Assembly: GCF_014695725.1 (NCBI RefSeq)
Contig: NZ_JACJOU010000007.1
Span: forward strand, 248,001 to 312,000
DNA: 64,000 nt
Direction of reading: 5' to 3'
Origin: Microcoleus sp. FACHB-672
GTDB lineage: Bacteria; Cyanobacteriota; Cyanobacteriia; Cyanobacteriales; Oscillatoriaceae
The notes under the pieces were generated by a model. That model was given only the letters and a program-made list of their open reading frames with translations, ran no database searches and was not told the DNA's origin. Both the position numbers and the translations under genes were made by a program. Positions 1 to 64,000 of this stretch are shown here, piece by piece. Position 1 is the stretch's first letter; each line of letters opens with the position of its first letter.

Positions 1-414
1 GATGCGCTCCGCCTCGGTGCCCACGAAGTGGTGGTCTCCCGCAATGCCGACGAGATGCAGAAGCACGCTGGTAGCTTTGATTTCATCCTCGATACCGTCT
101 CCGCCAATCACGACATCAACGCCTATCTCAACCTGCTTCGCCTTGACGGCAACATCACTCTTGTCGGCGCACCCGAAAAGCCAATGGATATCGCGGCATT
201 CAGCCTGATCGTGGGTCGTCGGAGTCTCTCCGGGTCTATGATCGGTGGAATTGCCGAAACCCAGGAGATGCTCGACTTTTGCGGCGAACATAACATCACA
301 GCCGATGTTGAAGTCATCCCCATCCAAAAAGTTAACGAAGCTTACGAAAGACTGCTCAAGTCCGATGTGAAATACCGCTTCTGTATCGATATGGCATCTC
401 TTAAATCTGAATAA
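1..414 (+). CDS. Zinc-type alcohol dehydrogenase, C-terminal part
   Basis: The reading frame is open at the left edge, so only the last 137 residues are visible. They match the end of the NAD(P)-binding Rossmann fold and the closing catalytic lobe of medium-chain zinc alcohol dehydrogenases of the YahK/AdhA type. The visible signatures are the FDFILDTVSA strand, the LVGAPEKP turn that follows the coenzyme fold, and the GGIAETQEMLDFCGEH helix typical of this subgroup. Such enzymes reduce aldehydes to alcohols with NADPH in the cytoplasm. The N-terminal zinc ligands lie outside the window, so completeness cannot be judged. The frame ends at TAA and a hairpin terminator follows about 80 bases later. 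The family call is firm; the substrate is unknown. Confidence 0.85.
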   Translation, partial: DALRLGAHEVVVSRNADEMQKHAGSFDFILDTVSANHDINAYLNLLRLDGNITLVGAPEKPMDIAAFSLIVGRRSLSGSMIGGIAETQEMLDFCGEHNITADVEVIPIQKVNEAYERLLKSDVKYRFCIDMASLKSE

Positions 415-492
415 CCGAGTGGAACCTCGAAGGAGTAATACCCAATTCGGTTAATTGTGACTCTTTTTTTGGGGAGTGTACAGTCGGCAATT

Positions 493-523
493 CGGGCGGG
501 TGTGTCTGTCGCACCCGATTTTT
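493..523 (+). terminator. Rho-independent terminator after the alcohol dehydrogenase
   Basis: CGGGTG (497-502) pairs with CACCCG (512-517) and is followed by a run of five T. It lies about 80 bases past the stop codon on the same strand. Confidence 0.6.
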
Positions 524-579
524 GGGTCGCTAACCCTAATCGGATTTGGCATTACATCCTTTAACAGCAATCCAAACAG

Positions 580-618
580 AAACCGCAGATAAACGGATAG
601 TTCGTTCATCTGCGGTTT
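580..618. repeat. Long perfect inverted repeat (hairpin)
   Basis: An 11-base arm at 580-590 (AAACCGCAGAT) is perfectly complementary to 608-618. AACG/CGTT inside the loop can extend the stem. There is no T tract on either side, so it looks more like an interspersed palindromic repeat than a terminator. It lies between the alcohol dehydrogenase and the convergent small gene. Confidence 0.5.
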
Positions 619-682
619 AATAATGAGTGCCGTCGGCTTGGTTCACGCACGGCACCGATAGCCAGCAAAAATACTTAATTTA

Positions 683-985
683 TCAGCAGGTTTTGCTGAT
701 CACCCGCACACGCCCTTGCACATCTAAATACCGTACCTTGCAACCTCCTGGTAGCTGCACCGAACCGACGCTTACAGGAGAATGACGAACTAATCTTAAT
801 TCTTCAGGATATCTGGGCTGGGGGTCGTTCTCTAACCAGATGGGCGGCACCATCATGGGATCATACTCAGCGATTGTATGGACAACACCAGGACGCTGTT
901 TTAGCTCAACCTTTTGGCCAGTGCGATATTTAATCACTTCTTCCTGGTCTAAATCTTCATCCATCCTGATTTGTACCGCAACCAT
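683..985 (-). CDS. Conserved hypothetical protein, about 100 residues
   Basis: I do not recognise a named family. The frame can open at 1048, but I prefer the internal ATG at 985: it is preceded by GGTGAGGAAGAAGTT, a good ribosome-binding site, and the product then starts MVAVQIRMDED. The protein is acidic at the N-terminus, soluble, without membrane segments or cysteine pairs. It contains a stretch around KVELKQRPGVVHTIAEYDPMM and a short beta-rich C-terminus (KVRYLDVQGRVRVI). It stands alone between the convergent alcohol dehydrogenase and the PAP2 gene upstream on the same strand. Function unknown. Confidence 0.55.
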   Translation of the reverse strand: MVAVQIRMDEDLDQEEVIKYRTGQKVELKQRPGVVHTIAEYDPMMVPPIWLENDPQPRYPEELRLVRHSPVSVGSVQLPGGCKVRYLDVQGRVRVISKTC

Positions 986-1125
986 AACTTCTTCCTCACC
1001 AAGCTGACTATCTATTATTAACTTAACGGTTAAATATGAAAAAGTCATAAAGACTTATAAATTTGTTACGAACGTTACTGTTTTTTTTTGAGAGTATCTA
1101 AATATAAGAAATTCTTAACATCGCC

Positions 1126-1163
1126 ATAAAAAATAGGAAACCCTTACATGGTAAAGGTTTCCT
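1126..1163 (-). terminator. Terminator of the PAP2 phosphatase gene
   Basis: AGGAAACC (1135-1142) pairs with GGTTTCCT (1156-1163). Read on the minus strand, the stem is followed by TATTTTTTA. It lies about 80 bases past the stop of the PAP2 gene. Confidence 0.65.
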
Positions 1164-1244
1164 GAAAATTAATGAACCAGGGAATAGGACTTAGGGAGAT
1201 CGAGCGATTAAAGATTACTCCAGCAGAAACTTGACAAAAATACT

Positions 1245-1934
1245 TTAATCTGGAGTAAGAGATTTATCCTCATTTTCACCGGCAGCAGAACGATAAAAGC
1301 TCCAAACTTCCAGACTGAGAATACAAGTCAACAGCCATACCAAGCCGGCTGAATATCCTGCAACCACATCAGTTGGCCAGTGAACGCCTAGATAAAGCCG
1401 GCTTAACCCAATCGCCGCAATTAACCCAATGCTTAGCGTTACAATCAACCAGCGCCACCGGGGAAAGCGATTTGCCACCAAAAACCCAATTAAACCGTAA
1501 ATCACCATCGAAACCATTGCATGACCGCTAGGGAAACTGTATTGACCCACATCAATCACGCGATCCCACAAAGCCGGCCTGTCACGGGAAAATAGAACTT
1601 TAAGCAAATAATTTAAGCCAACTGCGCCGGCTGCCGCAATCACCAAAGTTGTAGCTTCCGTCTGGCGCTTGAGGATTAGCAACAAAACTCCTAAGCCAAG
1701 ACAGATTACCAGCAAAAAAGTCGGTTCCCCCAAAAACGTCACACCAAGCATCAATTGATCCAGCAGCGGAGTGTGGGAGCGCTTCAGAGCGAGTAAAATT
1801 GCCGTGTCAATCGCTTGGGTTTCCTTATCGAGCACTTCATCAGCGATTTGGACAAAACCCCACATCGCGAAGGCGGCAACCAGCAGTCCTACAATCCGAA
1901 TTGTTGAGAGCAATGATAAAAGCTTATAACGCAT
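1245..1934 (-). CDS. PAP2-superfamily membrane phosphatase
   Basis: This 229-residue integral membrane protein carries the three-part acid phosphatase signature of the PAP2 family. Motif 1 is K112 to R119-P120 (KVLFSRDRP), motif 2 is PSGH at 135-138, and motif 3 has SR at 178-179, H185 and D189 (SRLYLGVHWPTD). The conserved His and Asp form the phosphotransfer centre that removes phosphate from lipids such as phosphatidic acid or undecaprenyl diphosphate. About six hydrophobic helices surround the motifs, with one near the N-terminus (residues 10-30). Family members act at the membrane in lipid or envelope precursor recycling; the exact substrate cannot be told from sequence. The gene is monocistronic, with its own terminator. 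Confidence 0.9.
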   Translation of the reverse strand: MRYKLLSLLSTIRIVGLLVAAFAMWGFVQIADEVLDKETQAIDTAILLALKRSHTPLLDQLMLGVTFLGEPTFLLVICLGLGVLLLILKRQTEATTLVIAAAGAVGLNYLLKVLFSRDRPALWDRVIDVGQYSFPSGHAMVSMVIYGLIGFLVANRFPRWRWLIVTLSIGLIAAIGLSRLYLGVHWPTDVVAGYSAGLVWLLTCILSLEVWSFYRSAAGENEDKSLTPD

Positions 1935-2183
1935 GATGTGCAGTATTTAGGGGGTTGCATGGGTGAGTCGTCTACAGCAAATTAGCCCAAACTTGGGCAA
2001 CACCGGCTCTTAGCCAGCCTTCTTTCTCCGCAGTGCGGCTGTAGGCGTTTGGCTGGCCGAAAGCGGTTATCGCTTTTATTCATCCTGCCGAAAAACTTAG
2101 CAGATTGACCACACCGGCACGCGCTTCAATCTTGGCTTAAACGAAACCTGCTTCAACAACCTTCGTCAAAGCTTCCTACCCAA

Positions 2184-3305
2184 ATGGTCATAGCGACAAT
2201 GATTCCAGTATCCAAAAAACATTTTTTTATCTTCCTTCTCACCATTGCGCTGTCCAGTCTGCCCAGCTGCCTTGGTCAACAGTCAACGACAATAGCAAAA
2301 CCGGCAGCCACCTCAGCACCCACGATCACTCAATCCAATGCAAAACCGGCAGCCACCTCAGCACCCACTATCGCCCAATCGAATCGTGATTTCCAATTAG
2401 GTATCCCTATTGACTGCGAGCTTGGCAAAGATTGCTTTATCATGCACCATTTAGACCGCGATCCAGGCCCAGAAGCCGTAGATTTTAATTGCGGTCGCTT
2501 AACCTATGACGAGCACAATGGCACAGACTTTGCCATCCCCGACGAAAAGACGATGGCTGCCGGTGTTGCCGTCAAAGCCTCAGCAGCCGGTAAAGTGCTG
2601 CGAGTACGCGATGGAGAACCCGACCGGCGAGTTGAAGATCAGACGACCAAACAAGCTGTAGAAGGCAAAGAGTGTGGCAATGGTGTCGTAATCGAACACG
2701 CTAACGGTTGGCAAACTCAATACTGCCACCTCCGCAATGGTAGCGTGGTTGCCCAAGCGGGAACCCAGGTTGAAAAAGGCGCTGTATTGGGCATGATCGG
2801 CTCATCAGGCTTAGCTTCCTTCCCCCACGTACATCTTAGTGTTCGTTACCAAGGTAAAGTTGTAGACCCCTTTGTTGGGCCAACTGATGAAACCGGCTGC
2901 AAAATCGAGGCGCGCCCGTTATGGGATCAACCCATTGCTTATACACCCACCGGCCTGATCCGTGCCGGCTTTTCCACTCAACCCCCTAAAATGAATGATC
3001 TGTGGGAAGGACGCTTTACTGAGACAACGTTCCCACAAGATAGTCCTGCCTTATTATTTTGGGTGCACGCCTATGGCGTCCTCAAAGGAGATACTCAGCA
3101 AGTCCGGATATTTGCTCCTGATGGTAAAGTCATTGTGGACGACAAACGAGAGATTAATGAATCAAATCGGGTGTGGATGAACTATGCCGGTAAACGTAAC
3201 AACAAAGAGCGTCCCTTGATTCCAGGCGTCTGGCGTGGCGAATATCAGTTGATGCGGGGTGATCGCGTATTAATTGATGTGAAGCGAGAAGTCGAACTCC
3301 AATAA
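2184..3305 (+). CDS. M23 (LytM-type) peptidase lipoprotein
   Basis: A 373-residue exported protein. The N-terminus is hydrophobic and ends in a lipobox-like LPSC with the acceptor at C29, so it is probably a lipoprotein. A 15-residue Ala/Pro/Thr-rich linker unit occurs twice (about residues 38-67). The zinc peptidase core shows HNGTD (H111, D115) and the HVH motif (H215, H217), the usual zinc ligands and catalytic residues of M23 endopeptidases. Such enzymes cut peptidoglycan cross-bridges or, in degenerate form, activate amidases. The C-terminal ~100 residues form an extra beta-rich domain I do not recognise. An alternative start at 2199 would shorten the N-terminus by five residues. Confidence 0.85.
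   Translation: MVIATMIPVSKKHFFIFLLTIALSSLPSCLGQQSTTIAKPAATSAPTITQSNAKPAATSAPTIAQSNRDFQLGIPIDCELGKDCFIMHHLDRDPGPEAVDFNCGRLTYDEHNGTDFAIPDEKTMAAGVAVKASAAGKVLRVRDGEPDRRVEDQTTKQAVEGKECGNGVVIEHANGWQTQYCHLRNGSVVAQAGTQVEKGAVLGMIGSSGLASFPHVHLSVRYQGKVVDPFVGPTDETGCKIEARPLWDQPIAYTPTGLIRAGFSTQPPKMNDLWEGRFTETTFPQDSPALLFWVHAYGVLKGDTQQVRIFAPDGKVIVDDKREINESNRVWMNYAGKRNNKERPLIPGVWRGEYQLMRGDRVLIDVKREVELQ
2296..2385 (+). repeat. Two tandem 45-base units inside the M23 gene
   Basis: Units 2296-2340 and 2341-2385 are near identical over the first 28 bases (CAAAACCGGCAGCCACCTCA and on) and diverge slightly after. The length is a multiple of three, so the duplication keeps frame and doubles the AKPAATSAPTI linker segment. 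Confidence 0.85.
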
Positions 3306-3419
3306 TTTTAAGCGCTCAATGGTTTACCATTTCAGACGATTTACACCAATTGCACTGACAATTGCTATAAACTCAACCGATGCCGCTATCAGTTCTTCTT
3401 CACAGGTTTAATTTGCACC

Positions 3420-3857
3420 GTGCTAGCCCCTAATGACTGGATCGGTATCATTTTCCGGCTCGGCCTTGCGATGCTTTTCGGTGCCGGCATTGGTTGGGAA
3501 CGTCAACTCAAGGGAAAACCGGCGGGTTTAAGAACACATATGCTGGTTAGCCTCGGGGCCGCAATTTTTGTGATCGTCCCGCTCCAACTCGGAACCGCTG
3601 AAGATGTTTCCGACACTATCAGCCGGGTGATGCAGGGAGTCTCAACCGGCATAGGTTTTCTTGGGGCTGGGGAAATTATTAGCCAGTCTCAGCAGGAAAC
3701 TGGAAAGTTTAAAATTCGTGGCTTAACCTCAGCGGCAGCAATTTGGGTTTCAGCGGCTTTGGGGGTTGCTGCCGGTTGTGGTCTATGGCAACTCGGAATA
3801 ATCGGGGTCACCCTATGTTTATTGATTCTCAGAATATTTAAGCTACTAGAAAAGTGA
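3420..3857 (+). CDS. MgtC/SapB-family membrane protein
   Basis: This 145-residue protein is the hydrophobic MgtC domain: about four transmembrane helices with the family's conserved pattern. RLGLAMLFGAGIGWERQ is followed by KPAGLRTHMLVSLGAA and then GIGFLGAGEII. In other bacteria MgtC proteins are linked to magnesium limitation and to modulation of the F1Fo ATP synthase; the role in cyanobacteria is not established. It lacks the C-terminal ACT-like domain of enterobacterial MgtC. Translation appears to start at a GTG (3420); there is no nearby ATG that keeps the first helix. It follows the M23 gene by 114 bases and may be transcribed separately. Confidence 0.85.
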   Translation: MLAPNDWIGIIFRLGLAMLFGAGIGWERQLKGKPAGLRTHMLVSLGAAIFVIVPLQLGTAEDVSDTISRVMQGVSTGIGFLGAGEIISQSQQETGKFKIRGLTSAAAIWVSAALGVAAGCGLWQLGIIGVTLCLLILRIFKLLEK

Positions 3858-3860
3858 TGC

Positions 3861-3885
3861 GGGCATGGGGCATGGGGCATGGGGC
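3861..3885. repeat. Heptanucleotide tandem repeat (GGGCATG)x3
   Basis: GGGCATG occurs three times in a row and is followed by GGGC. This is the short tandemly repeated repetitive (STRR) type known in filamentous cyanobacteria. The same GGGCATG word recurs in the dispersed repeats at 14.5, 41.3 and 46.5 kb. Confidence 0.8.
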
Positions 3886-3937
3886 GCTCAAAACTCTCTT
3901 TCCTCACTCATTCCTCAAAACTCCTTCAGCTCAGCAC

Positions 3938-4171
3938 TTAAGTCAGACATTCCCAAGCTTGAGCCACAACATCGCTGAGCCAGCGTCTTTGCACCTTGTC
4001 GAGGAGATTGTCGTCGGCTAGCACCTCAGCCATTAATTGGTCTAAGGATCGACCTTCAGATCGAGTAATTTTAATCACGCCGGCGATGGCAGCCGCGACC
4101 AACTCCTCATCGACCGGCTCGGTTTGCATCGCCACAATTTCTTGTTGATTGCTGGGAATGGGATAATTCAT
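3938..4171 (-). CDS. Small conserved hypothetical protein, 77 residues
   Basis: No named family recognised. The product is acidic, soluble and predicted helical, with a central EELVAAAIAGVIKITRSEGRS segment and a C-terminal RRWLSDVVAQAWECL helix; a Trp/Leu-rich end like this is common in small cyanobacterial regulatory or adaptor proteins. An alternative start at M15 (MQTEPVDEEL) is possible. It is encoded opposite to the MgtC-like gene and faces away from cruA. Coding potential is supported by the clean helical pattern and a compact frame, not by a strong ribosome-binding site. Confidence 0.55.
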   Translation of the reverse strand: MNYPIPSNQQEIVAMQTEPVDEELVAAAIAGVIKITRSEGRSLDQLMAEVLADDNLLDKVQRRWLSDVVAQAWECLT

Positions 4172-4333
4172 GGCAAGTTAAAGCAATTTATTTTGGTTTA
4201 AGAAACTAAGAAACTATGAGAACTGTGTAAACTTTTTTTAAGCTGTTTTAATTTCAGTATCCGGAAGTGTAGCGCACTTTGTACCCTTGTCTACTCTGTC
4301 TTTAGGTTATTTATCGGAGTTAATACCCCCCAA

Positions 4334-6496
4334 ATGAAAGAAATCCTCTACTTGGAAATTCCAACCCCGGACAGAGATGGGGTAAGACGCTGGTTGCAAG
4401 AAGATTTTCAGCCAGGAACTGGGGAGAAACTGCTCACCCCTGACGGCATCCGAGTGCTGTTTTCCCAGAACCAAGGCGGGGAAAGGGGGAGAGGAGAAAA
4501 GGGAGAGAGTCAAACCTCTCTCACCGCCTCAACTTTGCCCTCACCAACTGAGGAACTGTCAGTCTTTATTTGGTCGGTACAGCGAACAACGTATTTGAAG
4601 GTGTTTCGCTGGGTAGAAAAGCCGGTAGTTCGAGAAAGCCAACTGTTGGAGCATCTGACTGCCGGCCTGAGACAGCAGTTCCCCCATCAATATCCAGAAC
4701 CGCCGACGGTTGATCTGTCGCAGCAGTCTATCTTTGAGGCACTCGCACCGGCTTACCCACAAACCGTTAAATACTTTCAGAAATTCCCCAATGGTGAATA
4801 TGACCTCAAGCGCGTCTACTGGTGGGAACAACGCTGGCGGGAGGGGGTGCGGAATCCCCAAAAACCGCGTCAGGTTGTGTTCTCTGGGAAAGAGAGGGAC
4901 AGAGGAAGAGGAGGAGAACGAGAGCGATCTTCTCCAAACTCTACTTATGACCTAATCTATGTGGGGGGCGCTTTGGGCGTGATCCACGCAGCGGTAATGG
5001 CGAAGTTAGGCTACCGGGTGTTGCTACTGGAACGGCTGCCGTTTGGGCGAATGAATCGTGAGTGGAATATTTCCCGCAATGAGATTCAAAGCTTAATAGA
5101 TTTGGGTTTGTTTACCCCGATTGAGGTAGAAAGTATAATCGCACGGGAATACAAAGATGGGTTTCACAAGTTTTTTGATGCCAATAATCCACCGATAGCA
5201 AAAGCGCCGGTTCTTCACACCCCGAAGGTGCTGAATGTAGCGCTGGATGCTGAACATCTGCTGCGCTTGTGTGGGGAAAAACTTAAATCTGCCGACGGTG
5301 AGATTTGGGATGAAACCGAGTTTATCCGGGCAGATGTAGAACCGGCTCAAGTTACAGTTCAAACCAAGCATTTGCCCACCGGCAGCGAACGGCAAGCAAC
5401 AGGTCGTTTGCTGGTGGATGCGATGGGAACCGCTTCTCCCATTGCTTGGCAGCTCAACGGTGGGCGCGCATTTGACAGTGTATGCCCAACCGTAGGTGCA
5501 GTGATTGATAGCGGATTTGAGCCAGGGGTGTGGGATTCGCAGTATGGGGATGTGCTGAACACTCATGGGGATATCTCGCGAGGCCGGCAGCTGATTTGGG
5601 AGTTATTTCCGGCTGCCGGCGAGGAACTGACGGTTTATTTGTTCCACTACCATCAGGTAAACCCCACAAATCCAGGTTCCTTGCTGGAGATGTACGAGGA
5701 CTTTTTCACGATTTTGCCAGAGTATCGCCGGTGCGATATGGAGAAGCTGGTTTGGAAAAAGGCAACGTTCGGTTACATTCCCGGCCATTTTAGTATGGGC
5801 AGCAGTGATCGCAAAGTGGCAGTGGATCGGCTGATTGCGATAGGCGATGCCGCATCTCTCCAATCTCCCCTTGTCTTCACCGGCTTTGGTTCTTTGGTTC
5901 GCAATTTGCCGCGCTTAACTGAACTGCTGGATACTGCACTCAAGCACGATCTCCTCAGTGCCGGTCATTTGAACCAAATTCGCGCCTATCAAAGCAACGT
6001 CTCTGTGACTTGGCTGTTTTCTAAAGGCATGATGGTGCCGACGGGTAAATTCATCCGACCCCAGGAGATTAATGCCATCTTGAATACCTTTTTCGGGATT
6101 CTATCCCAGCAAAAAGAAGTCGTAGCCGAGACGTTTATTAAAGACCGAGTCGATTGGCTGACGTTTAACCGGCTCGCCCTAGAAGCCGCTTGGAAAAATC
6201 CATTCCTTTTAGTATGGATTCTTAATTTTGTCAACCTCAAAGATGTGCTGCGCTGGGGAGGTGCCTACTTAAGCTTTACCCTTGAGTCTCTCAATAGCTG
6301 GCTGTGGTGGTGGGTGCCATACTTCAGCCGGCGGGTTCAGCCTTGGCTAGAACCGCGTTATCCTGCGCTTTGGCTGTGGCTCCTGGCTATTAGCTACGCG
6401 CTCACAGATGGCTTAGGGCGTCCTCAGAAGAGTGCTCAGCTCTCAGCGATGGGTAGGGAAAGGCAAGTCGCTAAGTGTGAAGGGGAGTTTTTATAG
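4334..6496 (+). CDS. cruA: Lycopene cyclase, CruA type (FAD-dependent)
   Basis: A 720-residue flavoprotein. The dinucleotide-binding fold starts near residue 206 (DLIYVGGALGVIHAAVMAK, a variant of GxGxxG) and is followed by ERLPFGRMNREWNISR, a signature of the CruA/CruP lycopene cyclases of cyanobacteria and green sulfur bacteria. A second FAD contact is seen in the RLIAIGDAASLQSPLVFTGFG segment. CruA converts linear lycopene to gamma- or beta-carotene, the branch leading to membrane carotenoids. The last ~100 residues are hydrophobic and Trp-rich, fitting membrane attachment. Odd points are two low-complexity, Arg/Gly/Glu-rich segments (about residues 48-75 and 182-200) encoded by purine-only stretches; they look like repeat DNA captured in frame. 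CruA is favoured over CruP from the NREWNISR context, but by memory only. Confidence 0.8.
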   Translation: MKEILYLEIPTPDRDGVRRWLQEDFQPGTGEKLLTPDGIRVLFSQNQGGERGRGEKGESQTSLTASTLPSPTEELSVFIWSVQRTTYLKVFRWVEKPVVRESQLLEHLTAGLRQQFPHQYPEPPTVDLSQQSIFEALAPAYPQTVKYFQKFPNGEYDLKRVYWWEQRWREGVRNPQKPRQVVFSGKERDRGRGGERERSSPNSTYDLIYVGGALGVIHAAVMAKLGYRVLLLERLPFGRMNREWNISRNEIQSLIDLGLFTPIEVESIIAREYKDGFHKFFDANNPPIAKAPVLHTPKVLNVALDAEHLLRLCGEKLKSADGEIWDETEFIRADVEPAQVTVQTKHLPTGSERQATGRLLVDAMGTASPIAWQLNGGRAFDSVCPTVGAVIDSGFEPGVWDSQYGDVLNTHGDISRGRQLIWELFPAAGEELTVYLFHYHQVNPTNPGSLLEMYEDFFTILPEYRRCDMEKLVWKKATFGYIPGHFSMGSSDRKVAVDRLIAIGDAASLQSPLVFTGFGSLVRNLPRLTELLDTALKHDLLSAGHLNQIRAYQSNVSVTWLFSKGMMVPTGKFIRPQEINAILNTFFGILSQQKEVVAETFIKDRVDWLTFNRLALEAAWKNPFLLVWILNFVNLKDVLRWGGAYLSFTLESLNSWLWWWVPYFSRRVQPWLEPRYPALWLWLLAISYALTDGLGRPQKSAQLSAMGRERQVAKCEGEFL

Positions 6497-6532
6497 AGTT
6501 TAGCCCACTTATTTTTTGGGAATGGGCGGGGA

Positions 6533-6577
6533 TTAGGGGGTGTCTGTTTGCTTCTTGCCATCTCCCCCTGATTTTTC
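6533..6577 (+). terminator. Terminator after cruA
   Basis: AGGGGG (6535-6540) pairs with CCCCCT (6564-6569), followed by GATTTTTCC. It lies between the convergent cruA and the coiled-coil gene and may also stop transcription from the other side. Confidence 0.5.
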
Positions 6578-6605
6578 CAAAATTCCCCACGCCCAAGGCT
6601 TATTT

Positions 6606-8114
6606 TTACTTGATTCGGGGAAAGGTTGGCAGGTCAATTGCCGCCAGTGATTGGCGCTTTTTGGGGGGCTGCTGGGGATAAACGATTGGCGATGGCCAAT
6701 TTGGGAGTGCGGTGTCTGAAGTTCCGCTGGTGGCTGCCGGCTGGGGTTCGGGAGCATCGGAGTTCGGATTGGGTGGGTTGAAGATTAAATTTTGGCCCCG
6801 TTCCCGTGCTGGGTGTTCTGCTTCTGGCTTCGCGACTTCTCCAACTTCACTGTTTTGATTAGCAGCCGGTGCGAGTGCCGGCTCTGCTGCGGTAAGGGCA
6901 GCCGGTGAGTGGAGATTTGCAAGGGAGGCGGCTGAGTCAATCAATTGGGCTAACTCTTGCCACAGACGAGTTTCGGTGTTATTTGCTGCTGGGCTTGAGT
7001 CGTAAGGGTCTGCCGGCTCGCTTGGGGTGCTTAGATAATCATTCACCGGCAGATCGGGGGTTGCGGGTGTAATTAGGGAATCTAAAGGTTGAGAAGTTGC
7101 CCGCTCACTCATCTCTGCTCCTGGTGCCACCCAAGGTTTAATGGGATCTGCTTTACTGGCAATGGGCACCGGCGCATCAACGGTTGGATGTTGGAAGTTG
7201 AGTTGTTGAGTGAGCGCTTCTATTGTTCTTTCTTGATCTTCCGTTTCCTTGAGTTCTTCTTCCCCTGCGGCGATGATTTCGCTATTGGTGTCTTCCCTCA
7301 GCGCAGCTTCTTTCGATGCATTTGAGGACTCAGGCATCTCTAAACATTTTTCTAGGGCGGCTTTTAATTGCAAGGTGTGGCGTTGCTGCCGGTGTAGACG
7401 TGCGCGTAAATCCCGGCAGGTGGTTTCTGTTTGCAGAAGCCGGTGAGACTGTTCGCTGTATCGCTGCTGTGTAACGGTGCATTCCCGCTCGATTTGAGCC
7501 AGTCGTTGCTGACTGATTTCTAACTGCTCTGACAAGCTATAAATTAATTGTTTCTGGCACTGGGATTCTTGATAGGTGGTTGCGAGTTTGTGAGTCAGCT
7601 GGATGATGTGCGCTTGAGCGGCTTCTAAATCTTGGGTTCTTTGGGTTAATAGAGTTTCTTGGGATTGGGAGAGCGTTTGCTGCATCTGCACTGCATTTTG
7701 ACAGTTATGAAGTGCGTTTTCGACAGAAATTACACGCTGGCTTAGTTCATAGTTGCGCTGGCGAAGTTGTTGAACCAGTGCGATGAGATCGCCAAGATTC
7801 GTGATGCCGGCATCACTTTCTGACAAAAATGGTGCGGAAGTGGACCAAGGTGCAATGGCTGTTGTCTGGGGCTGTTCTGCCACGGGTGGCGGTGCCGGTT
7901 CCTCAACGGTTTTGCCCTCAATTTCATCGATCCTGATGGCGTTCGGGAAATTAATGGTTAGCCAGTCTTCGGCGTCTTGTTCTGACGGGTTAGCCGGCTC
8001 CTCATTCATGTTTGTCCAAGCGGCTGAGGCATCAGTACGTTGGGATGTGAGCGCACGCTCTGGGTCGTTTGCGTCCGGGAAATATGGGTTGTTGGACATA
8101 TCAGTTTTGCTCAT
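6606..8114 (-). CDS. Coiled-coil hypothetical protein, 502 residues
   Basis: No named family recognised. The N-terminal ~100 residues are polar and Pro/Ala-rich, with a conserved-looking DAEDWLTINFPN patch. Residues ~110-260 form a long heptad-patterned coiled coil (many Gln, Leu and Glu; for example LAQIERECTVTQQRYSEQ). The C-terminal half (~290-500) is low-complexity, rich in Pro, Ala, Ser and Asn, and probably disordered. There is no signal peptide and no membrane segment. The layout suggests a scaffold or filament-associated protein. It is divergent from the metallophosphoesterase gene and convergent with cruA. Confidence 0.6.
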   Translation of the reverse strand: MSKTDMSNNPYFPDANDPERALTSQRTDASAAWTNMNEEPANPSEQDAEDWLTINFPNAIRIDEIEGKTVEEPAPPPVAEQPQTTAIAPWSTSAPFLSESDAGITNLGDLIALVQQLRQRNYELSQRVISVENALHNCQNAVQMQQTLSQSQETLLTQRTQDLEAAQAHIIQLTHKLATTYQESQCQKQLIYSLSEQLEISQQRLAQIERECTVTQQRYSEQSHRLLQTETTCRDLRARLHRQQRHTLQLKAALEKCLEMPESSNASKEAALREDTNSEIIAAGEEELKETEDQERTIEALTQQLNFQHPTVDAPVPIASKADPIKPWVAPGAEMSERATSQPLDSLITPATPDLPVNDYLSTPSEPADPYDSSPAANNTETRLWQELAQLIDSAASLANLHSPAALTAAEPALAPAANQNSEVGEVAKPEAEHPARERGQNLIFNPPNPNSDAPEPQPAATSGTSDTALPNWPSPIVYPQQPPKKRQSLAAIDLPTFPRIK

Positions 8115-8442
8115 TGATGTGATCCAGAAATTTTAAAATGTTATTTACAGACTTGTGTTACTTTGTCAATAGTTATTCAATATTTAGAGGTTATCACGTA
8201 CCGCGCATCATTTAAAACCTCTATACTTCTATGCTTACAGCTATTAATAAGTAAGACACAAAATCTAGGCTCTGTGTAAATTTCCTGCCGACACTGTCCG
8301 GTTTAAGACTGCTGGAAAGCCCAAATTTCACAGTAAACAGTAAAAATTGTTACAGGAATATCTTCCCTAGCCTAACGTTCCTAGCCCTATCCTTGCGGGA
8401 CGGCGGGAAATTTACAGCATCTCATTTTGTTAACTTTTGATT
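8115..8442. other. Divergent intergenic region
   Basis: It separates the coiled-coil gene (minus) from the metallophosphoesterase gene (plus), so it should hold both promoters. It is AT-rich near 8150-8260. I see no clear operator, RNA or open frame. Confidence 0.4.
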
Positions 8443-9531
8443 ATGAATCTAAATTTTCGCTTTGCGGTAGTCAGCGACCCCCACATTGGGCTTCCTCACA
8501 CGATCTGGGATCATCCTAGCCGCTTTCATCTGGTAGAAGTCAGTATTCCGGCGCTGGAAATAGTCTTCAAGCATCTAGCTAAGCTCGATCTTGATTTTCT
8601 GTTGCTACCGGGGGACTTGACACAGCATGGTGAACCGGAGAATCATGCTTGGCTGTCTGATCGGCTCGCTCAACTGCCTTTTCCGGTTTACGTGGTGCCG
8701 GGAAATCATGATGTCCCGCAACTGCTGCCCAATGAGCGATCCATTGGTTTGGCAGATTTTCCAAGTTACTATCTGCGGCAAGGTTATGACAACCCCCAAC
8801 AGCTTTATTACACTCGCGAAATTTTGCCGGGAGTGCGACTGATCAGTTTGAATTCTAACCAGTTTGATGGGGAAGGCAAACAACTGCCTTTCGGGCGTTT
8901 GGATGATGAGCAGATGGCGTGGCTGAAAGCGGTTTTAAGTGCTGCTGATGAGCCGGTGGTGATGGTGATGGTGCATCACAATGTTGTAGAGCATCTACCG
9001 GGGCAATCGCGCCATTCTTTAGGCCGGCGCTATATGCTGGAGAATGCACCGGCACTGTTAGAATTGCTGCGGCAAGCGGGGGCGCAGTTGGTATTTACCG
9101 GCCATTTGCACGTTCAGGATGTTGCGGAAAATCACGGAATCTACGATATCACGACCGGCTCTTTAGTTAGCTACCCGCACCCGTATCGAGTCTTGCAATT
9201 TCAAATGGACGGGCAAGGTCAAAAACAGTTGAAAATTGAAACTCATCGGGTGGATGCTGTTCCTGATATGCCGGCGCTGCCACAGCAATCGCGTGAGTGG
9301 ATGGGTGAGCGCAGTTATCCTTTTATGATGCGACTTTTAACAGAAGCGCCTTTAAATTTACCGCCGGCGCAGGCAGAACCGTTGGTTGCCAGTCTGCGCT
9401 ATTTTTGGGCAGATATTGCGATGGGCGATGCGATGTTTGATTTCTCTGATTTTCCTTCACCAGTGCGACGATATTTTGAAGCGTTTAGCGCGACTGACAG
9501 TATCGACAACCACGCCACGCTCATGCTTTAA
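8443..9531 (+). CDS. Calcineurin-like metallophosphoesterase (class III phosphodiesterase type)
   Basis: A 362-residue soluble enzyme with the full two-metal phosphoesterase signature in order: VVSDPHIG, LPGDLTQHGEPENHAW, VVPGNHD, VMVHHNVVEH and FTGHLHVQD. The Asp, His and Asn residues ligate the two metals. The layout is that of the GpdQ/CpdA group, which hydrolyses cyclic nucleotides or phosphodiesters. A cAMP phosphodiesterase role would fit a genome that encodes the adenylate cyclase at 48.5 kb, but substrate cannot be read from sequence. I start at the ATG at 8443; a TTG two codons earlier is less likely. The C-terminal ~90 residues form an extra helical part (EAPLNLPPAQAEPLVASLRYF). Confidence 0.85.
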   Translation: MNLNFRFAVVSDPHIGLPHTIWDHPSRFHLVEVSIPALEIVFKHLAKLDLDFLLLPGDLTQHGEPENHAWLSDRLAQLPFPVYVVPGNHDVPQLLPNERSIGLADFPSYYLRQGYDNPQQLYYTREILPGVRLISLNSNQFDGEGKQLPFGRLDDEQMAWLKAVLSAADEPVVMVMVHHNVVEHLPGQSRHSLGRRYMLENAPALLELLRQAGAQLVFTGHLHVQDVAENHGIYDITTGSLVSYPHPYRVLQFQMDGQGQKQLKIETHRVDAVPDMPALPQQSREWMGERSYPFMMRLLTEAPLNLPPAQAEPLVASLRYFWADIAMGDAMFDFSDFPSPVRRYFEAFSATDSIDNHATLML

Positions 9532-9910
9532 ATCTGCACTCAGCCAAGATTTTTTTTAGGACACGGGCGGGTTTTGAGCTAAGGTTATTTGTCTAATGGA
9601 AAATTTTACTGGCTCAATTCGCCCTTATTAACATTTGTAGAAAAAGTAAGTAAAACCTAAGTGCCGGCAGAACTTCTGGATGCTTCCTAGATTTGCCAAA
9701 TATTAGGGGAACATCTTGCTCCTTGAAATGACGCCAAGCAGGAAAAATGCAAGCACTTCAAATTTACAAAAATGCGATGCTCCCGAACTTCTCGATTTCT
9801 GCAACAATTTTATCAAAACAGATTATTTGCAAAGTTCTTTAAAAACTATAACCTTAACCTCACTCATTTACCAACAGTGAACAGGATGCTTTGATTGGCT
9901 TTTAAGGATG
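9532..9910. other. Convergent intergenic region
   Basis: It lies between the ends of the metallophosphoesterase gene (plus) and the CheC-like gene (minus). It is AT-rich. I see no convincing open frame, and no perfect hairpin terminator. Confidence 0.4.
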
Positions 9911-10516
9911 CTATTTATTTAGCGTAATGTCTTCTAGTAAATTTTCAAAGGGATAAATTTTAAAAAATAAAATAATATCTCCTTTGACTTGAATTTGTTC
10001 AATTTTAAATTGGATTCTTCCTAAGATTGCCGTTGCATTAACATTTGAATCACTTGATGCTAATAAATGTTTAACTGTATTTTCTTTGTAGGTGGGAGCC
10101 ATATAAGTAATGCCTCCATTGATCACATTACTTAGAGAACCCATTACGCCGTTGAAGAAGATATTCCCGACTTCGCTAAGGGTTTTCATTTTAAGGGCCT
10201 CTTGGTCAAGGTTTCGCCGGTCGGGATCGGCGAGCACTTCTACAAGGGTAGCGGCACTATCTGCGGGAAAAATCAGCTGAGCAACCGCCTCAAATTCTCC
10301 TCTGACGGCAAGTTCCATTGCGGCGACGTATTCCGTGTTAACGCGTTGCTCTAGTTTTGTTTGCAACTGCTGAGACGACAATATTTCAATCGCAGACATC
10401 TGCAAGTGAAGCGGCCATTCTGTCAGATAATTCAACATTGTATTGGAGCGCTCAACGCCGGTGTTGAACAGCTTTTGCAAAGTATTTATCTGCTCAGATG
10501 TTGTTTTAATGGTCAT
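9911..10516 (-). CDS. CheC-like phosphatase-domain protein
   Basis: A 201-residue soluble protein resembling the CheC/CheX fold. In the second half E115-x2-N118-x22-P141 (SEVGNIFFNG ... YMAPT) fits the CheC/FliY phosphatase spacing exactly. In CheC proteins this Glu and Asn position water for dephosphorylation of a phospho-receiver. The first pseudo-symmetric half (LFNTGVERSNTMLNYL) does not keep the usual Glu/Asn pair, so at most one active site is present. It is 110 bases downstream of the FIST-domain gene on the same strand and probably co-transcribed, which suggests it dephosphorylates or modulates a receiver tied to that sensor. No cheY or cheA lies nearby. Confidence 0.6.
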   Translation of the reverse strand: MTIKTTSEQINTLQKLFNTGVERSNTMLNYLTEWPLHLQMSAIEILSSQQLQTKLEQRVNTEYVAAMELAVRGEFEAVAQLIFPADSAATLVEVLADPDRRNLDQEALKMKTLSEVGNIFFNGVMGSLSNVINGGITYMAPTYKENTVKHLLASSDSNVNATAILGRIQFKIEQIQVKGDIILFFKIYPFENLLEDITLNK

Positions 10517-10626
10517 TGTCGGGGGTCAATTGTGTGTAGTTAGGAGAGGAAACGCGAGCGCTTGGACAGGGAAAGGATATGGAAAATTCCTCCTTGGAGG
10601 GTTGACTATTTACTTTTTATCCTTTT

Positions 10627-11865
10627 TCAGAGCTGCCGGCAAATCCCAAAGACTGAGGTGTAGCCGTGCAAGAAGGTGCTGCCGCAGACAGGGCCTATTT
10701 CGCCATTGCAGAAGAAGCCACTGAGCGGGATGTTTTTGAGATACTGGTTGAACAGTTGGGAGTCAAAATTGGCTTTGCCATAAAGCCCTTCTCCTCGCCC
10801 CACACAGGAGAACATTAAAGCGCCGACGCCGGCAGGAAGACCTGTTGAGGAAGCCTGTCTCTGATAGCGTTCTAGGAGCATTTCCAGGTCTTCTGCTGAG
10901 GTACGGGCGTCGCGGAGGTGGAATTGAATGCGCTGTCCGGGTCTGACGCGATCCCCAATGGCAATGGCACCGGCTTTGGGGTCTACTCCTAGCAAAGTCC
11001 GGATTAAGAAGTCGCCGCGATCAAGTTCTTGTTTAAATTCATCCCGCGCTACCCCAACAAATAGGGAGTTCTGGGCGAGTTGTCGGTCTTCTTCGTTGAG
11101 GCTTTGAATCAATTCGCGCAGCACTTCTAAGGGGGTTCGAGATTTAGCGCACCCAATGGCTTGCTCCTCCAGTCCTAGCACGACATTCCGTTCACCGGCA
11201 CTGACATGGTAAGTTTGGCCAATGGGCCGGCATCCTTGGGCCACGATGGTTTCCATGATGATATTGCCGCTGAGGGCGAGGCCAACAGTGCCATCTCGGT
11301 GCAGCCGATAGTTAGAGAACAATCCTATGCCGGACCCAATGCCACTGCCGCTGGCCAAACCCCCAATTTTGGAGGCACCGGGGTAGGCAAAATCAAGTCC
11401 TTCGATCAAATCATTAATGCCAGACGTGAAGGGATCTGACAGGAGGATGAATTGAGGCTGATCTGCCGGCTCAACGCCGATGAGATCGACCCAGGTATTT
11501 GGGGCGCTATCTAAGTCGGGCAAGTCTTCGTTAGGGATATGAAAGGCCCGGACGGTTACTCCAGGCAAATGCGCTAGAGTCAGACTCAGAGCGGGTTCTC
11601 CTTCGATTTCTTGGGTCGTGCTTTGCCGGTTCATGCCGATGATGCCGCCGCCGCCACAGCCAATTAAGGCCGGCACTGATAAATACTCTTGGAGTAAGGG
11701 CATTAGCCGGGAATACTCACTGGCAAAGGCCGATGAAATAAATACCAGCCCTAAATCTGCCGGTGCGTCCAACGACTGTTGCGCTTGTTCTACAACTTCT
11801 TTGACTGCCGCTTCCAACGAAGAACGGGTTGATAAGGCGTTTGTCCACTTCATCTGGTCTGCCAT
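10627..11865 (-). CDS. FIST-domain sensory protein (FIST_N + FIST_C)
   Basis: About 412 residues. The N-terminal half has the FIST_N pattern: LGLVFISSAFASEY, VPALIGCGGGGIIG and LSDPFTSGINDLIEGLDFAYPG with IGGLASGSG. The C-terminal half is FIST_C, with GCRPIGQTYHVSA and a closing PLSGFFCNGEIGPV that marks FIST proteins. FIST domains are small-ligand sensors (amino acids have been proposed) found beside chemotaxis and signalling genes. The internal ATG at 11865 is chosen over the GTG at 11892 because a GAGGG site precedes it at a normal distance. The downstream CheC-like gene supports a sensor plus phosphatase pair. Soluble, no membrane segments. Confidence 0.85.
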   Translation of the reverse strand: MADQMKWTNALSTRSSLEAAVKEVVEQAQQSLDAPADLGLVFISSAFASEYSRLMPLLQEYLSVPALIGCGGGGIIGMNRQSTTQEIEGEPALSLTLAHLPGVTVRAFHIPNEDLPDLDSAPNTWVDLIGVEPADQPQFILLSDPFTSGINDLIEGLDFAYPGASKIGGLASGSGIGSGIGLFSNYRLHRDGTVGLALSGNIIMETIVAQGCRPIGQTYHVSAGERNVVLGLEEQAIGCAKSRTPLEVLRELIQSLNEEDRQLAQNSLFVGVARDEFKQELDRGDFLIRTLLGVDPKAGAIAIGDRVRPGQRIQFHLRDARTSAEDLEMLLERYQRQASSTGLPAGVGALMFSCVGRGEGLYGKANFDSQLFNQYLKNIPLSGFFCNGEIGPVCGSTFLHGYTSVFGICRQL

Positions 11866-12581
11866 CGGTTCTACCCTCGGAGAAACTCTCACAGCGTAGG
11901 GCTATACCATTTTAAAGTTTAGAATTTAGAGTTGGGACTGGAGTTCAATGGTCTGTTACCTAGGCTAGTTAATAGCTGTAGGATTTGCATTCACTTTTCA
12001 TCCTTTGTAAATCTAACGCAAAATGGTAAGGTTGAATTCGGGGGCTTCCAAGGATTAAATGGGTTGAACCACACCGAAGAGGAGCGCCAGTGTGAGAAGG
12101 ATGGCTGCTATACCTCTGCTTTAGTTTAGCCTGCAAGTATATTGCGACTCACAGACTATGGTAGGCTACAGCGGCTCAGGAAGATAGAGTGCCAGAGAAG
12201 CGTGCCTGGGTAAAGAAGTGGGAAAATCCGTTCTTAACATGAGTTAACATATTTAATAGAGACAGCACTCAGGTGTAAACTTACTTCGAGGCTCGGTTGA
12301 CGGCAAAACCTTAAAAAATACAGAGCGATACAGTCTGGCTGCTGTATTCATGTGTCAATAGTGAGTGAGCGCCTATCCAGAATAGAGTTTGAACGTTTGA
12401 AAGTTGTAGCCGAAAGGCGAGCGGGCAGAGTAGGTTAGAACGATTGCAAAATCAGCATTCTAGCTTGCTAGCATTTCAGCGTTTTAATGTCTGCTGGGGC
12501 AACACCTGAGTGAAATTTCAAGAGCAGTAAATCTTGAAATTCTGCCGATACTAATAGAACGTTGTTGAAACCACCAAATCT
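11866..12581. other. Long intergenic region upstream of cp12
   Basis: About 700 bases between the FIST gene (minus) and cp12 (plus). It must hold both promoters. The short frames in it have no ribosome-binding site or coding bias and were not accepted. The only marked structure is the inverted repeat at 12515-12540. Confidence 0.4.
12515..12540 (+). promoter_or_regulatory. Perfect inverted repeat in the cp12 leader
   Basis: ATTTCAAGA (12515-12523) is perfectly mirrored by TCTTGAAAT (12532-12540), with an 8-base spacer, 42 bases before the cp12 ATG. It could be a dimeric regulator's operator or a leader RNA hairpin; there is no T tract, so it is not a simple terminator. Confidence 0.4.
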
Positions 12582-12803
12582 ATGAGCAACCTCGAGAAAC
12601 AAATTGAACAAGAGCGCGAACAGGCTCGCGCCGCCTGTGATGTTAATGGCGCAACCTCCGGTGAGTGTGCGGCTGCATGGGATGTCGTTGAAGAACTGCA
12701 AGCTGAAGCCTCCCATCAACGTCAAAGTAAGCCGAAGAATTCCCTTGAGAAATACTGTGATGACAACCCTGATGCGGCTGAATGCCGAATCTATGACGAA
12801 TAA
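12582..12803 (+). CDS. cp12: CP12, Calvin-cycle redox regulator
   Basis: A 73-residue, highly charged, largely disordered protein. Both redox pairs of CP12 are present, C19/C29 and C59/C68, together with the AWDVVEELQAE core motif and the closing YCDDNPDAAECRIYDE segment that inserts into GAPDH. In the dark, oxidised CP12 brings Gap2-type GAPDH and phosphoribulokinase into an inactive complex; thioredoxin reduction in light releases them. It is monocistronic: a long leader precedes it and a strong terminator follows. The GAPDH gene at 34 kb is the NAD-type enzyme and is not the expected partner. Confidence 0.97.
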   Translation: MSNLEKQIEQEREQARAACDVNGATSGECAAAWDVVEELQAEASHQRQSKPKNSLEKYCDDNPDAAECRIYDE

Positions 12804-12850
12804 AGTCAGTTGATGCTTTAGGCGAATACTCCGGAAAAGCCGATAACTGG

Positions 12851-12896
12851 CAAGCAACTGGAATACTGCATAAAAGATTCCAGTTGCTTGTTTTTT
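12851..12896 (+). terminator. Terminator of cp12
   Basis: A 14-base perfect stem (12851-12864 with 12877-12890, CAAGCAACTGGAAT and its complement) is followed by TTTTTT. Confidence 0.92.
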
Positions 12897-12976
12897 GTGC
12901 TAGGAGATATTGTGAAAATAAAATGCTAGCCTGGGAATCGGCAATAGATTCCTCTGAGATTGTTTTTTGAATAACT

Positions 12977-13573
12977 ATGCCTGCTGAACCTTGGTTTAAA
13001 TCGTTAGTTTGGATAGATTACCGGCTGGCGGTTGTATTTACAATTGCAATCCCCTTGATTTTGCTACTTTGGGCATTTGTCCAAAAATCTGAGGCGGTTG
13101 TGCGGTTGCTAATTATTTACTGGCGGGTGGCTAGCTTGCTAGCGATTACGCTTTACTTAATGATTGCGTCGATCCCGCTTAGCTTTGTCGCCACGGTAAT
13201 TGCTCGCGTCTTGATCCCCATATCTTTGTGGTTTTGGGTGGATATTAATGAAGAAATTGACGACCAATCCTCGTCACCTTTGAAGCTGGCTTTTACATCT
13301 TGGCGATGGGCGATTACGGTTTACAGTGCTTTGGGTGCGCTATTCCAAATTCCTTTCCTACGTTGTGCAGTAGATAAAACGGCACTGAGTAGCCGGTTTT
13401 GTCAAGTTTGGATCGATCCACCGTTGCTGTTTAAACAGTATTTCCACGCGAATACGACAGTCCAGTTTTTAGGCTTTCTAGGTGTTGTCGGTTTGTTGAT
13501 TTACGTGGTGTCTCTGAGCTACTTTGTGCTGGTCAAGCTAAAATTGCAGGGGCGATCTGCGACGGGTCACTGA
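12977..13573 (+). CDS. DUF3177-family membrane protein
   Basis: A 198-residue integral membrane protein conserved in cyanobacteria. It opens with WFKSLVWIDYRLAVVFTI and has about five to six hydrophobic helices, with an acidic cytosolic stretch (DINEEIDDQSSS) in the middle and a long loop containing two Cys (C116 and C128 region: FLRCAVDK and RFCQVWIDPP). I assign it to DUF3177 from the overall pattern; function is unknown. The closing helix ends in a basic tail (KLKLQGRSATGH), fitting a cytoplasmic C-terminus. It starts about 80 bases after the cp12 terminator and is followed by a small same-strand gene. Confidence 0.65.
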   Translation: MPAEPWFKSLVWIDYRLAVVFTIAIPLILLLWAFVQKSEAVVRLLIIYWRVASLLAITLYLMIASIPLSFVATVIARVLIPISLWFWVDINEEIDDQSSSPLKLAFTSWRWAITVYSALGALFQIPFLRCAVDKTALSSRFCQVWIDPPLLFKQYFHANTTVQFLGFLGVVGLLIYVVSLSYFVLVKLKLQGRSATGH

Positions 13574-13642
13574 TTTATCCCTTGTCCTTGGTTGCTTGAT
13601 AATTGCGAATAGTTATTGAACAGTTAGCAATTAACAGTGGAA

Positions 13643-13942
13643 ATGAACAATTCTATTGAGCAGCGTTTGGAAAAATATACAGCGAAACGACCGCAGGAAG
13701 TTCTGATCGTAACGGCTGAAATCGAGGGGGAAGCGGATCAAATTGCGATTTTTAAGGGCTTTTCTAGTTCACTAATGCGCCCTACAGCTTTTGATCCAGA
13801 GGTGTCGGTGTTGCCCGATCAAGCAACAATTCTCACGATTGACCGGCTCGCAAGTCCCTATAACCCAAATAACCCCCAATACATCCAGCAAGGGCTATCT
13901 TGGGAAACGATGCAGCCGTTGCTATCAGAAGTGGGAGTTTAG
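13643..13942 (+). CDS. Small conserved hypothetical protein, 99 residues
   Basis: Not assigned to a named family. The start is placed at the ATG at 13643 rather than the GTG two codons before. The soluble product begins with a short helix (SIEQRLEKYTAK), then an alternating strand pattern (EVLIVTAEIEGEADQIAIFKGFSSSLMRPT) and a Pro-rich middle ending in SPYNPNNPQYIQQGLSWETM. It resembles small conserved proteins shared by cyanobacteria and plastid-bearing organisms. It is 69 bases downstream of the DUF3177 gene and may share its transcript; a hairpin follows at 13972. Confidence 0.6.
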   Translation: MNNSIEQRLEKYTAKRPQEVLIVTAEIEGEADQIAIFKGFSSSLMRPTAFDPEVSVLPDQATILTIDRLASPYNPNNPQYIQQGLSWETMQPLLSEVGV

Positions 13943-13971
13943 GGAATAGGGACTAAGGGCAAGAGCCTAAT

Positions 13972-14014
13972 AACAGAGTGAAGAGGGATGATCATGCCTC
14001 TATCCTCTGTTTTT
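13972..14014. terminator. Bidirectional terminator between convergent genes
   Basis: AACAGAG (13972-13978) pairs with CTCTGTT (14005-14011), with GAGG/CCTC extending the stem and TTTT after it on the plus strand. It separates the small plus-strand gene from atpC on the minus strand. Confidence 0.65.
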
Positions 14015-14021
14015 AGTTTCG

Positions 14022-14435
14022 TTAGGCTTGCACCATGCCGCCGGCAGCTTGAAAGCGGGCGCGAGCGCGCTTCAGTGCTTGCATGGCTTGAATTTGCTCT
14101 TGGCGGTTGCCACTCTGGGATTGATTGACGCGGGTTTGGGCTTGGTTATAAGCTGTACGCGCTTCTTCAAGATTGATGGACTCACCCCGCTGTGCGCCAT
14201 TAACCAGAATGGTGACCTCGTCGTTTTCAACTTCTGCAAAGCCACCCATCAAGGCAATTGCCACCCACTCTTTATCGGGACGGACTCGCATTACGCCGGT
14301 ATCGAGAGCCGTCAGCAGGGGAGCGTGTCCCGATAAAATACCGAGTTGGCCGGTGGTGCTTGGCAGAATGACTTCTTGAGCGGTGGCATCCCAAACCGTT
14401 GTACCGGGCGCAATTACGCGAACTGTTAATGTCAT
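14022..14435 (-). CDS. atpC: ATP synthase F1 epsilon subunit
   Basis: At 137 residues the length is typical. The N-terminal beta-sandwich is seen as [20 protein letters not shown] and the signature [21 protein letters not shown], followed by the two C-terminal helices ([12 protein letters not shown] and [17 protein letters not shown]) that inhibit rotation in the dark. Epsilon belongs to the central stalk and contacts gamma and the c-ring at the thylakoid surface. It follows the beta-subunit gene by 160 bases on the same strand, the detached beta-epsilon operon typical of cyanobacteria and plastids (where it is named atpE). Confidence 0.96.
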
Positions 14436-14440
14436 AGGTT

Positions 14441-14466
14441 AGTTGTCAGTTGTCAGTTGTCAGTTG
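14441..14466. repeat. Heptanucleotide tandem repeat (AGTTGTC)x3
   Basis: AGTTGTC is repeated three times and followed by AGTTG. This STRR-type tract lies in the spacer between the beta- and epsilon-subunit genes. Confidence 0.85.
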
Positions 14467-14481
14467 CGAATGGAACACAGG

Positions 14482-14540
14482 GGATGGGGCATGGGAAAAT
14501 TTACCAATGCCCGTACCTTTAGTTGGTGCAGCCATCCCAC
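14482..14540. repeat. Degenerate copy of the dispersed ATGCCC repeat
   Basis: It reads GATGGGGCATGGG, then AATGCCCGTACCTTTAGTTGG and TGCAGCCATCCC. It is a diverged match to the copies at 41272-41322 and 46531-46616. Confidence 0.6.
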
Positions 14541-14595
14541 CGCTTCGCGTCAGCAAGCTAGGGACGTGGAGAATTCCCACATCCTCGCCTTGTGA

Positions 14596-16435
<1,840 letters not shown>

Positions 16436-17392
16436 TTACTTTTTGCTAGAGCTATTAATGGCTGCTTCTAGGCGAGTTGCTAAGGCAACGATATCATCTT
16501 TTCTGGCTATTTGAGCGACCCATTCTTTGGGGATATTTTCTAAGCCGTAGTAGATGCCGGCAAGACCGCCGGTGACGGCTGCGGTGGTATCGGTATCTTC
16601 GCCCAAATTCACAGCTTTTAGCACAGATTCGGCATAGGAAGAAGTATTTAATAAACACCACAAAGCCGCTTCTAGGGTGTGAATCACATATCCAGTTGAG
16701 TGAATCTCATCAATTGACAGTGTCTCTATGTTACCGCTGAAGACTCGGTGAAAATGAGAGTTAATTTCTCGGACGGTTACAGGTTGCGTATAAATTGATT
16801 TAATATTTTTGATGCCTTGCAGATAAGCAGATTTAGGATCTAATCTTTTTAATAAATTTATGGCAATACTGGTATAAATTCCGCAGGCTATTTGTGACCG
16901 ACAATGTCCGTGAGTAATTCGAGAAACTTGATGAACTCGCTCAATTAATTCTGAAAAGCTGAGATTTTTATAATAAAATGATAGGGGAAGAATTCGCATC
17001 AATGAACCATTGCCATTATTTGATGCACTCGTGAGGCCGGCATTGAGAGGCAGGACGCCTCGTTGTAAGTTTGTAATTGCTTGTCTGGTGGTGTTGCCAA
17101 CGTCAAAAACTTCCCCGTAAGGCGTCCAGTAACCTTCGCTGTACCACCAGCCGAAAGCATCGCCTATTGCCTCTAAAGAAAAGCCGGCACACAGAGAGTT
17201 TGCTAAGCAAAATGTCAGGGAACTATCATCTGACCAAGTGCCGGGTGGTTGGTTATAAGTGCCATAGCCGGTCATTTCTGTCACCGGCATCTTAACCCTT
17301 TCAGCACGGCTGGTAAATTCCACCGGCACCCCCAAGGCATCGCCCACACATAAACCCATTAAACCCGACAAGATTTTTGATGTGGGTTGCAT
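16436..17392 (-). CDS. ADP-ribosylglycohydrolase-family protein
   Basis: 318 residues of the DraG/ARH fold. The N-terminus has GLCVGDALGVPVEF, the first metal site is GTWSDDSSLTFCLANSL, and the C-terminal metal site is GEDTDTTAAVTGGLAG followed by YYGLENIP. The paired Asp residues bind two Mg or Mn ions that activate water to remove ADP-ribose from proteins or small molecules. In nitrogen fixers DraG reactivates nitrogenase reductase, but this family is broad and no draT or nif gene is near, so the target is open. Soluble and cytoplasmic. It is transcribed alone: a long non-coding stretch precedes it. Confidence 0.88.
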   Translation of the reverse strand: MQPTSKILSGLMGLCVGDALGVPVEFTSRAERVKMPVTEMTGYGTYNQPPGTWSDDSSLTFCLANSLCAGFSLEAIGDAFGWWYSEGYWTPYGEVFDVGNTTRQAITNLQRGVLPLNAGLTSASNNGNGSLMRILPLSFYYKNLSFSELIERVHQVSRITHGHCRSQIACGIYTSIAINLLKRLDPKSAYLQGIKNIKSIYTQPVTVREINSHFHRVFSGNIETLSIDEIHSTGYVIHTLEAALWCLLNTSSYAESVLKAVNLGEDTDTTAAVTGGLAGIYYGLENIPKEWVAQIARKDDIVALATRLEAAINSSSKK

Positions 17393-17506
17393 TTTTACAC
17401 CTGCCTTAATATGAACTGGTATTGCGTAATCGAGCCTCGTGATGACTCGCCGCTATCACCTTAACCGATAATTAGAAAACTTTAATCGCAAGTTCATCCC
17501 AATGCA

Positions 17507-17535
17507 AAGCCCCCCAGCGAGAGACTGGAGGGCTT
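17507..17535 (-). terminator. Strong GC-rich hairpin, possible terminator
   Basis: AAGCCC (17507-17512) pairs with GGGCTT (17530-17535) and CCAG (17514-17517) with CTGG (17525-17528). Neither side has a good T tract; on the minus strand the stem is followed by TGCATT. It sits about 115 bases before the ADP-ribosylglycohydrolase start, so it could end a minus-strand transcript from the region to its right. Confidence 0.4.
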
Positions 17536-17952
17536 GTCAATTGCTAAGATTTAAACCATCATCAGAGCAACTAAGCAGCGATGCCGATGCTAGCTATTGA
17601 TGGAAAAGAGTCAATCAAGAATCGATAAGATGCACCCTGAAACGAACACCACTCCCTCAAAGAGGGGTGCCGATAAAAAACACACAGATAACCTCTTTTA
17701 TTAATGCATTATCTGTAAGCTTAGCGGAAGAGGGCAAGATCCCCCAAGGACTGTCACCCTTTACTGAGGCGTAACAGTCTTTGGAAGGATAACTAACTGA
17801 AGATATTTTTTACACAGCAGCGTCACTTTAGCCGACTAATCTTGAAAAGTCTGATTTAACATTTCCTGAAGCTGTTGTTCGAGAGAACTCAATCATTGTG
17901 TGGGACTGTTCTGTTTCTTGAGGAATCAGATTCTGAAAAAGACCCAAAAAAC
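17536..17952. other. Non-coding stretch with several hairpins (candidate structured RNA)
   Basis: No open frame is convincing. Three stems lie within 140 bases: CACCACTC/GAGGGGTG (17647-17654 with 17662-17669), ACAGATAA/TTATCTGT (17684-17691 with 17709-17716, perfect) and CCAAGGACTGT/ACAGTCTTTGG (17744-17754 with 17774-17784, one G-U on the plus strand). A T run near 17804 follows on the plus strand. I do not recognise it as tmRNA, RNase P RNA or a named riboswitch. Confidence 0.35.
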
Positions 17953-18105
17953 TCACCTTTTTTCTACTTGTTGCAAGCTGCCGTAAAACTGACTCCACTC
18001 AGCACCCACTGGACTGAATGAGGCAAAGTTTGCAGGATTTTGCCAGAAGTATAGCAAGCACAGCAGTCCGAACAAAGAGGCAAAATCACGAAATTCTTTT
18101 AACAT
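17953..18105 (-). CDS. Possible 50-residue small protein
   Basis: The frame can extend to 18144, but the ATG at 18105 is preceded by GGGAGAAAGCT, a good ribosome-binding site. The product is MLKEFRDFASLFGLLC..., one hydrophobic segment (FASLFGLLCLLYFW) followed by a polar aromatic tail. It may be a small membrane-associated peptide. No homologue comes to mind; coding status is uncertain. Confidence 0.3.
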   Translation of the reverse strand: MLKEFRDFASLFGLLCLLYFWQNPANFASFSPVGAEWSQFYGSLQQVEKR

Positions 18106-18194
18106 AGCTTTCTCCCTGGCAGACTCATCAGGGAACGAGTTCACTCCAGTGTTGTAGATAGTGTGACAGGATTTATTGCCGGTTACAATCTTCC

Positions 18195-18320
18195 CTAAGT
18201 ATTGCCTTGAATAGCGCGTAGAAGCTCTAAGGTCATATCCCCGGAAGTATGGGCAATCACCTTTAGGAAATCAGCGTTTTGTGTAAAGGTTTTGGGTAAT
18301 TCGGCTGGAAGCAAGATCAT
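18195..18320 (-). CDS. Possible 41-residue small protein
   Basis: A short minus-strand frame reads MILLPAELPKTFTQNADF... and ends VIAHTSGDMTLELLRAIQGNT. The composition looks like coding sequence (amphipathic helix, few rare codons), but no clear ribosome-binding site precedes it. It is 90 bases upstream of the 50-residue frame on the same strand. It may be a small gene or the tail of a decayed one. Confidence 0.25.
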   Translation of the reverse strand: MILLPAELPKTFTQNADFLKVIAHTSGDMTLELLRAIQGNT

Positions 18321-18776
18321 GCTGAACCCATAGAGAAAACGAAATCTAATAAAATATTTCTTTGACTTTCTAATTTTGATTTTAACATTTAAGATGTCAA
18401 CATGGTAAAGTTAGCTAAAAAAATCGCAGTATTAAAGTTATCGTAAAAATTAATTAATTAGATTAAAATCGGCAGACTAACGCAGATGTAGAGTTCTGTC
18501 CCTAAAAGCAAGATAGCCAGAATAATTTTCATCTTCCTAACCCTGCTTCTGGCTTAACGTCAACAGGGGTTCCTAACCTGGAATATCATAATTTGCTGTT
18601 AAACAGTTGGAAGCTGTAGTTTTGGCTCCTAGTTTGAGCTTTTGCGCCGGCTTCACGACACTTCCTTTTTAGTCTTTTTTCCATCAAAATCCTAAAGATA
18701 TCTCCTCAGGTAGATGTCTATGAGAAAGATATGTCGCTAAAAGCATGGGTGTAATTTCATCTAAATTTTAAATTTT
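18321..18776. other. AT-rich intergenic region upstream of the DUF1206 gene
   Basis: The part 18330-18480 is very AT-rich. AACCCTG and CAGGGGTT near 18540-18575 can pair. A 24-codon minus-strand frame at 18458-18532 (MKIILAILLLGTELYIC...) looks like a single membrane helix, but its AGGAAG lies too close to the ATG for confidence. The right part should hold the DUF1206 promoter. Confidence 0.35.
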
Positions 18777-19580
18777 ATGAGACAAAGTGCTTCTTTATGG
18801 ATTGAACGTTTAGCGCGGTTTGGTTATGCGGCTAAAGGAATCGTCTATGCAATTGTTGGCTTACTAGCGCTACAGGCGGCGATGGGCACAGGTGGCAAAA
18901 CGACTGATACACAAGGCGCTTTAGAGGCAATTGTGACGCAACCGTTTGGAAAATTTTTGCTGAGTTTAGTGGCTATTGGACTACTCAGCTATGCGATATG
19001 GCGTTTTGTGGAAGCGCTAAAAGATCCAGAGAATAAAGGTACAGACGCGAAGGGACTTGCATCGCGTGCGGGAGCTGCAGTTAGCGGCCTGATTTATACC
19101 GGCTTAGCCTTGAGCGCTGTTAAAATCGTTCTCGGTTCAAGAAGTGCCGGCGGAGACAATTCCACAGCAGACTCGACGGCCCGTTTAATGGCGCAGCCGT
19201 TCGGTCAGTGGCTAGTGGGAACCGTGGGAGCAATTATACTTGGGGTGGGTTTCTATCACTTCTATAAAGCTTATAGCGCCAAATTCCGTAAGGAACTCAA
19301 GTTAAGCCAGATGAGCAACACACAGGAAACTTGGGCAATACGGTTGGGTAGATTTGGTCTGGCTGCACGGGGTGTTGTTTTAAGCATCACCGGCATCTTT
19401 TTGCTCCAAGCAGCACGTCAATCTGACCCCAACCAAGCGCAAGGATTGAGCGGCGCACTCGATGCACTTGCACAACAGCCTTATGGGCCTTGGCTTTTGG
19501 GGATCGTGGCGCTTGGTCTGATGGCTTATGGAACTTATATGGGAGTACAAGCTCGTTTTCGTCGAATTGTTACAGGTTAA
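18777..19580 (+). CDS. DUF1206-domain membrane protein (three repeats)
   Basis: A 267-residue integral membrane protein built from three copies of a two-helix unit (about residues 5-85, 88-165 and 183-262). Each copy opens with a LARFGYAAKGIVYAIVG-type helix, continues with an Ala/Gly-rich loop and a QPFGKFLL-type motif, and closes with a second helix; the variants RLGRFGLAARGVVLSITG and QQPYGPWLLGIV show the third copy. This is the layout of DUF1206. Six transmembrane helices are expected. Function is not known; some relatives lie near stress genes. No operon partner: flanking genes are far away or opposite. Confidence 0.85.
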   Translation: MRQSASLWIERLARFGYAAKGIVYAIVGLLALQAAMGTGGKTTDTQGALEAIVTQPFGKFLLSLVAIGLLSYAIWRFVEALKDPENKGTDAKGLASRAGAAVSGLIYTGLALSAVKIVLGSRSAGGDNSTADSTARLMAQPFGQWLVGTVGAIILGVGFYHFYKAYSAKFRKELKLSQMSNTQETWAIRLGRFGLAARGVVLSITGIFLLQAARQSDPNQAQGLSGALDALAQQPYGPWLLGIVALGLMAYGTYMGVQARFRRIVTG

Positions 19581-19708
19581 AAAATTAAAATTAACCGATT
19601 AAGAACCTATCTGCCGGCTGATTAAAATCCCATCAGATCAATGCTACAGAAAATGTCTTGACTCTGGTGGGAATGAGCGTAAAAGCCGTCATAAAACCTG
19701 ACTTTATC

Positions 19709-19796
19709 AGGACTTACGCAGTGAGTTAAATAAGCCAGAGAAGTCTTATCCCTATCTCCCTCCCAATCCTTTTCAGAATTGAAATGCGTAAGTCCT
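19709..19796. repeat. 88-base element bounded by 12-base perfect inverted repeats
   Basis: AGGACTTACGCA (19709-19720) is exactly inverted at 19785-19796. The interior has no coding potential. This is the form of a small non-autonomous mobile element (MITE-like). It lies between the convergent DUF1206 and DUF4214 genes. Confidence 0.6.
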
Positions 19797-19820
19797 AAGT
19801 CAGTTTAACTTGCTTGGTAT

Positions 19821-20441
19821 TTAGCGTCTTCTACGCTGGCGGGCTTCTGCACTATTACCAATTTCGCGACGAATTTGGGTGAGGGACGCACCCTCGCCTA
19901 ACTCGCGTTTCCAAGTTTTCATGCCTTTACGATCAGCATCTCGACCCAGCACTTCTCGATAGAGGCGATTGATCGCATCCTCCGCTTCTCGGCTGTCAGC
20001 AACTCTTTCGCGAACATCACGCAGACTCGCACCACCGGCAAGCGCATTAACCCAAGTTCTGGTGCCGCGAGAATCAGCATTTCGCCCCAGCACGTCTCGA
20101 TAAATATCTTCGATCCTGTTCTCAGCTTCATCGCTACGGGCGATCTCCTCGCGGATGTCTTGAAGCGTCGCACCATTTTCTAACTCTCTGGCCCAAGTTC
20201 TGAGTCCCCGATAATCAGCATCTCGACCCAGTACATCTTTATAAATCCTGTTAATCGCGTCGTAAACTTGCCGGTCATCGCTGCTGCTTTGAGCGATCAA
20301 AGCCGGACTGTTCACGGCGCACGTTTGGCAGTCCTGACTCGCCAGCATCCCATTAAAGTTTACGGCATTTGCTGCTTTCACCGGCCCTGCTAAACTCATG
20401 GTGAAGAGTAGCGCTGCACTTGCCAGAATTTCGCCTTTCAT
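19821..20441 (-). CDS. Exported DUF4214-repeat protein
   Basis: About 206 residues. The internal ATG at 20441 is chosen because GGAGG precedes it at the right distance and because it places a signal peptide (MKGEILASAALLFTMSLAG) at the very N-terminus. The mature part has three tandem ~45-residue units of the type IYKDVLGRDADYRGLRTW, LYREVLGRDADRKGMKTW and so on, each with a following LxxGASLxxIRxxI helix. This is the DUF4214 pattern seen in surface or extracellular proteins, sometimes beside S-layer or glycosylation genes. The C-terminus is very basic (RQRRRR). Probably periplasmic or secreted. A CQTC pair (near residue 40) could form a disulfide. Confidence 0.8.
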   Translation of the reverse strand: MKGEILASAALLFTMSLAGPVKAANAVNFNGMLASQDCQTCAVNSPALIAQSSSDDRQVYDAINRIYKDVLGRDADYRGLRTWARELENGATLQDIREEIARSDEAENRIEDIYRDVLGRNADSRGTRTWVNALAGGASLRDVRERVADSREAEDAINRLYREVLGRDADRKGMKTWKRELGEGASLTQIRREIGNSAEARQRRRR

Positions 20442-21262
20442 CTTGCTTGCCTCCAACCCCTTCATAAGACTGTCAATCGTCTCTAACATATTCAATCCTG
20501 TTTCACAAGTCTCTGACATCCCGCGCCTGGTTAATCCTAACGGGTGAGACTAAGGCTTCGTGTTTAGAGACCCCGATAAAGTAGACGGAGCATTAGATGG
20601 GAAGTGGCCGAAAGTACAATGATTTTTTATAATTTCTGTATCTGCCCCTAAACAGACTGGAGTGAAACGCCCCAAAGCTGATAGTCGTCCAGCAGAAACA
20701 GGTTAATAAGCTTGATTACACCCAGCATTTACCGCTCGTAATTCTCGCAAATTACTTCCTTTGCTTTCAAAGAATTTGATTGCGTAAGATATGCAGCTAC
20801 AAACAGCCTAAAAAAATATTACTACTGCTTCTTTTTGACATAGCTTTTTAATATAAAAATATTTTAATTGCTCAATTTTGCTTTGCTTAGAGCTTCCATA
20901 ATTTTAAAACTTATAGTTAATAATATTAGCCAAGTTTTTGAAAAACCTTCTTTAATTTACAATTTAATTTTTTGGTAGTCTGTCCAGGTCTGTCCTAATC
21001 TCCAAGTAGCGCGGCTCTCTTTTTTTATCAATAATTTCTTGGATGTGACGAACTTTTCTGCTGCCATCAGCAAAAATCAGCTCTCACGATGATTAGGTTG
21101 ACTGTGAGCCGCAACACACTGCTGCGAATGGTGCCTAGAATGCCCTTACCATTAGTCGGTTTTCTCGAAACTCTTAAAGCTGGCGAATTGCGAGGTGAGC
21201 AGTTCGGCGATAAGGGCCATTTAGCTGTTCTCGAAGGTCTGCAAAATTCTTGGGTTTGAAAC
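20442..21262. other. Long AT-rich intergenic region
   Basis: It separates two minus-strand genes. 20740-20990 is strongly AT-rich and without open frames. The right end holds the small possible transposase fragment at 21088-21258. I see no terminator with a clear T tract. Confidence 0.4.
21088..21258 (+). pseudogene. Possible ISL3-type transposase fragment
   Basis: A 56-codon plus-strand frame contains RLTVSRNTLLRMVPRMPLP, which recalls the SRxTLLRxxRxxPxP segment just before the catalytic region of ISL3-family transposases. What follows does not match the family (no DDWAxRKG), so if real it is a small remnant. The assignment rests on one short motif. Confidence 0.25.
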
Positions 21263-21928
21263 TTATTTTTGGGGAGGAATAAGCGATTTAAACTCTTGAG
21301 TGTTGTTCTCAACTAATTCATCAAATTTGAAGGGGAGGTAGATTGAATATCCATTAGGAAACTGGGTATCAAGCATTTTAATTTCATTGGGAGATTGCTG
21401 CTGCTTCTTAAGCACCGGCACCACACTTGCCCTAATTTCATTGAGCGACTGCTGTTGCTGTTTAACAATTTGAGTCAGTTCTTTAAGCTGTTGAGCCTGC
21501 AAGGAGTCAATTTTTTCATGCAGCAGCTCAACGTTTTGTGCAGATTGACGATTCACTTTGTGGTCATATTCATTTTTTTCGCGCTCTATATCAGACTGCC
21601 GGTTTTGACTCATCAACACAATCGGTGCAGTGTAGGCTGAGGCAAAGGAAAAGACCAAGTTGAGCAGGATGAACGGTTGTTCGTCCCAGTGAGGCACTCC
21701 AGGCATCATGTTCATCCCAACCCACCCAGCTAGGATGCTAGTTTGTACAGTCAGAAATCCCCAAGATCCCACTTTAGCTGCAAGCGCATCGGCAAGGCGC
21801 TGTCCTGGGGTCGATTTGTCATTTTCTAGCGGTAACTGTTCTATCTTTGATGGCTTTTTTTGTGAAGGAGTAGATGTTTTCATTTGTTTGACTTCAACAC
21901 GGTTTGACACTGATTTCTGTGGATTCAT
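21263..21928 (-). CDS. DUF1003-domain membrane protein
   Basis: About 221 residues from the ATG at 21928, which is preceded by AAGAGGTG; the upstream extension to 22018 has no such site. The DUF1003 core reads QRLADALAAKVGSWGFLTVQ, an intervening WVGMNMMPGVPHWDEQPFILLNL and ASAYTAPIVLMSQNRQ: two transmembrane helices with the conserved aspartate/aromatic loop. A C-terminal coiled coil follows (NVELLHEKIDSLQAQQLKEL), then two copies of a QQSxNEI segment (KQQQQSLNEIRASV and KKQQQSPNEIKML). Function is not known. Monocistronic. Confidence 0.8.
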   Translation of the reverse strand: MNPQKSVSNRVEVKQMKTSTPSQKKPSKIEQLPLENDKSTPGQRLADALAAKVGSWGFLTVQTSILAGWVGMNMMPGVPHWDEQPFILLNLVFSFASAYTAPIVLMSQNRQSDIEREKNEYDHKVNRQSAQNVELLHEKIDSLQAQQLKELTQIVKQQQQSLNEIRASVVPVLKKQQQSPNEIKMLDTQFPNGYSIYLPFKFDELVENNTQEFKSLIPPQK

Positions 21929-22018
21929 GTTGCACCTCTTGACTCTGGGTTGCCTGTAATAAATCTGGATTAATTTCTTGCTCTCAATCCCGACTGATTT
22001 CAGAATAATGCCTTCCAA

Positions 22019-22289
22019 CCAATAAAATCAAATATTCTTATTTTTAATAACGATAAATAAAAGTGATTAAGCGACTGACCCAGAAACAACAAGGCTCGCA
22101 GCGCTGCTAGAAGCGTCAATTAACGCCTGAAATCTATATATGCTCAACTTTCTATATAAACGCTACTGCTTTTAATCTTTGAGATCAGACAATTAATAAA
22201 ACAAAGTGATTAATCACAAAAGAAACAATATTTGATTTTATGGAATTGGAGTCATAAAGTGAAATTATCGTTACGAACTAAATGCTTGC
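22019..22289. other. AT-rich spacer upstream of the transporter leader
   Basis: It lies between the divergent DUF1003 and cadmium-type transporter genes and should contain both promoters. TATATA-rich words occur at 22130-22160. No coding frame seen. Confidence 0.35.
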
Positions 22290-22428
22290 TGAGGGCCAGT
22301 CCAGTTTGGCAAGTACAACCAACCTGAGCGATTCCCCGCTAACAAGCGCGGTTGTTGACTCAGCAGTTACAGATAGAACCCGATGCTAGCTAATAACCCC
22401 CTAGCATCCTGATTAAGGAGAGATAGAA
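22290..22428 (+). promoter_or_regulatory. Structured 5' leader of the cadmium-type transporter (candidate riboswitch or attenuator)
   Basis: Several stems can form. CTGAG (22324-22328) pairs with CTCAG (22359-22363), enclosing CCGC/GCGG (22336-22339 with 22348-22351). CAACC (22316-22320) can pair with GGTTG (22350-22354), which competes with or crosses the first stem. A perfect hairpin GATGCTAG/CTAGCATC (22382-22389 with 22401-22408) ends six bases before the AAGGAG ribosome-binding site. It does not match a named class that I can confirm. Confidence 0.4.
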
Positions 22429-23139
22429 ATGAGCGGATTTATCACTGCAATCCCCACCGGCATCACAGCTTTCACAGCCACCAATCTTGACGATCTAGCG
22501 ATCCTGACACTGTTATTCTCCCAGGTGAATGCAACCTTTCGCCGGCGACACATTGTGATGGGTCAGTATCTGGGTTTCAGCACCCTAGTCGTTGCCAGCT
22601 TAACCGGCTTCTTGGGAGGCTTGGTCTTGCCATCCCATTGGATTGGACTTCTGGGTTTTGCACCAATTGCTGTTGGGCTGAACAGTTTGTTAAATCCAGA
22701 CAGTGATTCGCCAGAGGAGATGCAGGAGGAAACAGATTTAGATAAATCTTTTCCCTTCGCTCGTTTTCTATCTCCCCACACCTTTAGCGTGGCATCTATT
22801 ACCATCGCCAATGGTAGCGACAATATCAGTATCTATATGCCATTGTTTGCCAACAGTGCCCTAGAAAGCTTGCTGGGGATCATTGGAGTCTTTCTGTCAC
22901 TGGTTGGGGTTTGGTGCTACGCAACTTATAAGTTGGCTTCTCAACCAGCAGTCGCCGATGTGCTAACCCGCTACGGCAACCATCTCGTTCCCTTTGTCTT
23001 GATTGGCTTAGGTGTGTTTATTGTCCTCGACAGTGCTTCGCTCACTCCGATAGCGTTGGCAGCTAGTTGCTTGTGTTTGGCTGGACTGGTCAAACTGTAT
23101 GCCATGAGTGGGCTGTTGCTGGAAGCAAAAGAAAATTGA
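22429..23139 (+). CDS. CadD-type cadmium resistance transporter family protein
   Basis: A 236-residue membrane protein with about six helices in two related halves. The first half carries TATNLDDLAILTLLFSQ and the second TIANGSDNISIYMPLFA; the Asn/Asp-rich motifs within these helices mark the cadmium resistance transporter (CadD) family of the LysE superfamily. Members export Cd or other cations. A polar loop with acidic residues (EEMQEETDLDKS) lies between the halves. The start is firm: AAGGAGAGATAGAA precedes the ATG. The next gene, for a secreted protein, begins 56 bases later and is probably co-transcribed. The long structured leader suggests regulation at RNA level. Confidence 0.85.
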   Translation: MSGFITAIPTGITAFTATNLDDLAILTLLFSQVNATFRRRHIVMGQYLGFSTLVVASLTGFLGGLVLPSHWIGLLGFAPIAVGLNSLLNPDSDSPEEMQEETDLDKSFPFARFLSPHTFSVASITIANGSDNISIYMPLFANSALESLLGIIGVFLSLVGVWCYATYKLASQPAVADVLTRYGNHLVPFVLIGLGVFIVLDSASLTPIALAASCLCLAGLVKLYAMSGLLLEAKEN

Positions 23140-23195
23140 GTCGGGCGGCAATATTTTTCTAAAAAGACGTTGTAATCGTGAAAAGGAGAAACATC

Positions 23196-23825
23196 ATGAA
23201 ACTCTTCAAAATGGCTTTAGTAGCCCTAGTCCTTCTAGTCAATCTGGTGATTGTCCAACCTTCTTGGGCTAACCCGAACTTGACTAAAACTCCTGACTAT
23301 ACAGAGGTTAATCAAACGATTGATAACCTTTTGCAGACAAAGGACAACCCGAATCAATCTGAGTATGCCCCAGAGGAAATTGAGCGACAACTGGGCGAGT
23401 TGAAACTGCAAAAGTACATCTTGGAAACAGCAAACGATTGGGCGCAGTGCAGCAATGAGACAGGAAAAACCTTGGCTGTCTACGCTCATAAACCTAAGAA
23501 AGCCGCCCAGGAAAGCACCCTTTACTTCCTTGGAAATGGTAAAACCACAGATGATGATTGGAACTGTGATGGCGTTTACGTTCCAAGTGGAGCCAAAGTT
23601 GGTGGTTTGACTTCTGTGGACGCAGCAGAACTTTCGGAACCGCTAGCGCTCAAAGTCGTGAGTGGAACTCAGCTAGTGGCTAAGACGAATCCAAACACCG
23701 GCGCTGTTGAGTTCAATATTGAGCCGGCCAAAGTTTTCAAAGCTGGTGAGGGCACTTGGTCAATTCCGGCTTTGTCACAAGCTGATATTGATGCGAAGCT
23801 TCCTAACGCACCAATTGAGGACTAA
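23196..23825 (+). CDS. Exported hypothetical protein linked to the transporter
   Basis: About 209 residues from the ATG at 23196, which follows AAAAGGAGAAAC; the GTG at 23178 is less likely. A signal peptide (MKLFKMALVALVLLVNLVIV, cleaved after PSWA) sends it to the periplasm or outside. The mature protein is acidic, with a helical part (residues 30-80) and a beta-rich part containing two cysteines (near 82 and 122, WAQCSNE and WNCDGVYV) that may form a disulfide. I do not recognise the family. Its place right after the transporter suggests a periplasmic partner, perhaps metal binding, but no metal motif is obvious. A strong terminator follows. Confidence 0.7.
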   Translation: MKLFKMALVALVLLVNLVIVQPSWANPNLTKTPDYTEVNQTIDNLLQTKDNPNQSEYAPEEIERQLGELKLQKYILETANDWAQCSNETGKTLAVYAHKPKKAAQESTLYFLGNGKTTDDDWNCDGVYVPSGAKVGGLTSVDAAELSEPLALKVVSGTQLVAKTNPNTGAVEFNIEPAKVFKAGEGTWSIPALSQADIDAKLPNAPIED

Positions 23826-23910
23826 ACCCACAGTTGTTTAGCTGTTGAGTGCCAAATTGCTTCTCTAATTGTCAAATGACTGACAGCTTAGATTAATAAG
23901 ACTTTCAAAA

Positions 23911-23953
23911 AAAATCTCTTTGGGATTAAACATATTCCCAAAGAGATTTTTTT
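23911..23953 (+). terminator. Terminator of the transporter operon
   Basis: AAATCTCTTTGGGA (23912-23925) is perfectly complementary to 23936-23949, flanked by A and T runs on the two sides. It may work in both directions. Confidence 0.9.
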
Positions 23954-24097
23954 TAGTAGTTGCTCAGTTCAAAAATAGTAAGGTTTTTTATATTCAAGAA
24001 TATTAGAACTGTTAGCTTCTTTCTGTTTCTACTCAAGATGCTGAGGATAACAGTGTGTCTGCGAGACAAATAGTTTGACACTCGACCACAGCGCCCA

Positions 24098-24520
24098 TCA
24101 GTCAGGTACAACAGGACTCATTGGGCTAAGAGGGGCTGCGAATGCAAAATAGATCACCCCAGTTCCTAGAAGGATCACAGCAAGACTGAGCAGGATTACC
24201 CAGCGGTCTGCCGGCTCATAAGTATCTTCCTCGATGTCGCGGCGCACGGCAAAATAGTGGCCGGCTGAGAGCAACACCGTCATTAGACCCACTAAAGAAA
24301 ACACTAAACCCAACTTCCAGCCATTGCCGGGACCAGGCAAAAGAGGCGTCTGGAAAGTGCGAAGGCGCACAATGACGACGCCAAAACCCATCAGGGCAAT
24401 TGCAGTCCGCATCCATGCCAGGTAGGTGCGCTCATTTGCTTGATGTTCCCGCACCCGTGACGGATTCAGTCGCCTTGGCTTGTCTGCATCTACTTTGGGG
24501 GATTTAAACAGTAAATGCAT
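24098..24520 (-). CDS. DUF202-family membrane protein
   Basis: 140 residues. The N-terminal NERTYLAWMRTAIALMGFGVVIVRLR is the signature of DUF202 (YidH-like) proteins: a short cytosolic arm then a first membrane helix. Two more helices follow (GLVFSLVGLMTVLLSAGHYFA and WVILLSLAVILLGTGVIYFAF). Function is unknown; relatives are small inner-membrane proteins. It lies downstream of sbpA on the same strand but behind a strong terminator, so it is probably a separate unit. Confidence 0.85.
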   Translation of the reverse strand: MHLLFKSPKVDADKPRRLNPSRVREHQANERTYLAWMRTAIALMGFGVVIVRLRTFQTPLLPGPGNGWKLGLVFSLVGLMTVLLSAGHYFAVRRDIEEDTYEPADRWVILLSLAVILLGTGVIYFAFAAPLSPMSPVVPD

Positions 24521-24743
24521 CGATTACATCCTTATCTCTAACTTTAAATGTAAAAATTAAATAAGCTAGAAAGCCTTTATAAACACTTCATTTTATAGGA
24601 TTATGATGGCTAAATTAACTAAAATCACCATCCTAAAAATAACTTTTAATAATCTTATATTTTTATTAATATAGCTAGTTATTTCTAATATTTTTTTATT
24701 ATTTAACTCTAAATCTTAGAGACAATTAGCTATTTGAAAATAT

Positions 24744-24785
24744 TAAAAATTAGAATAAGTCGAGAGTTCGCTCTCGACTCATTCT
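24744..24785 (-). terminator. Terminator closing the pst-ppk2-sbpA unit
   Basis: AGTCGAGAG (24758-24766) pairs with CTCTCGACT (24771-24779) across a four-base loop, and AGAAT/ATTCT extend the stem. Read on the minus strand it starts three bases after the sbpA stop and is followed by AATTTTTAA. Confidence 0.88.
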
Positions 24786-24787
24786 AC

Positions 24788-25915
24788 TCAGATCTTGCCG
24801 GCTACCTGAATTTGGTCAAAAATTGCCCCCTCTGCAAAGAACTTATTTTGCACATCATCCCAACCCCCCAAATCTTGCACAGTGAAGAGTGTTTCAAGTT
24901 GGGGATAGTTTTGAGCCACTTCTGCAACCACGCTGGGGTTGACGGGACGGTATCCTAACTTCGCAAATTCTTGTTGCGCTTCACTTGTGTAAAGATAATC
25001 GATAAATGCTTGTGCAACTTCTCTGGTGCCGTGCTTGTCAACATTTTTGTCTACAAGGGCGACAGGGTTATCAATGGAAATGTTAATATCGGGGACTACA
25101 TAAGGTAGTTTTTGACCGTTTTGCTCGGCATAAATTACCTCGTCTTCGTAGTTGAGTAAGACATCTCCCTTACCTTGCTTGAAAAATAGTTCGCTAGCCT
25201 GACGCGCATTGTTGGCTAGTACAGGGACATTTTTATACACGTTGGTCGTAAACTCTAATGCTTGAGTCTCGTCACCCCCTTTTTGGGTTACTGAACCCCA
25301 TAAAGCTAAGAAATTCCAAATAGCAATACCCGATGTTTTGGGGTTAGCTGTAATGATACTTAGGCCCTCTTGTGCCAAGTCTTCCCAACTGTTAATGCCT
25401 TTAGGATTATCAGGACGGGTGACAATCGCGACGACAGAACGGGTAACAATGCCACTTCTAGGAGATTTTCTTTCCCAACCCGGTTCAATTAAACCGGCTT
25501 GCTGTATTTTTTGGGTGTCAAGAGCGAGTGAAAGGTGTACAATATCTGCTTCTTTTGAGCCATCAACCACTGCATTAGATTGGGAACCAGATCCCCCATA
25601 ACTCTGCTCGATTGTGACATTTTGATTATGTTCTTTCTGCCACTTTTCTACAAATTTTGGTACGATTTGCTCGTAAGCTGCTTGAGTGACTGAGTAAGAA
25701 ACCAGGGATAGCTTTATATCCTTTTGAGGTGCTGAGGTTGCATTACTTCCAGAGCAGGCAGCAACAGCGACGCTCAAGCTAGCTCCTAGCAAAAATAAGG
25801 AGACAAAACCCCACACAGAACGTTTGTTTGACCACCTTGTTATTGATCGCCGGCACGACTGCTTAATCGTCTGCAAAGCTTTTTGAATTTTGAATTTTGA
25901 ATTTTGAATTTCCAT
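24788..25915 (-). CDS. sbpA: Sulfate-binding lipoprotein of the sulfate ABC transporter
   Basis: 375 residues, a little longer than usual. After a basic N-terminus and a hydrophobic segment (VWGFVSLFLLGASLSVAVAAC) a lipobox Cys anchors the protein. The mature part follows the SbpA/CysP pattern: LVSYSVTQAAYEQIVPKF, YGGSGSQSNAVVDG, ADIVHLSLALD, NPKTSGIAIWNFLALWG and QGKGDVLLNYEDEV. It binds sulfate or thiosulfate in the periplasm and delivers it to CysTWA, which is not in this window. The first ~12 residues (MEIQNSKFKIQK) are encoded by a heptanucleotide repeat, yet GGGGTGAAGTT just before the ATG makes a fair ribosome-binding site. It starts 40 bases after ppk2, so it is probably in the phosphate operon. 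Confidence 0.92.
   Translation of the reverse strand: MEIQNSKFKIQKALQTIKQSCRRSITRWSNKRSVWGFVSLFLLGASLSVAVAACSGSNATSAPQKDIKLSLVSYSVTQAAYEQIVPKFVEKWQKEHNQNVTIEQSYGGSGSQSNAVVDGSKEADIVHLSLALDTQKIQQAGLIEPGWERKSPRSGIVTRSVVAIVTRPDNPKGINSWEDLAQEGLSIITANPKTSGIAIWNFLALWGSVTQKGGDETQALEFTTNVYKNVPVLANNARQASELFFKQGKGDVLLNYEDEVIYAEQNGQKLPYVVPDINISIDNPVALVDKNVDKHGTREVAQAFIDYLYTSEAQQEFAKLGYRPVNPSVVAEVAQNYPQLETLFTVQDLGGWDDVQNKFFAEGAIFDQIQVAGKI
25881..25908. repeat. Heptanucleotide tandem repeat (TTTTGAA)x4 within the start of sbpA
   Basis: Four exact units of TTTTGAA (reading TTCAAAA on the coding strand) form codons about 2-11 of sbpA. The tract is 28 bases, so adding or losing one unit would shift the frame. 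Confidence 0.9.
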
Positions 25916-25955
25916 AACTTCACCCCAAAATTTTTAGAACCTGAATTAACCCCTC

Positions 25956-26927
25956 TTAATCCGGAATCACAATATTTTCTAAGCCTATCTCTGCTGGAGG
26001 ATACTGCGGATTCATCGCCTCTAACGTGTCCGCAATCACACGAGCAACGACTAAATTGCGATACCACTTATTATTAGCCGGCACTATGTACCAAGGGGCA
26101 TAAGCAGTCGAGCAATTATTAATCATGTCCTCGAAAGCCGCTTGATAGTCATCCCAGAACTGTCGCTCTTTCAAGTCGTTGCTTGAAAACTTCCAATGCT
26201 TATCTGGGTCTTCTATCCGGCTTTCTAAGCGGCGTTTTTGTTCATCTTTGGATATATGGAGAAAAAACTTGACAACCGCAATATTGTTAAGACTGAGCAT
26301 ATGCTCAAACTCATTAATCAAGTGATAGCGCTCTCGCCAAACGTTTTCAGCCACTAACTGCTTTACTCGCACAACTAGCACGTCTTCGTAATGGGAGCGA
26401 TTGAAGATCGATATCATCCCGCGCTGTGGTGCCCGCTGGTGGTATCGCCACAAAAAGTCGTGATTGAATTCCTCGTCACTAGGCTTTTTGAATGACCACA
26501 CTTGGCAACCTTGCGGATTAAGCCCGCCAAATACGTGTTTGATTGTGCCATCTTTGCCGCCGGTGTCCATTGCTTGCAGCACAATCAGCAAGCTGCGCTT
26601 GTGTTCGGCATATAACCGTTCTTGTAAATTTTTCAAGCGCAGCCGCTGCTTTTCCAGTTGCTTTTCAACGTGCTTCTTTTTCTGGTACTTTTCGCTGGCA
26701 TTTGGATCGAGATTAGCCAAGCTGATGGGCTGTCCGGGGTAAACCCGGTAGCGAGGATAGTCTGGTTCAGGCGGTGGTTCGTCTACAACAATTTTTTCAG
26801 GTGCCATCTCCTCGGCAGATTCACTCGTCGCTTTTTCTGCCGCTTGTTCAGTTTTATAAGATTCTGCTTGCTTTATGCTGTCGGTGGCAGCAGAACTCTT
26901 ATCTTTTGAATTACTTGACTGGCTCAT
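25956..26927 (-). CDS. ppk2: Polyphosphate kinase 2 family enzyme
   Basis: 323 residues. The PPK2 P-loop is DTGGKDGTIKHVF, preceded by RSLLIVLQAM; the lid module is FNRSHYEDVLVVRV, and RRLESRIEDPDKHWKFS precedes the WDDYQAAFEDMI segment. PPK2 enzymes phosphorylate nucleoside mono- or diphosphates with polyphosphate. One-domain proteins of this length are usually class I or III; nucleotide preference cannot be fixed by eye. The first ~55 residues are a charged, low-complexity extension. The gene starts 76 bases after pstB on the same strand, with a hairpin in the gap, and sbpA follows after 40 bases. The setting fits phosphate-starvation control. Confidence 0.93.
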   Translation of the reverse strand: MSQSSNSKDKSSAATDSIKQAESYKTEQAAEKATSESAEEMAPEKIVVDEPPPEPDYPRYRVYPGQPISLANLDPNASEKYQKKKHVEKQLEKQRLRLKNLQERLYAEHKRSLLIVLQAMDTGGKDGTIKHVFGGLNPQGCQVWSFKKPSDEEFNHDFLWRYHQRAPQRGMISIFNRSHYEDVLVVRVKQLVAENVWRERYHLINEFEHMLSLNNIAVVKFFLHISKDEQKRRLESRIEDPDKHWKFSSNDLKERQFWDDYQAAFEDMINNCSTAYAPWYIVPANNKWYRNLVVARVIADTLEAMNPQYPPAEIGLENIVIPD

Positions 26928-26962
26928 TTTGGCTCCAGATTTTGAAGAAATTGGTTGATTTT

Positions 26963-26996
26963 AAGACCTGTTGGTGAGGAATCCAACAGAGGTCTT
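26963..26996 (-). other. Hairpin between pstB and ppk2
   Basis: AAGACCTGTTGG (26963-26974) pairs with CCAACAgaGGTCTT (26983-26996), with a two-base bulge. There is no T tract after it on the minus strand, so it is better read as a transcript-stabilising or partial-termination element than a full terminator. Confidence 0.5.
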
Positions 26997-27003
26997 GCAA
27001 GAC

Positions 27004-27813
27004 TTAACCAAATTTACCGCTGATGTAGGCTTTAGCTTCTTTAGTATTAGGAGAAGCGAAAATTTGCTCGGTAGGACTGAACTCAACTAATTTTCCCCGG
27101 CGCTTGCCGGTATCATCAGTTACTGTGTTGAAAAATGCAGTTAAGTCTGATATCCGTGAGGCTTGCTGCATATTGTGAGTCACCATAATCATGGTGTATT
27201 GTTCTTTTAGCTCTCGGCACAGTTCTTCAACCTGCTGAGTGGAAATGGGATCGAGCGCAGAACAGGGTTCATCCATCAACAACACATCTGGCTTCATGGC
27301 GATTGCACGAGCGATGCAAAGCCGCTGCTGCTGTCCTCCAGATAAAGCTGTACCCTTTTCTTTCAACTTGTCCTTCACCTCATCCCAAAGCGCAGCTCGC
27401 CGCAGCGATTGCTCCACGAGTTCGTCCATATTGCCCTTATAACCATTAGCACGCGGCCCAAAGGAAATGTTTTCGTAGATTGACTTTGGAAAAGGATTTG
27501 GTTTCTGAAATACCATGCCAACTTGACGCCGGATTTTCACCGGATTTATCTTGTCATCATAAATGTTTTTACCCTGGTAATTAATCTTGCCTTCTACTCT
27601 GGCTCCAGGTATTAAATCATTCATCCGATTGAAGCATCGCAGGAAGGTGCTTTTACCACATCCTGAAGGACCAATGAAAGCTACAATTTGTCTTTCAGGA
27701 ATTTCAATGTTGACCGAATGTAATGCCAAAAAATCCCCGTAATAAACTTGAACACCTTCAGCGGTAAAAATTGAATTAGTTGGCTTACTTTGAGTAGTGG
27801 GATTGGAGGGCAT
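27004..27813 (-). CDS. pstB: Phosphate ABC transporter ATP-binding protein
   Basis: A 269-residue ABC ATPase. Walker A is GPSGCGKST, the Q-loop region reads [19 protein letters not shown] (the NPFP is typical of PstB), the signature is LSGGQQQRL and Walker B is VLLMDEP followed by CSALDPIST. The PstB dimer drives uptake of phosphate through PstCA. It is the fourth gene of the pst cluster, separated from pstA by 111 bases with an internal palindrome. The first ~15 residues are a polar extension before the ABC fold. Confidence 0.97.
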
Positions 27814-27860
27814 ATCGCGGATTTCCTAATGTCGGGTAGAGTGAAGTTATAGGAGTGAAA

Positions 27861-27882
27861 TTTAAGTTAAAAAAAACTTAAA
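27861..27882 (-). other. Palindrome between pstA and pstB
   Basis: TTTAAGTT (27861-27868) is exactly mirrored by AACTTAAA (27875-27882); the loop is all A (all U on the minus-strand RNA). It lies 48 bases before pstB and may tune the ratio of ATPase to permease. Confidence 0.5.
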
Positions 27883-27924
27883 AACTCTCTAGTGTCGATT
27901 TTGAGAAAATTTGAACTCAGAGGT

Positions 27925-28827
27925 TCATTTAAATGTTGAGAAACGTTGCCGAAAGTAAATTGCTCCGCCATTCAAAACCATAATCAAGAGCAGTAGAACA
28001 ATGATTGACGCCGCTGCTGCGTTAGAAAAACCAGGCTCTGGGCGAGTAATATAGGTGTAAATTTGGATGGGCAAGGCCATAAAGCGCTGAAACAAACCAG
28101 GATTAAATGTGAGAAAACTCACAGCTCCAACGACAATTAGAGAAGCCGCATCACCAATGGCGCGGGAAACTGAAATAATTACCCCTGTCATAATCCCTGG
28201 GACGGCATAAGGTAAAACATGATTCCACACAGTCTGCCACTTCGTTGTGCCTAAACCGTAAGAAGCTTGCCGTATAGAATCGGGAACCGCTCGAATTGCC
28301 TCTCTGCCGGTCACAATAATTACTGGTAGAGACAGCAGAGACAAAGTTAGCGCTCCAGAAAGCAAAGCCGGCCCAAAATTCAAAAGATAATTGAAAACGC
28401 CTAACCCTAGCAGGCCATAGACAATTGAAGGGACTCCAGCTAAATTGCTAACGTTAATCTCGATTACATCAGTCCACCAAGCTTTTGGTGCATATTCTTC
28501 GAGATACAAAGCTGCTCCTACTCCGATAGGTACAGCAATTAGCATAACTAGCCCCCCTAGAAGAATGCTGCCAAAAATAGCAGGACGTATGCCACCTTGA
28601 TCGGCAAATCGTGAGGGAGTTCCAGTGAGAAACCCAGGCGTGAACAGCCGGCCTAATCCATCTTTGAGGACATCAAAAACTAAGACGGCAAGAACCACTA
28701 ATCCGATAGATAAACCTATCAAAAATATGATTTCAAAAATTTTGCCGGTCGTTTCTCTTTGTTCAATATTGGGACTGAACTCTTCAGAAGGTCTTTGGGG
28801 GTTGTTGCGAGAAATAGAACTTGCCAT
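27925..28827 (-). CDS. pstA: Phosphate ABC transporter permease PstA
   Basis: A 300-residue membrane protein with six helices. The permease coupling loop (EAA motif) is GREAIRAVPDSIRQASYGLGTTKW, which docks on PstB. Other family marks are ILLGGLVMLIAVPIGVGAALYLEEYAP and NLAGVPSIVYGLLGLGVF. The first ~30 residues are polar. The gene begins five bases after the pstC stop, so the two permease genes are almost certainly translationally linked. Confidence 0.96.
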   Translation of the reverse strand: MASSISRNNPQRPSEEFSPNIEQRETTGKIFEIIFLIGLSIGLVVLAVLVFDVLKDGLGRLFTPGFLTGTPSRFADQGGIRPAIFGSILLGGLVMLIAVPIGVGAALYLEEYAPKAWWTDVIEINVSNLAGVPSIVYGLLGLGVFNYLLNFGPALLSGALTLSLLSLPVIIVTGREAIRAVPDSIRQASYGLGTTKWQTVWNHVLPYAVPGIMTGVIISVSRAIGDAASLIVVGAVSFLTFNPGLFQRFMALPIQIYTYITRPEPGFSNAAAASIIVLLLLIMVLNGGAIYFRQRFSTFK

Positions 28828-28832
28828 CTTTA

Positions 28833-29774
28833 TTAGTCGTATTTTTCTTTGTAGCGATTAGAAATCCAATGACTGACAACGTTTAAAAATAGAGTCAGCA
28901 AAAACAGAACAGCTCCAACAGCATATAAGGTGTTGTAATTAGCACTGCCACGAGGGCTATCTCCTCCCGAAATTTGAGCCATATAAGCCGTCATTGTTTC
29001 TACTGATTGAAAGGGATTAAGGCTTATTCGTGGCTCTTGTCCGGCGGCAATTAAGACAGTCATCGTTTCACCCACCGCTCTAGAAATGCCCAGAATAATC
29101 GAAGCAGCAATTCCGGAAAGGGCAGCAGGAAGGACAACTTTGATGATAGTTTCCAATTTAGTTACGCCGATTGCGTAAGCTCCTTCCCGCAAAGAGCGAG
29201 GCACAGATTGTATGGCATCTAAGCTAATAGAGCCAACTGTAGGGCTAATCATAATTCCCATCATTAGCCCAGCACTCAACGCGTTAAAAATTTCTATGGG
29301 AAGAAACTGCCGCAGAACCGGCGTCACGAATAAAAGCGCAAAGTAGCCGTAGACAACAGTAGGAACTCCCGCCAGCAGTTCAACTGCTGGGCGTAAAATA
29401 GCTGCCGCCTTAGGTGAAGCATATTCAGCTAAATAGATAGCGGAACATAAACCCAGAGGAATGGCAACAAGCATGGCAATTGCTGTAGTCAGGAACGTTC
29501 CATTGATTAAAGGCCAAATTCCAAAATGTTTCTGTGCAAATAAAGGTGTCCACTTGGTATCTAAAAAGAATTGAGCCAATGAAACTTCTTGAAAAAATTC
29601 AAAGGTCACTCTAAAGATAATAAAAACAATTCCAAACGTAGTGAATACCGAAATTAAGGCGCAACCGAATAAAAGCGCTTCAATGATTTTTTCCTGAATA
29701 TCATCAGAAGCATTTTTTTCCAGGGAACGCATCGATTCCCGATTGAACTCATCACTAAAATTCGTATTTTGCAT
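28833..29774 (-). CDS. pstC: Phosphate ABC transporter permease PstC
   Basis: About 313 residues if translation starts at the ATG at 29774 (MQNTNFSDEFN); a longer form from 29864 is possible but adds a Cys/His-rich stretch not expected in PstC. The family pattern is clear: FGIWPLINGTFLTTAIAMLVAIPLG, AEYASPKAAAILRPAVELLAGVPTVVYGYFAL, and the EAA-type loop SLREGAYAIGVTKLETI. Six transmembrane helices are expected. The gap to pstS is about 160 bases, and neither candidate start has a strong ribosome-binding site. Confidence 0.95.
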   Translation of the reverse strand: MQNTNFSDEFNRESMRSLEKNASDDIQEKIIEALLFGCALISVFTTFGIVFIIFRVTFEFFQEVSLAQFFLDTKWTPLFAQKHFGIWPLINGTFLTTAIAMLVAIPLGLCSAIYLAEYASPKAAAILRPAVELLAGVPTVVYGYFALLFVTPVLRQFLPIEIFNALSAGLMMGIMISPTVGSISLDAIQSVPRSLREGAYAIGVTKLETIIKVVLPAALSGIAASIILGISRAVGETMTVLIAAGQEPRISLNPFQSVETMTAYMAQISGGDSPRGSANYNTLYAVGAVLFLLTLFLNVVSHWISNRYKEKYD

Positions 29775-29933
29775 AATAAGTAGAAGACGCGATTGATGTC
29801 TGTGTGCGTGATTGAGAGGGCAATCAAGCTTAAAAAGGTATTTAAAGATGAACCCTCTACTCAACGCTTACCTAGTTCAAGCTTGTTTTGAAGCAAGCGG
29901 GGCAGCAGTGGAATTTTTTCTTGACAGTTACTC

Positions 29934-30971
29934 TTAAAGAAGATTTGCGATAGGTTCACCAGGTTTTGCATCTTTGAATTTAGAACCTGTTTCACCAGAG
30001 GCAAGTTTTTCTTTGAGTTTGGGATAAGCCTCATCGGGAAGCGATACATAACCAACTTGCTCGATCCATTTCCAAGAATTCTCAAGATAAAACTCAACAA
30101 ACGCTTTAACTTGTGGTTTTGTATCTAGAGACACCTTACTGACATAGATAAAGAGGGGACGAGATAAAGGTAGATAAGTATTTCTCACAACATTATCTAG
30201 AGGAACTGGCTTTTCACAGTTTCCTTTTGGACTTTCCACTCCAACCAAGTTCAGCTTGTCTTGGTTTTCCATGTAGTAAGATATTCCAACGTATCCTAAA
30301 GCGTTCTCATCTCCCCCAATTCCTTGCACAAGGACGTTTTGATTGTGACTGGGAGTGTAGTCTGTGCGGCTATTTTTGGCTTTGCCGGTGACAGCTTGTG
30401 TGAAATAGTCAAACGTTCCAGTATCAGAAGCGGGGGCATATAGCTTTAGCTTCTGGTCGGGAAAATTTGGATTAACTTGATTCCAATTCGTGATTTTGCG
30501 ATCTGATTTGGAGTTCCAGATTTTGTTGAGTTCTTCAATAGTCAAGCATTTTGCAAAATTATTCTGACGATTAACTATAACAGCAATTCCGTCTAAAGCA
30601 ATAGGCAGCTCTACAAAATCTATTCCCTTTTTTTTGCATCTTTCGATTTCTTCCTCTTTGATAGAACGTGAAGCTCCAACAATATCAATTTCTCCAGCAC
30701 AAAACTTGCTCACGCCCCCGCCCGTACCACTTGAAGCTACACTAACCTGAGCGTCAGGTTTAAATTTTTGAAATTCTTCAGCAACTGATTGATGGATCGG
30801 AAAACCTACTGCTCCACCATCAATACTCACTTGATTTCGCTTCTGTTCAGCTTGACTGCAAGCAGTGAGTCCATAGCTGAAAATGAGCGTGAATACCAGC
30901 AAAGCCCGAGAATTTAATAAGGCTTTGGAAAGGGGGCCAATAAAAAAAGCGAGTCGGTCAAACATTGACAA
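29934..30971 (-). CDS. pstS: Phosphate-binding lipoprotein PstS
   Basis: 345 residues. A hydrophobic N-terminus ends in the lipobox LTAC, so the protein is a lipoprotein facing the periplasm. Phosphate-binding segments are [43 protein letters not shown] and [14 protein letters not shown]. It captures phosphate for PstCAB. First gene of the minus-strand cluster and divergent from hemE; the upstream region holds a nested palindrome and a 10-base direct repeat that could be Pho control sites. Confidence 0.96.
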
Positions 30972-31328
30972 TAACCTGAAATTTCAAAGTTTGTTGTTCG
31001 GTATATTTTTATGAAATTTTTTCAGCATCATTAGAACCCTGTACATCGAGATCCAGAGTTTTAACTGTTTGCAAACTCTTGAAATAGCGAGAGTTGACTA
31101 ACTATTTTCCAAGAATTTAGGAAGCTTGAGCTTTTATACTCCGGTTTATCCATAAACTTACCGGAGTTTATATAATATACACCTAAAATAAGTGGGCTAA
31201 TCCCCCTGAAGGTATATTTTTGTTTATTTAGTTAAAGTCCGTTAAAAATCTGAGTATTAAGTAGATCAACTTAGTGCAGTTCTCAATTAGAGGAGGTTCG
31301 CCAGTAACGGTTAGTCAATCAAAATGCA
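30972..31328. promoter_or_regulatory. pstS upstream region with palindrome and direct repeat
   Basis: ACTCCGGT (31138-31145) pairs with ACCGGAGT (31160-31167), and a second palindrome GTTTAT/ATAAAC is nested inside, so two alternative hairpins are possible. GTTAAAGTCC-GTTAAAAATC (31231-31250) is a 10-base direct repeat containing TTAA, loosely like the CTTAACCT repeats of cyanobacterial Pho boxes. Both are inferred by eye. Confidence 0.35.
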
Positions 31329-31454
31329 GTGACCATTGACCACGCGGCAGAGCAAATTACCGGCACCGAGCTATTTTTGCAATTCGCTGAAAGTTTTATC
31401 GGCGGCAGGGTGCCGGCACAACTGCGCCCTGTGCCCAATTGTGAACAAATGTAA
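31329..31454 (+). CDS. Possible short frame or gene remnant upstream of hemE
   Basis: A 41-codon frame from a GTG reads VTIDHAAEQITGTELFLQF and ends RPVPNCEQM. The codons look like those of neighbouring genes, but no ribosome-binding site is clear and no family is recognised. It could be a leader peptide, a small gene or the tail of a lost gene. It also contains the palindrome GTGCCGGCAC. Confidence 0.2.
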   Translation: MTIDHAAEQITGTELFLQFAESFIGGRVPAQLRPVPNCEQM

Positions 31455-31524
31455 ACTCAAAAGAGGAATTCTTGAGTGGTAAGCTGAACAGTGGCATTCA
31501 AGAAAAAATTAAGGTGAAGTTTAG

Positions 31525-32589
31525 ATGACTGGGTCAACCCAGATTCCCTATCTGCTAAGGGCCGCTCGTGGAGAAGTGTTAGACCGTCCGCCCGTGTGGA
31601 TGATGCGGCAAGCCGGTCGCTATATGAAAGTCTATCGCGATTTGCGGGAGAAGTACCCCTCTTTTCGGGAACGTTCCGAAAATCCCGAACTGGCGATCGA
31701 AATTTCAATGCAACCGTTTCGGGCATTTCAGCCAGATGGTGTGATTTTGTTTTCCGATATTCTCACACCCCTGCCGGGAATGGGCATTCCCTTTGACATT
31801 ATCGAAAGCAAAGGGCCGATCATTGATCCGCCCATCCGCAGCTTAGAGCAAATCGAGAAAGTCCACCCCCTCGACCCAGCAGAATCTCTCCCGTTTATCC
31901 GGGAAATTTTGCAGACATTGCGGCAAGAAGTCGGTGACAAAGCTACCGTACTCGGCTTTGTGGGTGCGCCTTGGACATTGGCAGCTTACGCGATCGAGGG
32001 TAAGTCATCAAAAGACTACACGATCATTAAAAGCATGGCTTTTTCTGAGCCGGCAATGCTGCATCAATTGCTTGGAAAAATCGCAGATTCGATTGCCGTC
32101 TACGTGCGCTACCAGATTGACTGCGGGGCGCAAGTTGTGCAAATGTTCGACTCTTGGGCCGGCCAACTCAGCCCCCAAGATTACGAAACTTTTGCCATGC
32201 CTTACCAGCAACGAGTGGTGCAACAAGTTAAAGCCACTCACCCCGATACGCCAATGATCCTTTACATTAATGGCAGTGCCGGCCTATTAGAGAGGATGGC
32301 ACAATCGGGTGTGGATATTGTCAGTGTAGATTGGACAGTCGATATCGCAGAAGCGCGGCAGCGTCTCGGTTCCAATGTTGGAGTGCAAGGAAATATCGAT
32401 CCCTGCGTTCTCTTTGGTTCCCAAGACTTTATCCGCGAACGCATCCTCGACACCATTCGCAAAGCCGGCAATCGTGGCCATATTTTAAATCTTGGTCACG
32501 GCATCTTACCAGGCACCCCCGAAGAAAATGCCGCCTTCTTCTTTGAAACAGCCAAACAGGCGGACAAATTACTGGCTGTCCATGCCTGA
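31525..32589 (+). CDS. hemE: Uroporphyrinogen decarboxylase
   Basis: 354 residues, the usual length. The N-terminal signature [14 protein letters not shown] and the [16 protein letters not shown] loop with its catalytic Asp are present, as are [25 protein letters not shown] and [10 protein letters not shown]. The enzyme removes four carboxyl groups from uroporphyrinogen III to give coproporphyrinogen III, the shared route to haem, chlorophyll and phycobilins. Start ATG is preceded by AAGGTGAAG. It is followed after 160 bases by an SDR gene on the same strand; whether they share a transcript is unclear. Confidence 0.97.
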
Positions 32590-32750
32590 AATTAGGCATT
32601 GATGTAGAAGAAAGTGAAGAGAGGGATCTAGGAACTAGAGGTTAGTTAAAGGTGAAGAGTTAAACTCCTCCATCATTGGCTAGCCACTCCCACTTTTCAC
32701 TTCTCGCTTAACAAAACCTTTTTAGTGATTGCTTTTTATTAATTGATTCT

Positions 32751-33776
32751 ATGGCTCCCAAGCGGATTTTAGTCACTGGCGCGAGTGGCTGTATTGGTCA
32801 CTACATTACTGAAGCACTGATTCAGGAGACAAACCACGAGCTTTACCTGCTCGTCAGAAACCCAGAAAAACTTCAAATTAATTGCGAAACCCGTGCCGGT
32901 GTTACCGTAATCAAAGCGGATATGCTGGACATTGACCACTATGCCAAGCTGCTCAAAACCATCGATTGTGCTATTCTCGCAGCCACCGCTTGGGGAGGTT
33001 CTCAGGCAGTGTTTGATGTCAATGTTGGCAAAACGCTTCGGTTGATGAACTTGCTCGATCCCGATGTTTGCGAGCAAATTATCTACTTTTCCACCGCAAG
33101 TGTCTTAGATCGCAATAACGAAATACTTAAAGAAGCCAACGAACTGGGAACCGACTACATTCGTTCCAAGTACGAATGCCTACGCCAGTTGTCTCGTTTG
33201 CCCATCAATAACCGCATTACAACGCTATTTCCCACCTTAGTTTTAGGAGGGGATAGCAACAAACCCTACTCTCACCTTTCCGCCGGCTTGCCAGATGTGG
33301 TCAAATGGATTGATTTGATTCGCTTTTTCAAAGCAGATGGCAGTTTCCACTTCATTCATGGTCAAGACATCGCTCAGGTTGTGCTGCACCTCATCCACAA
33401 TCCCCCTAAACCCGATGAACCGCGATATTTAGTCTTGGGAAATGAGCGAGTCACTGTTAATCAAGCGATTGAAGATGCTTGTGCCTATCTCAATAAAAAA
33501 ATTCAGTTTCGCATTACCCTTTCTCCTTGGCTTGCGAATCTCTTAATTGCCATATTTCGCATTCAGATGGCTGCTTGGGATCGGTTCTGCGTGAACTACC
33601 GGCATTTCACTTATCTAAATCCGGTGAGTCCAGATACCTTTGGCTTACAAACTTATTGCCGCACCTTCACCGATGTTCTTAAAATCGGTCGAGTCGGTGA
33701 GCGCCCCAGAATGGTTAATGAAGAAACGTTTAATACAGAACAAAGTGCTGAGGAGCGCGAAAGTAAACGAGCCTAA
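32751..33776 (+). CDS. NAD-dependent epimerase/dehydratase (extended SDR)
   Basis: A 341-residue Rossmann-fold protein. The coenzyme site is TGASGCIGHYI (GxxGxxG) at residues 9-19, and the active-site pair Tyr-x3-Lys is seen in DYIRSKYECL. A conserved STASV segment supplies the catalytic Ser/Thr. Extended SDRs of this kind act on nucleotide sugars, flavonoids or chlorophyll-type substrates; the match to any one subgroup is not clear to me. The C-terminal ~90 residues (NLLIAIFRIQMAAWDRFCVN) include a hydrophobic segment that may touch the membrane. It follows hemE on the same strand. Confidence 0.82.
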   Translation: MAPKRILVTGASGCIGHYITEALIQETNHELYLLVRNPEKLQINCETRAGVTVIKADMLDIDHYAKLLKTIDCAILAATAWGGSQAVFDVNVGKTLRLMNLLDPDVCEQIIYFSTASVLDRNNEILKEANELGTDYIRSKYECLRQLSRLPINNRITTLFPTLVLGGDSNKPYSHLSAGLPDVVKWIDLIRFFKADGSFHFIHGQDIAQVVLHLIHNPPKPDEPRYLVLGNERVTVNQAIEDACAYLNKKIQFRITLSPWLANLLIAIFRIQMAAWDRFCVNYRHFTYLNPVSPDTFGLQTYCRTFTDVLKIGRVGERPRMVNEETFNTEQSAEERESKRA

Positions 33777-33969
33777 GCTCCTGGTCAACATTAAAGTTGC
33801 ATAATTACTTTAGAAAAAAGTATGTGCCGGGAGAAGGATAGAGAACTTTTGCCACTTCGAGAAAGTTGCATTCAACTATTCTCAAATCCCCTAATCCCGG
33901 CTGAATCAAAACCGAGAGCTGCTAAGCATTTAAGTTGCCAATAATCAAGCAAATTAAATGTATTTTAGT

Positions 33970-35355
<1,386 letters not shown>

Positions 35356-37023
35356 TCACACTTCCATCAGCGCACACGCCTCGGCTGAGGCTGCCGGCTC
35401 GACAATATCCAGGCAAGCTTTCTTATATTGTTTAAAGTTTTCCACAAACAAATTTGCTAAGGCAGTTGCTTGCCGGTCATAAACTGTCTCATCACTCCAG
35501 GTATTTCTGGGATCTAAAATCTCGCTAGGAACCCCTGGAACGGTTGCCGGCACCAATATCTTAAAGATTGGGTGCGCGTGGAACTGGACACGATCCAAAT
35601 GTCCGTTCAGCGCTGCTGACACCATCGCCCGCGTGTATTTAATCGGGATACGCTTGCCAACGCCGTAAGGCCCACCAGACCAGCCGGTGTTAATTAAATA
35701 CACCGCTGCACCGTGTTTATCCAGTCTTTCACCCAGCATTTGCGCGTAAACTGCTGCCGACAGCGGTAAAAATGGTTTGCCAAAACACGCTGAGAACGTT
35801 GCTTGGGGTTCTGTGACTCCGCGTTCAGTCCCGGCTAGTTTGCTGGTATAACCGGACATGAAATGATACATCGCCTGTTCTTTTGTCAGCTTGGCAATCG
35901 GCGGCAACACCCCAAACGCATCTGCTGTCAAGAAAATCACCGTCTTAGGATGCCCGCCCATGCCGGGGATCAGGCAGTTGGGAATATACTCGACAGGATA
36001 AGCAACTCTGGTATTTTCCGTTAAGCTGCCGTCATCATAGTCCGGTATGCGAGTGTGGGGATCGAGCACGACGTTTTCCATGATCGCCCCAAATCGAATC
36101 GCATCCCAGATCTGAGGCTCATTTTCTTGGGAAAGTTTAATGGTTTTGGCGTAGCAGCCGCCTTCAAAGTTGAAAACGCCGTCACTTGACCAGCCATGCT
36201 CATCATCTCCAATCAGATACAGGTTTGGATCAGCTGAGAGTGTAGTTTTGCCAGTGCCTGAAAGGCCGAAGAATAAAGCTGTGTGACCCTCTGAATCCAT
36301 GTTGGCAGAACAGTGCATGGGCAGCACGTCGCGCTTTGTCATGAAGTAGTTCATCAAGGAGAATACCGACTTTTTGATCTCACCGGCATACTTGGAACCC
36401 CCGATCAGCACGAGCTTTTTGGCAAAGTGAATCACGATGAAGGCTTCTGAGTTAATGCCATCCTCTTCGGGATCTCCATGCAAGCCGGGAACTGCAATCA
36501 CCGTAAAGTCGGCGTGATGCTGTGCGAGTTCTTCAGGAGTCGGTCTGAGGAACATCTGGTGAGCGAATAAATTTTGGGAGGCTAGCTCATTAATAACTCT
36601 GACACCGACGCGGTATTTAGGATCTGCGCCCACATAGCCATCGAAGACATAGAGATCCCGTCCTTGGATGTAGGAAAGGACGCGCCGGTATAGCCGGCCA
36701 AAATTATCTTCCGAGATGGGAACGTTGAGCTTGTTCCAATGAATTTCATCGCGGCTGCTTGGCTCAACGACGATAAATTTATCGTTAGGTGAACGACCCG
36801 TATATTTGCCGGTGTTGACGCAAAACGCACCATTGCCGGCTAAAACGCCTTCCCCACGGGCCAATGCGTGTTCTACCAACTTCGACACCGGCAGGTTGCG
36901 ATAGACATGGCCGAGGTTTTTCATTCCCAGCGCTTCTAAACCCCACATCCCGCTATCTTTTTCACTTTTAGAGTTTAGGCCGGCCTGATATCCGTTGTTG
37001 CCGGCATTACTATGATTGTTCAT
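35356..37023 (-). CDS. pckA: Phosphoenolpyruvate carboxykinase (ATP)
   Basis: 555 residues. The kinase loop is [16 protein letters not shown] and the metal/nucleotide region LIGDDEHGW; the substrate-binding [10 protein letters not shown] and the closing [10 protein letters not shown] are also present. It interconverts oxaloacetate plus ATP with PEP, CO2 and ADP, and can run either way. Presence in a cyanobacterium is notable because many use PEP carboxylase only; it offers a gluconeogenic or C4-acid route. The N-terminus ([15 protein letters not shown]) is a short polar tail before the fold. TGGAGTATCTAAAT gives a usable ribosome-binding site. Monocistronic, with its own terminator. Confidence 0.96.
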
Positions 37024-37836
37024 ATTTAGATACTCCAGTTTGTAGATTTGATTGCATCACTCAGTAAGATCACTGAAAAATACAGCGATCAAAACCAAGA
37101 TAGAGACAGTAATTTAAGTGATATATAAAGCAATTTTGAACATTGCAAATTGCTAGAAATGTAGTCTGCACCTAAAGCATTAAGCTTGATACGCACTGGG
37201 TGAGCGATTGACAGGAATCAGTCACCAATTAAGCCTTTTACTTCTAAAACGGCTCAAGATCAGATTGGGGATCAATTTTTTCTTTAAGCAAATGGCTTAT
37301 AAAGGCAAGGAGGTTTTTTCTTTTCGTAAAAACTACAGCTTCGAGATTGGCTGAATTGTGGAAACTTTATCCCCTCTATTTCGGGGCTTTGCCTCTTAAC
37401 TTCTTATTGATATTGTATTAAACATTACAAAGAAAAGTGGGCATTATTAAGTTTTTTAAACATGAAAAATGTATTTAATAAAAGTCTTTACATTGATGGA
37501 GCAGTTTTTATACAAACTTCACAGTTATATGGCTCCAATTGATCAGTTTCAGAGAGCCGGCGACATGGCACAAAGACTGATCTGGGCACAGCCAATTGAA
37601 CGCTCAAAATAATCACTATCCTTGGATAGATGCGAGGGGGAAGAGGATAGATAAAAAATTGTCCTCAATCTCTAGCAGTTTGCAAGGCTTTTAGAACAGG
37701 TGGGCAAGAGATAAAGATGTCTTGAAAAAACACCCTCAAGGCGAAACTAAAAGTTACGCTGTTGTAGGTACGGAATGAACACCCTTCGCGTGAAGAACCG
37801 GCCCGTAAGCTTGAGGTAGTAAAACAGGAGTGAGCG
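37024..37836. other. Long divergent intergenic region
   Basis: About 810 bases between pckA (minus) and the acyl-CoA synthetase fusion (plus). It is AT-rich at 37080-37150 and 37380-37510. It contains the NtcA-like site listed separately. No supported open frame or RNA gene was seen. Confidence 0.4.
37415..37428. promoter_or_regulatory. NtcA-like site GTA-N8-TAC
   Basis: GTATTAAACATTAC matches the palindromic consensus of NtcA, the nitrogen regulator of cyanobacteria. TATTAA (37445-37450) and TAAGTT (37448-37453) follow as possible -10 boxes, at slightly short spacing. It is roughly 390-410 bases from both flanking starts, so the target is uncertain. Confidence 0.35.
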
Positions 37837-40599
37837 ATGCCAACGCCTATCAAGCCAACCACCGATTTTGCCCATGACGTTTTACGCTACGAACGTCAAC
37901 CCCTAGATGCCATCTTCGCACCGCAAACCGTTGCTGTAATCGGTGCGACTGAAAAACCTGGAAGTGTTGGGCGCACTATCCTGTGGAACTTGATCGGCAA
38001 CCCGTTTGGGGGGACTGTTTTCCCCGTCAATCCCAAACGCCACAGCGTCTTGGGAATCAAAGCTTATCCCACGATTGCAGATGTGCCGGAAGCCGTCGAT
38101 CTGGCGGTTGTCGTCACACCGGCACCCACTGTACCGGGCGTAATTAAAGAGTGTGTAGATGCCGGCGTTAAAGGCGCAATTATTGTTTCCGCCGGCTTCA
38201 GGGAAATTGGGCCAAAAGGCATTGAACTCGAACAGCAAATCCTCAAAGAAGCACGGCGGGGACGGATGCGAATTATTGGCCCAAATTGTCTGGGCGTCAT
38301 GAGTCCGCTAACCGGCTTAAACGCCACCTTCGCCAGCGTCATGGCGCGTCCCGGCAATGTTGGATTTATCTCGCAAAGTGGCGCACTCTGCACCGCGATC
38401 CTTGACTGGAGTTTCCGCGAGAATGTCGGGTTCAGCGCGTTTATGTCCATTGGTTCCATGCTGGATGTCGGTTGGGGCGATTTAATTTACTACCTCGGCG
38501 ACGATTTGCGGACGCAAAGCATTGTTATATATATGGAGTCTATCGGGGATGCGCGAGCATTTCTCTCGGCAGCGCGGGAAGTGGCGCTGACTAAACCGAT
38601 TATTGTGATTAAATCTGGACGCACAGATGCCGCAGCAAAGGCAGCAGCCTCTCATACAGGTGCACTTGCCGGCAGTGATGAGGTACTCGATGCAGCATTC
38701 CGGCGCAGTGGCGTTTTGCGAGTCAACACCATTGACGATCTCTTTAATATGGCGGAAGTGTTGGCAAAGCAACCCCGTCCCAAAGGCAAGCGTTTAACCA
38801 TTCTCACCAATGCCGGCGGGCCAGGAGTCCTGGCAACCGATGCTTTAATTGGGGAAGGTGGGGAACTGGCACAATTATCCCCAGAAACCATAACTGCACT
38901 GAATGAGTTTCTGCCGACGCATTGGAGTCACGGCAACCCGATTGATATTTTGGGGGATGCGGAACCGGAACGATACGCCAAAGCGATTGCAATTGCAGCA
39001 AAAGACCCCAACAGCGACGGCTTGCTGACAATTCTCACACCGCAAGCAATGAGCGATCCGACTCAGACGGCTGAACAGCTCAAGTTGGTTACGCCTGAAT
39101 TGAACGGGAAGCCAATTTTGGCCAGTTGGATGGGAGGTGCTGATGTGGCTGCCGGCGAAGCAATTTTGAACCGCGCCAATATTTTTACATTGCCCTATCC
39201 CGATTCAGCGGCTCATATCTTTAACTATATGTGGCGCTACACCTACAATTTGCGGGGTTTATACGAGACGCCGGAGATATCGAGAGATTGTGGGGAAAAT
39301 GCTTGCGATCTTCAAACGGCGGACAATATTATCCACAACGCACGTAAAGCCGGCAGAACGATTCTCACCGAGTATGAATCGAAGCAACTACTCGCTGCTT
39401 ATGGAATTCCCACCGTTGACACGCGCATTGCTAAGAGTGAAGACGAAGCCGTGCAACTGGCGGAAGAAATTGGCTATCCAGTGGTTCTGAAGCTCTATTC
39501 TGAAACAATAACCCATAAAACCGATGTCGGCGGCGTGCGGCTGCTGTTGCAAGACGAGGAAACCGTTAGAGGCGCGTATGGGGGAATTCAATCTTCGGTA
39601 ACTGAGAAAGTGGGTGCTGAGCATTTCCACGGCGTTACGGTTCAGCCGATGCTCAAACTCGAAGGCTACGAAATCATTATCGGCAGCAGTCTTGATTCCC
39701 AATTTGGGCCGGTTCTATTATTTGGCACCGGCGGACAATTAGTGGAAGTGTTTAAAGATCGCGCACTAGCGCTACCACCACTTAACACCACCCTGGCGCG
39801 GCGGATGATGGAACAAACAAAAATCTACACAGCCTTAAAAGGAGTGCGGGGACGGAAGCCGGTTGATTTGGCTGCACTAGAACAGTTAATGGTGCGATTC
39901 AGCCAGCTTGTGGTTGAACAGCCTTGGATTAAGGAGATTGATATTAATCCGTTGCTGGCAACTCCCCACGATCCACACGCTAACGGATCGGGATTGATCG
40001 CATTGGATGCGCGGGTGGTGCTGCACGATCCACAGTTAACGGAAGATCAACTTCCGCTGCCGGCAATTCGCCCTTATCCGACGCAATATGTCGCACCGTG
40101 GACAATGAAAGATGGGATGCCGGTGATTATTCGTCCGATTCGTCCAGAAGATGAGCCACTGGTGGTTAAGTTCCATGAAACCCTCAGTGATCGTAGTGTT
40201 TATTTCCGGTATTTCCACCTTTTGAAGTTGAGCCGGCGCGTCTCCCACGAACGACTGACACGCATTTGCTTTATCGACTACGACCGGGAAATGGCACTGG
40301 TTGCTGAGTATACTAACCCGCAGACGGGCGAAAGCGAGATTCTGGGTTTTGGACGCTTAAGCAAATTGCACGGTGCGAATGAAGCTGAGTTTGGTTTGCT
40401 TGTCAGTGACAAGTACCAACATCGAGGTTTAGGCACTGAATTACTGAGCCGGTTGCTACAGGTGGGACGTGATGAGAACCTCAGCCGCATCTGTGCTGAT
40501 ATCTTGCCAGAAAATCTGGAAATGCAGCGCGTCAGTGAGAAACTTGGCTTGCGCCTCAATCGTTCTGTAGATGTGGTGAAAGCAGAGATCGATCTCTAA
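37837..40599 (+). CDS. ADP-forming acyl-CoA synthetase fused to a GNAT acetyltransferase
   Basis: A 920-residue fusion. In order: CoA-binding fold (about 25-125, [20 protein letters not shown]), succinyl-CoA-ligase-like domains (about 150-470, with IISQSGA-type [17 protein letters not shown] and [17 protein letters not shown]), an ATP-grasp domain (about 490-715, [20 protein letters not shown]), and a C-terminal GNAT domain (about 745-915, [20 protein letters not shown]). The layout is that of Pat-like protein acetyltransferases and ADP-forming acetyl-CoA synthetases. The phospho-His and ATP sites decide whether the first part is catalytic; SHTGALAG suggests the loop is kept. Possible roles are acetate-CoA formation or acetylation of metabolic enzymes. 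The upstream region has an NtcA-like site. A GGAGTGAGCG ribosome-binding site precedes the ATG. Confidence 0.9.
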
Positions 40600-40700
40600 C
40601 CGCCAAGGCATCCGGGGAAGATCACAGAACAAGGGATGAGGGCTATCAATACTTTTCTCCCCTCTCCCACTCTCCCCTCAAAGCTTCCCGAAAAAGTTTA

Positions 40701-40726
40701 GGGCCTAGTCAACAATGACTAGACCC
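40701..40726 (+). terminator. Hairpin after the synthetase/GNAT gene
   Basis: CTAGTCA (40705-40711) pairs with TGACTAG (40716-40722), extended by GGG/CCC. There is no T tract on the plus strand, so efficiency is uncertain. Confidence 0.5.
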
Positions 40727-40859
40727 TCGGGATTGCGAAAATTTGATTGTTCAACGAGCTAGTTTTCCGAAAAAGAACAGTCTACTTACTAGGGTTTACA
40801 CTTCGCAGCTTCAACTTCAACAGTTCCGCACAGTCACATCTTTCCAGACATTAGGTTTA

Positions 40860-40990
40860 GCTTATTCCCTTTAACAAAAGGGTTCCGCCACTTTTTTTGC
40901 TATGCTCGCTGGGCTTCCGCTGCATCAAGGCTTTCGACAGGAGATACCGCGTCGTTCGCCACACACTTGTTTTTGATTTGTTTCATCTAC
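40860..40990 (-). pseudogene. Remnant of an IS200/IS605 OrfB (TnpB) 3' end
   Basis: A minus-strand frame ending at TAG (40900-40902) reads CVANDAVSPVESLDAAEAQRA, which resembles the Cys-Gly-x-x-Val-x-Pro-Val tail of cyanobacterial OrfB/TnpB proteins. Just beyond the stop, CCCTTT/AAAGGG (40867-40872 with 40877-40882) forms a hairpin like the right end of such elements. No longer TnpB frame continues upstream. Based on memory of the tail sequence only. Confidence 0.35.
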
Positions 40991-41271
40991 CTGTTTGGTA
41001 TCTATTCTTAAGTTATCACCGCATTTCGTAACTGCCAAGGGCTATTTACTTAAGTTTAGGAGTGTTTACAAAAGGCAACTTTTAATCAATCTAACTTAAA
41101 TGTTTGCCGACTGAATTTCCGTTCAATTCCCCACAGAGCAAGGAAATTCAAACCGGCCTCTAGGCTACCAAGGCGATCTCAACGTGGTTGACAATAAGTT
41201 AACGGGCAAGTATAGGTTGAACCCAAATTTATCGTCTCAACCCGCCCAACTAGGAAACTATCATCGAACAT

Positions 41272-41322
41272 CCCATGCCCCATGCCCCTACCTTTAGGTT
41301 GGCGAAGCCTTGACCCATGCCC
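41272..41322. repeat. Dispersed ATGCCC repeat, copy 2
   Basis: It reads CATGCCCCTACCTTTAGGTT, then GGCGAAGCCTTGACCCATGCCC. It matches the reverse complement of 46531-46575 at all but about two positions. Lies about 100 bases upstream of alaS. Confidence 0.85.
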
Positions 41323-41416
41323 AATTCCCAAACCCAAACCCAAAAGTAGCTGTGTTCTACAGTGAATGTAACAATAGATAAAACGTTGAACCCCTATTTG
41401 TTGCGTTTGAACTTTT

Positions 41417-44050
41417 ATGCCTTCCTCTCCCCAGAACCTCACCGGCAGCGAAATAAGACAGAAATTCCTCGACTTCTTTGCCGAACGGGGGCACCAAGTG
41501 CTGCCAAGTGCCTCCCTGGTGCCGGAAGACCCCACTGTACTGCTGACGATCGCCGGAATGCTGCCGTTTAAGCCGATTTTTCTGGGGCAGCGAACGCCGG
41601 AATTTCCCCGCGCCACCACTTCCCAAAAGTGTATCCGCACGAATGATATTGAGAATGTCGGACGCACGGCAAGACACCACACTTTCTTTGAGATGCTGGG
41701 CAATTTCAGCTTTGGGGATTACTTCAAAGAGCAAGCAATCTCTTGGGGTTGGGAATTGTCTACAAAAGTATTTGGGTTGCCGGCAGAACGTCTTGTCGTC
41801 AGCGTGTTTCGGGAAGATGACGAAGCGTTTGCCCTGTGGCGCGATAAAATTGGCGTCCCAGAAGCTCGAATTAAACGCATGGGAGAGGAGGATAATTTCT
41901 GGACATCTGGCCCAACCGGCCCGTGTGGCCCTTGTTCGGAAATATATTACGACTTCCACCCAGAACGTGGTGATGACGGCATTGATTTAGAAGACGATAG
42001 CCGGTTTATCGAGTTTTATAACTTGGTGTTCATGCAATATAACCGCGATGCAGAGGGCAATCTCACGCCGCTGCAAAGCCAGAACATTGACACCGGCATG
42101 GGATTGGAACGGATGGCGCAAATCCTCCAGAAGGTGCCGAATAATTACGAAACAGACCTGATTTTTCCGATTATTCAAACGGCTGCTGAAATTGCCGGTA
42201 TTGACTACAGCGCAGCAGACGAGAAAACCAAAGTTTCTTTAAAAGTGATTGGTGATCACGTCCGTTCAGTGGTTCACATGATTGCTGATGAAATTCGCGC
42301 CTCGAATATTGGGCGAGGTTATGTGCTGCGCCGGCTCATTCGTCGCGTCGTGCGTCATGGGCGTTTGATTGGCATTGAAGGTGAATTTACCCCAAAAATT
42401 GCAGAAACAGCCATTCAGCTTTCTGAAACGGCGTATCCCAACGTCCGCAAACGGGGTGATGCAATTAAAGCCGAATTACAACGGGAAGAAACTCGCTTTC
42501 TTAAAACTTTGGAACGCGGCGAAAAATTGCTGGCAGATATTCTGGCAAAGCAGCCAAAACAAATTTCTGGGGTCGATGCCTTTACCCTTTATGACACCTA
42601 TGGTTTCCCCTTAGAACTAACGCAAGAAATTGCGGAAGAACAAGGCATTACCGTTGATGCCGCCGGCTTTGAAGTGGAAATGAAAAAGCAGGTAGAACGG
42701 GCAAAAGAAGCCCACGAAACGATTGATTTAACGGTGCAGGGTTCCTTAGATAAGCTGGCAGAACATATTCAAGCCACAGAGTTTGTTGGTTACGCAGAGC
42801 CGGTTGCAGAGGCAGATGTCACGGCTATTTTAGTGAGCGGTAAATCTGTCGATGAGGCAGAAGCCGGCACCTTGGTACAAGTCGTTTTAGATCAGACGCC
42901 ATTTTATGCGGAATCTGGTGGACAAATTGGCGATCTCGGCTACCTCAGCGGCGATGAAGTGCTAGTTCGCATTGAAGATGTGAAAAAAGAATCGGATTTC
43001 TTTGTGCATTTTGGACGCGTTGAACGGGGTGTGTTACGAGTTGGTGATCCCGTAACAGCACAAATCGATCGCGCTTGCCGGCGGCGGGTTCAGGCAAATC
43101 ATACAGCAACGCATCTTTTGCAAGCGGCGCTGAAAAAGATTGTGGATGAATCGATTTCTCAAGCCGGCTCTTTGGTAGACTTTGACCGACTGCGGTTTGA
43201 TTTCAATTGTCCGCGTTCCTTAACAGCCGATGAGTTGCAACAAGTAGAGGAGCAAATTAACACTTGGATCGCCGAAGCTCACAGCGCTCAAGTGACAGTT
43301 ATGCCACTCGCTGAAGCCAAGGCAAAAGGAGCAACCGCCATGTTTGGCGAAAAGTATGGCGACGAGGTGCGCGTCGTTGATTATTCAGGCGTTTCGATGG
43401 AACTTTGCGGCGGCACTCATGTCAGCAACACGGCTGAAATTGGGGTGTTTAAAATCATTTCAGAAGCCGGGGTTGCGTCTGGCGTGCGGCGCATTGAAGC
43501 GGTTGCCGGCCCGGCTATTTTAGAATATCTAAATGTCCGGGATAAGGTGGTTAAAGATTTGAGTGATCGCTTCAAAGTTAAACCTGAAGAAATCCCAGAT
43601 CGGATCACCGGCTTGCAAACGGAACTGAAAAATACCCAGAAGCAGTTGGAAGCCGCTAAAGGAGAATTAGCGATTGTAAAATCTGATCAATTGTTAGCTA
43701 AAGCTGAGTCGGTTGGTGAGTTTAAATTTATTGTCGCTCAGTTAGATGATGTTGACGCCGAAGCGTTGAAAACAGCGGCAGAACGGTTGCAGCAGAAACT
43801 CGGTGCCGGTGGTGCTGTTGTGTTAGGTTCCGTCCCCGAATCTGACAAAGTCAGTTTAGTCTCAGCCTTTGGTGCAGATGTTAATAAAAAAGGCTTACAA
43901 GCCGGCAAATTTATCGGCACAATTGCCAAAATTTGCGGCGGTGGCGGTGGGGGACGTCCGAATTTGGCACAAGCCGGTGGACGCGATCCGAGCCAATTAA
44001 AAGCAGCCTTAGAAAGCGCTCGAACTCAATTGCTTGAAGGTTTGCAATAG
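41417..44050 (+). CDS. alaS: Alanine-tRNA ligase
   Basis: 877 residues, full length. The class II catalytic core is at the N-terminus: [17 protein letters not shown], then [21 protein letters not shown] and [13 protein letters not shown]. The editing domain carries the zinc/His motifs HTATHLLQ and CGGTHVSNT, and the C-terminal DHHA1-like domain ends with [16 protein letters not shown], which is typical. It charges tRNA-Ala and clears mischarged Ser and Gly. It starts with ATG at 41417; no strong ribosome-binding site. A terminator follows, then an IS630 element inserted just 70 bases past the stop. Confidence 0.98.
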
Positions 44051-44056
44051 TCTTAT

Positions 44057-44102
44057 AGGGTGGGCAATTTCTCCTGGTGATATACCACAGATTGCCCACC
44101 TT
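44057..44102 (+). terminator. Hairpin after alaS
   Basis: GGTGGGCAAT (44059-44068) is perfectly complementary to ATTGCCCACC (44091-44100). The run of T is short (TTAC), so it is a likely but not classic terminator. Confidence 0.6.
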
Positions 44103-44182
44103 ACAAGCATTGAAATATTATAGCACTTCTCGCAGCTATGAGATACAATCGGAGGCAAGTCTATCAATTATAAAAATTAGCT

Positions 44183-44617
44183 ATGAAGCCTTACCCAATT
44201 GAGTTTCGGCAAAAAATCATTGAAGTCTATAACAAAGAAAATCTCTCCATTCGTCAGCTTGCTCAACGTTTTTACGTGGCCCCAAGCTTTGTTCAAAAAT
44301 TACTCAAACAATATAAAGACACTGGCAATCTTCATCCTCGTCCTCAAGGAGGCAGTCCTCAACCTAAACTCAAGGCCGAGCAATTAATTGATTTAATAGA
44401 AATCATCGAAACTCATAATGATGCCACTCTGGCAGAACTTTGTGACTTGCTTGAACAGAAGGTTCACGTTAGAGTCAGTCGAGCCACAATGGGGAGACTC
44501 ACGCAAAAACTCAACTATAGCGTAAAAAAAAACTCTTTATGCTGCCGAAAAAGAGCGAGAGAAAGTCCAAAAGCAGCGAGTCGATTTTTGGTTAAATATC
44601 AGAAATATCCGAGTTGA
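44183..44617 (+). CDS. IS630-type transposase, first frame (DNA-binding part)
   Basis: Codes for 144 residues, of which about the first 115 are meaningful. The N-terminus has the helix-turn-helix of IS630/Tc1 transposases (SIRQLAQRFYVAPSFVQKLL) followed by a second winged-helix part (LAELCDLLEQKVHVRVSRATM). After the nine-A run at 44524-44532 the frame continues only in out-of-frame residues to a stop at 44617. It would supply the inverted-repeat binding part of the transposase. The ATG has no clear ribosome-binding site. Confidence 0.8.
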   Translation: MKPYPIEFRQKIIEVYNKENLSIRQLAQRFYVAPSFVQKLLKQYKDTGNLHPRPQGGSPQPKLKAEQLIDLIEIIETHNDATLAELCDLLEQKVHVRVSRATMGRLTQKLNYSVKKNSLCCRKRARESPKAASRFLVKYQKYPS

Positions 44618-44657
44618 AGACCTGATTTTCATAGATGAAGCCGGAGTTAACCTCGCA

Positions 44658-45137
44658 ATGGTTAGGCTATATGCCAGAGCTTTAAAAGGCCAAAGAGCGA
44701 GAGGTAAAAAAATCCAAAAAAGAGGCAGAAACATTTCTTTGCTTTCTGCGCTGTCGCTGAAAGAAGTCTTGGCCTCATCCAATATTTATGGCGCAGTAGA
44801 CGGAGCGACGTTTGAAGCTTTCCTTGTCAAAAAGTTAATCCCTAAACTTTGGAAAAATGCGTGTGTTGTCATGGATAATGCCAAAATTCACAAAGGTGAA
44901 ATGGTCAGAGAACTTATTGAAGCAGCGGGAGCTAGACTGATTTATTTACCTCCTTACTCCCCAGAGTTCTCCCCAATTGAAAATTTTTGGTCAAAAGTTA
45001 AAGCCCTCTTGAAAAAGACAGCAGCCAGAACCTATAAAGATTTAATCAACTCCATTATTAGCGCTATGCTTCAGGTAACTAAGAAGGATATTCGTCACTG
45101 GTTTACTCATTGTTGCTATCATACCTCACGGGTATGA
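44658..45137 (+). CDS. IS630-type transposase, second frame (DDE catalytic part)
   Basis: The frame is open from 44532 (KTLYAAEKEREKVQKQRVDF...), upstream of its first ATG at 44658. The catalytic residues are Asp in LIFIDEAG (before the ATG), Asp in CVVMDNAKIHKGE and Glu in SPEFSPIENFWSKVK. Because the first Asp lies before the ATG, only a fused product made by changing frame (+1) at the nine-A run, or by transcript slippage there, would be an active transposase. The C-terminus ends HWFTHCCYHTSRV. All catalytic residues are present, so the element may still be mobile. Confidence 0.8.
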   Translation: MVRLYARALKGQRARGKKIQKRGRNISLLSALSLKEVLASSNIYGAVDGATFEAFLVKKLIPKLWKNACVVMDNAKIHKGEMVRELIEAAGARLIYLPPYSPEFSPIENFWSKVKALLKKTAARTYKDLINSIISAMLQVTKKDIRHWFTHCCYHTSRV

Positions 45138-45305
45138 GAAATGCTATAATTTTTCTATTTTAACAAAATCAACCCCTTGCCAAAATTTTAAAATTAAATT
45201 ATAACTGCATCCAACCGTTAAACTCATCGGCGTTAATCTGGAGTTAAAAAAAACACTGCCAAAAGTTAAAAATTCAACTTAACCAAAACATCAGGAGTTA
45301 AAAAC

Positions 45306-45743
45306 ATGAAATGCCCAGCTTGCGATAAAACTTTAAGCCAAAAAGTAGCAGGAAATATTACAGTAGATGCCTGCGAAGGTGGGTGCGGCGGAATTTGGTT
45401 CGATAACTTTGAGCTAAAAAAAGTCGATGAGCCAGATGAGGCAGCCGGCGAAGTTCTTTTAGCGATTGATAGAACGAAAGCAATTGAGGTTGATCAAAAT
45501 AAGAAGCGACACTGCCCTCGCTGTGAAACTATCATAATGATGCGACATTTTTTCAGCGTGAAACGGCAAGTATTAGTTGATGAATGTCCAAAATGCGGGG
45601 GTTTTTGGTTAGATGCCGGTGAATTAGCGGCTATCCGACAACAATTTAGTTCAGACGAAGTCAAAGAAGCTGTTGCGGAGGAATATTTATCTGATGTTTT
45701 TGATAGCTATTTGGCAACAAGGTTAATGCGACGCCAAGGTTAA
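45306..45743 (+). CDS. Zinc-ribbon (zf-TFIIB type) protein
   Basis: 145 residues with two zinc ribbons. The first is CPACDK near the N-terminus with DACEGGCGGIWFDNFEL; the second is HCPRCETIIM with DECPKCGGFWLDAGEL. Each has two CxxC-type pairs, and each ends in the GG-x-W-x-D-x-x-EL signature of the zf-TFIIB (DUF) family. In bacteria these small proteins have no settled role; nucleic acid or protein binding is likely. AGGAGTTAAAAAC precedes the ATG. It is followed by two small same-strand genes and may lead a short operon. Confidence 0.88.
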   Translation: MKCPACDKTLSQKVAGNITVDACEGGCGGIWFDNFELKKVDEPDEAAGEVLLAIDRTKAIEVDQNKKRHCPRCETIIMMRHFFSVKRQVLVDECPKCGGFWLDAGELAAIRQQFSSDEVKEAVAEEYLSDVFDSYLATRLMRRQG

Positions 45744-45809
45744 TGCGTTAGCTTATTTTTCGTTACAAGACAACCCTTGGTAATTAAAATTAATTAAAAG
45801 GAGTAGATT

Positions 45810-46070
45810 ATGCCGAGATTTGAACGCTTTACTATCCACATGCAAATTAACCGGATGTTTGCCGAAGGGCAGTCATTTTTTGCCACGATGAAGGTGCAAG
45901 ATTGGCTGCGGGAACGGAATCACGAGCCGGCAGACTACGAGATTATTTTTCATCAAAAGCCGGCACCTCCGGGTTCAAAGGAAGTCATAGCAGTTGATAT
46001 TGAATTGCGTCGGAAAGATGGACAGCCGGTGGATGAATGGTTGCAAAAAGAATTAAATAGTCATGCCTAA
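45810..46070 (+). CDS. Small conserved hypothetical protein, 86 residues
   Basis: Not assigned to a family. AAAAGGAGTAGATT gives a strong ribosome-binding site before the ATG, which supports real translation. The soluble product has a helical start (IHMQINRMFAEGQSFFATMKVQDWLRE) and a short beta part (DYEIIFHQKPAPPGSKEVIAVDIELRR). It is 66 bases downstream of the zinc-ribbon gene and 52 before the VanZ-like gene. Confidence 0.65.
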   Translation: MPRFERFTIHMQINRMFAEGQSFFATMKVQDWLRERNHEPADYEIIFHQKPAPPGSKEVIAVDIELRRKDGQPVDEWLQKELNSHA

Positions 46071-46122
46071 ACCGGCTACAGGTTTAGATTGTTTTTCCCT
46101 ATTGTGAGCCGGCTAAGCACCT

Positions 46123-46521
46123 ATGAAAGTTCGCGGAATCAAAAAATCAAATCTTGGCTGGATTATTGCCTTTTTTGGCTTTTTCGCCCTGCTGCTGTTA
46201 ATCATGCTGCTTGCGGACTTAGGAAGGCTACCTCTGCCACTATTTCAGCAGGAGCCTTTTGACAAGGTTGGGCATTTTTTCTTGTACGGGATTGCTTCTT
46301 TTCTTAGCCATCGTGCGATAAACCGGCGCATGATGGCAATTTTTAATTACCCAATTCCGCTAGGGCCATTTATCTTTAGTTTATTTACAGCTTTTGAAGA
46401 GATGCTGCAAGCAACTTTACCGAATCGCAGCGCGAGTTTTTTGGATTTTGCTGCTAGCATGGCCGGCATTATAGTTTTTTATTGGGTTGGGGAAATTTGG
46501 GATCGGAAAAGGCAGAAATAG
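46123..46521 (+). CDS. VanZ-like membrane protein
   Basis: A 132-residue protein with about four hydrophobic helices. The VanZ-type features are the DKVGHFFLYGIASFLSHRA segment (Asp-Lys and Gly-His at the end of a loop entering a helix), and the acidic FEEMLQATLPNRSASFLDFAA motif with Glu-Glu and the closing D, followed by a last helix. VanZ-family proteins are membrane proteins linked to antibiotic response in some Gram-positive bacteria; here the role is unknown. Third of three small same-strand genes, and followed by repeat DNA. Confidence 0.75.
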   Translation: MKVRGIKKSNLGWIIAFFGFFALLLLIMLLADLGRLPLPLFQQEPFDKVGHFFLYGIASFLSHRAINRRMMAIFNYPIPLGPFIFSLFTAFEEMLQATLPNRSASFLDFAASMAGIIVFYWVGEIWDRKRQK

Positions 46522-46530
46522 AGGGGAATC

Positions 46531-46616
46531 GGGCATGGGGCAAGGCTGCGCCAACCTAAAGGTAGGGGCATGGTTAATGAATAATAGAGAATGCTCTCCC
46601 CATGCCCCATGCCCCT
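46531..46616. repeat. Dispersed ATGCCC repeat, copy 3, with inverted ends
   Basis: It starts GGGCATGGGGCAAGGCTGCG, contains CCAACCTAAAGGTAGGGGCATG and ends CCCCATGCCCCATGCCCC. The two ends are complementary, so the whole 86 bases can fold. It separates the VanZ-like gene from the convergent GHL10 gene and could act as a terminator for both. Confidence 0.8.
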
Positions 46617-46621
46617 AGTTT

Positions 46622-48250
46622 TTACCGTATGGAGACGACAACTGCCTGACTTTCGTTGGCGGTATCATCGACGGCGGATAGGGCATAAGTTCCGCGCTCA
46701 ACTTTAAAAGCCGTTATGCTCGAGGGTATCACTCGCAGCAGTTTCCAAGTATTACCGGCCTTGGTATAAAGCGTCCAAGAACGAACATCATTGGCAGCCG
46801 GCTTGTCCCATGTCACGTAGTTAGAAGTCACCGTTATTCCACTTGGGGGTGCCGGTGGTTCGTTATCTAACCAAGGCATGGCGGGTGGCAATGCCGGCGA
46901 AGGATAAAGCGCGGATCGGAAAGCTTCATTTACACCCAAACGATTTTCTTTGAATACCTTCATGCTGAAAAAGATATTCCCTAAAGAAAGTTGCGGTGCC
47001 ATCTTGCGGGTAATTTCAACTTGTCGTTTAAACTCAGAAACTGTCCAGCTACCGCCGTTGAGTTGGCTGAGATAGTTACCGGCGTAAATGTGGCGGCGTT
47101 TGGGGTTATGTTGCGTCCACCAAGTCAGCAATGCCGGATAACTCTGCTGGGGTGGATCGATGCGCCAGTAAAGTTGTGGGGCTAAATAATCCACCCAACC
47201 TTCTTCTAACCATTTCTTGGCATCGGCATACAGTTCATTGTACTGGTCGAGTCCGACAATACCGGCAGGCTGTCCGGGCCGGTAAATTCCAAAGGGACTA
47301 ATGCCAAATTTAACGTGAGGTTTCTCGGCGCGAATTCCCTTAGCAAGACGCTGCATCAATTGATTGACATTGTCTCTGCGCCAGTCAGCAAGAGAAAAGG
47401 TGCCACCGGCTGCTTTGTAAGCGCCGTAAGTTCTGGAGTCGGGGAAGGAAATGCCGCTTTTCGGATAGGGATAGAAATAATCATCGAGGTGAATCCCATC
47501 CACGTCATAGCGACGCACAACGTCCATGATCACGTCATACGTCCGATCCTGAACTGGCTTCGCACCTGGGTCCATCCACAGCAAATCGCCATATTGGTAA
47601 GCGTATTGTGGATAAACTTTTGCCATGTGATTACCGGCAAGCGAGAATTTATCCGGTGTCTTGGCACGGTAGGGGTTGAACCAGGCATGAAGTTCGATAT
47701 TGCGCTTGTGGCTTTCTGCAATCGCAAACTCTAGCGGGTCATAATAGGGTGTCGGCGCTTTGCCTTGGGTGCCGGTTAGCCAATAACTCCAAGGTTCTAA
47801 TTGAGAGGCGTATAAAGCATCGCCTGCCGGTCTGACTTGCAATACTAAAGCATTCAGGTTTAACGCCTGCATCCGGTTCAAAATTGACAGCAATTCTGCT
47901 TTTTGCTGTTCCACCGGCATTCCGGGTTTTGAAGGCCAATCAATATTGGCTACCGTTGCTGTCCACACGCCGCGAAACTCTCGCGTATGGCCAACCGTAA
48001 CCATTTCAGAAGGTGTTTGAGATTGTTGGACAACGCGCCTGGGTGGGTAAGCGGCGTAAACCTGAGTCACACTCAGTCCGAATAGTAGGGACAAAACAAA
48101 TATTAATAACTTGCTTTTTTGCCGGATTGCTTTACCGGCAGATGGAGGGGACTCGGCAGCGCGTGAGCTTTTCTGCTCTTTCGCACTGAAATTACTAACT
48201 GCAAGCCGTAGCCGGCTTAGCACTCGAACAATAATAGCCATCAAATTCAT
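46622..48250 (-). CDS. Glycosyl hydrolase-like 10 (GHL10/DUF187) protein, exported
   Basis: About 542 residues from the ATG at 48250; the TTG further upstream is unlikely. A basic N-terminus is followed by a hydrophobic segment (LLIFVLSLLFGLSVTQVYA), so it is exported or anchored. The catalytic barrel opens with FRGVWTATVANIDWPSKPGM and shows ALVLQVRPAGDALY, ELHAWFNPYRA, DGIHLDDYFYPYP and GISPFGIYRPG, the pattern of the GHL10 family (former DUF187). A fibronectin-III-like tail follows (PPAPPSGITVTSNYVTWDKP to SIR). Substrate unknown; cell-wall or polysaccharide glycans are likely. The Asp in LDD is a likely catalytic acid. Confidence 0.88.
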   Translation of the reverse strand: MNLMAIIVRVLSRLRLAVSNFSAKEQKSSRAAESPPSAGKAIRQKSKLLIFVLSLLFGLSVTQVYAAYPPRRVVQQSQTPSEMVTVGHTREFRGVWTATVANIDWPSKPGMPVEQQKAELLSILNRMQALNLNALVLQVRPAGDALYASQLEPWSYWLTGTQGKAPTPYYDPLEFAIAESHKRNIELHAWFNPYRAKTPDKFSLAGNHMAKVYPQYAYQYGDLLWMDPGAKPVQDRTYDVIMDVVRRYDVDGIHLDDYFYPYPKSGISFPDSRTYGAYKAAGGTFSLADWRRDNVNQLMQRLAKGIRAEKPHVKFGISPFGIYRPGQPAGIVGLDQYNELYADAKKWLEEGWVDYLAPQLYWRIDPPQQSYPALLTWWTQHNPKRRHIYAGNYLSQLNGGSWTVSEFKRQVEITRKMAPQLSLGNIFFSMKVFKENRLGVNEAFRSALYPSPALPPAMPWLDNEPPAPPSGITVTSNYVTWDKPAANDVRSWTLYTKAGNTWKLLRVIPSSITAFKVERGTYALSAVDDTANESQAVVVSIR

Positions 48251-48537
48251 GTTATTTTTGCGCCTGGATTTATATAGCCCTAAACAGCAATGCCAATGAT
48301 AGCAAGGCAATCGATATCTGGAAAGTTCCTGTACATCGGTTGCTTGTTCCTTACGACTCCCTAACAGGCTGTCTCTTAATGCTGTTTGTCATTTTCTAAG
48401 CTTGCTCCAGACCAACCGGAAAAATAACAGCGTTCTCGCTTCTTTTAAATTACCTTTCATTCGGTTAAAAACCGCTTCTCGCTCATCGTGAATATTTTTG
48501 ACAATCTCGCTCACGTCCTGACCGGCATCCAGAGGAT

Positions 48538-51021
48538 TTACTCAAAAGTTTCTCTCAGTTTATCTTCAATCTGTTCTACTAGGCGCTGAGTTACCTCGCG
48601 CACACCCAATACAGAATTTTGGCCTTGGATTTGCGCGATTTCGCCACAGTCCTGATCTTTTCTGCCTAAGAGAAAATAAGTTTTCATTTCTCCTTTGCCT
48701 TTCACTGAGATTGTTCCCCGTTCTTCAAACAAATAACACTCCTGCAAGAGTTGGTAGCTGGCATCAGACACTTGAATTCGCCCTGCTAAACCGTGTGATT
48801 CCATACGGCTAGCGATATTCACCGTGTCGCCCCACAGATCATAAATAAATTTTTTGATGCCAATGACTCCTGCCACAACCGGCCCGCTATGAATTCCGAT
48901 CCGGATGCTAAATGCTTGATTATTCTCTTGATTAAATGTGGCCACTGCGCTTTGCATATCAAGGGCCATTGCAGCAATTGTTTGAGCATGATCTGCCCGC
49001 CGATTGGGGAGTCCGCCAACCACCATATAAGCATCCCCAATCGTCTTAATTTTCTCCAAACCGTGCTGTTCACTCAGCCGATCAAAGGCTGAGAAAATTT
49101 GATTCAGCAAGTCTACCAATTCAATCGGTGACAGATAAGAAGCTATCTGCGTAAAGCCTACGATATCTGCAAACATAACCGTCACTTCGGCAAAGTTTTC
49201 CGCAATCGTACTTGCCCCCTGTTTCAGGCGCTCGGCAATGGGTGCTGGTAATATATTGAGCAACAAGCGTTCAGTTTGTTCCCTTTCTTGGCGTAGTTCC
49301 GCTTCCGCCTGCAATCGCTCGGTGATATCTCGAAAGATTGCCCGAATGGCCACGGGCTTTCCTTCTACAAATTTACAGTTTACATTTCCTTCTACTGAAA
49401 TTTTTTTACCCTCTTTGCTAAGAAATGCAGCTTGAAACCGCTCTATTTTTTCACCAGATATTACTCTGTTAAATATCTGTAACCATTGAGCTTTACAATC
49501 GGGATGAATGATATCAAAAACGGTTAATTCTGAAATTTCTGCTATATATCCCAAGGTTTCTTGCCAAGCTCGATTGACATAAATAAAATGACCGCCGGCA
49601 GTAACAGATTGAATTAAATCGCTCGCATTTTCAAACAATTCTCGATATCTTTCTTCACTTTCAAAAAGCGCAGCTTCCGCTCGTTTACGCTTAATAAACT
49701 GACCCAGTTGACTGCCAATCGCAGCCATTGTCTGTAATAAGTCTTCATCGGGTTGCTGCACTTCTCGGCTAAAGAATGCCATCACGCCTAGCACTTCAGC
49801 GTTGCTGAGGATGGGGAAACCAAACCCTCCATGCAATCCAGATCGGGCGGCAAGTTGTGATCGCAAGAAGTTAACATCTTTAGCGACATCGCTCATCCAG
49901 TGCGGGGAACGATTTGCCCACACACGACCGGGTAAACCAACGCCAAAGGCAAACGTAGTTTGTTTGGAGACTTCGATAAATTCTGTGCTGACTGCTGCCG
50001 GTCTTGACCAAATTTCCACACATCGTAGCAATTGAGAGCGTACACCAACTAAATGAGAAGTGAGAATTTTTTCTTCATGCTTCATTCTCATTTCTTCATT
50101 CTCTACCATCCAAAGTTCCCCAACTGTCCATCCCACGCTTTCACAAATTGCTAGCAAAATTTTAGGGATCGCCTGCTCTAATGTCGCAGATTCAGATAAA
50201 ACCCGGGCTGTAGCATACTGCGCCCCCCAGCGTTGTTGGGTGCGTTGACGTTCCGTAATATCGCGACCGATATAAAGGAAATCTTTCAAGTTTTCTATAT
50301 CAGTTTGGAGGCCCGAACAAGAAAATTCAACAAAAATTTTTTGACCGGCTTTGGTATGACAAACAACTTCTATATCTTTCAGAAGTTCACCATTTGATAA
50401 AAGCTTCTCCTGAAAAACTAAGTTTAAAAAATTTCGATCAGCAATTATTCTTGAAATTGGCTGTCCGATTAATTCTTCTTCCCCATATTTGAATAAATTT
50501 TGAGCGGCTTTGTTAATTATTTTTATAGCGCCAGAAAATGTAGTAACTATCAAGGCATCTGCCATTGATGTGATAATTTGTTTGTTATATTTTTTTGAAT
50601 GAGAGAGGGCGCTGACTAAAAGATTTGATTCATTTGTACTTTGTACTAATCTTTGCTCTAAGAGCATTTTTTCTGTGACATCTTCAAAAAAAATAATCAA
50701 CTTTTTTTCAAAACTTTCTTCATCGGCTGTATATTCATTAACATAAAAATCGAGATAAAAAGGAGAAGTCAATTCGGAAAATCGCCCAATACCTTTTAGC
50801 TCAAAGCTTTCCTGATGTGCTTGCAAGACTGCCGTTAAAATCTCTTCAGTTCCTATCAATTCAGGAAAGCCGGTGCGGACATCCTTTCCCGGTTCCACTT
50901 CATCAGGACAATCCGCAAATCTTCCTACACCGGGGGATATATCTAAGATAATCCAGTTCCCGCCTATGATCAGATACTCCAGGTGACGCGGGACTAAGAG
51001 TTTTTTGAAATGCTTATTCAT
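48538..51021 (-). CDS. PAS/GAF-containing class III adenylate cyclase
   Basis: 827 residues. Domains: shared N-terminal module (1-130), PAS (~150-265), GAF (~275-440), PAS (~450-565), a coiled linker (~565-600), and a class III cyclase (~605-790). Metal-binding Asp residues are in MFADIVGFTQIAS and KTIGDAYMVVGG. The adenine-selecting residues Lys (IKTIGDAY) and Asp (YDLWGDTVN) are both present, and the transition-state Asn/Arg are in VNIASRM, so ATP is the expected substrate. Soluble; no membrane helix. It follows the sensor kinase gene by 29 bases, clearly one operon. The N-terminal module is shared with that kinase and the giant hybrid kinase. Confidence 0.93.
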   Translation of the reverse strand: MNKHFKKLLVPRHLEYLIIGGNWIILDISPGVGRFADCPDEVEPGKDVRTGFPELIGTEEILTAVLQAHQESFELKGIGRFSELTSPFYLDFYVNEYTADEESFEKKLIIFFEDVTEKMLLEQRLVQSTNESNLLVSALSHSKKYNKQIITSMADALIVTTFSGAIKIINKAAQNLFKYGEEELIGQPISRIIADRNFLNLVFQEKLLSNGELLKDIEVVCHTKAGQKIFVEFSCSGLQTDIENLKDFLYIGRDITERQRTQQRWGAQYATARVLSESATLEQAIPKILLAICESVGWTVGELWMVENEEMRMKHEEKILTSHLVGVRSQLLRCVEIWSRPAAVSTEFIEVSKQTTFAFGVGLPGRVWANRSPHWMSDVAKDVNFLRSQLAARSGLHGGFGFPILSNAEVLGVMAFFSREVQQPDEDLLQTMAAIGSQLGQFIKRKRAEAALFESEERYRELFENASDLIQSVTAGGHFIYVNRAWQETLGYIAEISELTVFDIIHPDCKAQWLQIFNRVISGEKIERFQAAFLSKEGKKISVEGNVNCKFVEGKPVAIRAIFRDITERLQAEAELRQEREQTERLLLNILPAPIAERLKQGASTIAENFAEVTVMFADIVGFTQIASYLSPIELVDLLNQIFSAFDRLSEQHGLEKIKTIGDAYMVVGGLPNRRADHAQTIAAMALDMQSAVATFNQENNQAFSIRIGIHSGPVVAGVIGIKKFIYDLWGDTVNIASRMESHGLAGRIQVSDASYQLLQECYLFEERGTISVKGKGEMKTYFLLGRKDQDCGEIAQIQGQNSVLGVREVTQRLVEQIEDKLRETFE

Positions 51022-51050
51022 ATCAACTCTCTTAATTTAAATTTATTGGG

Positions 51051-52595
51051 TTAACTTTTCTTTTCATATTCATTTGAAAAGGGAGAGTTATTCCAGGGAA
51101 TCATGACTCTAAAGGTTGTGCCGGCTCCAACTTCACTTGCTACCATAATTTTGCCACCGTGTAATTCTACAGACTTGTGGACAATCGCCAATCCTAAGCC
51201 GGTGCCAGAAATATTTCGGGCATTTCTGGCCCGATGAAATAATTCAAACAATCGTTTTTGATCTTCTAAAGGAATACCAATCCCTTGATCTTGAATCTCA
51301 AAAATTACCTCTTTATCTTTACACATGAGGTTCAAAACAACTGGCTTCCCTGGCGGTGAAAACTTGAGCGCGTTGGAAAGCAAGTTAGTGAGAATATGGC
51401 GCAGGAGTTTTTCATCCATACAAGCATTAATATTTTCGCACTCATTAACAAAGGTAAGGGCGTGCTTTTTGCCGGCACTGAGTTGCATCTCTTCTACCAG
51501 ATCGCCACAAAATTTTCCTAAGTCAATGAAATTGGGATCGAATTCTAATCTCCCGGCTTCAGATTTTCCGAGCGTCAGCACATCATCTAATAAGTTTGTC
51601 ATTTGTTTGACGGCTGAGTGAATCATCTGAAAATATTGTTGAGTCTTTTTTTCGCATCTTTTAGGACTATAATAGTGATCTTCTAATAATTCTACTGAAG
51701 TTAGGATAATCGTGAGTGGCGTCCGAAACTCATGAGATGCCATCGAGACAAAATTAGATTTCATTTCATTAAGTTCTTTTTCTTTTTCCAGAGCAGAACG
51801 AATTTCCGCTTCAGCACGCTTACTTTCGGTGATATCCCGACCGATATAAACAAAATCTTGCACGCCTTCTATATCTGTCTGAATGACTGAACAGGAAAAC
51901 GCAACAGAAATTTTTTCGCCGGCTTTCGTATAGCAATCGACTTCTATATTTTGCAACAATTCAGATTGAAAGCATAAATCTGATGGCTCCATGATTGGAG
52001 AAAGAAGTTTTTTCTCAGGTATAATCAACGAAATGGGCTGGCCAATTAATTCTTCTTCGCTATATTGAAATAATTCTTGACTTGATTGATTGATCGTTTT
52101 AATCTGGCCGGAAGAAGTTGTCACCAATAAAGCATCGGCCATCGATTTAATGATTTTATCTATATAATCTTTTGAACTAACCAGCGCACTGAGTAATAAA
52201 CCAGATTCATTCGCTCTTTGAACTAATGTTTGTTTCAAAACCATCATTTCCGTAACATCTTCAAAGAACACGACTAACTGATTTTCTAGCGTTTCATCAT
52301 GTTGAAACTCACTTACGAAAAGATCGATATATAAAGGAGATTCCCGATCTGAGAACCGAGCGATGCCCTTGAATTCAAAGCCCGCCTGTTTGCCTTGTAA
52401 AACTTCTGATAAAATATGTTCAACTCCTATCAGTTCAGGAAAGCCGGCGCGGACATCATTGCCAGGAACCACTTCATCGGGACGATCAGCAAACCGTTTG
52501 ACACCGGCAGAAGTTTCTAAAACAATCAAGTCTTGATCCATTGTTAGATACTCCATACGGCGTGGGCCTAATAGTTTTTTTAAAAGGGTGTTCAT
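51051..52595 (-). CDS. Sensor histidine kinase with shared N-terminal module
   Basis: About 514 residues from the ATG at 52595, chosen because AGGAG precedes it; the longer frame to 52637 is less likely. Domains: shared N-terminal module (1-130, with FADRPDEVVPGNDVRAGFPELIG), PAS (~145-260), HisKA with the phospho-acceptor His near 287 (SMASHEFRTPLT), and HATPase (~395-505, with LSNALKFSPPG, DQGIGIPLEDQ and GTGLGLAIVHK). It lacks membrane helices, so it senses in the cytoplasm or through a partner. No receiver is attached. The adenylate cyclase gene follows after 29 bases, so kinase and cyclase are likely co-expressed. Confidence 0.93.
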   Translation of the reverse strand: MNTLLKKLLGPRRMEYLTMDQDLIVLETSAGVKRFADRPDEVVPGNDVRAGFPELIGVEHILSEVLQGKQAGFEFKGIARFSDRESPLYIDLFVSEFQHDETLENQLVVFFEDVTEMMVLKQTLVQRANESGLLLSALVSSKDYIDKIIKSMADALLVTTSSGQIKTINQSSQELFQYSEEELIGQPISLIIPEKKLLSPIMEPSDLCFQSELLQNIEVDCYTKAGEKISVAFSCSVIQTDIEGVQDFVYIGRDITESKRAEAEIRSALEKEKELNEMKSNFVSMASHEFRTPLTIILTSVELLEDHYYSPKRCEKKTQQYFQMIHSAVKQMTNLLDDVLTLGKSEAGRLEFDPNFIDLGKFCGDLVEEMQLSAGKKHALTFVNECENINACMDEKLLRHILTNLLSNALKFSPPGKPVVLNLMCKDKEVIFEIQDQGIGIPLEDQKRLFELFHRARNARNISGTGLGLAIVHKSVELHGGKIMVASEVGAGTTFRVMIPWNNSPFSNEYEKKS

Positions 52596-53467
52596 ATCGG
52601 CTCCTATCCGTAAAATAAGTTTAGAAAAATCAAACAAATTATTGTTGTCCGAGCAAAACTATCATTTTTGCTAAAAACGGATTTTTTTTGAGCTGTAATT
52701 ATTTCATAGATATCTCTCATTCAAAAATATTCTAAAAAATGTTCATTGACCAATGTAAAAAAAAAATTATATTCTCAGCAATTCCTTGAAAACGCCATAG
52801 CGGTAGCCGGTATTGAACAAGCAAAATGCAATTTTTATGGAGGCTGGTGTCACGAATTTGCAGTTTTTTCTGTCTAATCACCCAAAGAACAAACGATAAA
52901 ATCAGATTACTTAAAATATATAACTTAAGTGATGAATAGCTTTGAAAGAATAAAATACCGACTTTTAGTGAATACGGGTGACTAAACTTACCGTTTCCTA
53001 AGCAACTAAACAGGTTGGGTTTGTCCAAAGGTAGGAGCCGGCATAATTGGTGTGAGATGGCATACATGATTTTGCCTTTTGCCTCCTGTAGAATTGGCTT
53101 AAATTGCAGATATTTGTTTAATCATAAGAGAAAAATGTACTAATATATGGTAATATCAAATTTTAAACTACTTGGATTTAAGTTGCCTAAGAAATAGAAG
53201 TTTAAGCAAGGTGCCACTCCATCGTGAGAATGATAGAGGTCAGGTAGCGAGAGGCGTGGAGTGAGGGCGAGAGTGTTGGTAGCATAGGTTGCAGAATACT
53301 TTAAACTTAACATAATTAAACATCATAGACCCTTGTCAATCCTTCCAGTTAGGATTTCGCAAATTAACGTTAAGAAATCGCGTCGATTTAACAGTTTTCG
53401 GCGCATTTCGCTACGATTAGGCCATGAGATTGGGGTGCCAAACTGTTAAGTCGGGCTGTAAATAGTG
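52596..53467. other. Intergenic region left of the receiver-GGDEF-EAL gene
   Basis: About 870 bases, AT-rich at 52640-52790 and 53100-53200. It should hold promoters for the kinase-cyclase operon and the plus-strand receiver gene. A 111-residue minus-strand frame (52732-53067) is present but weak. Nothing else recognised. Confidence 0.4.
52732..53067 (-). CDS. Doubtful 111-residue frame
   Basis: AGGAGG lies 14 bases before the ATG and AAGG eight bases before it. The product has one hydrophobic helix (LKLYILSNLILSFVLWVI) and many aromatic and Cys residues, with AT-driven codon use. I do not recognise it. It may be a small membrane protein or chance. Confidence 0.2.
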   Translation of the reverse strand: MYAISHQLCRLLPLDKPNLFSCLGNGKFSHPYSLKVGILFFQSYSSLKLYILSNLILSFVLWVIRQKKLQIRDTSLHKNCILLVQYRLPLWRFQGIAENIIFFLHWSMNIF

Positions 53468-55204
53468 ATGAAAAAAATTCTAGTCATAGAAGATGAGCGC
53501 TCCATACGCAAGAACCTGCTGGCACTCTTGACGGCTGAGGAGTTCAACGTCATAGGAGCCGAAAATGGCAGCATCGGAGTGCAGTTGGCACGCACAGAAT
53601 TCCCCGATTTAATTCTGTGCGATATTATGATGCCAGAACTCGACGGTTACGGCGTACTGGCTGCATTGCAACAAAATCCAGCCACTGCCATGATTCCGGT
53701 TATTTGCCTCACGGCTAGAGGAGATCGAGCTGCACAGCGTCAGACAATGGAACTAGGAGCCAATGATTTTCTGACAAAGCCCTTCACTAGAAGCGAACTT
53801 CTCGGTGCCATTAAAACGCAGTTGAGCAAGCAAGAAATGCTCAAGCAGCAGCAGAATACAGCCCTTCAACAAGCGATCTCCCAGCTCAATGACTTAGTTT
53901 ATTACGATAGCCTGACAAATCTTCCCAATCGACTTTTATTACGCGAGCGATTTCACCAGGCTCTTAGTCTTCAACTGTTCCCAAACCAAATCATTCCGGT
54001 CGCAGTGCTCAGTCTAGATCAGCTCGACCGTTTCAGCCACAGTTTGGGAACCGACTATACAGACTTATTACTACAAGAAATTAGTGAACGGGTTGTTCCT
54101 TATGTGAGCGAAATCGGCACAGTGGCCCGATTAAACAGCCAGCAACTCGCTTTAATTTTGCCCCCTGTTGGAGAAGGGCAAAAAGCAACCCAGATGGCTC
54201 AAACAATTATTAATGAATTATCTCAACCCTTTACCTTGCTTGGATATAAAATTTTTATCACCAGCAGTATTGGCATAGCGCTGTATCCGAATGATGGCGA
54301 AGACCTCGATAGTCTGCTGAAAAATGCCAAAGCTGCCATGCATGAGGCGCAAGAACAGAGTGGTAATTGCTATCAGCTTTACACCGCAGCAATGCAGGAG
54401 AAATCTTATGAGCGGTTGATGCTAGAACTCGACTTGCGCCATGCTTTAGAACGGTCTGAGTTTCAAATACATTATCAGCCCCAAGTTGACCTCCAGAGCG
54501 GAAAAATTGTGGCTGCCGAAGCATTGATTCGGTGGCACCACCCAAAACGGGGTTCAGTCTCGCCGGCAGAATTTATTCCCCTAGCCGAAGCCACCGGCTT
54601 AATTGTCCCCATCGATGAATGGGTGCTGCGGACGGTTTGCCGGCAAGCAAAAGACTGGCAAGAAACGGGATTTTTCTTACCCGTTGCGGTGAACTTGTCA
54701 GCCGTTCAATTCAATGAACCGGGTTTAAGCGATCGGGTTGCTCAAATCTTAGAGGCGACAGGGCTAGAGCCTCGTTTTTTAGAGTTAGAACTGACAGAAA
54801 GTGCGGTGGTGCAGAACCCAACAAGAGCGATTGCTACGCTAAAAGAACTTAAAGCTTTAGGAATTCATCTGTCCTTAGATGATTTCGGCACCGGCTACTC
54901 TTCCTTAAGTTACCTACAACAATTTCCGTTTGACACTTTGAAAATAGACCGTTTCTTTGTCAGCGAACTCAGTCATGAAGATAAAAATTCCGCCATTATC
55001 ATTGGCATCATTAAACTGGCGCACAGTTTGAATTTGAAAGTGGTTGCGGAGGGCGTTGAGACGAAGGCGCAAGAGGCCCTGCTGCGCCACTATCGCTGTG
55101 ATTTTATGCAAGGCTATGGATTCAGTCCGCCGGTGCCGGCTACAGCCTTAGAAAAAATGCTCAAAGAACAAGCCCGCAATCTGTACTCAACAGACACGGG
55201 TTAA
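53468..55204 (+). CDS. Receiver-GGDEF-EAL response regulator (probable c-di-GMP phosphodiesterase)
   Basis: 578 residues from the ATG at 53468; a GTG one codon before is possible. The receiver has its phospho-acceptor Asp at about residue 52 (LILCDIMMPELDG) and a Lys in FLTKPF. The GGDEF domain (~145-305) has NSQQL where the GGDEF motif should be, so diguanylate cyclase activity is unlikely. The EAL domain (~315-560) keeps its catalytic set: AAEALIRW, VNLSAVQF, ELTESAVV, LDDFGTGYSSL, KIDRFFV, EGVETKA and QGYGFSPP. It is therefore read as a receiver-controlled c-di-GMP hydrolase. It is the only plus-strand gene in the signalling island. Confidence 0.92.
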   Translation: MKKILVIEDERSIRKNLLALLTAEEFNVIGAENGSIGVQLARTEFPDLILCDIMMPELDGYGVLAALQQNPATAMIPVICLTARGDRAAQRQTMELGANDFLTKPFTRSELLGAIKTQLSKQEMLKQQQNTALQQAISQLNDLVYYDSLTNLPNRLLLRERFHQALSLQLFPNQIIPVAVLSLDQLDRFSHSLGTDYTDLLLQEISERVVPYVSEIGTVARLNSQQLALILPPVGEGQKATQMAQTIINELSQPFTLLGYKIFITSSIGIALYPNDGEDLDSLLKNAKAAMHEAQEQSGNCYQLYTAAMQEKSYERLMLELDLRHALERSEFQIHYQPQVDLQSGKIVAAEALIRWHHPKRGSVSPAEFIPLAEATGLIVPIDEWVLRTVCRQAKDWQETGFFLPVAVNLSAVQFNEPGLSDRVAQILEATGLEPRFLELELTESAVVQNPTRAIATLKELKALGIHLSLDDFGTGYSSLSYLQQFPFDTLKIDRFFVSELSHEDKNSAIIIGIIKLAHSLNLKVVAEGVETKAQEALLRHYRCDFMQGYGFSPPVPATALEKMLKEQARNLYSTDTG

Positions 55205-55272
55205 TTTTAAATTCATCTCCCTCTCACCCTCAATTTCCCTAGAAAAATTAAATACCTAACAGCTTAAATACC

Positions 55273-56601
55273 TTAACTAGGACGCAGCCCTGCTACATCA
55301 GAAGTATGCTCCTGATGGGAAGCAAGTAATGATTTGGATTGCTGTAGCGGAATTTCAATAATAAACTCAGCACCCTGTCCGGGTTCAGAAATGCAAGTTA
55401 ACGTGCCACCATGCTTTTCTACCACAATTTGATAGCTGATAGATAAACCCATTCCAGTGCCTTTACCGACTGGTTTAGTTGTGAAAAAAGGGTCAAACAA
55501 TTTCCGTTCAACTTCCTTTGTCATCCCTAATCCATTATCCGCAATTCGGATTACCACCCAGCGATGATTCTTCACTTCTGTGTGAATTCGGATCACCGGC
55601 AAGAGACACTCAGCCGCCTCTAAAGGATGGTTTTTCGCTTCCTCTAGCACATCAATTGCATTGCTAATAATATTTAAAAATACCTGGTTGAGCTGGCCGG
55701 CATAACACTCAACCAAGGGCAATTCTCCATACTCTTTTAAAATCTGAATCCCAGAATAACTGTCACTCGGTTGCAAACGATGCTGCAAAATTAATAAAGT
55801 ATTATCAAGTCCCTCGTGCAGATCAACTTTCTTCTTTTCAGCTTCATCCAGGCGGGAGAAATTACGCAATGACAGCACAATTTGGCGAATGCGTTGTGCA
55901 CCCATTTTCATCGAAGATAAAATTTTGGGCAAATCCATTGCCAGAAATTGAAAATCAATCGCTTCAATTTCCTCTTGAAGCTCTGTAACCGGGTTGGGGT
56001 AGTGTTTCTGATAGAGCTTTACTAACCTTAGTAAATCTTGGAGATAGTGGCCGGCATGGGCGAGATTGCCATCAATAAACGTAACTGGGTTATTAATTTC
56101 ATGAGCAATGCCGGCCACCATTTGCCCCAAACCAGACATTTTTTCACTTTGAATCAGTTGCATCTGGGTGTGTTGCAACTCTTGCATCGCTCGGTTAAGC
56201 TGCTGGTTAGACTGACTCAATTCTTGAGTTAATTGGTACTGGCGCAAACCGGCTCGTACTCGTGCCAACAATTCATTCGGATCGATCGGTTTAGAAAGAA
56301 ACTCATCCGCCCCAGCATCCAGTCCCTCGACTCGGTGAGCCACAGACTCACGGGAGGTGAGTAAAATAAAAAAAGTGGTCGCCAAAAGGGGATCTGCCTT
56401 AATCTGCCGGCACACCTCCACCCCATCCATCAGCGGCATAATCCAATCGCAAATAATTAGAGCCGGTTGTAACTGCTTTGCTTGCAGAAGTCCTTCGGCA
56501 CCATCCTTTGCCACGGTGACATCATACCCCTCTAGTTGGAGGTCTCTTTTGAGAAATAACCGAGTTGCCGCATCATCTTCGACGACAAGAATTTTTGACA
56601 T
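55273..56601 (-). CDS. Receiver-histidine kinase (REC-HisKA-HATPase)
   Basis: 442 residues. The N-terminal receiver has the acceptor Asp at residue 52 (LIICDWIMPLMDG). A coiled linker leads to the HisKA helix with His at 167 (MVAGIAHEINNP), and the HATPase has SNAIDVLEEAKN, IADNGLGM and GKGTGMGLSISYQIV. In this layout the receiver regulates the attached kinase. It lacks an output domain, so it should phosphorylate another receiver, for example the plus-strand receiver-EAL protein whose gene ends next to it. It stands 246 bases from the giant kinase gene and might be separately transcribed. Confidence 0.92.
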   Translation of the reverse strand: MSKILVVEDDAATRLFLKRDLQLEGYDVTVAKDGAEGLLQAKQLQPALIICDWIMPLMDGVEVCRQIKADPLLATTFFILLTSRESVAHRVEGLDAGADEFLSKPIDPNELLARVRAGLRQYQLTQELSQSNQQLNRAMQELQHTQMQLIQSEKMSGLGQMVAGIAHEINNPVTFIDGNLAHAGHYLQDLLRLVKLYQKHYPNPVTELQEEIEAIDFQFLAMDLPKILSSMKMGAQRIRQIVLSLRNFSRLDEAEKKKVDLHEGLDNTLLILQHRLQPSDSYSGIQILKEYGELPLVECYAGQLNQVFLNIISNAIDVLEEAKNHPLEAAECLLPVIRIHTEVKNHRWVVIRIADNGLGMTKEVERKLFDPFFTTKPVGKGTGMGLSISYQIVVEKHGGTLTCISEPGQGAEFIIEIPLQQSKSLLASHQEHTSDVAGLRPS

Positions 56602-56847
56602 AAAAAGTTAATCACCAGACACAGCAAAGGATAGGGAGAACCAATAGTTTGCACCTTAACAATGATGATTTTCTGTTTTTAGCTTCACACAATCGCAGCA
56701 TCCTAATGTCTGAACGCGCCAAAAACGGGAAAATTCTAATGTTATACTATTGCACCCAAGACTGATAAGACGACCGTCGCTTTGTTAATATTCCCAAGCT
56801 CAACCTGAAATGATTAACTTTTCCAGATGAAATTGGCAGGGCCATTT

Positions 56848-59800
56848 TTAATGAGCTGGCCAGTTAGCAATCAAAGCTTTTACCTGCTGTAGAATTGCTT
56901 CTAGTTCAGTGACTAACTCCGCCGCTCCTTCAAGGTGATTTTCTTGAGCCACACTCTCTAATTGAGCTGCCAGAGCCGGCATCTTGCGGATCGCAACCAT
57001 CCCGCTTGCACCTTTGAGCTGGTGAGCACGCCGGCAAAGAGTGGCGACATCGCGAGTTTCAGCAGCTTGCTTAATTTCTTCCACATAAGTGGGAGCATCC
57101 TCCATAAAGGTTTCTAGCAATTCCAACTCAAATGCTGTATCTCCTCTGCTGAGTTCGCGCAGTCGCTCCAGATCCACCGGCACCTCAAGAGGCGTTGCAG
57201 ACACAGGGCTGCTAGAAGAGAGAACCGGCGTTATTTCCTCCTGATGCTGTTCTTTTACAGGTTTATAGCGATTGAGAATAGCCGCCAAGGATTTGAGATC
57301 GATGGGTTTGCTGATGTAGTCATCCATGCCGGCTGCCAAACACTTTTCTCGATCTCCTTTTAAGGCATTAGCCGTCAAGGCAATCACAATCGTATGGCGA
57401 GATTCACCTTCCCGGAGGCGAAGCGCTTGTGTCGTTTTATAGCCGTCGAGAACCGGCATCTGACAATCCATTAAAATAATGTCGTAATCTGTTTGGGCGA
57501 GCCGGTCAAGGGCTTGCTGCCCATCGCTGACACAATCAGCCTGATAACCCAGTACCTTGAGTTGACTCAGGGCAACCTTTTGGTTAATGGGGGTATCTTC
57601 CACCAGCAGAATTTTCAGGGTTGCCGGGGGTTGCGCCGGCGTTTCTGGTGGCTGTAGATCCTGGGCATGATTAGTGGGTGCTGGCTGCTTGACAGAAGCG
57701 TCGGTGGAGGTGATTACCGGCTGTGGATTGTCCTGTGTTGGTTGTTTGAGCGCCAATGGCGGAACACGTGCCGGCAGCCCCCAGCCGGCAGCGAGTGCTT
57801 CCTCTGTTGAGGGAGAGATGTTGTTACCTCTTATGGCTTGCTTTAGGCAATTTAACAGCTTGGATGCTTTTATCGGCTTGATTAAATAGCAAGAGAACCC
57901 TAGATCCAGCAGGCGAATGGCGCGATCCCGCTGGTGCATTGAAGTGATCGAAATCCACCTGGTTTGAACGAGGGCGGGATCGAAGCGGATCAGTTGTCCG
58001 AACACTTCTCCATTCATCCCCAGGATATCCAAGCTAATCAAAGCTACATCATAGGGGTTACCACTGGCTACAGCTTGGCGCAGAATCGTCAGAGCAGTGG
58101 TGCCGGTTTCGGCTTCACTCACCTCAATGCCAAAAGAGTTGGCATAAGAGCGCAATATTTGGCGATTGGTGGAGTTATCATCCACGATTAACATCCGGCG
58201 ATGTTGGATTTTAATTTCTGGATGCTGAACTGGCTGTGAAATTCCGCTGGCGGCTTGTTTTTCTAAGGTGGCGGTGAACCAGAAAGTTGAACCTCCTCCC
58301 TCTACACTTTCAACACCAATTTCACCTCCCATCAGCTCTACCAGCTGCTTGCAGATCACCAGCCCTAAGCCGGTGCCGCCATATTTGCGTGTAGTGGAGG
58401 CGTCCACTTGCGAAAAAGATTGGAAGAGTTTGTCTAAGTCTGCCGGTGCGATACCAATGCCGGTGTCCTTGACGGTAAATCGTAGCTTTACGTTTTCAGG
58501 AGAGGATGAGAAGGTTTCTTCATTTTCCTGTTCTTTCCCCCACCTCTGGACATGAATCACTACTTCCCCTTGGGAGGTGAATTTGAGCGCGTTGCCGGCC
58601 AAATTAATCAACACCTGACGCAGCCGGCTGGCATCTCCTGATAGGGCTGCCGGCACATCACTTTCCACTAAAGTAAACAGTTCCAGTCCTTTGGCATTAG
58701 CCTGTGCTGCTAACAAATCTGTGACTTCTTCCACACAGGTATTCAAGTCAAAGTCCAGGGTTTCCAGCCGCATTTCACCGGCTTCAAGCTTGGAGAAGTC
58801 GAGAATATCATTAATCAGGGTTAGCAGGTTTTGGCCGCTGACGCGCAGGGTTCGTACAAAGTCTTGCTGTTCCGCATTAAGCGGCGTTGACAAAAGCAAA
58901 TCGGTCATCCCCAGGACGCCATTCATCGGGGTGCGGATTTCGTGACTCATGTTGGCGAGGAATTGTGATTTCATCCGCGAGGCTTCCAGGGCAGATTCTC
59001 GCGCTTCTACTAATTCATCAATCACTTGAGTAACGATGACAATTCCCCCAACTTTTCCCTCTGAGCTGTACCAAGGTTGAACAGCCCAGCGCAGATACAT
59101 TTGGGAGCCATCTAAACGCTCAAACATTTCCTCTGGTTTGGAAATGACCTGCCCTTGCAGCGCCCGCTGATAAATGTCTATTTGAGACAATGAGAGATGC
59201 GGCAGAACTTCATAGTGGGAACGTCCCATCAAAGAATGCCCCTCTAGTTGGTAATCTGTCACCCACTGATTGCTGTGGGCGAGATAGCGCATCTCGGTAT
59301 CAAACATCGCCATTGCTACCGGCGCATTGGTAATAATTTGCCGCAGCTGCTGACGCTCTTGCTCTAGGGCTTGTTCTATTAGCTTGCGGTCGGTAATGTC
59401 GTTGAGGGTGCCAGAAACGCCGAGCACTGTGCCGTCTGATGTCAAGTTCAAGCGTTTTTGAACCTCAATCCAGCGGCAGCCACCATTTTTTGTTAAGTAA
59501 CGAATCTCGTGCCGGATGACTTCTTTTTGAAGAGTAATCAGGCTTTCAAAATGCCCTAAATTTATTTGGCGGTCATCGGGATGAATGAATTCTATAAAGT
59601 TTTTGCCTAGGCTTTCTTCAACAGTGAAGCCGGTGATTTCTGTCCACGCTGGGTTGAGAAATGTCCACAAGCCATTTGCGTCTTTTTGGAAAATAACTTC
59701 ATGTAAACTGTTAACAACCGAACGATATTTGTTCTCGCTTTCTAAAAGTGCAGCTTCTGCTAGCTTGCGGTCAGTAATATCGCGCTGAACCGTGGCAAAG

Positions 59801-62800
59801 CACATAGGTTTGCCAGTTTCTAAGTGCTTGACGATAAACATGGTCATTTGGGTGTCGATGAGCTGGCCGGTTTTAAAGTGGCGCAGTGTGCCTTCTCCTT
59901 CCCAGTGACCGTTTTTTTCGATGGTGGGGAACAACGTCTTTTGGTATTGCACCCAAGTGTCTTGAGAAAGATAGTCGGATATTTTAGGAGCCAAGGTTTG
60001 TTCGTGACTGTCGAGTCCCACCAGCTGACGCCCCGCTTCATTGAGATAAAAGACTTGGCCTTCTAGTGTCGCCATGCCAATGAAGTCGCTGCTGTTTTCG
60101 ACGAGGGAAACAAATTTTTGCCGTTCTTCTTCTGCTCGTTTGCGATCACCGGCTTCCATTGCCAGAGATGCCATATAGGCCAAGTAATTCGCGAAGTTTT
60201 GTTCTTCTAATGCCCAACGGCGCGCCGTTCCGATGTGTTCGTGACAAAGTACTCCGACTGTTCGCCCACCTAGACGAATGGGCACATCCAGCATGGAGGT
60301 AATGCCTAGGGGTGTGAGATAACACTCGCTAAACTCTTGAGTGTGGGGGTTGGTGTGAGCGTCATCTGCGGCAATCATGCGGTCTGCTTCTAGAGCTTGG
60401 AAATAACCGGGAAAGTCCTGGGCAGAAAGTTCTAAGCCGCTGGAATGCCGATTCTCGTTCATTTCGTATAGGTCGCGGGCGTGAATTTTCGTGTGATCTT
60501 CGTTGTAGAACCACACGCTAACTCGCGCTAAGTTGAGAGTGCCGGCTGCAATTTGGGTGAGTTCTTGCAAGGCTGCCTCTACGTCGCCACTGTACAGGGG
60601 CTGGCACTTGGCGAGTGCCATCAGTCCTGCTTGTTGTCTTCTGAGCCGAATTTCGCTTTCGCGCAGTGCTTGTTCTGCCTGCTTGCGAGCAGTGATATCA
60701 AAAACCGAGGATCGGCTCATTAGATAGTTGCCGGCGCTATCTCTGACTGCTGTTGAACTCAAGAGGATAGGCAGAATTGTGCCATCTTTACGGATGATGT
60801 CGAACTCAAGATCGCTCACCCACCCTTGCTCTTTGTAGTGGAAAAAGTTTTCTTGGAAAGTTCGCGAACTTTCAAGGGTCAGGATATCAGAAAACTTCTT
60901 TTTTCCGAGAATTTCATCGAGTGTATAACCAAACCAATTGAGTTCGGTCTCGTTAATGCGGATGAATGTTCCTTCTGAATCGAGGGAGTGATAGCCGCAG
61001 GGAGCGTTGTTATACAAGTCTTGAAGTTCATCTGTATAGCTTTGTAGCGCTTCTTCGGCCTGTTTGCGCTCGGCTATTTCTTCTTGAAGAAATTCGTTGG
61101 TTTCTATTAATTCAACGGTTCGTTCTTGGACTCGAACTTCTAATTCCTCATGAGATTTTAGCAGTGCTTCTTGTGCTTGCTGGCGTTCGAGTTCTGCTGC
61201 TGCGCGAGCGGCAAAAACATTGATTAGCATGACGCCTCGCGGGTCTTCTAGCAAGGGTTTGTCATGGATAATGCACAGAGTGCCAATGACTTTGTGTGCT
61301 CTGTCAAATAGGGGAACGCCTAAGTAACCTTGGGCACGGAGCGAAATGAGTGCCGGTGCTTTGGGAAAGCGTTCTAGCAAATGATCGGCAAAGTGACAGA
61401 GATGGGCTTCGTTGGTAACGACTTCACAAGGAGTGTCGGCTAGGTTGTAATCGAAGTTTTCCTCCAGTTGATCGCCGGCCCAAAAGGCGAGGGTTTGCAA
61501 TTTTTCAATTGGGTCGCCTTTGGCTTGTGAGACGAGGGCGTAGCGAACGTCGAGTGCGGCTGCCAAATGGCGCACCAGTGCGGGAAAGAATTCTTCTCCG
61601 GTGACGGAAGCTGTGCCGGCAACGATATTTTGTAGGGTTTCTTCGGCTCGCTGGCGTTCGCTAATTTCTGCCTGTAATGCTGCGTTGGCTGTAGCAAGTT
61701 CGACGGTGCGTTCTTGCACGCGAATTTCTAATTCATCGTGAGCTTGGCGGAGTGCTTCTTCTGTTTGCTGCCGTGCCCAAACTTCGCTGAGTAATTGTTC
61801 GTTGGTTGCTTTTAATTCGGCGGTGCGTTCATCGACTCGGCGTTCTAATTCTTCATTAGTTTGTTGTAGGATGGCTTCGGCTTGTTTGCGTTCGGTAATG
61901 TCGGTGATGATGCCTTCAATTCGGACGCTGTTGCCTTTGGCATCTTTAATTAACTGACCTCGATCATAAACCCAACGCATTTCTGAGTTGCCACGGATGA
62001 TGCGGTATTCTATTTCGGCGCTGCCGGTTTTTAAAATTGTGGGAACATAGTTAGAAACTCGCTCACTGTCTTCTGGGTGAATTACTTCAAGCCAGAGTTG
62101 ACGATTGTTATAAAATTCCCCCACGGGCCGGTTGTAAAGTGTCTCTGTGGCTGGGTTAAGGTAAAGCAGTTCAAAGGTTGTTGCTGAAATTGACCACACC
62201 ACATCTTGAAGCGAGTTCATCAGGCTGCTGAGGCGCAATTTGCTCTCTCGCAGGGCTGTTTCTATGTGCTGGCGCTCGGCAATTTGGGTTTCTAGTTGCT
62301 GGATAGTTTGCCTTAATTCGACGGTTCGTTCGCTAACTTTTTGAGCGAGGGCTGCGTTCATTTTGGCTACGGCAGCTTCTGTGCGCTTGCGCTCGGTTAT
62401 ATCACGACCGACATAGACAAAATCTTCCAAGATTTCTAAGTCTGTTTGGATGGCTGAACCCGAAAAGGAGATAAAAATTTCTTCCCCTGCTTTGGTCTGA
62501 CAAGTGACTTCTACATTCTGCAAAAATTCCCCTCTAGATAGGGTTGTTGCCGGCTGTAAAAATTCTCTAACTGATGTTGCTTCATTCTCGCTTTGCTGTT
62601 CAGCTAGAATCATCGCAAGCGGCTGACCTATTAAGTCTTCTTCTCTATAGCCAAACAACTCTACGGTAGCTCGATTAACTTTTTTTATAATCCCACTTTG
62701 ATTCACAACAAATAAAGCATCAGCCGTGGCTAATAAGATTTTTTCTAGATAAGATTTGGAGGCTGACAGTTGACTCAATAAAAGATAAGATTCGTTCTCT

Positions 62801-63195
62801 CGCTGAACTAATGTTTGTTTTAAGACCATCCTTTCTGTAGAGTTTTCCATGAGGACGAGCAATCGATTTTTTGAAAATTTCTCGTCTTCATCCCTAATAA
62901 CGAAAACATCTATATATAATGGAGAACTCGCTTCAACAGAGCGATCAATGCCTTTGAGTTCAAAAAGCTCTTGCTGCCCTTGAAGGATGGCACTCAGATA
63001 ATCTTCTATGCCAATCAGTTCGGGAAAGCCGGCGCGAACATCGTTTCCGAGGATGGCTTCATCGGGACGATCAGAAAAGTGTTTGGCTCCCTCAGATATT
63101 TCTATGATGCTGAAGCGTTCATCTACTACCACGTATTCCATCTGGTTGATGGCTGAGGGTTTATGGAAAATCTGATTTAAAACTTGGTATTTCAT
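56848..63195 (-). CDS. Giant hybrid histidine kinase (module-PAS-GAF-HK-REC-REC-HPt)
   Basis: 2115 residues. Approximate order: shared N-terminal module (1-135), PAS (155-270), PAS (325-435), coiled linker, GAF (530-680), PAS (740-835), GAF (850-1010), three PAS (1040-1395), HisKA with His near 1417 (MSHEIRTPMNGVLG), HATPase (1525-1650), a first receiver (1670-1785), a second receiver with Asp near 1910 (ILMDCQMPVLDG) and an HPt domain with His near 2056 (AHQLKGASG). The first receiver reads ISLDILGMNGE: the acceptor Asp is replaced by Ser, so it is a pseudo-receiver. No membrane helix is seen. The GTPase gene lies 42 bases upstream in the same operon. It likely integrates several inputs into one phosphorelay. 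Confidence 0.93.
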   Translation of the reverse strand: MKYQVLNQIFHKPSAINQMEYVVVDERFSIIEISEGAKHFSDRPDEAILGNDVRAGFPELIGIEDYLSAILQGQQELFELKGIDRSVEASSPLYIDVFVIRDEDEKFSKNRLLVLMENSTERMVLKQTLVQRENESYLLLSQLSASKSYLEKILLATADALFVVNQSGIIKKVNRATVELFGYREEDLIGQPLAMILAEQQSENEATSVREFLQPATTLSRGEFLQNVEVTCQTKAGEEIFISFSGSAIQTDLEILEDFVYVGRDITERKRTEAAVAKMNAALAQKVSERTVELRQTIQQLETQIAERQHIETALRESKLRLSSLMNSLQDVVWSISATTFELLYLNPATETLYNRPVGEFYNNRQLWLEVIHPEDSERVSNYVPTILKTGSAEIEYRIIRGNSEMRWVYDRGQLIKDAKGNSVRIEGIITDITERKQAEAILQQTNEELERRVDERTAELKATNEQLLSEVWARQQTEEALRQAHDELEIRVQERTVELATANAALQAEISERQRAEETLQNIVAGTASVTGEEFFPALVRHLAAALDVRYALVSQAKGDPIEKLQTLAFWAGDQLEENFDYNLADTPCEVVTNEAHLCHFADHLLERFPKAPALISLRAQGYLGVPLFDRAHKVIGTLCIIHDKPLLEDPRGVMLINVFAARAAAELERQQAQEALLKSHEELEVRVQERTVELIETNEFLQEEIAERKQAEEALQSYTDELQDLYNNAPCGYHSLDSEGTFIRINETELNWFGYTLDEILGKKKFSDILTLESSRTFQENFFHYKEQGWVSDLEFDIIRKDGTILPILLSSTAVRDSAGNYLMSRSSVFDITARKQAEQALRESEIRLRRQQAGLMALAKCQPLYSGDVEAALQELTQIAAGTLNLARVSVWFYNEDHTKIHARDLYEMNENRHSSGLELSAQDFPGYFQALEADRMIAADDAHTNPHTQEFSECYLTPLGITSMLDVPIRLGGRTVGVLCHEHIGTARRWALEEQNFANYLAYMASLAMEAGDRKRAEEERQKFVSLVENSSDFIGMATLEGQVFYLNEAGRQLVGLDSHEQTLAPKISDYLSQDTWVQYQKTLFPTIEKNGHWEGEGTLRHFKTGQLIDTQMTMFIVKHLETGKPMCFATVQRDITDRKLAEAALLESENKYRSVVNSLHEVIFQKDANGLWTFLNPAWTEITGFTVEESLGKNFIEFIHPDDRQINLGHFESLITLQKEVIRHEIRYLTKNGGCRWIEVQKRLNLTSDGTVLGVSGTLNDITDRKLIEQALEQERQQLRQIITNAPVAMAMFDTEMRYLAHSNQWVTDYQLEGHSLMGRSHYEVLPHLSLSQIDIYQRALQGQVISKPEEMFERLDGSQMYLRWAVQPWYSSEGKVGGIVIVTQVIDELVEARESALEASRMKSQFLANMSHEIRTPMNGVLGMTDLLLSTPLNAEQQDFVRTLRVSGQNLLTLINDILDFSKLEAGEMRLETLDFDLNTCVEEVTDLLAAQANAKGLELFTLVESDVPAALSGDASRLRQVLINLAGNALKFTSQGEVVIHVQRWGKEQENEETFSSSPENVKLRFTVKDTGIGIAPADLDKLFQSFSQVDASTTRKYGGTGLGLVICKQLVELMGGEIGVESVEGGGSTFWFTATLEKQAASGISQPVQHPEIKIQHRRMLIVDDNSTNRQILRSYANSFGIEVSEAETGTTALTILRQAVASGNPYDVALISLDILGMNGEVFGQLIRFDPALVQTRWISITSMHQRDRAIRLLDLGFSCYLIKPIKASKLLNCLKQAIRGNNISPSTEEALAAGWGLPARVPPLALKQPTQDNPQPVITSTDASVKQPAPTNHAQDLQPPETPAQPPATLKILLVEDTPINQKVALSQLKVLGYQADCVSDGQQALDRLAQTDYDIILMDCQMPVLDGYKTTQALRLREGESRHTIVIALTANALKGDREKCLAAGMDDYISKPIDLKSLAAILNRYKPVKEQHQEEITPVLSSSSPVSATPLEVPVDLERLRELSRGDTAFELELLETFMEDAPTYVEEIKQAAETRDVATLCRRAHQLKGASGMVAIRKMPALAAQLESVAQENHLEGAAELVTELEAILQQVKALIANWPAH

Positions 63196-63237
63196 GAAGG
63201 CGTGGAGTTTTAGCGCTTGTTGGAAATCAAAGTTCAG

Positions 63238-63771
63238 TTACACCGGCTCTACCATTTTGTAAGCTAATTTTTGAAAGATTGCATCTACGTCTTTGCCAGT
63301 TTTTGCCGAAGTAGTATAGATGCCTAGTATTTCCTCTTGAGGGAGATCCTGAACAAGCTCAAAAAGTTTAGCCAGTTTGTCTTCGTCAACGAGGTCAGAT
63401 TTATTTAAAGCGATGATGGCAGAGCTTTTGGGGTTAACGGATGCAAAGAGCTGAAGATGCTCTGGAATTCGCTCAATGGTTTCTTGCCGGCTCACATCGG
63501 CAACGATTACCGCACCGCTAGATCCTTGTAAGTAACTTGGAGCAATCGCCTTAAATTTAGTATGCCCTTCTAAATCCCATATTAACATCTGTAAATCTAG
63601 CTTTTCCTGCTGCTTCACCTCAACCAGTTCAATATTTTTTCGAGAAATTTTAACGCCTACGGTTGAAAGGTACTGATCGCTAAACTGGCGATCAACAAAA
63701 CGACGAATTAAGCTGGTTTTTCCAACGCCAAAATCGCCGATTAAGCACATTTTTTTTGATATCATTGACAC
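63238..63771 (-). CDS. Small Ras/Rab-like GTPase
   Basis: 177 residues, one G domain. G1 is GDFGVGKTS (12-20), the switch I Thr is in YLSTVGVKIS (T37), G3 is WDLEGH (65-70), G4 is NKSD (123-126) and G5 is TSAK (154-157). The layout is Rab/Ras-like and not MglA-like. In G3 the position of the catalytic Gln (Q61 in Ras) is His70, a change that slows GTP hydrolysis in Ras, so the protein may persist in the GTP state or need a partner. There is no lipidation motif at the C-terminus. It is located between an OmpA-family gene and the giant kinase gene in one operon and may be an input to the kinases. Confidence 0.92.
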   Translation of the reverse strand: MSMISKKMCLIGDFGVGKTSLIRRFVDRQFSDQYLSTVGVKISRKNIELVEVKQQEKLDLQMLIWDLEGHTKFKAIAPSYLQGSSGAVIVADVSRQETIERIPEHLQLFASVNPKSSAIIALNKSDLVDEDKLAKLFELVQDLPQEEILGIYTTSAKTGKDVDAIFQKLAYKMVEPV

Positions 63772-63822
63772 ATTCAGTTAATTTATCGACTGTCGTTGAC
63801 GTAGTTGCTCCGTTTGCAGCCA

Positions 63823-64000
63823 TCACTGACTGTTGATCTCTGTCGGTGTTGCCGGTTCAAACACCACGCATCTGCTTAATAGTAACGGTTGATTGGACTC
63901 GACACCCGCAGGGGGTTTTGGTTTCCCTATCGCTTGTAGTCGCTTGGGATCGACACCTTGACTCACAAGCGCATCTCGCACAGCTATCGCCCGTTGTCGT
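63823..64000 (-). CDS. OmpA-family protein, C-terminal end (partial)
   Basis: The frame runs off the right edge; its stop TGA is at 63823-63825. The visible residues (RQRAIAVRDALVSQGVDPKR, then LQAIGKP) match the end of the OmpA C-terminal peptidoglycan-binding domain, where RAxAVxxxLxxxGVxxxRLxxxGxG is conserved. The tail (LLLSRCVVFEPATPTEINSQ) replaces the usual NRRVEI ending. OmpA-like domains bind peptidoglycan in the periplasm. The gap to the GTPase start is about 50 bases, so this gene probably heads the operon. N-terminal domains are not visible. Confidence 0.6.
   Translation of the reverse strand, partial: RQRAIAVRDALVSQGVDPKRLQAIGKPKPPAGVESNQPLLLSRCVVFEPATPTEINSQ

Follow-up and report, generated by a model that had tools for sequence, protein, structure and literature searches.

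We analyzed a 64,000-nt stretch of DNA from Microcoleus sp. FACHB-672 (GCF_014695725.1, NZ_JACJOU010000007.1, positions 248,001–312,000 of the forward strand), referred to below as the window. Three signaling proteins encoded on its minus strand were delimited by open reading frames and domain searches: an 827-aa cyclase (module-PAS-GAF-PAS-cyclase; 48538..51021), a 514-aa histidine kinase (module-PAS-HisKA-HATPase; 51051..52595) and a 2115-aa hybrid kinase (module-PAS...GAF...HisKA-HATPase-RR-RR-Hpt; 56848..63195). A preliminary description of this DNA had proposed that the three proteins open with one module followed by the same PAS domain. We recovered the reading frames at the same positions and found 44–58% identity over the first 125 residues (BLASTP; E 2e-51 to 7e-35), and the likeness runs on through the next PAS domain (45–56% identity over the first ~280 residues). 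The shared N-terminal module is ~126 residues long and covers residues 1–127 of the cyclase (50641..51021, minus strand; alignment, genome search and profile, 6.8e-54), residues 1–126 of the histidine kinase (52218..52595, minus strand; alignment and model) and residues 6–131 of the hybrid kinase (62803..63180, minus strand; alignment and profile), where it is preceded by five additional residues. The cyclase further contains its second PAS domain at residues 147–257 (50251..50583, minus strand; domain search) and a class III nucleotide cyclase catalytic domain at residues 607–785 (48667..49203, minus strand; PF00211, 4.6e-70). The reading frame of the histidine kinase has a further possible start upstream (TTG at 52637). 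The three module genes lie within 15 kb of one another, and three is also the number of copies in the whole genome (single-sequence search at E ≤ 1; profile search at E ≤ 0.001). The motifs initially reported for the module were as described, except that the spacer from [VI]LQ to FE[LF]KGI is five residues and not four.

The module had been presented as unnamed, which agrees with both collections that we searched: Pfam-A gave no match at E ≤ 1 over residues 1 to ~130 of any of the three window proteins, and no domain was named over the module among the best 25 NCBIfam matches per protein. Among 19 members of the module family, PAS_9 matched two (best 1.1e-4) and PAS_4 matched one (0.0077; 16.9 bits, below the cut-off of 23.1). 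No sequence relative with a solved structure was found (best E 0.31, unrelated). The AlphaFold model (pLDDT 87.6) presents the PAS order of strands and helices followed by a C-terminal helix (residues 115–131). Searching the PDB with Foldseek yielded 206 matches at E ≤ 0.001, and the best 50 of the 206 are all of PAS/LOV/PYP type (query TM 0.66 at best among the matches listed). This confident model presents the module as a sequence-divergent PAS-fold domain with a C-terminal helix, and the PAS-like model and Foldseek matches rule out a new fold. The module resembles the PAS/S-box families (PAS_9, PAS_4) in its strand and helix order, its D-x-T end, its signaling helix and a few weak profile matches, but differs in its own conserved segments (G-x-DVR-x-GFPELIG, FELKGI and Y-x-D), its Q-x-L-x-Q helix and its tie to a GTPase. 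The novelty initially attributed to it is thus reduced in two respects: its fold is PAS—a minority of the family touches PAS profiles, the three window modules none—and attention had been drawn to the region as early as 2014, with neither name nor fold in the available part of that paper (PMC4316618).

Upstream of the hybrid kinase gene, at a distance of 42 bp, lies the gene for a 177-aa Rab/Ras-like small GTPase assigned to Group 1 Rup (63238..63771, minus strand; Ras, 2.9e-27). The GTPase is a single-domain protein of <240 aa with intact nucleotide motifs (GDFGVGKT, DLEG, NKSD) and presents H where Gln would stand in G3 (DLEGH). The island also includes a 442-aa receiver-histidine kinase (55273..56601, minus strand; domain search), similar to proteins found behind the GTPase in loci L109, L113 and L115, and a receiver-GGDEF-EAL protein without the module (53465..55204, plus strand; domain search). 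The C-terminal end of an 898-aa OmpA/BON protein lies at 63823..64000 (minus strand); this protein runs past the window (L012:3823-6519), as does the island, with OmpA-type and coiled-coil-like proteins encoded upstream of the GTPase. A coiled-coil gene and a gene encoding an unknown domain-TM-OmpA protein were both present in 30 of the 38 examined loci with the GTPase, the TM helix and coiled coil being assigned by eye and from weak Pfam matches. By gene set and GTPase motifs, the island is a Group 1 Rup operon as characterized in the available part of PMC4316618: both comprise a coiled-coil protein, an unknown domain-TM-OmpA protein, a Rup GTPase and an output with an unnamed N-terminus. According to the same source, Group 1 Rup GTPases are very similar to eukaryotic Rab/Ran/Ras/Rho, their outputs share an unnamed N-terminal region with an invariant glutamine, and no Rup member had been experimentally characterized as of 2014.

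We then surveyed 292 cyanobacterial genomes, counting GTPases at E ≤ 1e-12 and leaving weaker ones uncounted. The module was found in 35 genomes, the GTPase in 34 and both in 33 (Fisher 5e-40, uncorrected for kinship). The 30 genomes with a GTPase at E < 1e-50 all carry the module (4e-36, likewise uncorrected for kinship), and so do 33 of the 34 genomes (of 292) in which the OmpA protein's conserved domain occurs. For 31 GTPase genes, the module gene follows directly on the same strand (32 pairs before removing L007, a copy of L072), and the two genes overlap by exactly 4 bp in 9 of these 31 pairs. In G016, G080 and G219, one GTPase and one module-cyclase are encoded at separate sites. A single-sequence scan of genome contigs returned eight loci, all cyanobacterial; coverage outside cyanobacteria consisted of a plasmid collection. 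The module therefore recurs beyond this genome and is linked to small GTPase genes, two points raised for checking in the preliminary description. The latter had suggested a common ligand or partner: co-occurrence and operon structure strongly indicate that the small GTPase is the common partner of the modules, while nothing that we found points to a ligand. Coevolution lends no support, since the mirror-tree correlation between GTPase and module (r = 0.59, n = 31) was no better for adjacent modules (r = 0.49) than for second modules of the same locus (r = 0.58; n = 18).

At the final Gln position of the C-terminal helix, the 76 alignment rows show Q in 72, H in two and a gap in two. The pattern Q-x-[LIVMF]-x-Q is present in 65 of 73 distinct module proteins, and two of the eight without it are partial matches. 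In the histidine kinase of the window, these residues are Q122 and Q126. On rhizobial plasmids, we found the same operon with a cyclase as output, whose N-terminus aligns lengthwise with the module profile (hhalign E 2.3e-4, probability 44%, only two sequences); the FPELIG segment is absent and the Q-x-L-x-Q helix behind the PAS core is the part that was kept. The helix motif also occurs in the histidine kinases downstream of divergent GTPases (complete in two of the three). A pair of conserved Gln at this spacing of four residues in a helix would better suit an interface.

It is probable that the PAS-fold module serves as a docking and transmission domain for the Group 1 Rup GTPase, so that a single GTPase would branch to several outputs; we infer that the two bind, which of them controls the other, how the helix transmits the signal and what the OmpA protein does. 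The operon's OmpA/BON protein, presumably sensing the cell wall, would control the GTPase in some way, and the GTPase would dock on the module close to, or directly on, the helix leaving the PAS core. Docking would alter the pitch or register of this helix, which would hand the change to the next PAS, GAF or coiled-coil linker and then to the output, which is a phosphorelay, histidine kinase or nucleotide cyclase. With the module at the N-terminus of three proteins, a single GTPase could steer three outputs in this cell. In Oscillatoria (L005), a module gene overlaps a GTPase copy that lost its nucleotide motifs and has no P-loop, as would be expected if binding is important independently of hydrolysis. 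Several observations count against docking. Two of the 35 module genomes (G207 and G209) lack a small GTPase that closely resembles the query, and G207 encodes an OmpA-type protein and a module-GGDEF protein in the absence of the GTPase. The GTPases of G105, G119 and G186 resemble the query only remotely (E 6e-31 to 7e-27), the one in G119 standing beside a module (E 7e-27), and G040 has a distant GTPase and no module match. Finally, the kinases behind divergent GTPases were rejected as carriers of the same module: their motif is alike, but their PAS core is not clearly so (hhalign E 0.029).

The same helix could instead act on the GTPase. Wuichet and Sogaard-Andersen (2014; PMC4316618, as far as available) hypothesized that the output region supplies a Gln; the module would then be a GTPase-activating element whose Gln enters the active site and replaces the missing catalytic Gln of G3, so that the outputs would be feedback terminators as well as effectors. 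Consistent with this proposal, the window GTPase reads DLEGH, 34 of 43 readable GTPases (47 in total, four unreadable by pattern) lack Gln in G3, and the module's final Gln hardly varies (present in 72 of 74 ungapped rows). However, nine of the 43 GTPases own a Gln; seven of these nine loci carry the module, and all seven modules keep Q-x-L-x-Q, which indicates that the Gln of the module does not simply make up for one missing from the GTPase. Together with the interface-like pair of Gln and the L005 module paired with a P-loop-less GTPase, this makes an activating role rather unlikely. Still more doubtful is the reading of the module as a plain small-ligand PAS sensor that shares nothing but its regulation with the GTPase operon. 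The PAS fold agrees with such a sensor, and the conserved segments G-x-DVR-x-GFPELIG, FELKGI and Y-x-D could line a pocket. Nevertheless, the profile search found only three copies in this genome, 33 of the 35 module genomes have a GTPase of this kind, and the rhizobial relatives lack FPELIG but have the helix. Moreover, the conserved columns contain no Cys and no His, unlike LOV and heme PAS domains.

We further examined the outputs attached to the module. Sixty module proteins were retained (61 matches before removing G180:C3, which has four stops), of which 22 have a class III nucleotide cyclase and 26 a kinase as output; two (L074 and L073, the latter at the end of its contig) have no assigned output. 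Output type requires 13 parsimony changes on the module tree, for a minimum of four: outputs were swapped repeatedly on the module. The claim of one module with several outputs thus applies to the window (cyclase, histidine kinase and hybrid kinase) and extends across genomes. Recent local duplication without system-level meaning can hardly explain the three copies: they do lie within 15 kb, but they are only 44–58% identical, two of them group with different relatives in the tree (the third is unplaced), and 16 of the 35 genomes encode two or more module proteins.

Relative to Group 1 Rup operons as described in the available part of PMC4316618, where typical outputs are GGDEF/EAL or histidine kinase with one output gene per neighborhood, the present system differs by its PAS fold, by cyclases about as common as kinases and by its 16 of 35 multi-module genomes; "PAS" and "adenylate cyclase" are absent from the main text of that paper. 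The nearly invariant Gln found here may be the invariant Gln described in 2014. To this description our sequence comparisons would add the co-occurrence census, the cyclase outputs, the output swapping, the rhizobial operons and the Gln-bearing GTPases with Q-bearing modules; we recognized no later work on Group 1 Rup partners in the limited literature searched. Actinobacterial conservons (CvnA-D) and MglA/MglB likewise associate a Ras-like GTPase with two-component signaling at the membrane, as far as the sources available describe them, but they differ by their Roadblock partner MglB: Robl_LC7 had no match in this genome at E ≤ 0.001, and hence no MglB coupling was seen. If the docking model is true, PAS would become a small-GTPase effector fold and a cyclase would fall under a Rab-like switch. 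Eukaryotic G protein-adenylyl cyclase signaling, in which a GTPase switch stands beside a class III cyclase, is analogous in outline; here the GTPase is Rab-like and the cyclase PAS-headed, and we claim no homology of the coupling parts. The module offers a small, expressible putative partner, a candidate interface in the Q-x-L-x-Q helix and, through cyclase activity, a simple read-out, which makes the role of a bacterial Rab-like GTPase directly testable.

A broader and speculative proposal, which we regard as unlikely on balance, is an envelope-to-cytoplasm system in which an OmpA protein anchored in the wall and bearing a longin/roadblock-like domain would serve the Rab-like GTPase as exchange factor or platform, and the GTPase in turn would act through a dedicated PAS-fold effector domain. 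If so, one switch would jointly set cyclic nucleotides, c-di-GMP and phosphorelays. Its effector domain would have joined cyclases, kinases, diguanylate cyclases and a phosphatase in repeated fusions, and the pairing of longin and GTPase would parallel Rab/TRAPP in eukaryotes. The OmpA protein's conserved domain (L012 residues ~385–605) may be very distantly longin/roadblock-like. Its AlphaFold model is poor (pLDDT 39; five sequences), and the best 50 Foldseek matches have query TM of 0.18–0.28, with one at E ≤ 0.001; nearly all 50 listed matches of this pLDDT 39 model are what we take to be longin or roadblock folds. Profile comparison gave no significant homology to roadblock: hhalign to Robl_LC7 (19 roadblock rows, one of them, L142, in the wrong frame) gave 15.9, and 3 of 60 shuffled comparisons scored higher in this rough control. 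The sole match among PDB profiles was TRAPP BET5 (E = 1). Across 32 members of this domain, Pfam returned 22 scattered weak families with at most four members each (best E 0.0036), among them Fuz_longin_1 (0.055).

The cyclase (48538-51021), the kinase (51051-52595) and the giant hybrid kinase (56848-63195), all encoded on the minus strand, start with the same ~126-residue module. Over residues 1-125 the pairwise identity is 44-58% (E 7e-35 to 2e-51), and the likeness runs on through the next PAS domain, which confirms the preliminary description of one N-terminal module and one following PAS domain on three proteins. Searches of the same genome recovered these three copies only (E ≤ 1; profile at E ≤ 0.001). 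No Pfam match was found to residues 1 to ~130 of the three proteins (E ≤ 1) and, among the matches listed, NCBIfam returned nothing useful over this region.

A structure model built from 19 module sequences (three from the window and 16 from the fetched loci L004-L011; pLDDT 87.6) presents the order strand-strand-short helices-helix-three strands-long helix, which in this model is the order of a PAS domain with its signalling helix. Foldseek matched the model to 206 PDB chains at E ≤ 0.001, and the best 50 of the 206 were PAS, LOV or PYP domains (10-26% identity). The sequence tie to PAS is thin: PAS_9 was reached by two of the 19 members (best 1.1e-4) and PAS_4 by one. A weak match to a known PAS subfamily, raised earlier as a check, was obtained for a few members but not for the window modules. 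Taken together, the model, the structural matches and the thin sequence tie indicate that the module is a separate PAS subfamily, and a new fold is ruled out.

Upstream of the hybrid kinase lies the gene of a Ras/Rab-like GTPase of 177 aa (63238-63771); locus L012, which extends the island past the window edge, adds a BON- and OmpA-domain protein of 898 aa upstream of the GTPase, as well as a 203-aa coiled-coil-like protein. The gene set is the same as that of the Group 1 Rup GTPases of Wuichet and Sogaard-Andersen (PMC4316618), which includes an output protein whose N-terminal region is unnamed and carries an invariant Gln. In the main text of that study the words PAS and adenylate cyclase are absent, and "cyclase" is used once, for diguanylate cyclase. 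The module, first described without a domain name, is blank in Pfam but has a PAS fold in the model and lies in a region noted in 2014; the observation is real and recurrent, and was largely foreseen (PMC4316618).

Among the 38 fetched loci with the GTPase, the OmpA gene adjoins it in 33, the coiled-coil gene in 31 and both in 30. Of the eight loci without the full pair, one (L072) has a module gene between the GTPase and OmpA genes, and another (L095, genome G092) has its OmpA and coiled-coil genes on a different contig (L155). A module gene directly follows 31 distinct GTPase genes across all loci (L005-L011 included), with a spacing of -8 to 118 bp and a 4-bp overlap in nine of the 31. A receiver-histidine kinase without the module follows the GTPase at L109:7677-8969, L113:10357-11649 and L115:10213-11505, and a similar kinase is found in the window island (55273-56601). 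Two adjoining ORFs of the window (44183-45137) resemble, by style of sequence, what we take to be a split IS630-type transposase.

We searched one set of 292 cyanobacterial genomes for both the module and the GTPase. The module profile matched 35 genomes, showing that it recurs outside Microcoleus sp. FACHB-672, and the window GTPase matched 34 (E ≤ 1e-12). Both were found together in 33 genomes (Fisher 5e-40, ignoring kinship), which bears out the suspected link to small GTPase genes; with the GTPase limit at E < 1e-50, all 30 matching genomes carried the module (4e-36, ignoring kinship). In 25 of the 35 module genomes a module gene lies within 300 bp of a GTPase. Genomes G207 and G209 carried the module with no GTPase match (E ≤ 1e-12 search), and G040 a GTPase without the module. 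The GTPases of G040 (E 2e-29), G105 and G186 belong to a distant class, and the G119 GTPase is distant as well (7e-27). Of the 292 genomes, 34 contain the conserved OmpA-protein domain, and 33 of these 34 carry the module (module without the domain: G119 and G209; domain without the module: G040).

A class III cyclase ends 22 of 60 module proteins; the others present 15 histidine kinases, 11 hybrid kinases, nine GGDEF domains and one SpoIIE-type phosphatase, with two left unassigned. Kinases of both sorts (26) are slightly above cyclases, and by genome they occur in 21 and 22 of the 35, respectively. The segments EKIKTIGD and YDLWGD of the window cyclase presumably mark it as an adenylate, rather than a guanylate, cyclase. 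Two or more module proteins are present in 16 of the 35 genomes, and their output labels differ in all 16 (kinase and hybrid kinase are labelled apart, the sole difference in G132). At least 13 output changes were needed on the module tree, whose support values are rough with 30 of 57 inner branches open, relative to a least possible 4 and a shuffled mean of 27.8. The module of the window hybrid kinase clusters with those of three family-f15 module-cyclases (support 95/94), indicating that the same module was joined to different outputs. At L097:8416-9663 the module is fused to the SpoIIE-type phosphatase, and the internal stop reported by the profile search falls just before the ORF start. 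In L120 (G180:C3, match 5950444-5950725) the module has decayed and contains four stops, whereas the GAF-cyclase frame just downstream of it is still open (634 aa). At L100:8703-10859 the module occupies residues 217-330 rather than the N-terminus and is preceded by a weak receiver-like match under the Pfam cut-off.

To look beyond cyanobacteria, we searched 72,556 plasmid records, of which the same four (one Nostoc, two Rhizobium and one Mesorhizobium) were matched by the OmpA-protein domain and by the GTPase. The gene order in Mesorhizobium WSM1497 and Rhizobium 007 is coiled-coil relative (profile 1.7e-30 and 4.5e-29, respectively), OmpA protein, Rab-type GTPase and a 356-aa cyclase. The N-termini of these two rhizobial cyclases align with the module profile over their length (hhalign E 2.3e-4; probability 44%, from two sequences); the FPELIG segment is missing and the helix after the PAS core is kept (QRLQQKAYE against QTLVQRANE). 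Three kinases encoded 0.1-1.1 kb downstream of divergent GTPases (family f15) present QYIIQKARE, QALIQKARE and, once, HYFLQTARE; two of the three thus have the helix motif of the module in full, and their PAS core is not clearly similar to that of the module. The final Gln of the module is kept in 72 of 76 rows (H in two, gap in two), and Q-x-[LIVMF]-x-Q occurs in 65 of 73 distinct module proteins. The same spacing of two Gln also occurs by chance elsewhere: 290,476 residues from other frames contained 413 instances, and the pair was present in 14 of the 59 generic D[IV]TE[RK] helices, among which the modules are counted too.

We favor the module as a putative docking and transmitter element for the GTPase, because its gene directly follows and sometimes overlaps the GTPase gene, because genomes in which the two are unlinked (G016, G080 and G219) still retain both and because no other element is as well preserved between phyla as the helix leaving the PAS core. 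Against docking, G207 and G209 carry modules without the GTPase, and a mirror-tree test of GTPase against module was uninformative, which we count against it. Alternatively, it is possible that the module Gln completes the GTPase active site, as proposed in 2014 (PMC4316618). However, in nine of the 43 readable GTPases the G3 motif itself contains a Gln, and at the seven of these nine loci with a module the helix motif is kept in their modules. Two Oscillatoria loci encode a second GTPase copy without the P-loop GK[ST] (L005:10203-10772 and L006:10191-10546), and these copies are likely pseudo-GTPases judging by their sequence. The L005 copy has NQLD in place of NKxD and is overlapped by 4 bp by a module gene, which would be explained if the copy served in binding independently of hydrolysis; the L006 sequence ends before the corresponding point. 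Relative to the literature surveyed and the main text of PMC4316618, the following points appear to be new: the fold of the module, the numbers that tie it to the GTPase, the prominence of the cyclase among its outputs, the occurrence of several outputs in one genome, the role of the Q-x-L-x-Q helix as the cross-phylum element and one point against a simple Gln-in-trans idea.

The OmpA protein contains a very conserved domain (residues ~385-605 of the L012 protein 3823-6519) for which no consistent Pfam match was obtained. The model of this domain is of low confidence (pLDDT 39); its strands and helices follow a longin/roadblock-like order, and Foldseek gave low TM-scores, with one at E ≤ 0.001 among the 50 matches listed. 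Nearly all of these 50 belong to the longin or roadblock folds (adaptor sigma subunits, Ego3, Rag, LAMTOR and MglB). TRAPP BET5 (E=1) was the sole profile match among 177,635 PDB sequences, and profile comparison with Roadblock proteins fell within the range of shuffled controls. A longin/roadblock-like domain may be considered a lead only. Within the fetched stretches, a longer paralogue of the OmpA protein (about 1,200 aa; L152:6053-9694, L153:6417-10028 and L154:4712-8320) is accompanied by neither a GTPase nor a coiled coil. In G207, which has a module-GGDEF protein and no close GTPase, no copy other than this paralogue was found. Finally, the GTPases of L124-L128 (165-168 aa; G3 DLYGE or DIYGE) form a second and divergent class. 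Coiled-coil and OmpA genes of their own accompany them, and L125-L127 also encode a small histidine kinase downstream.
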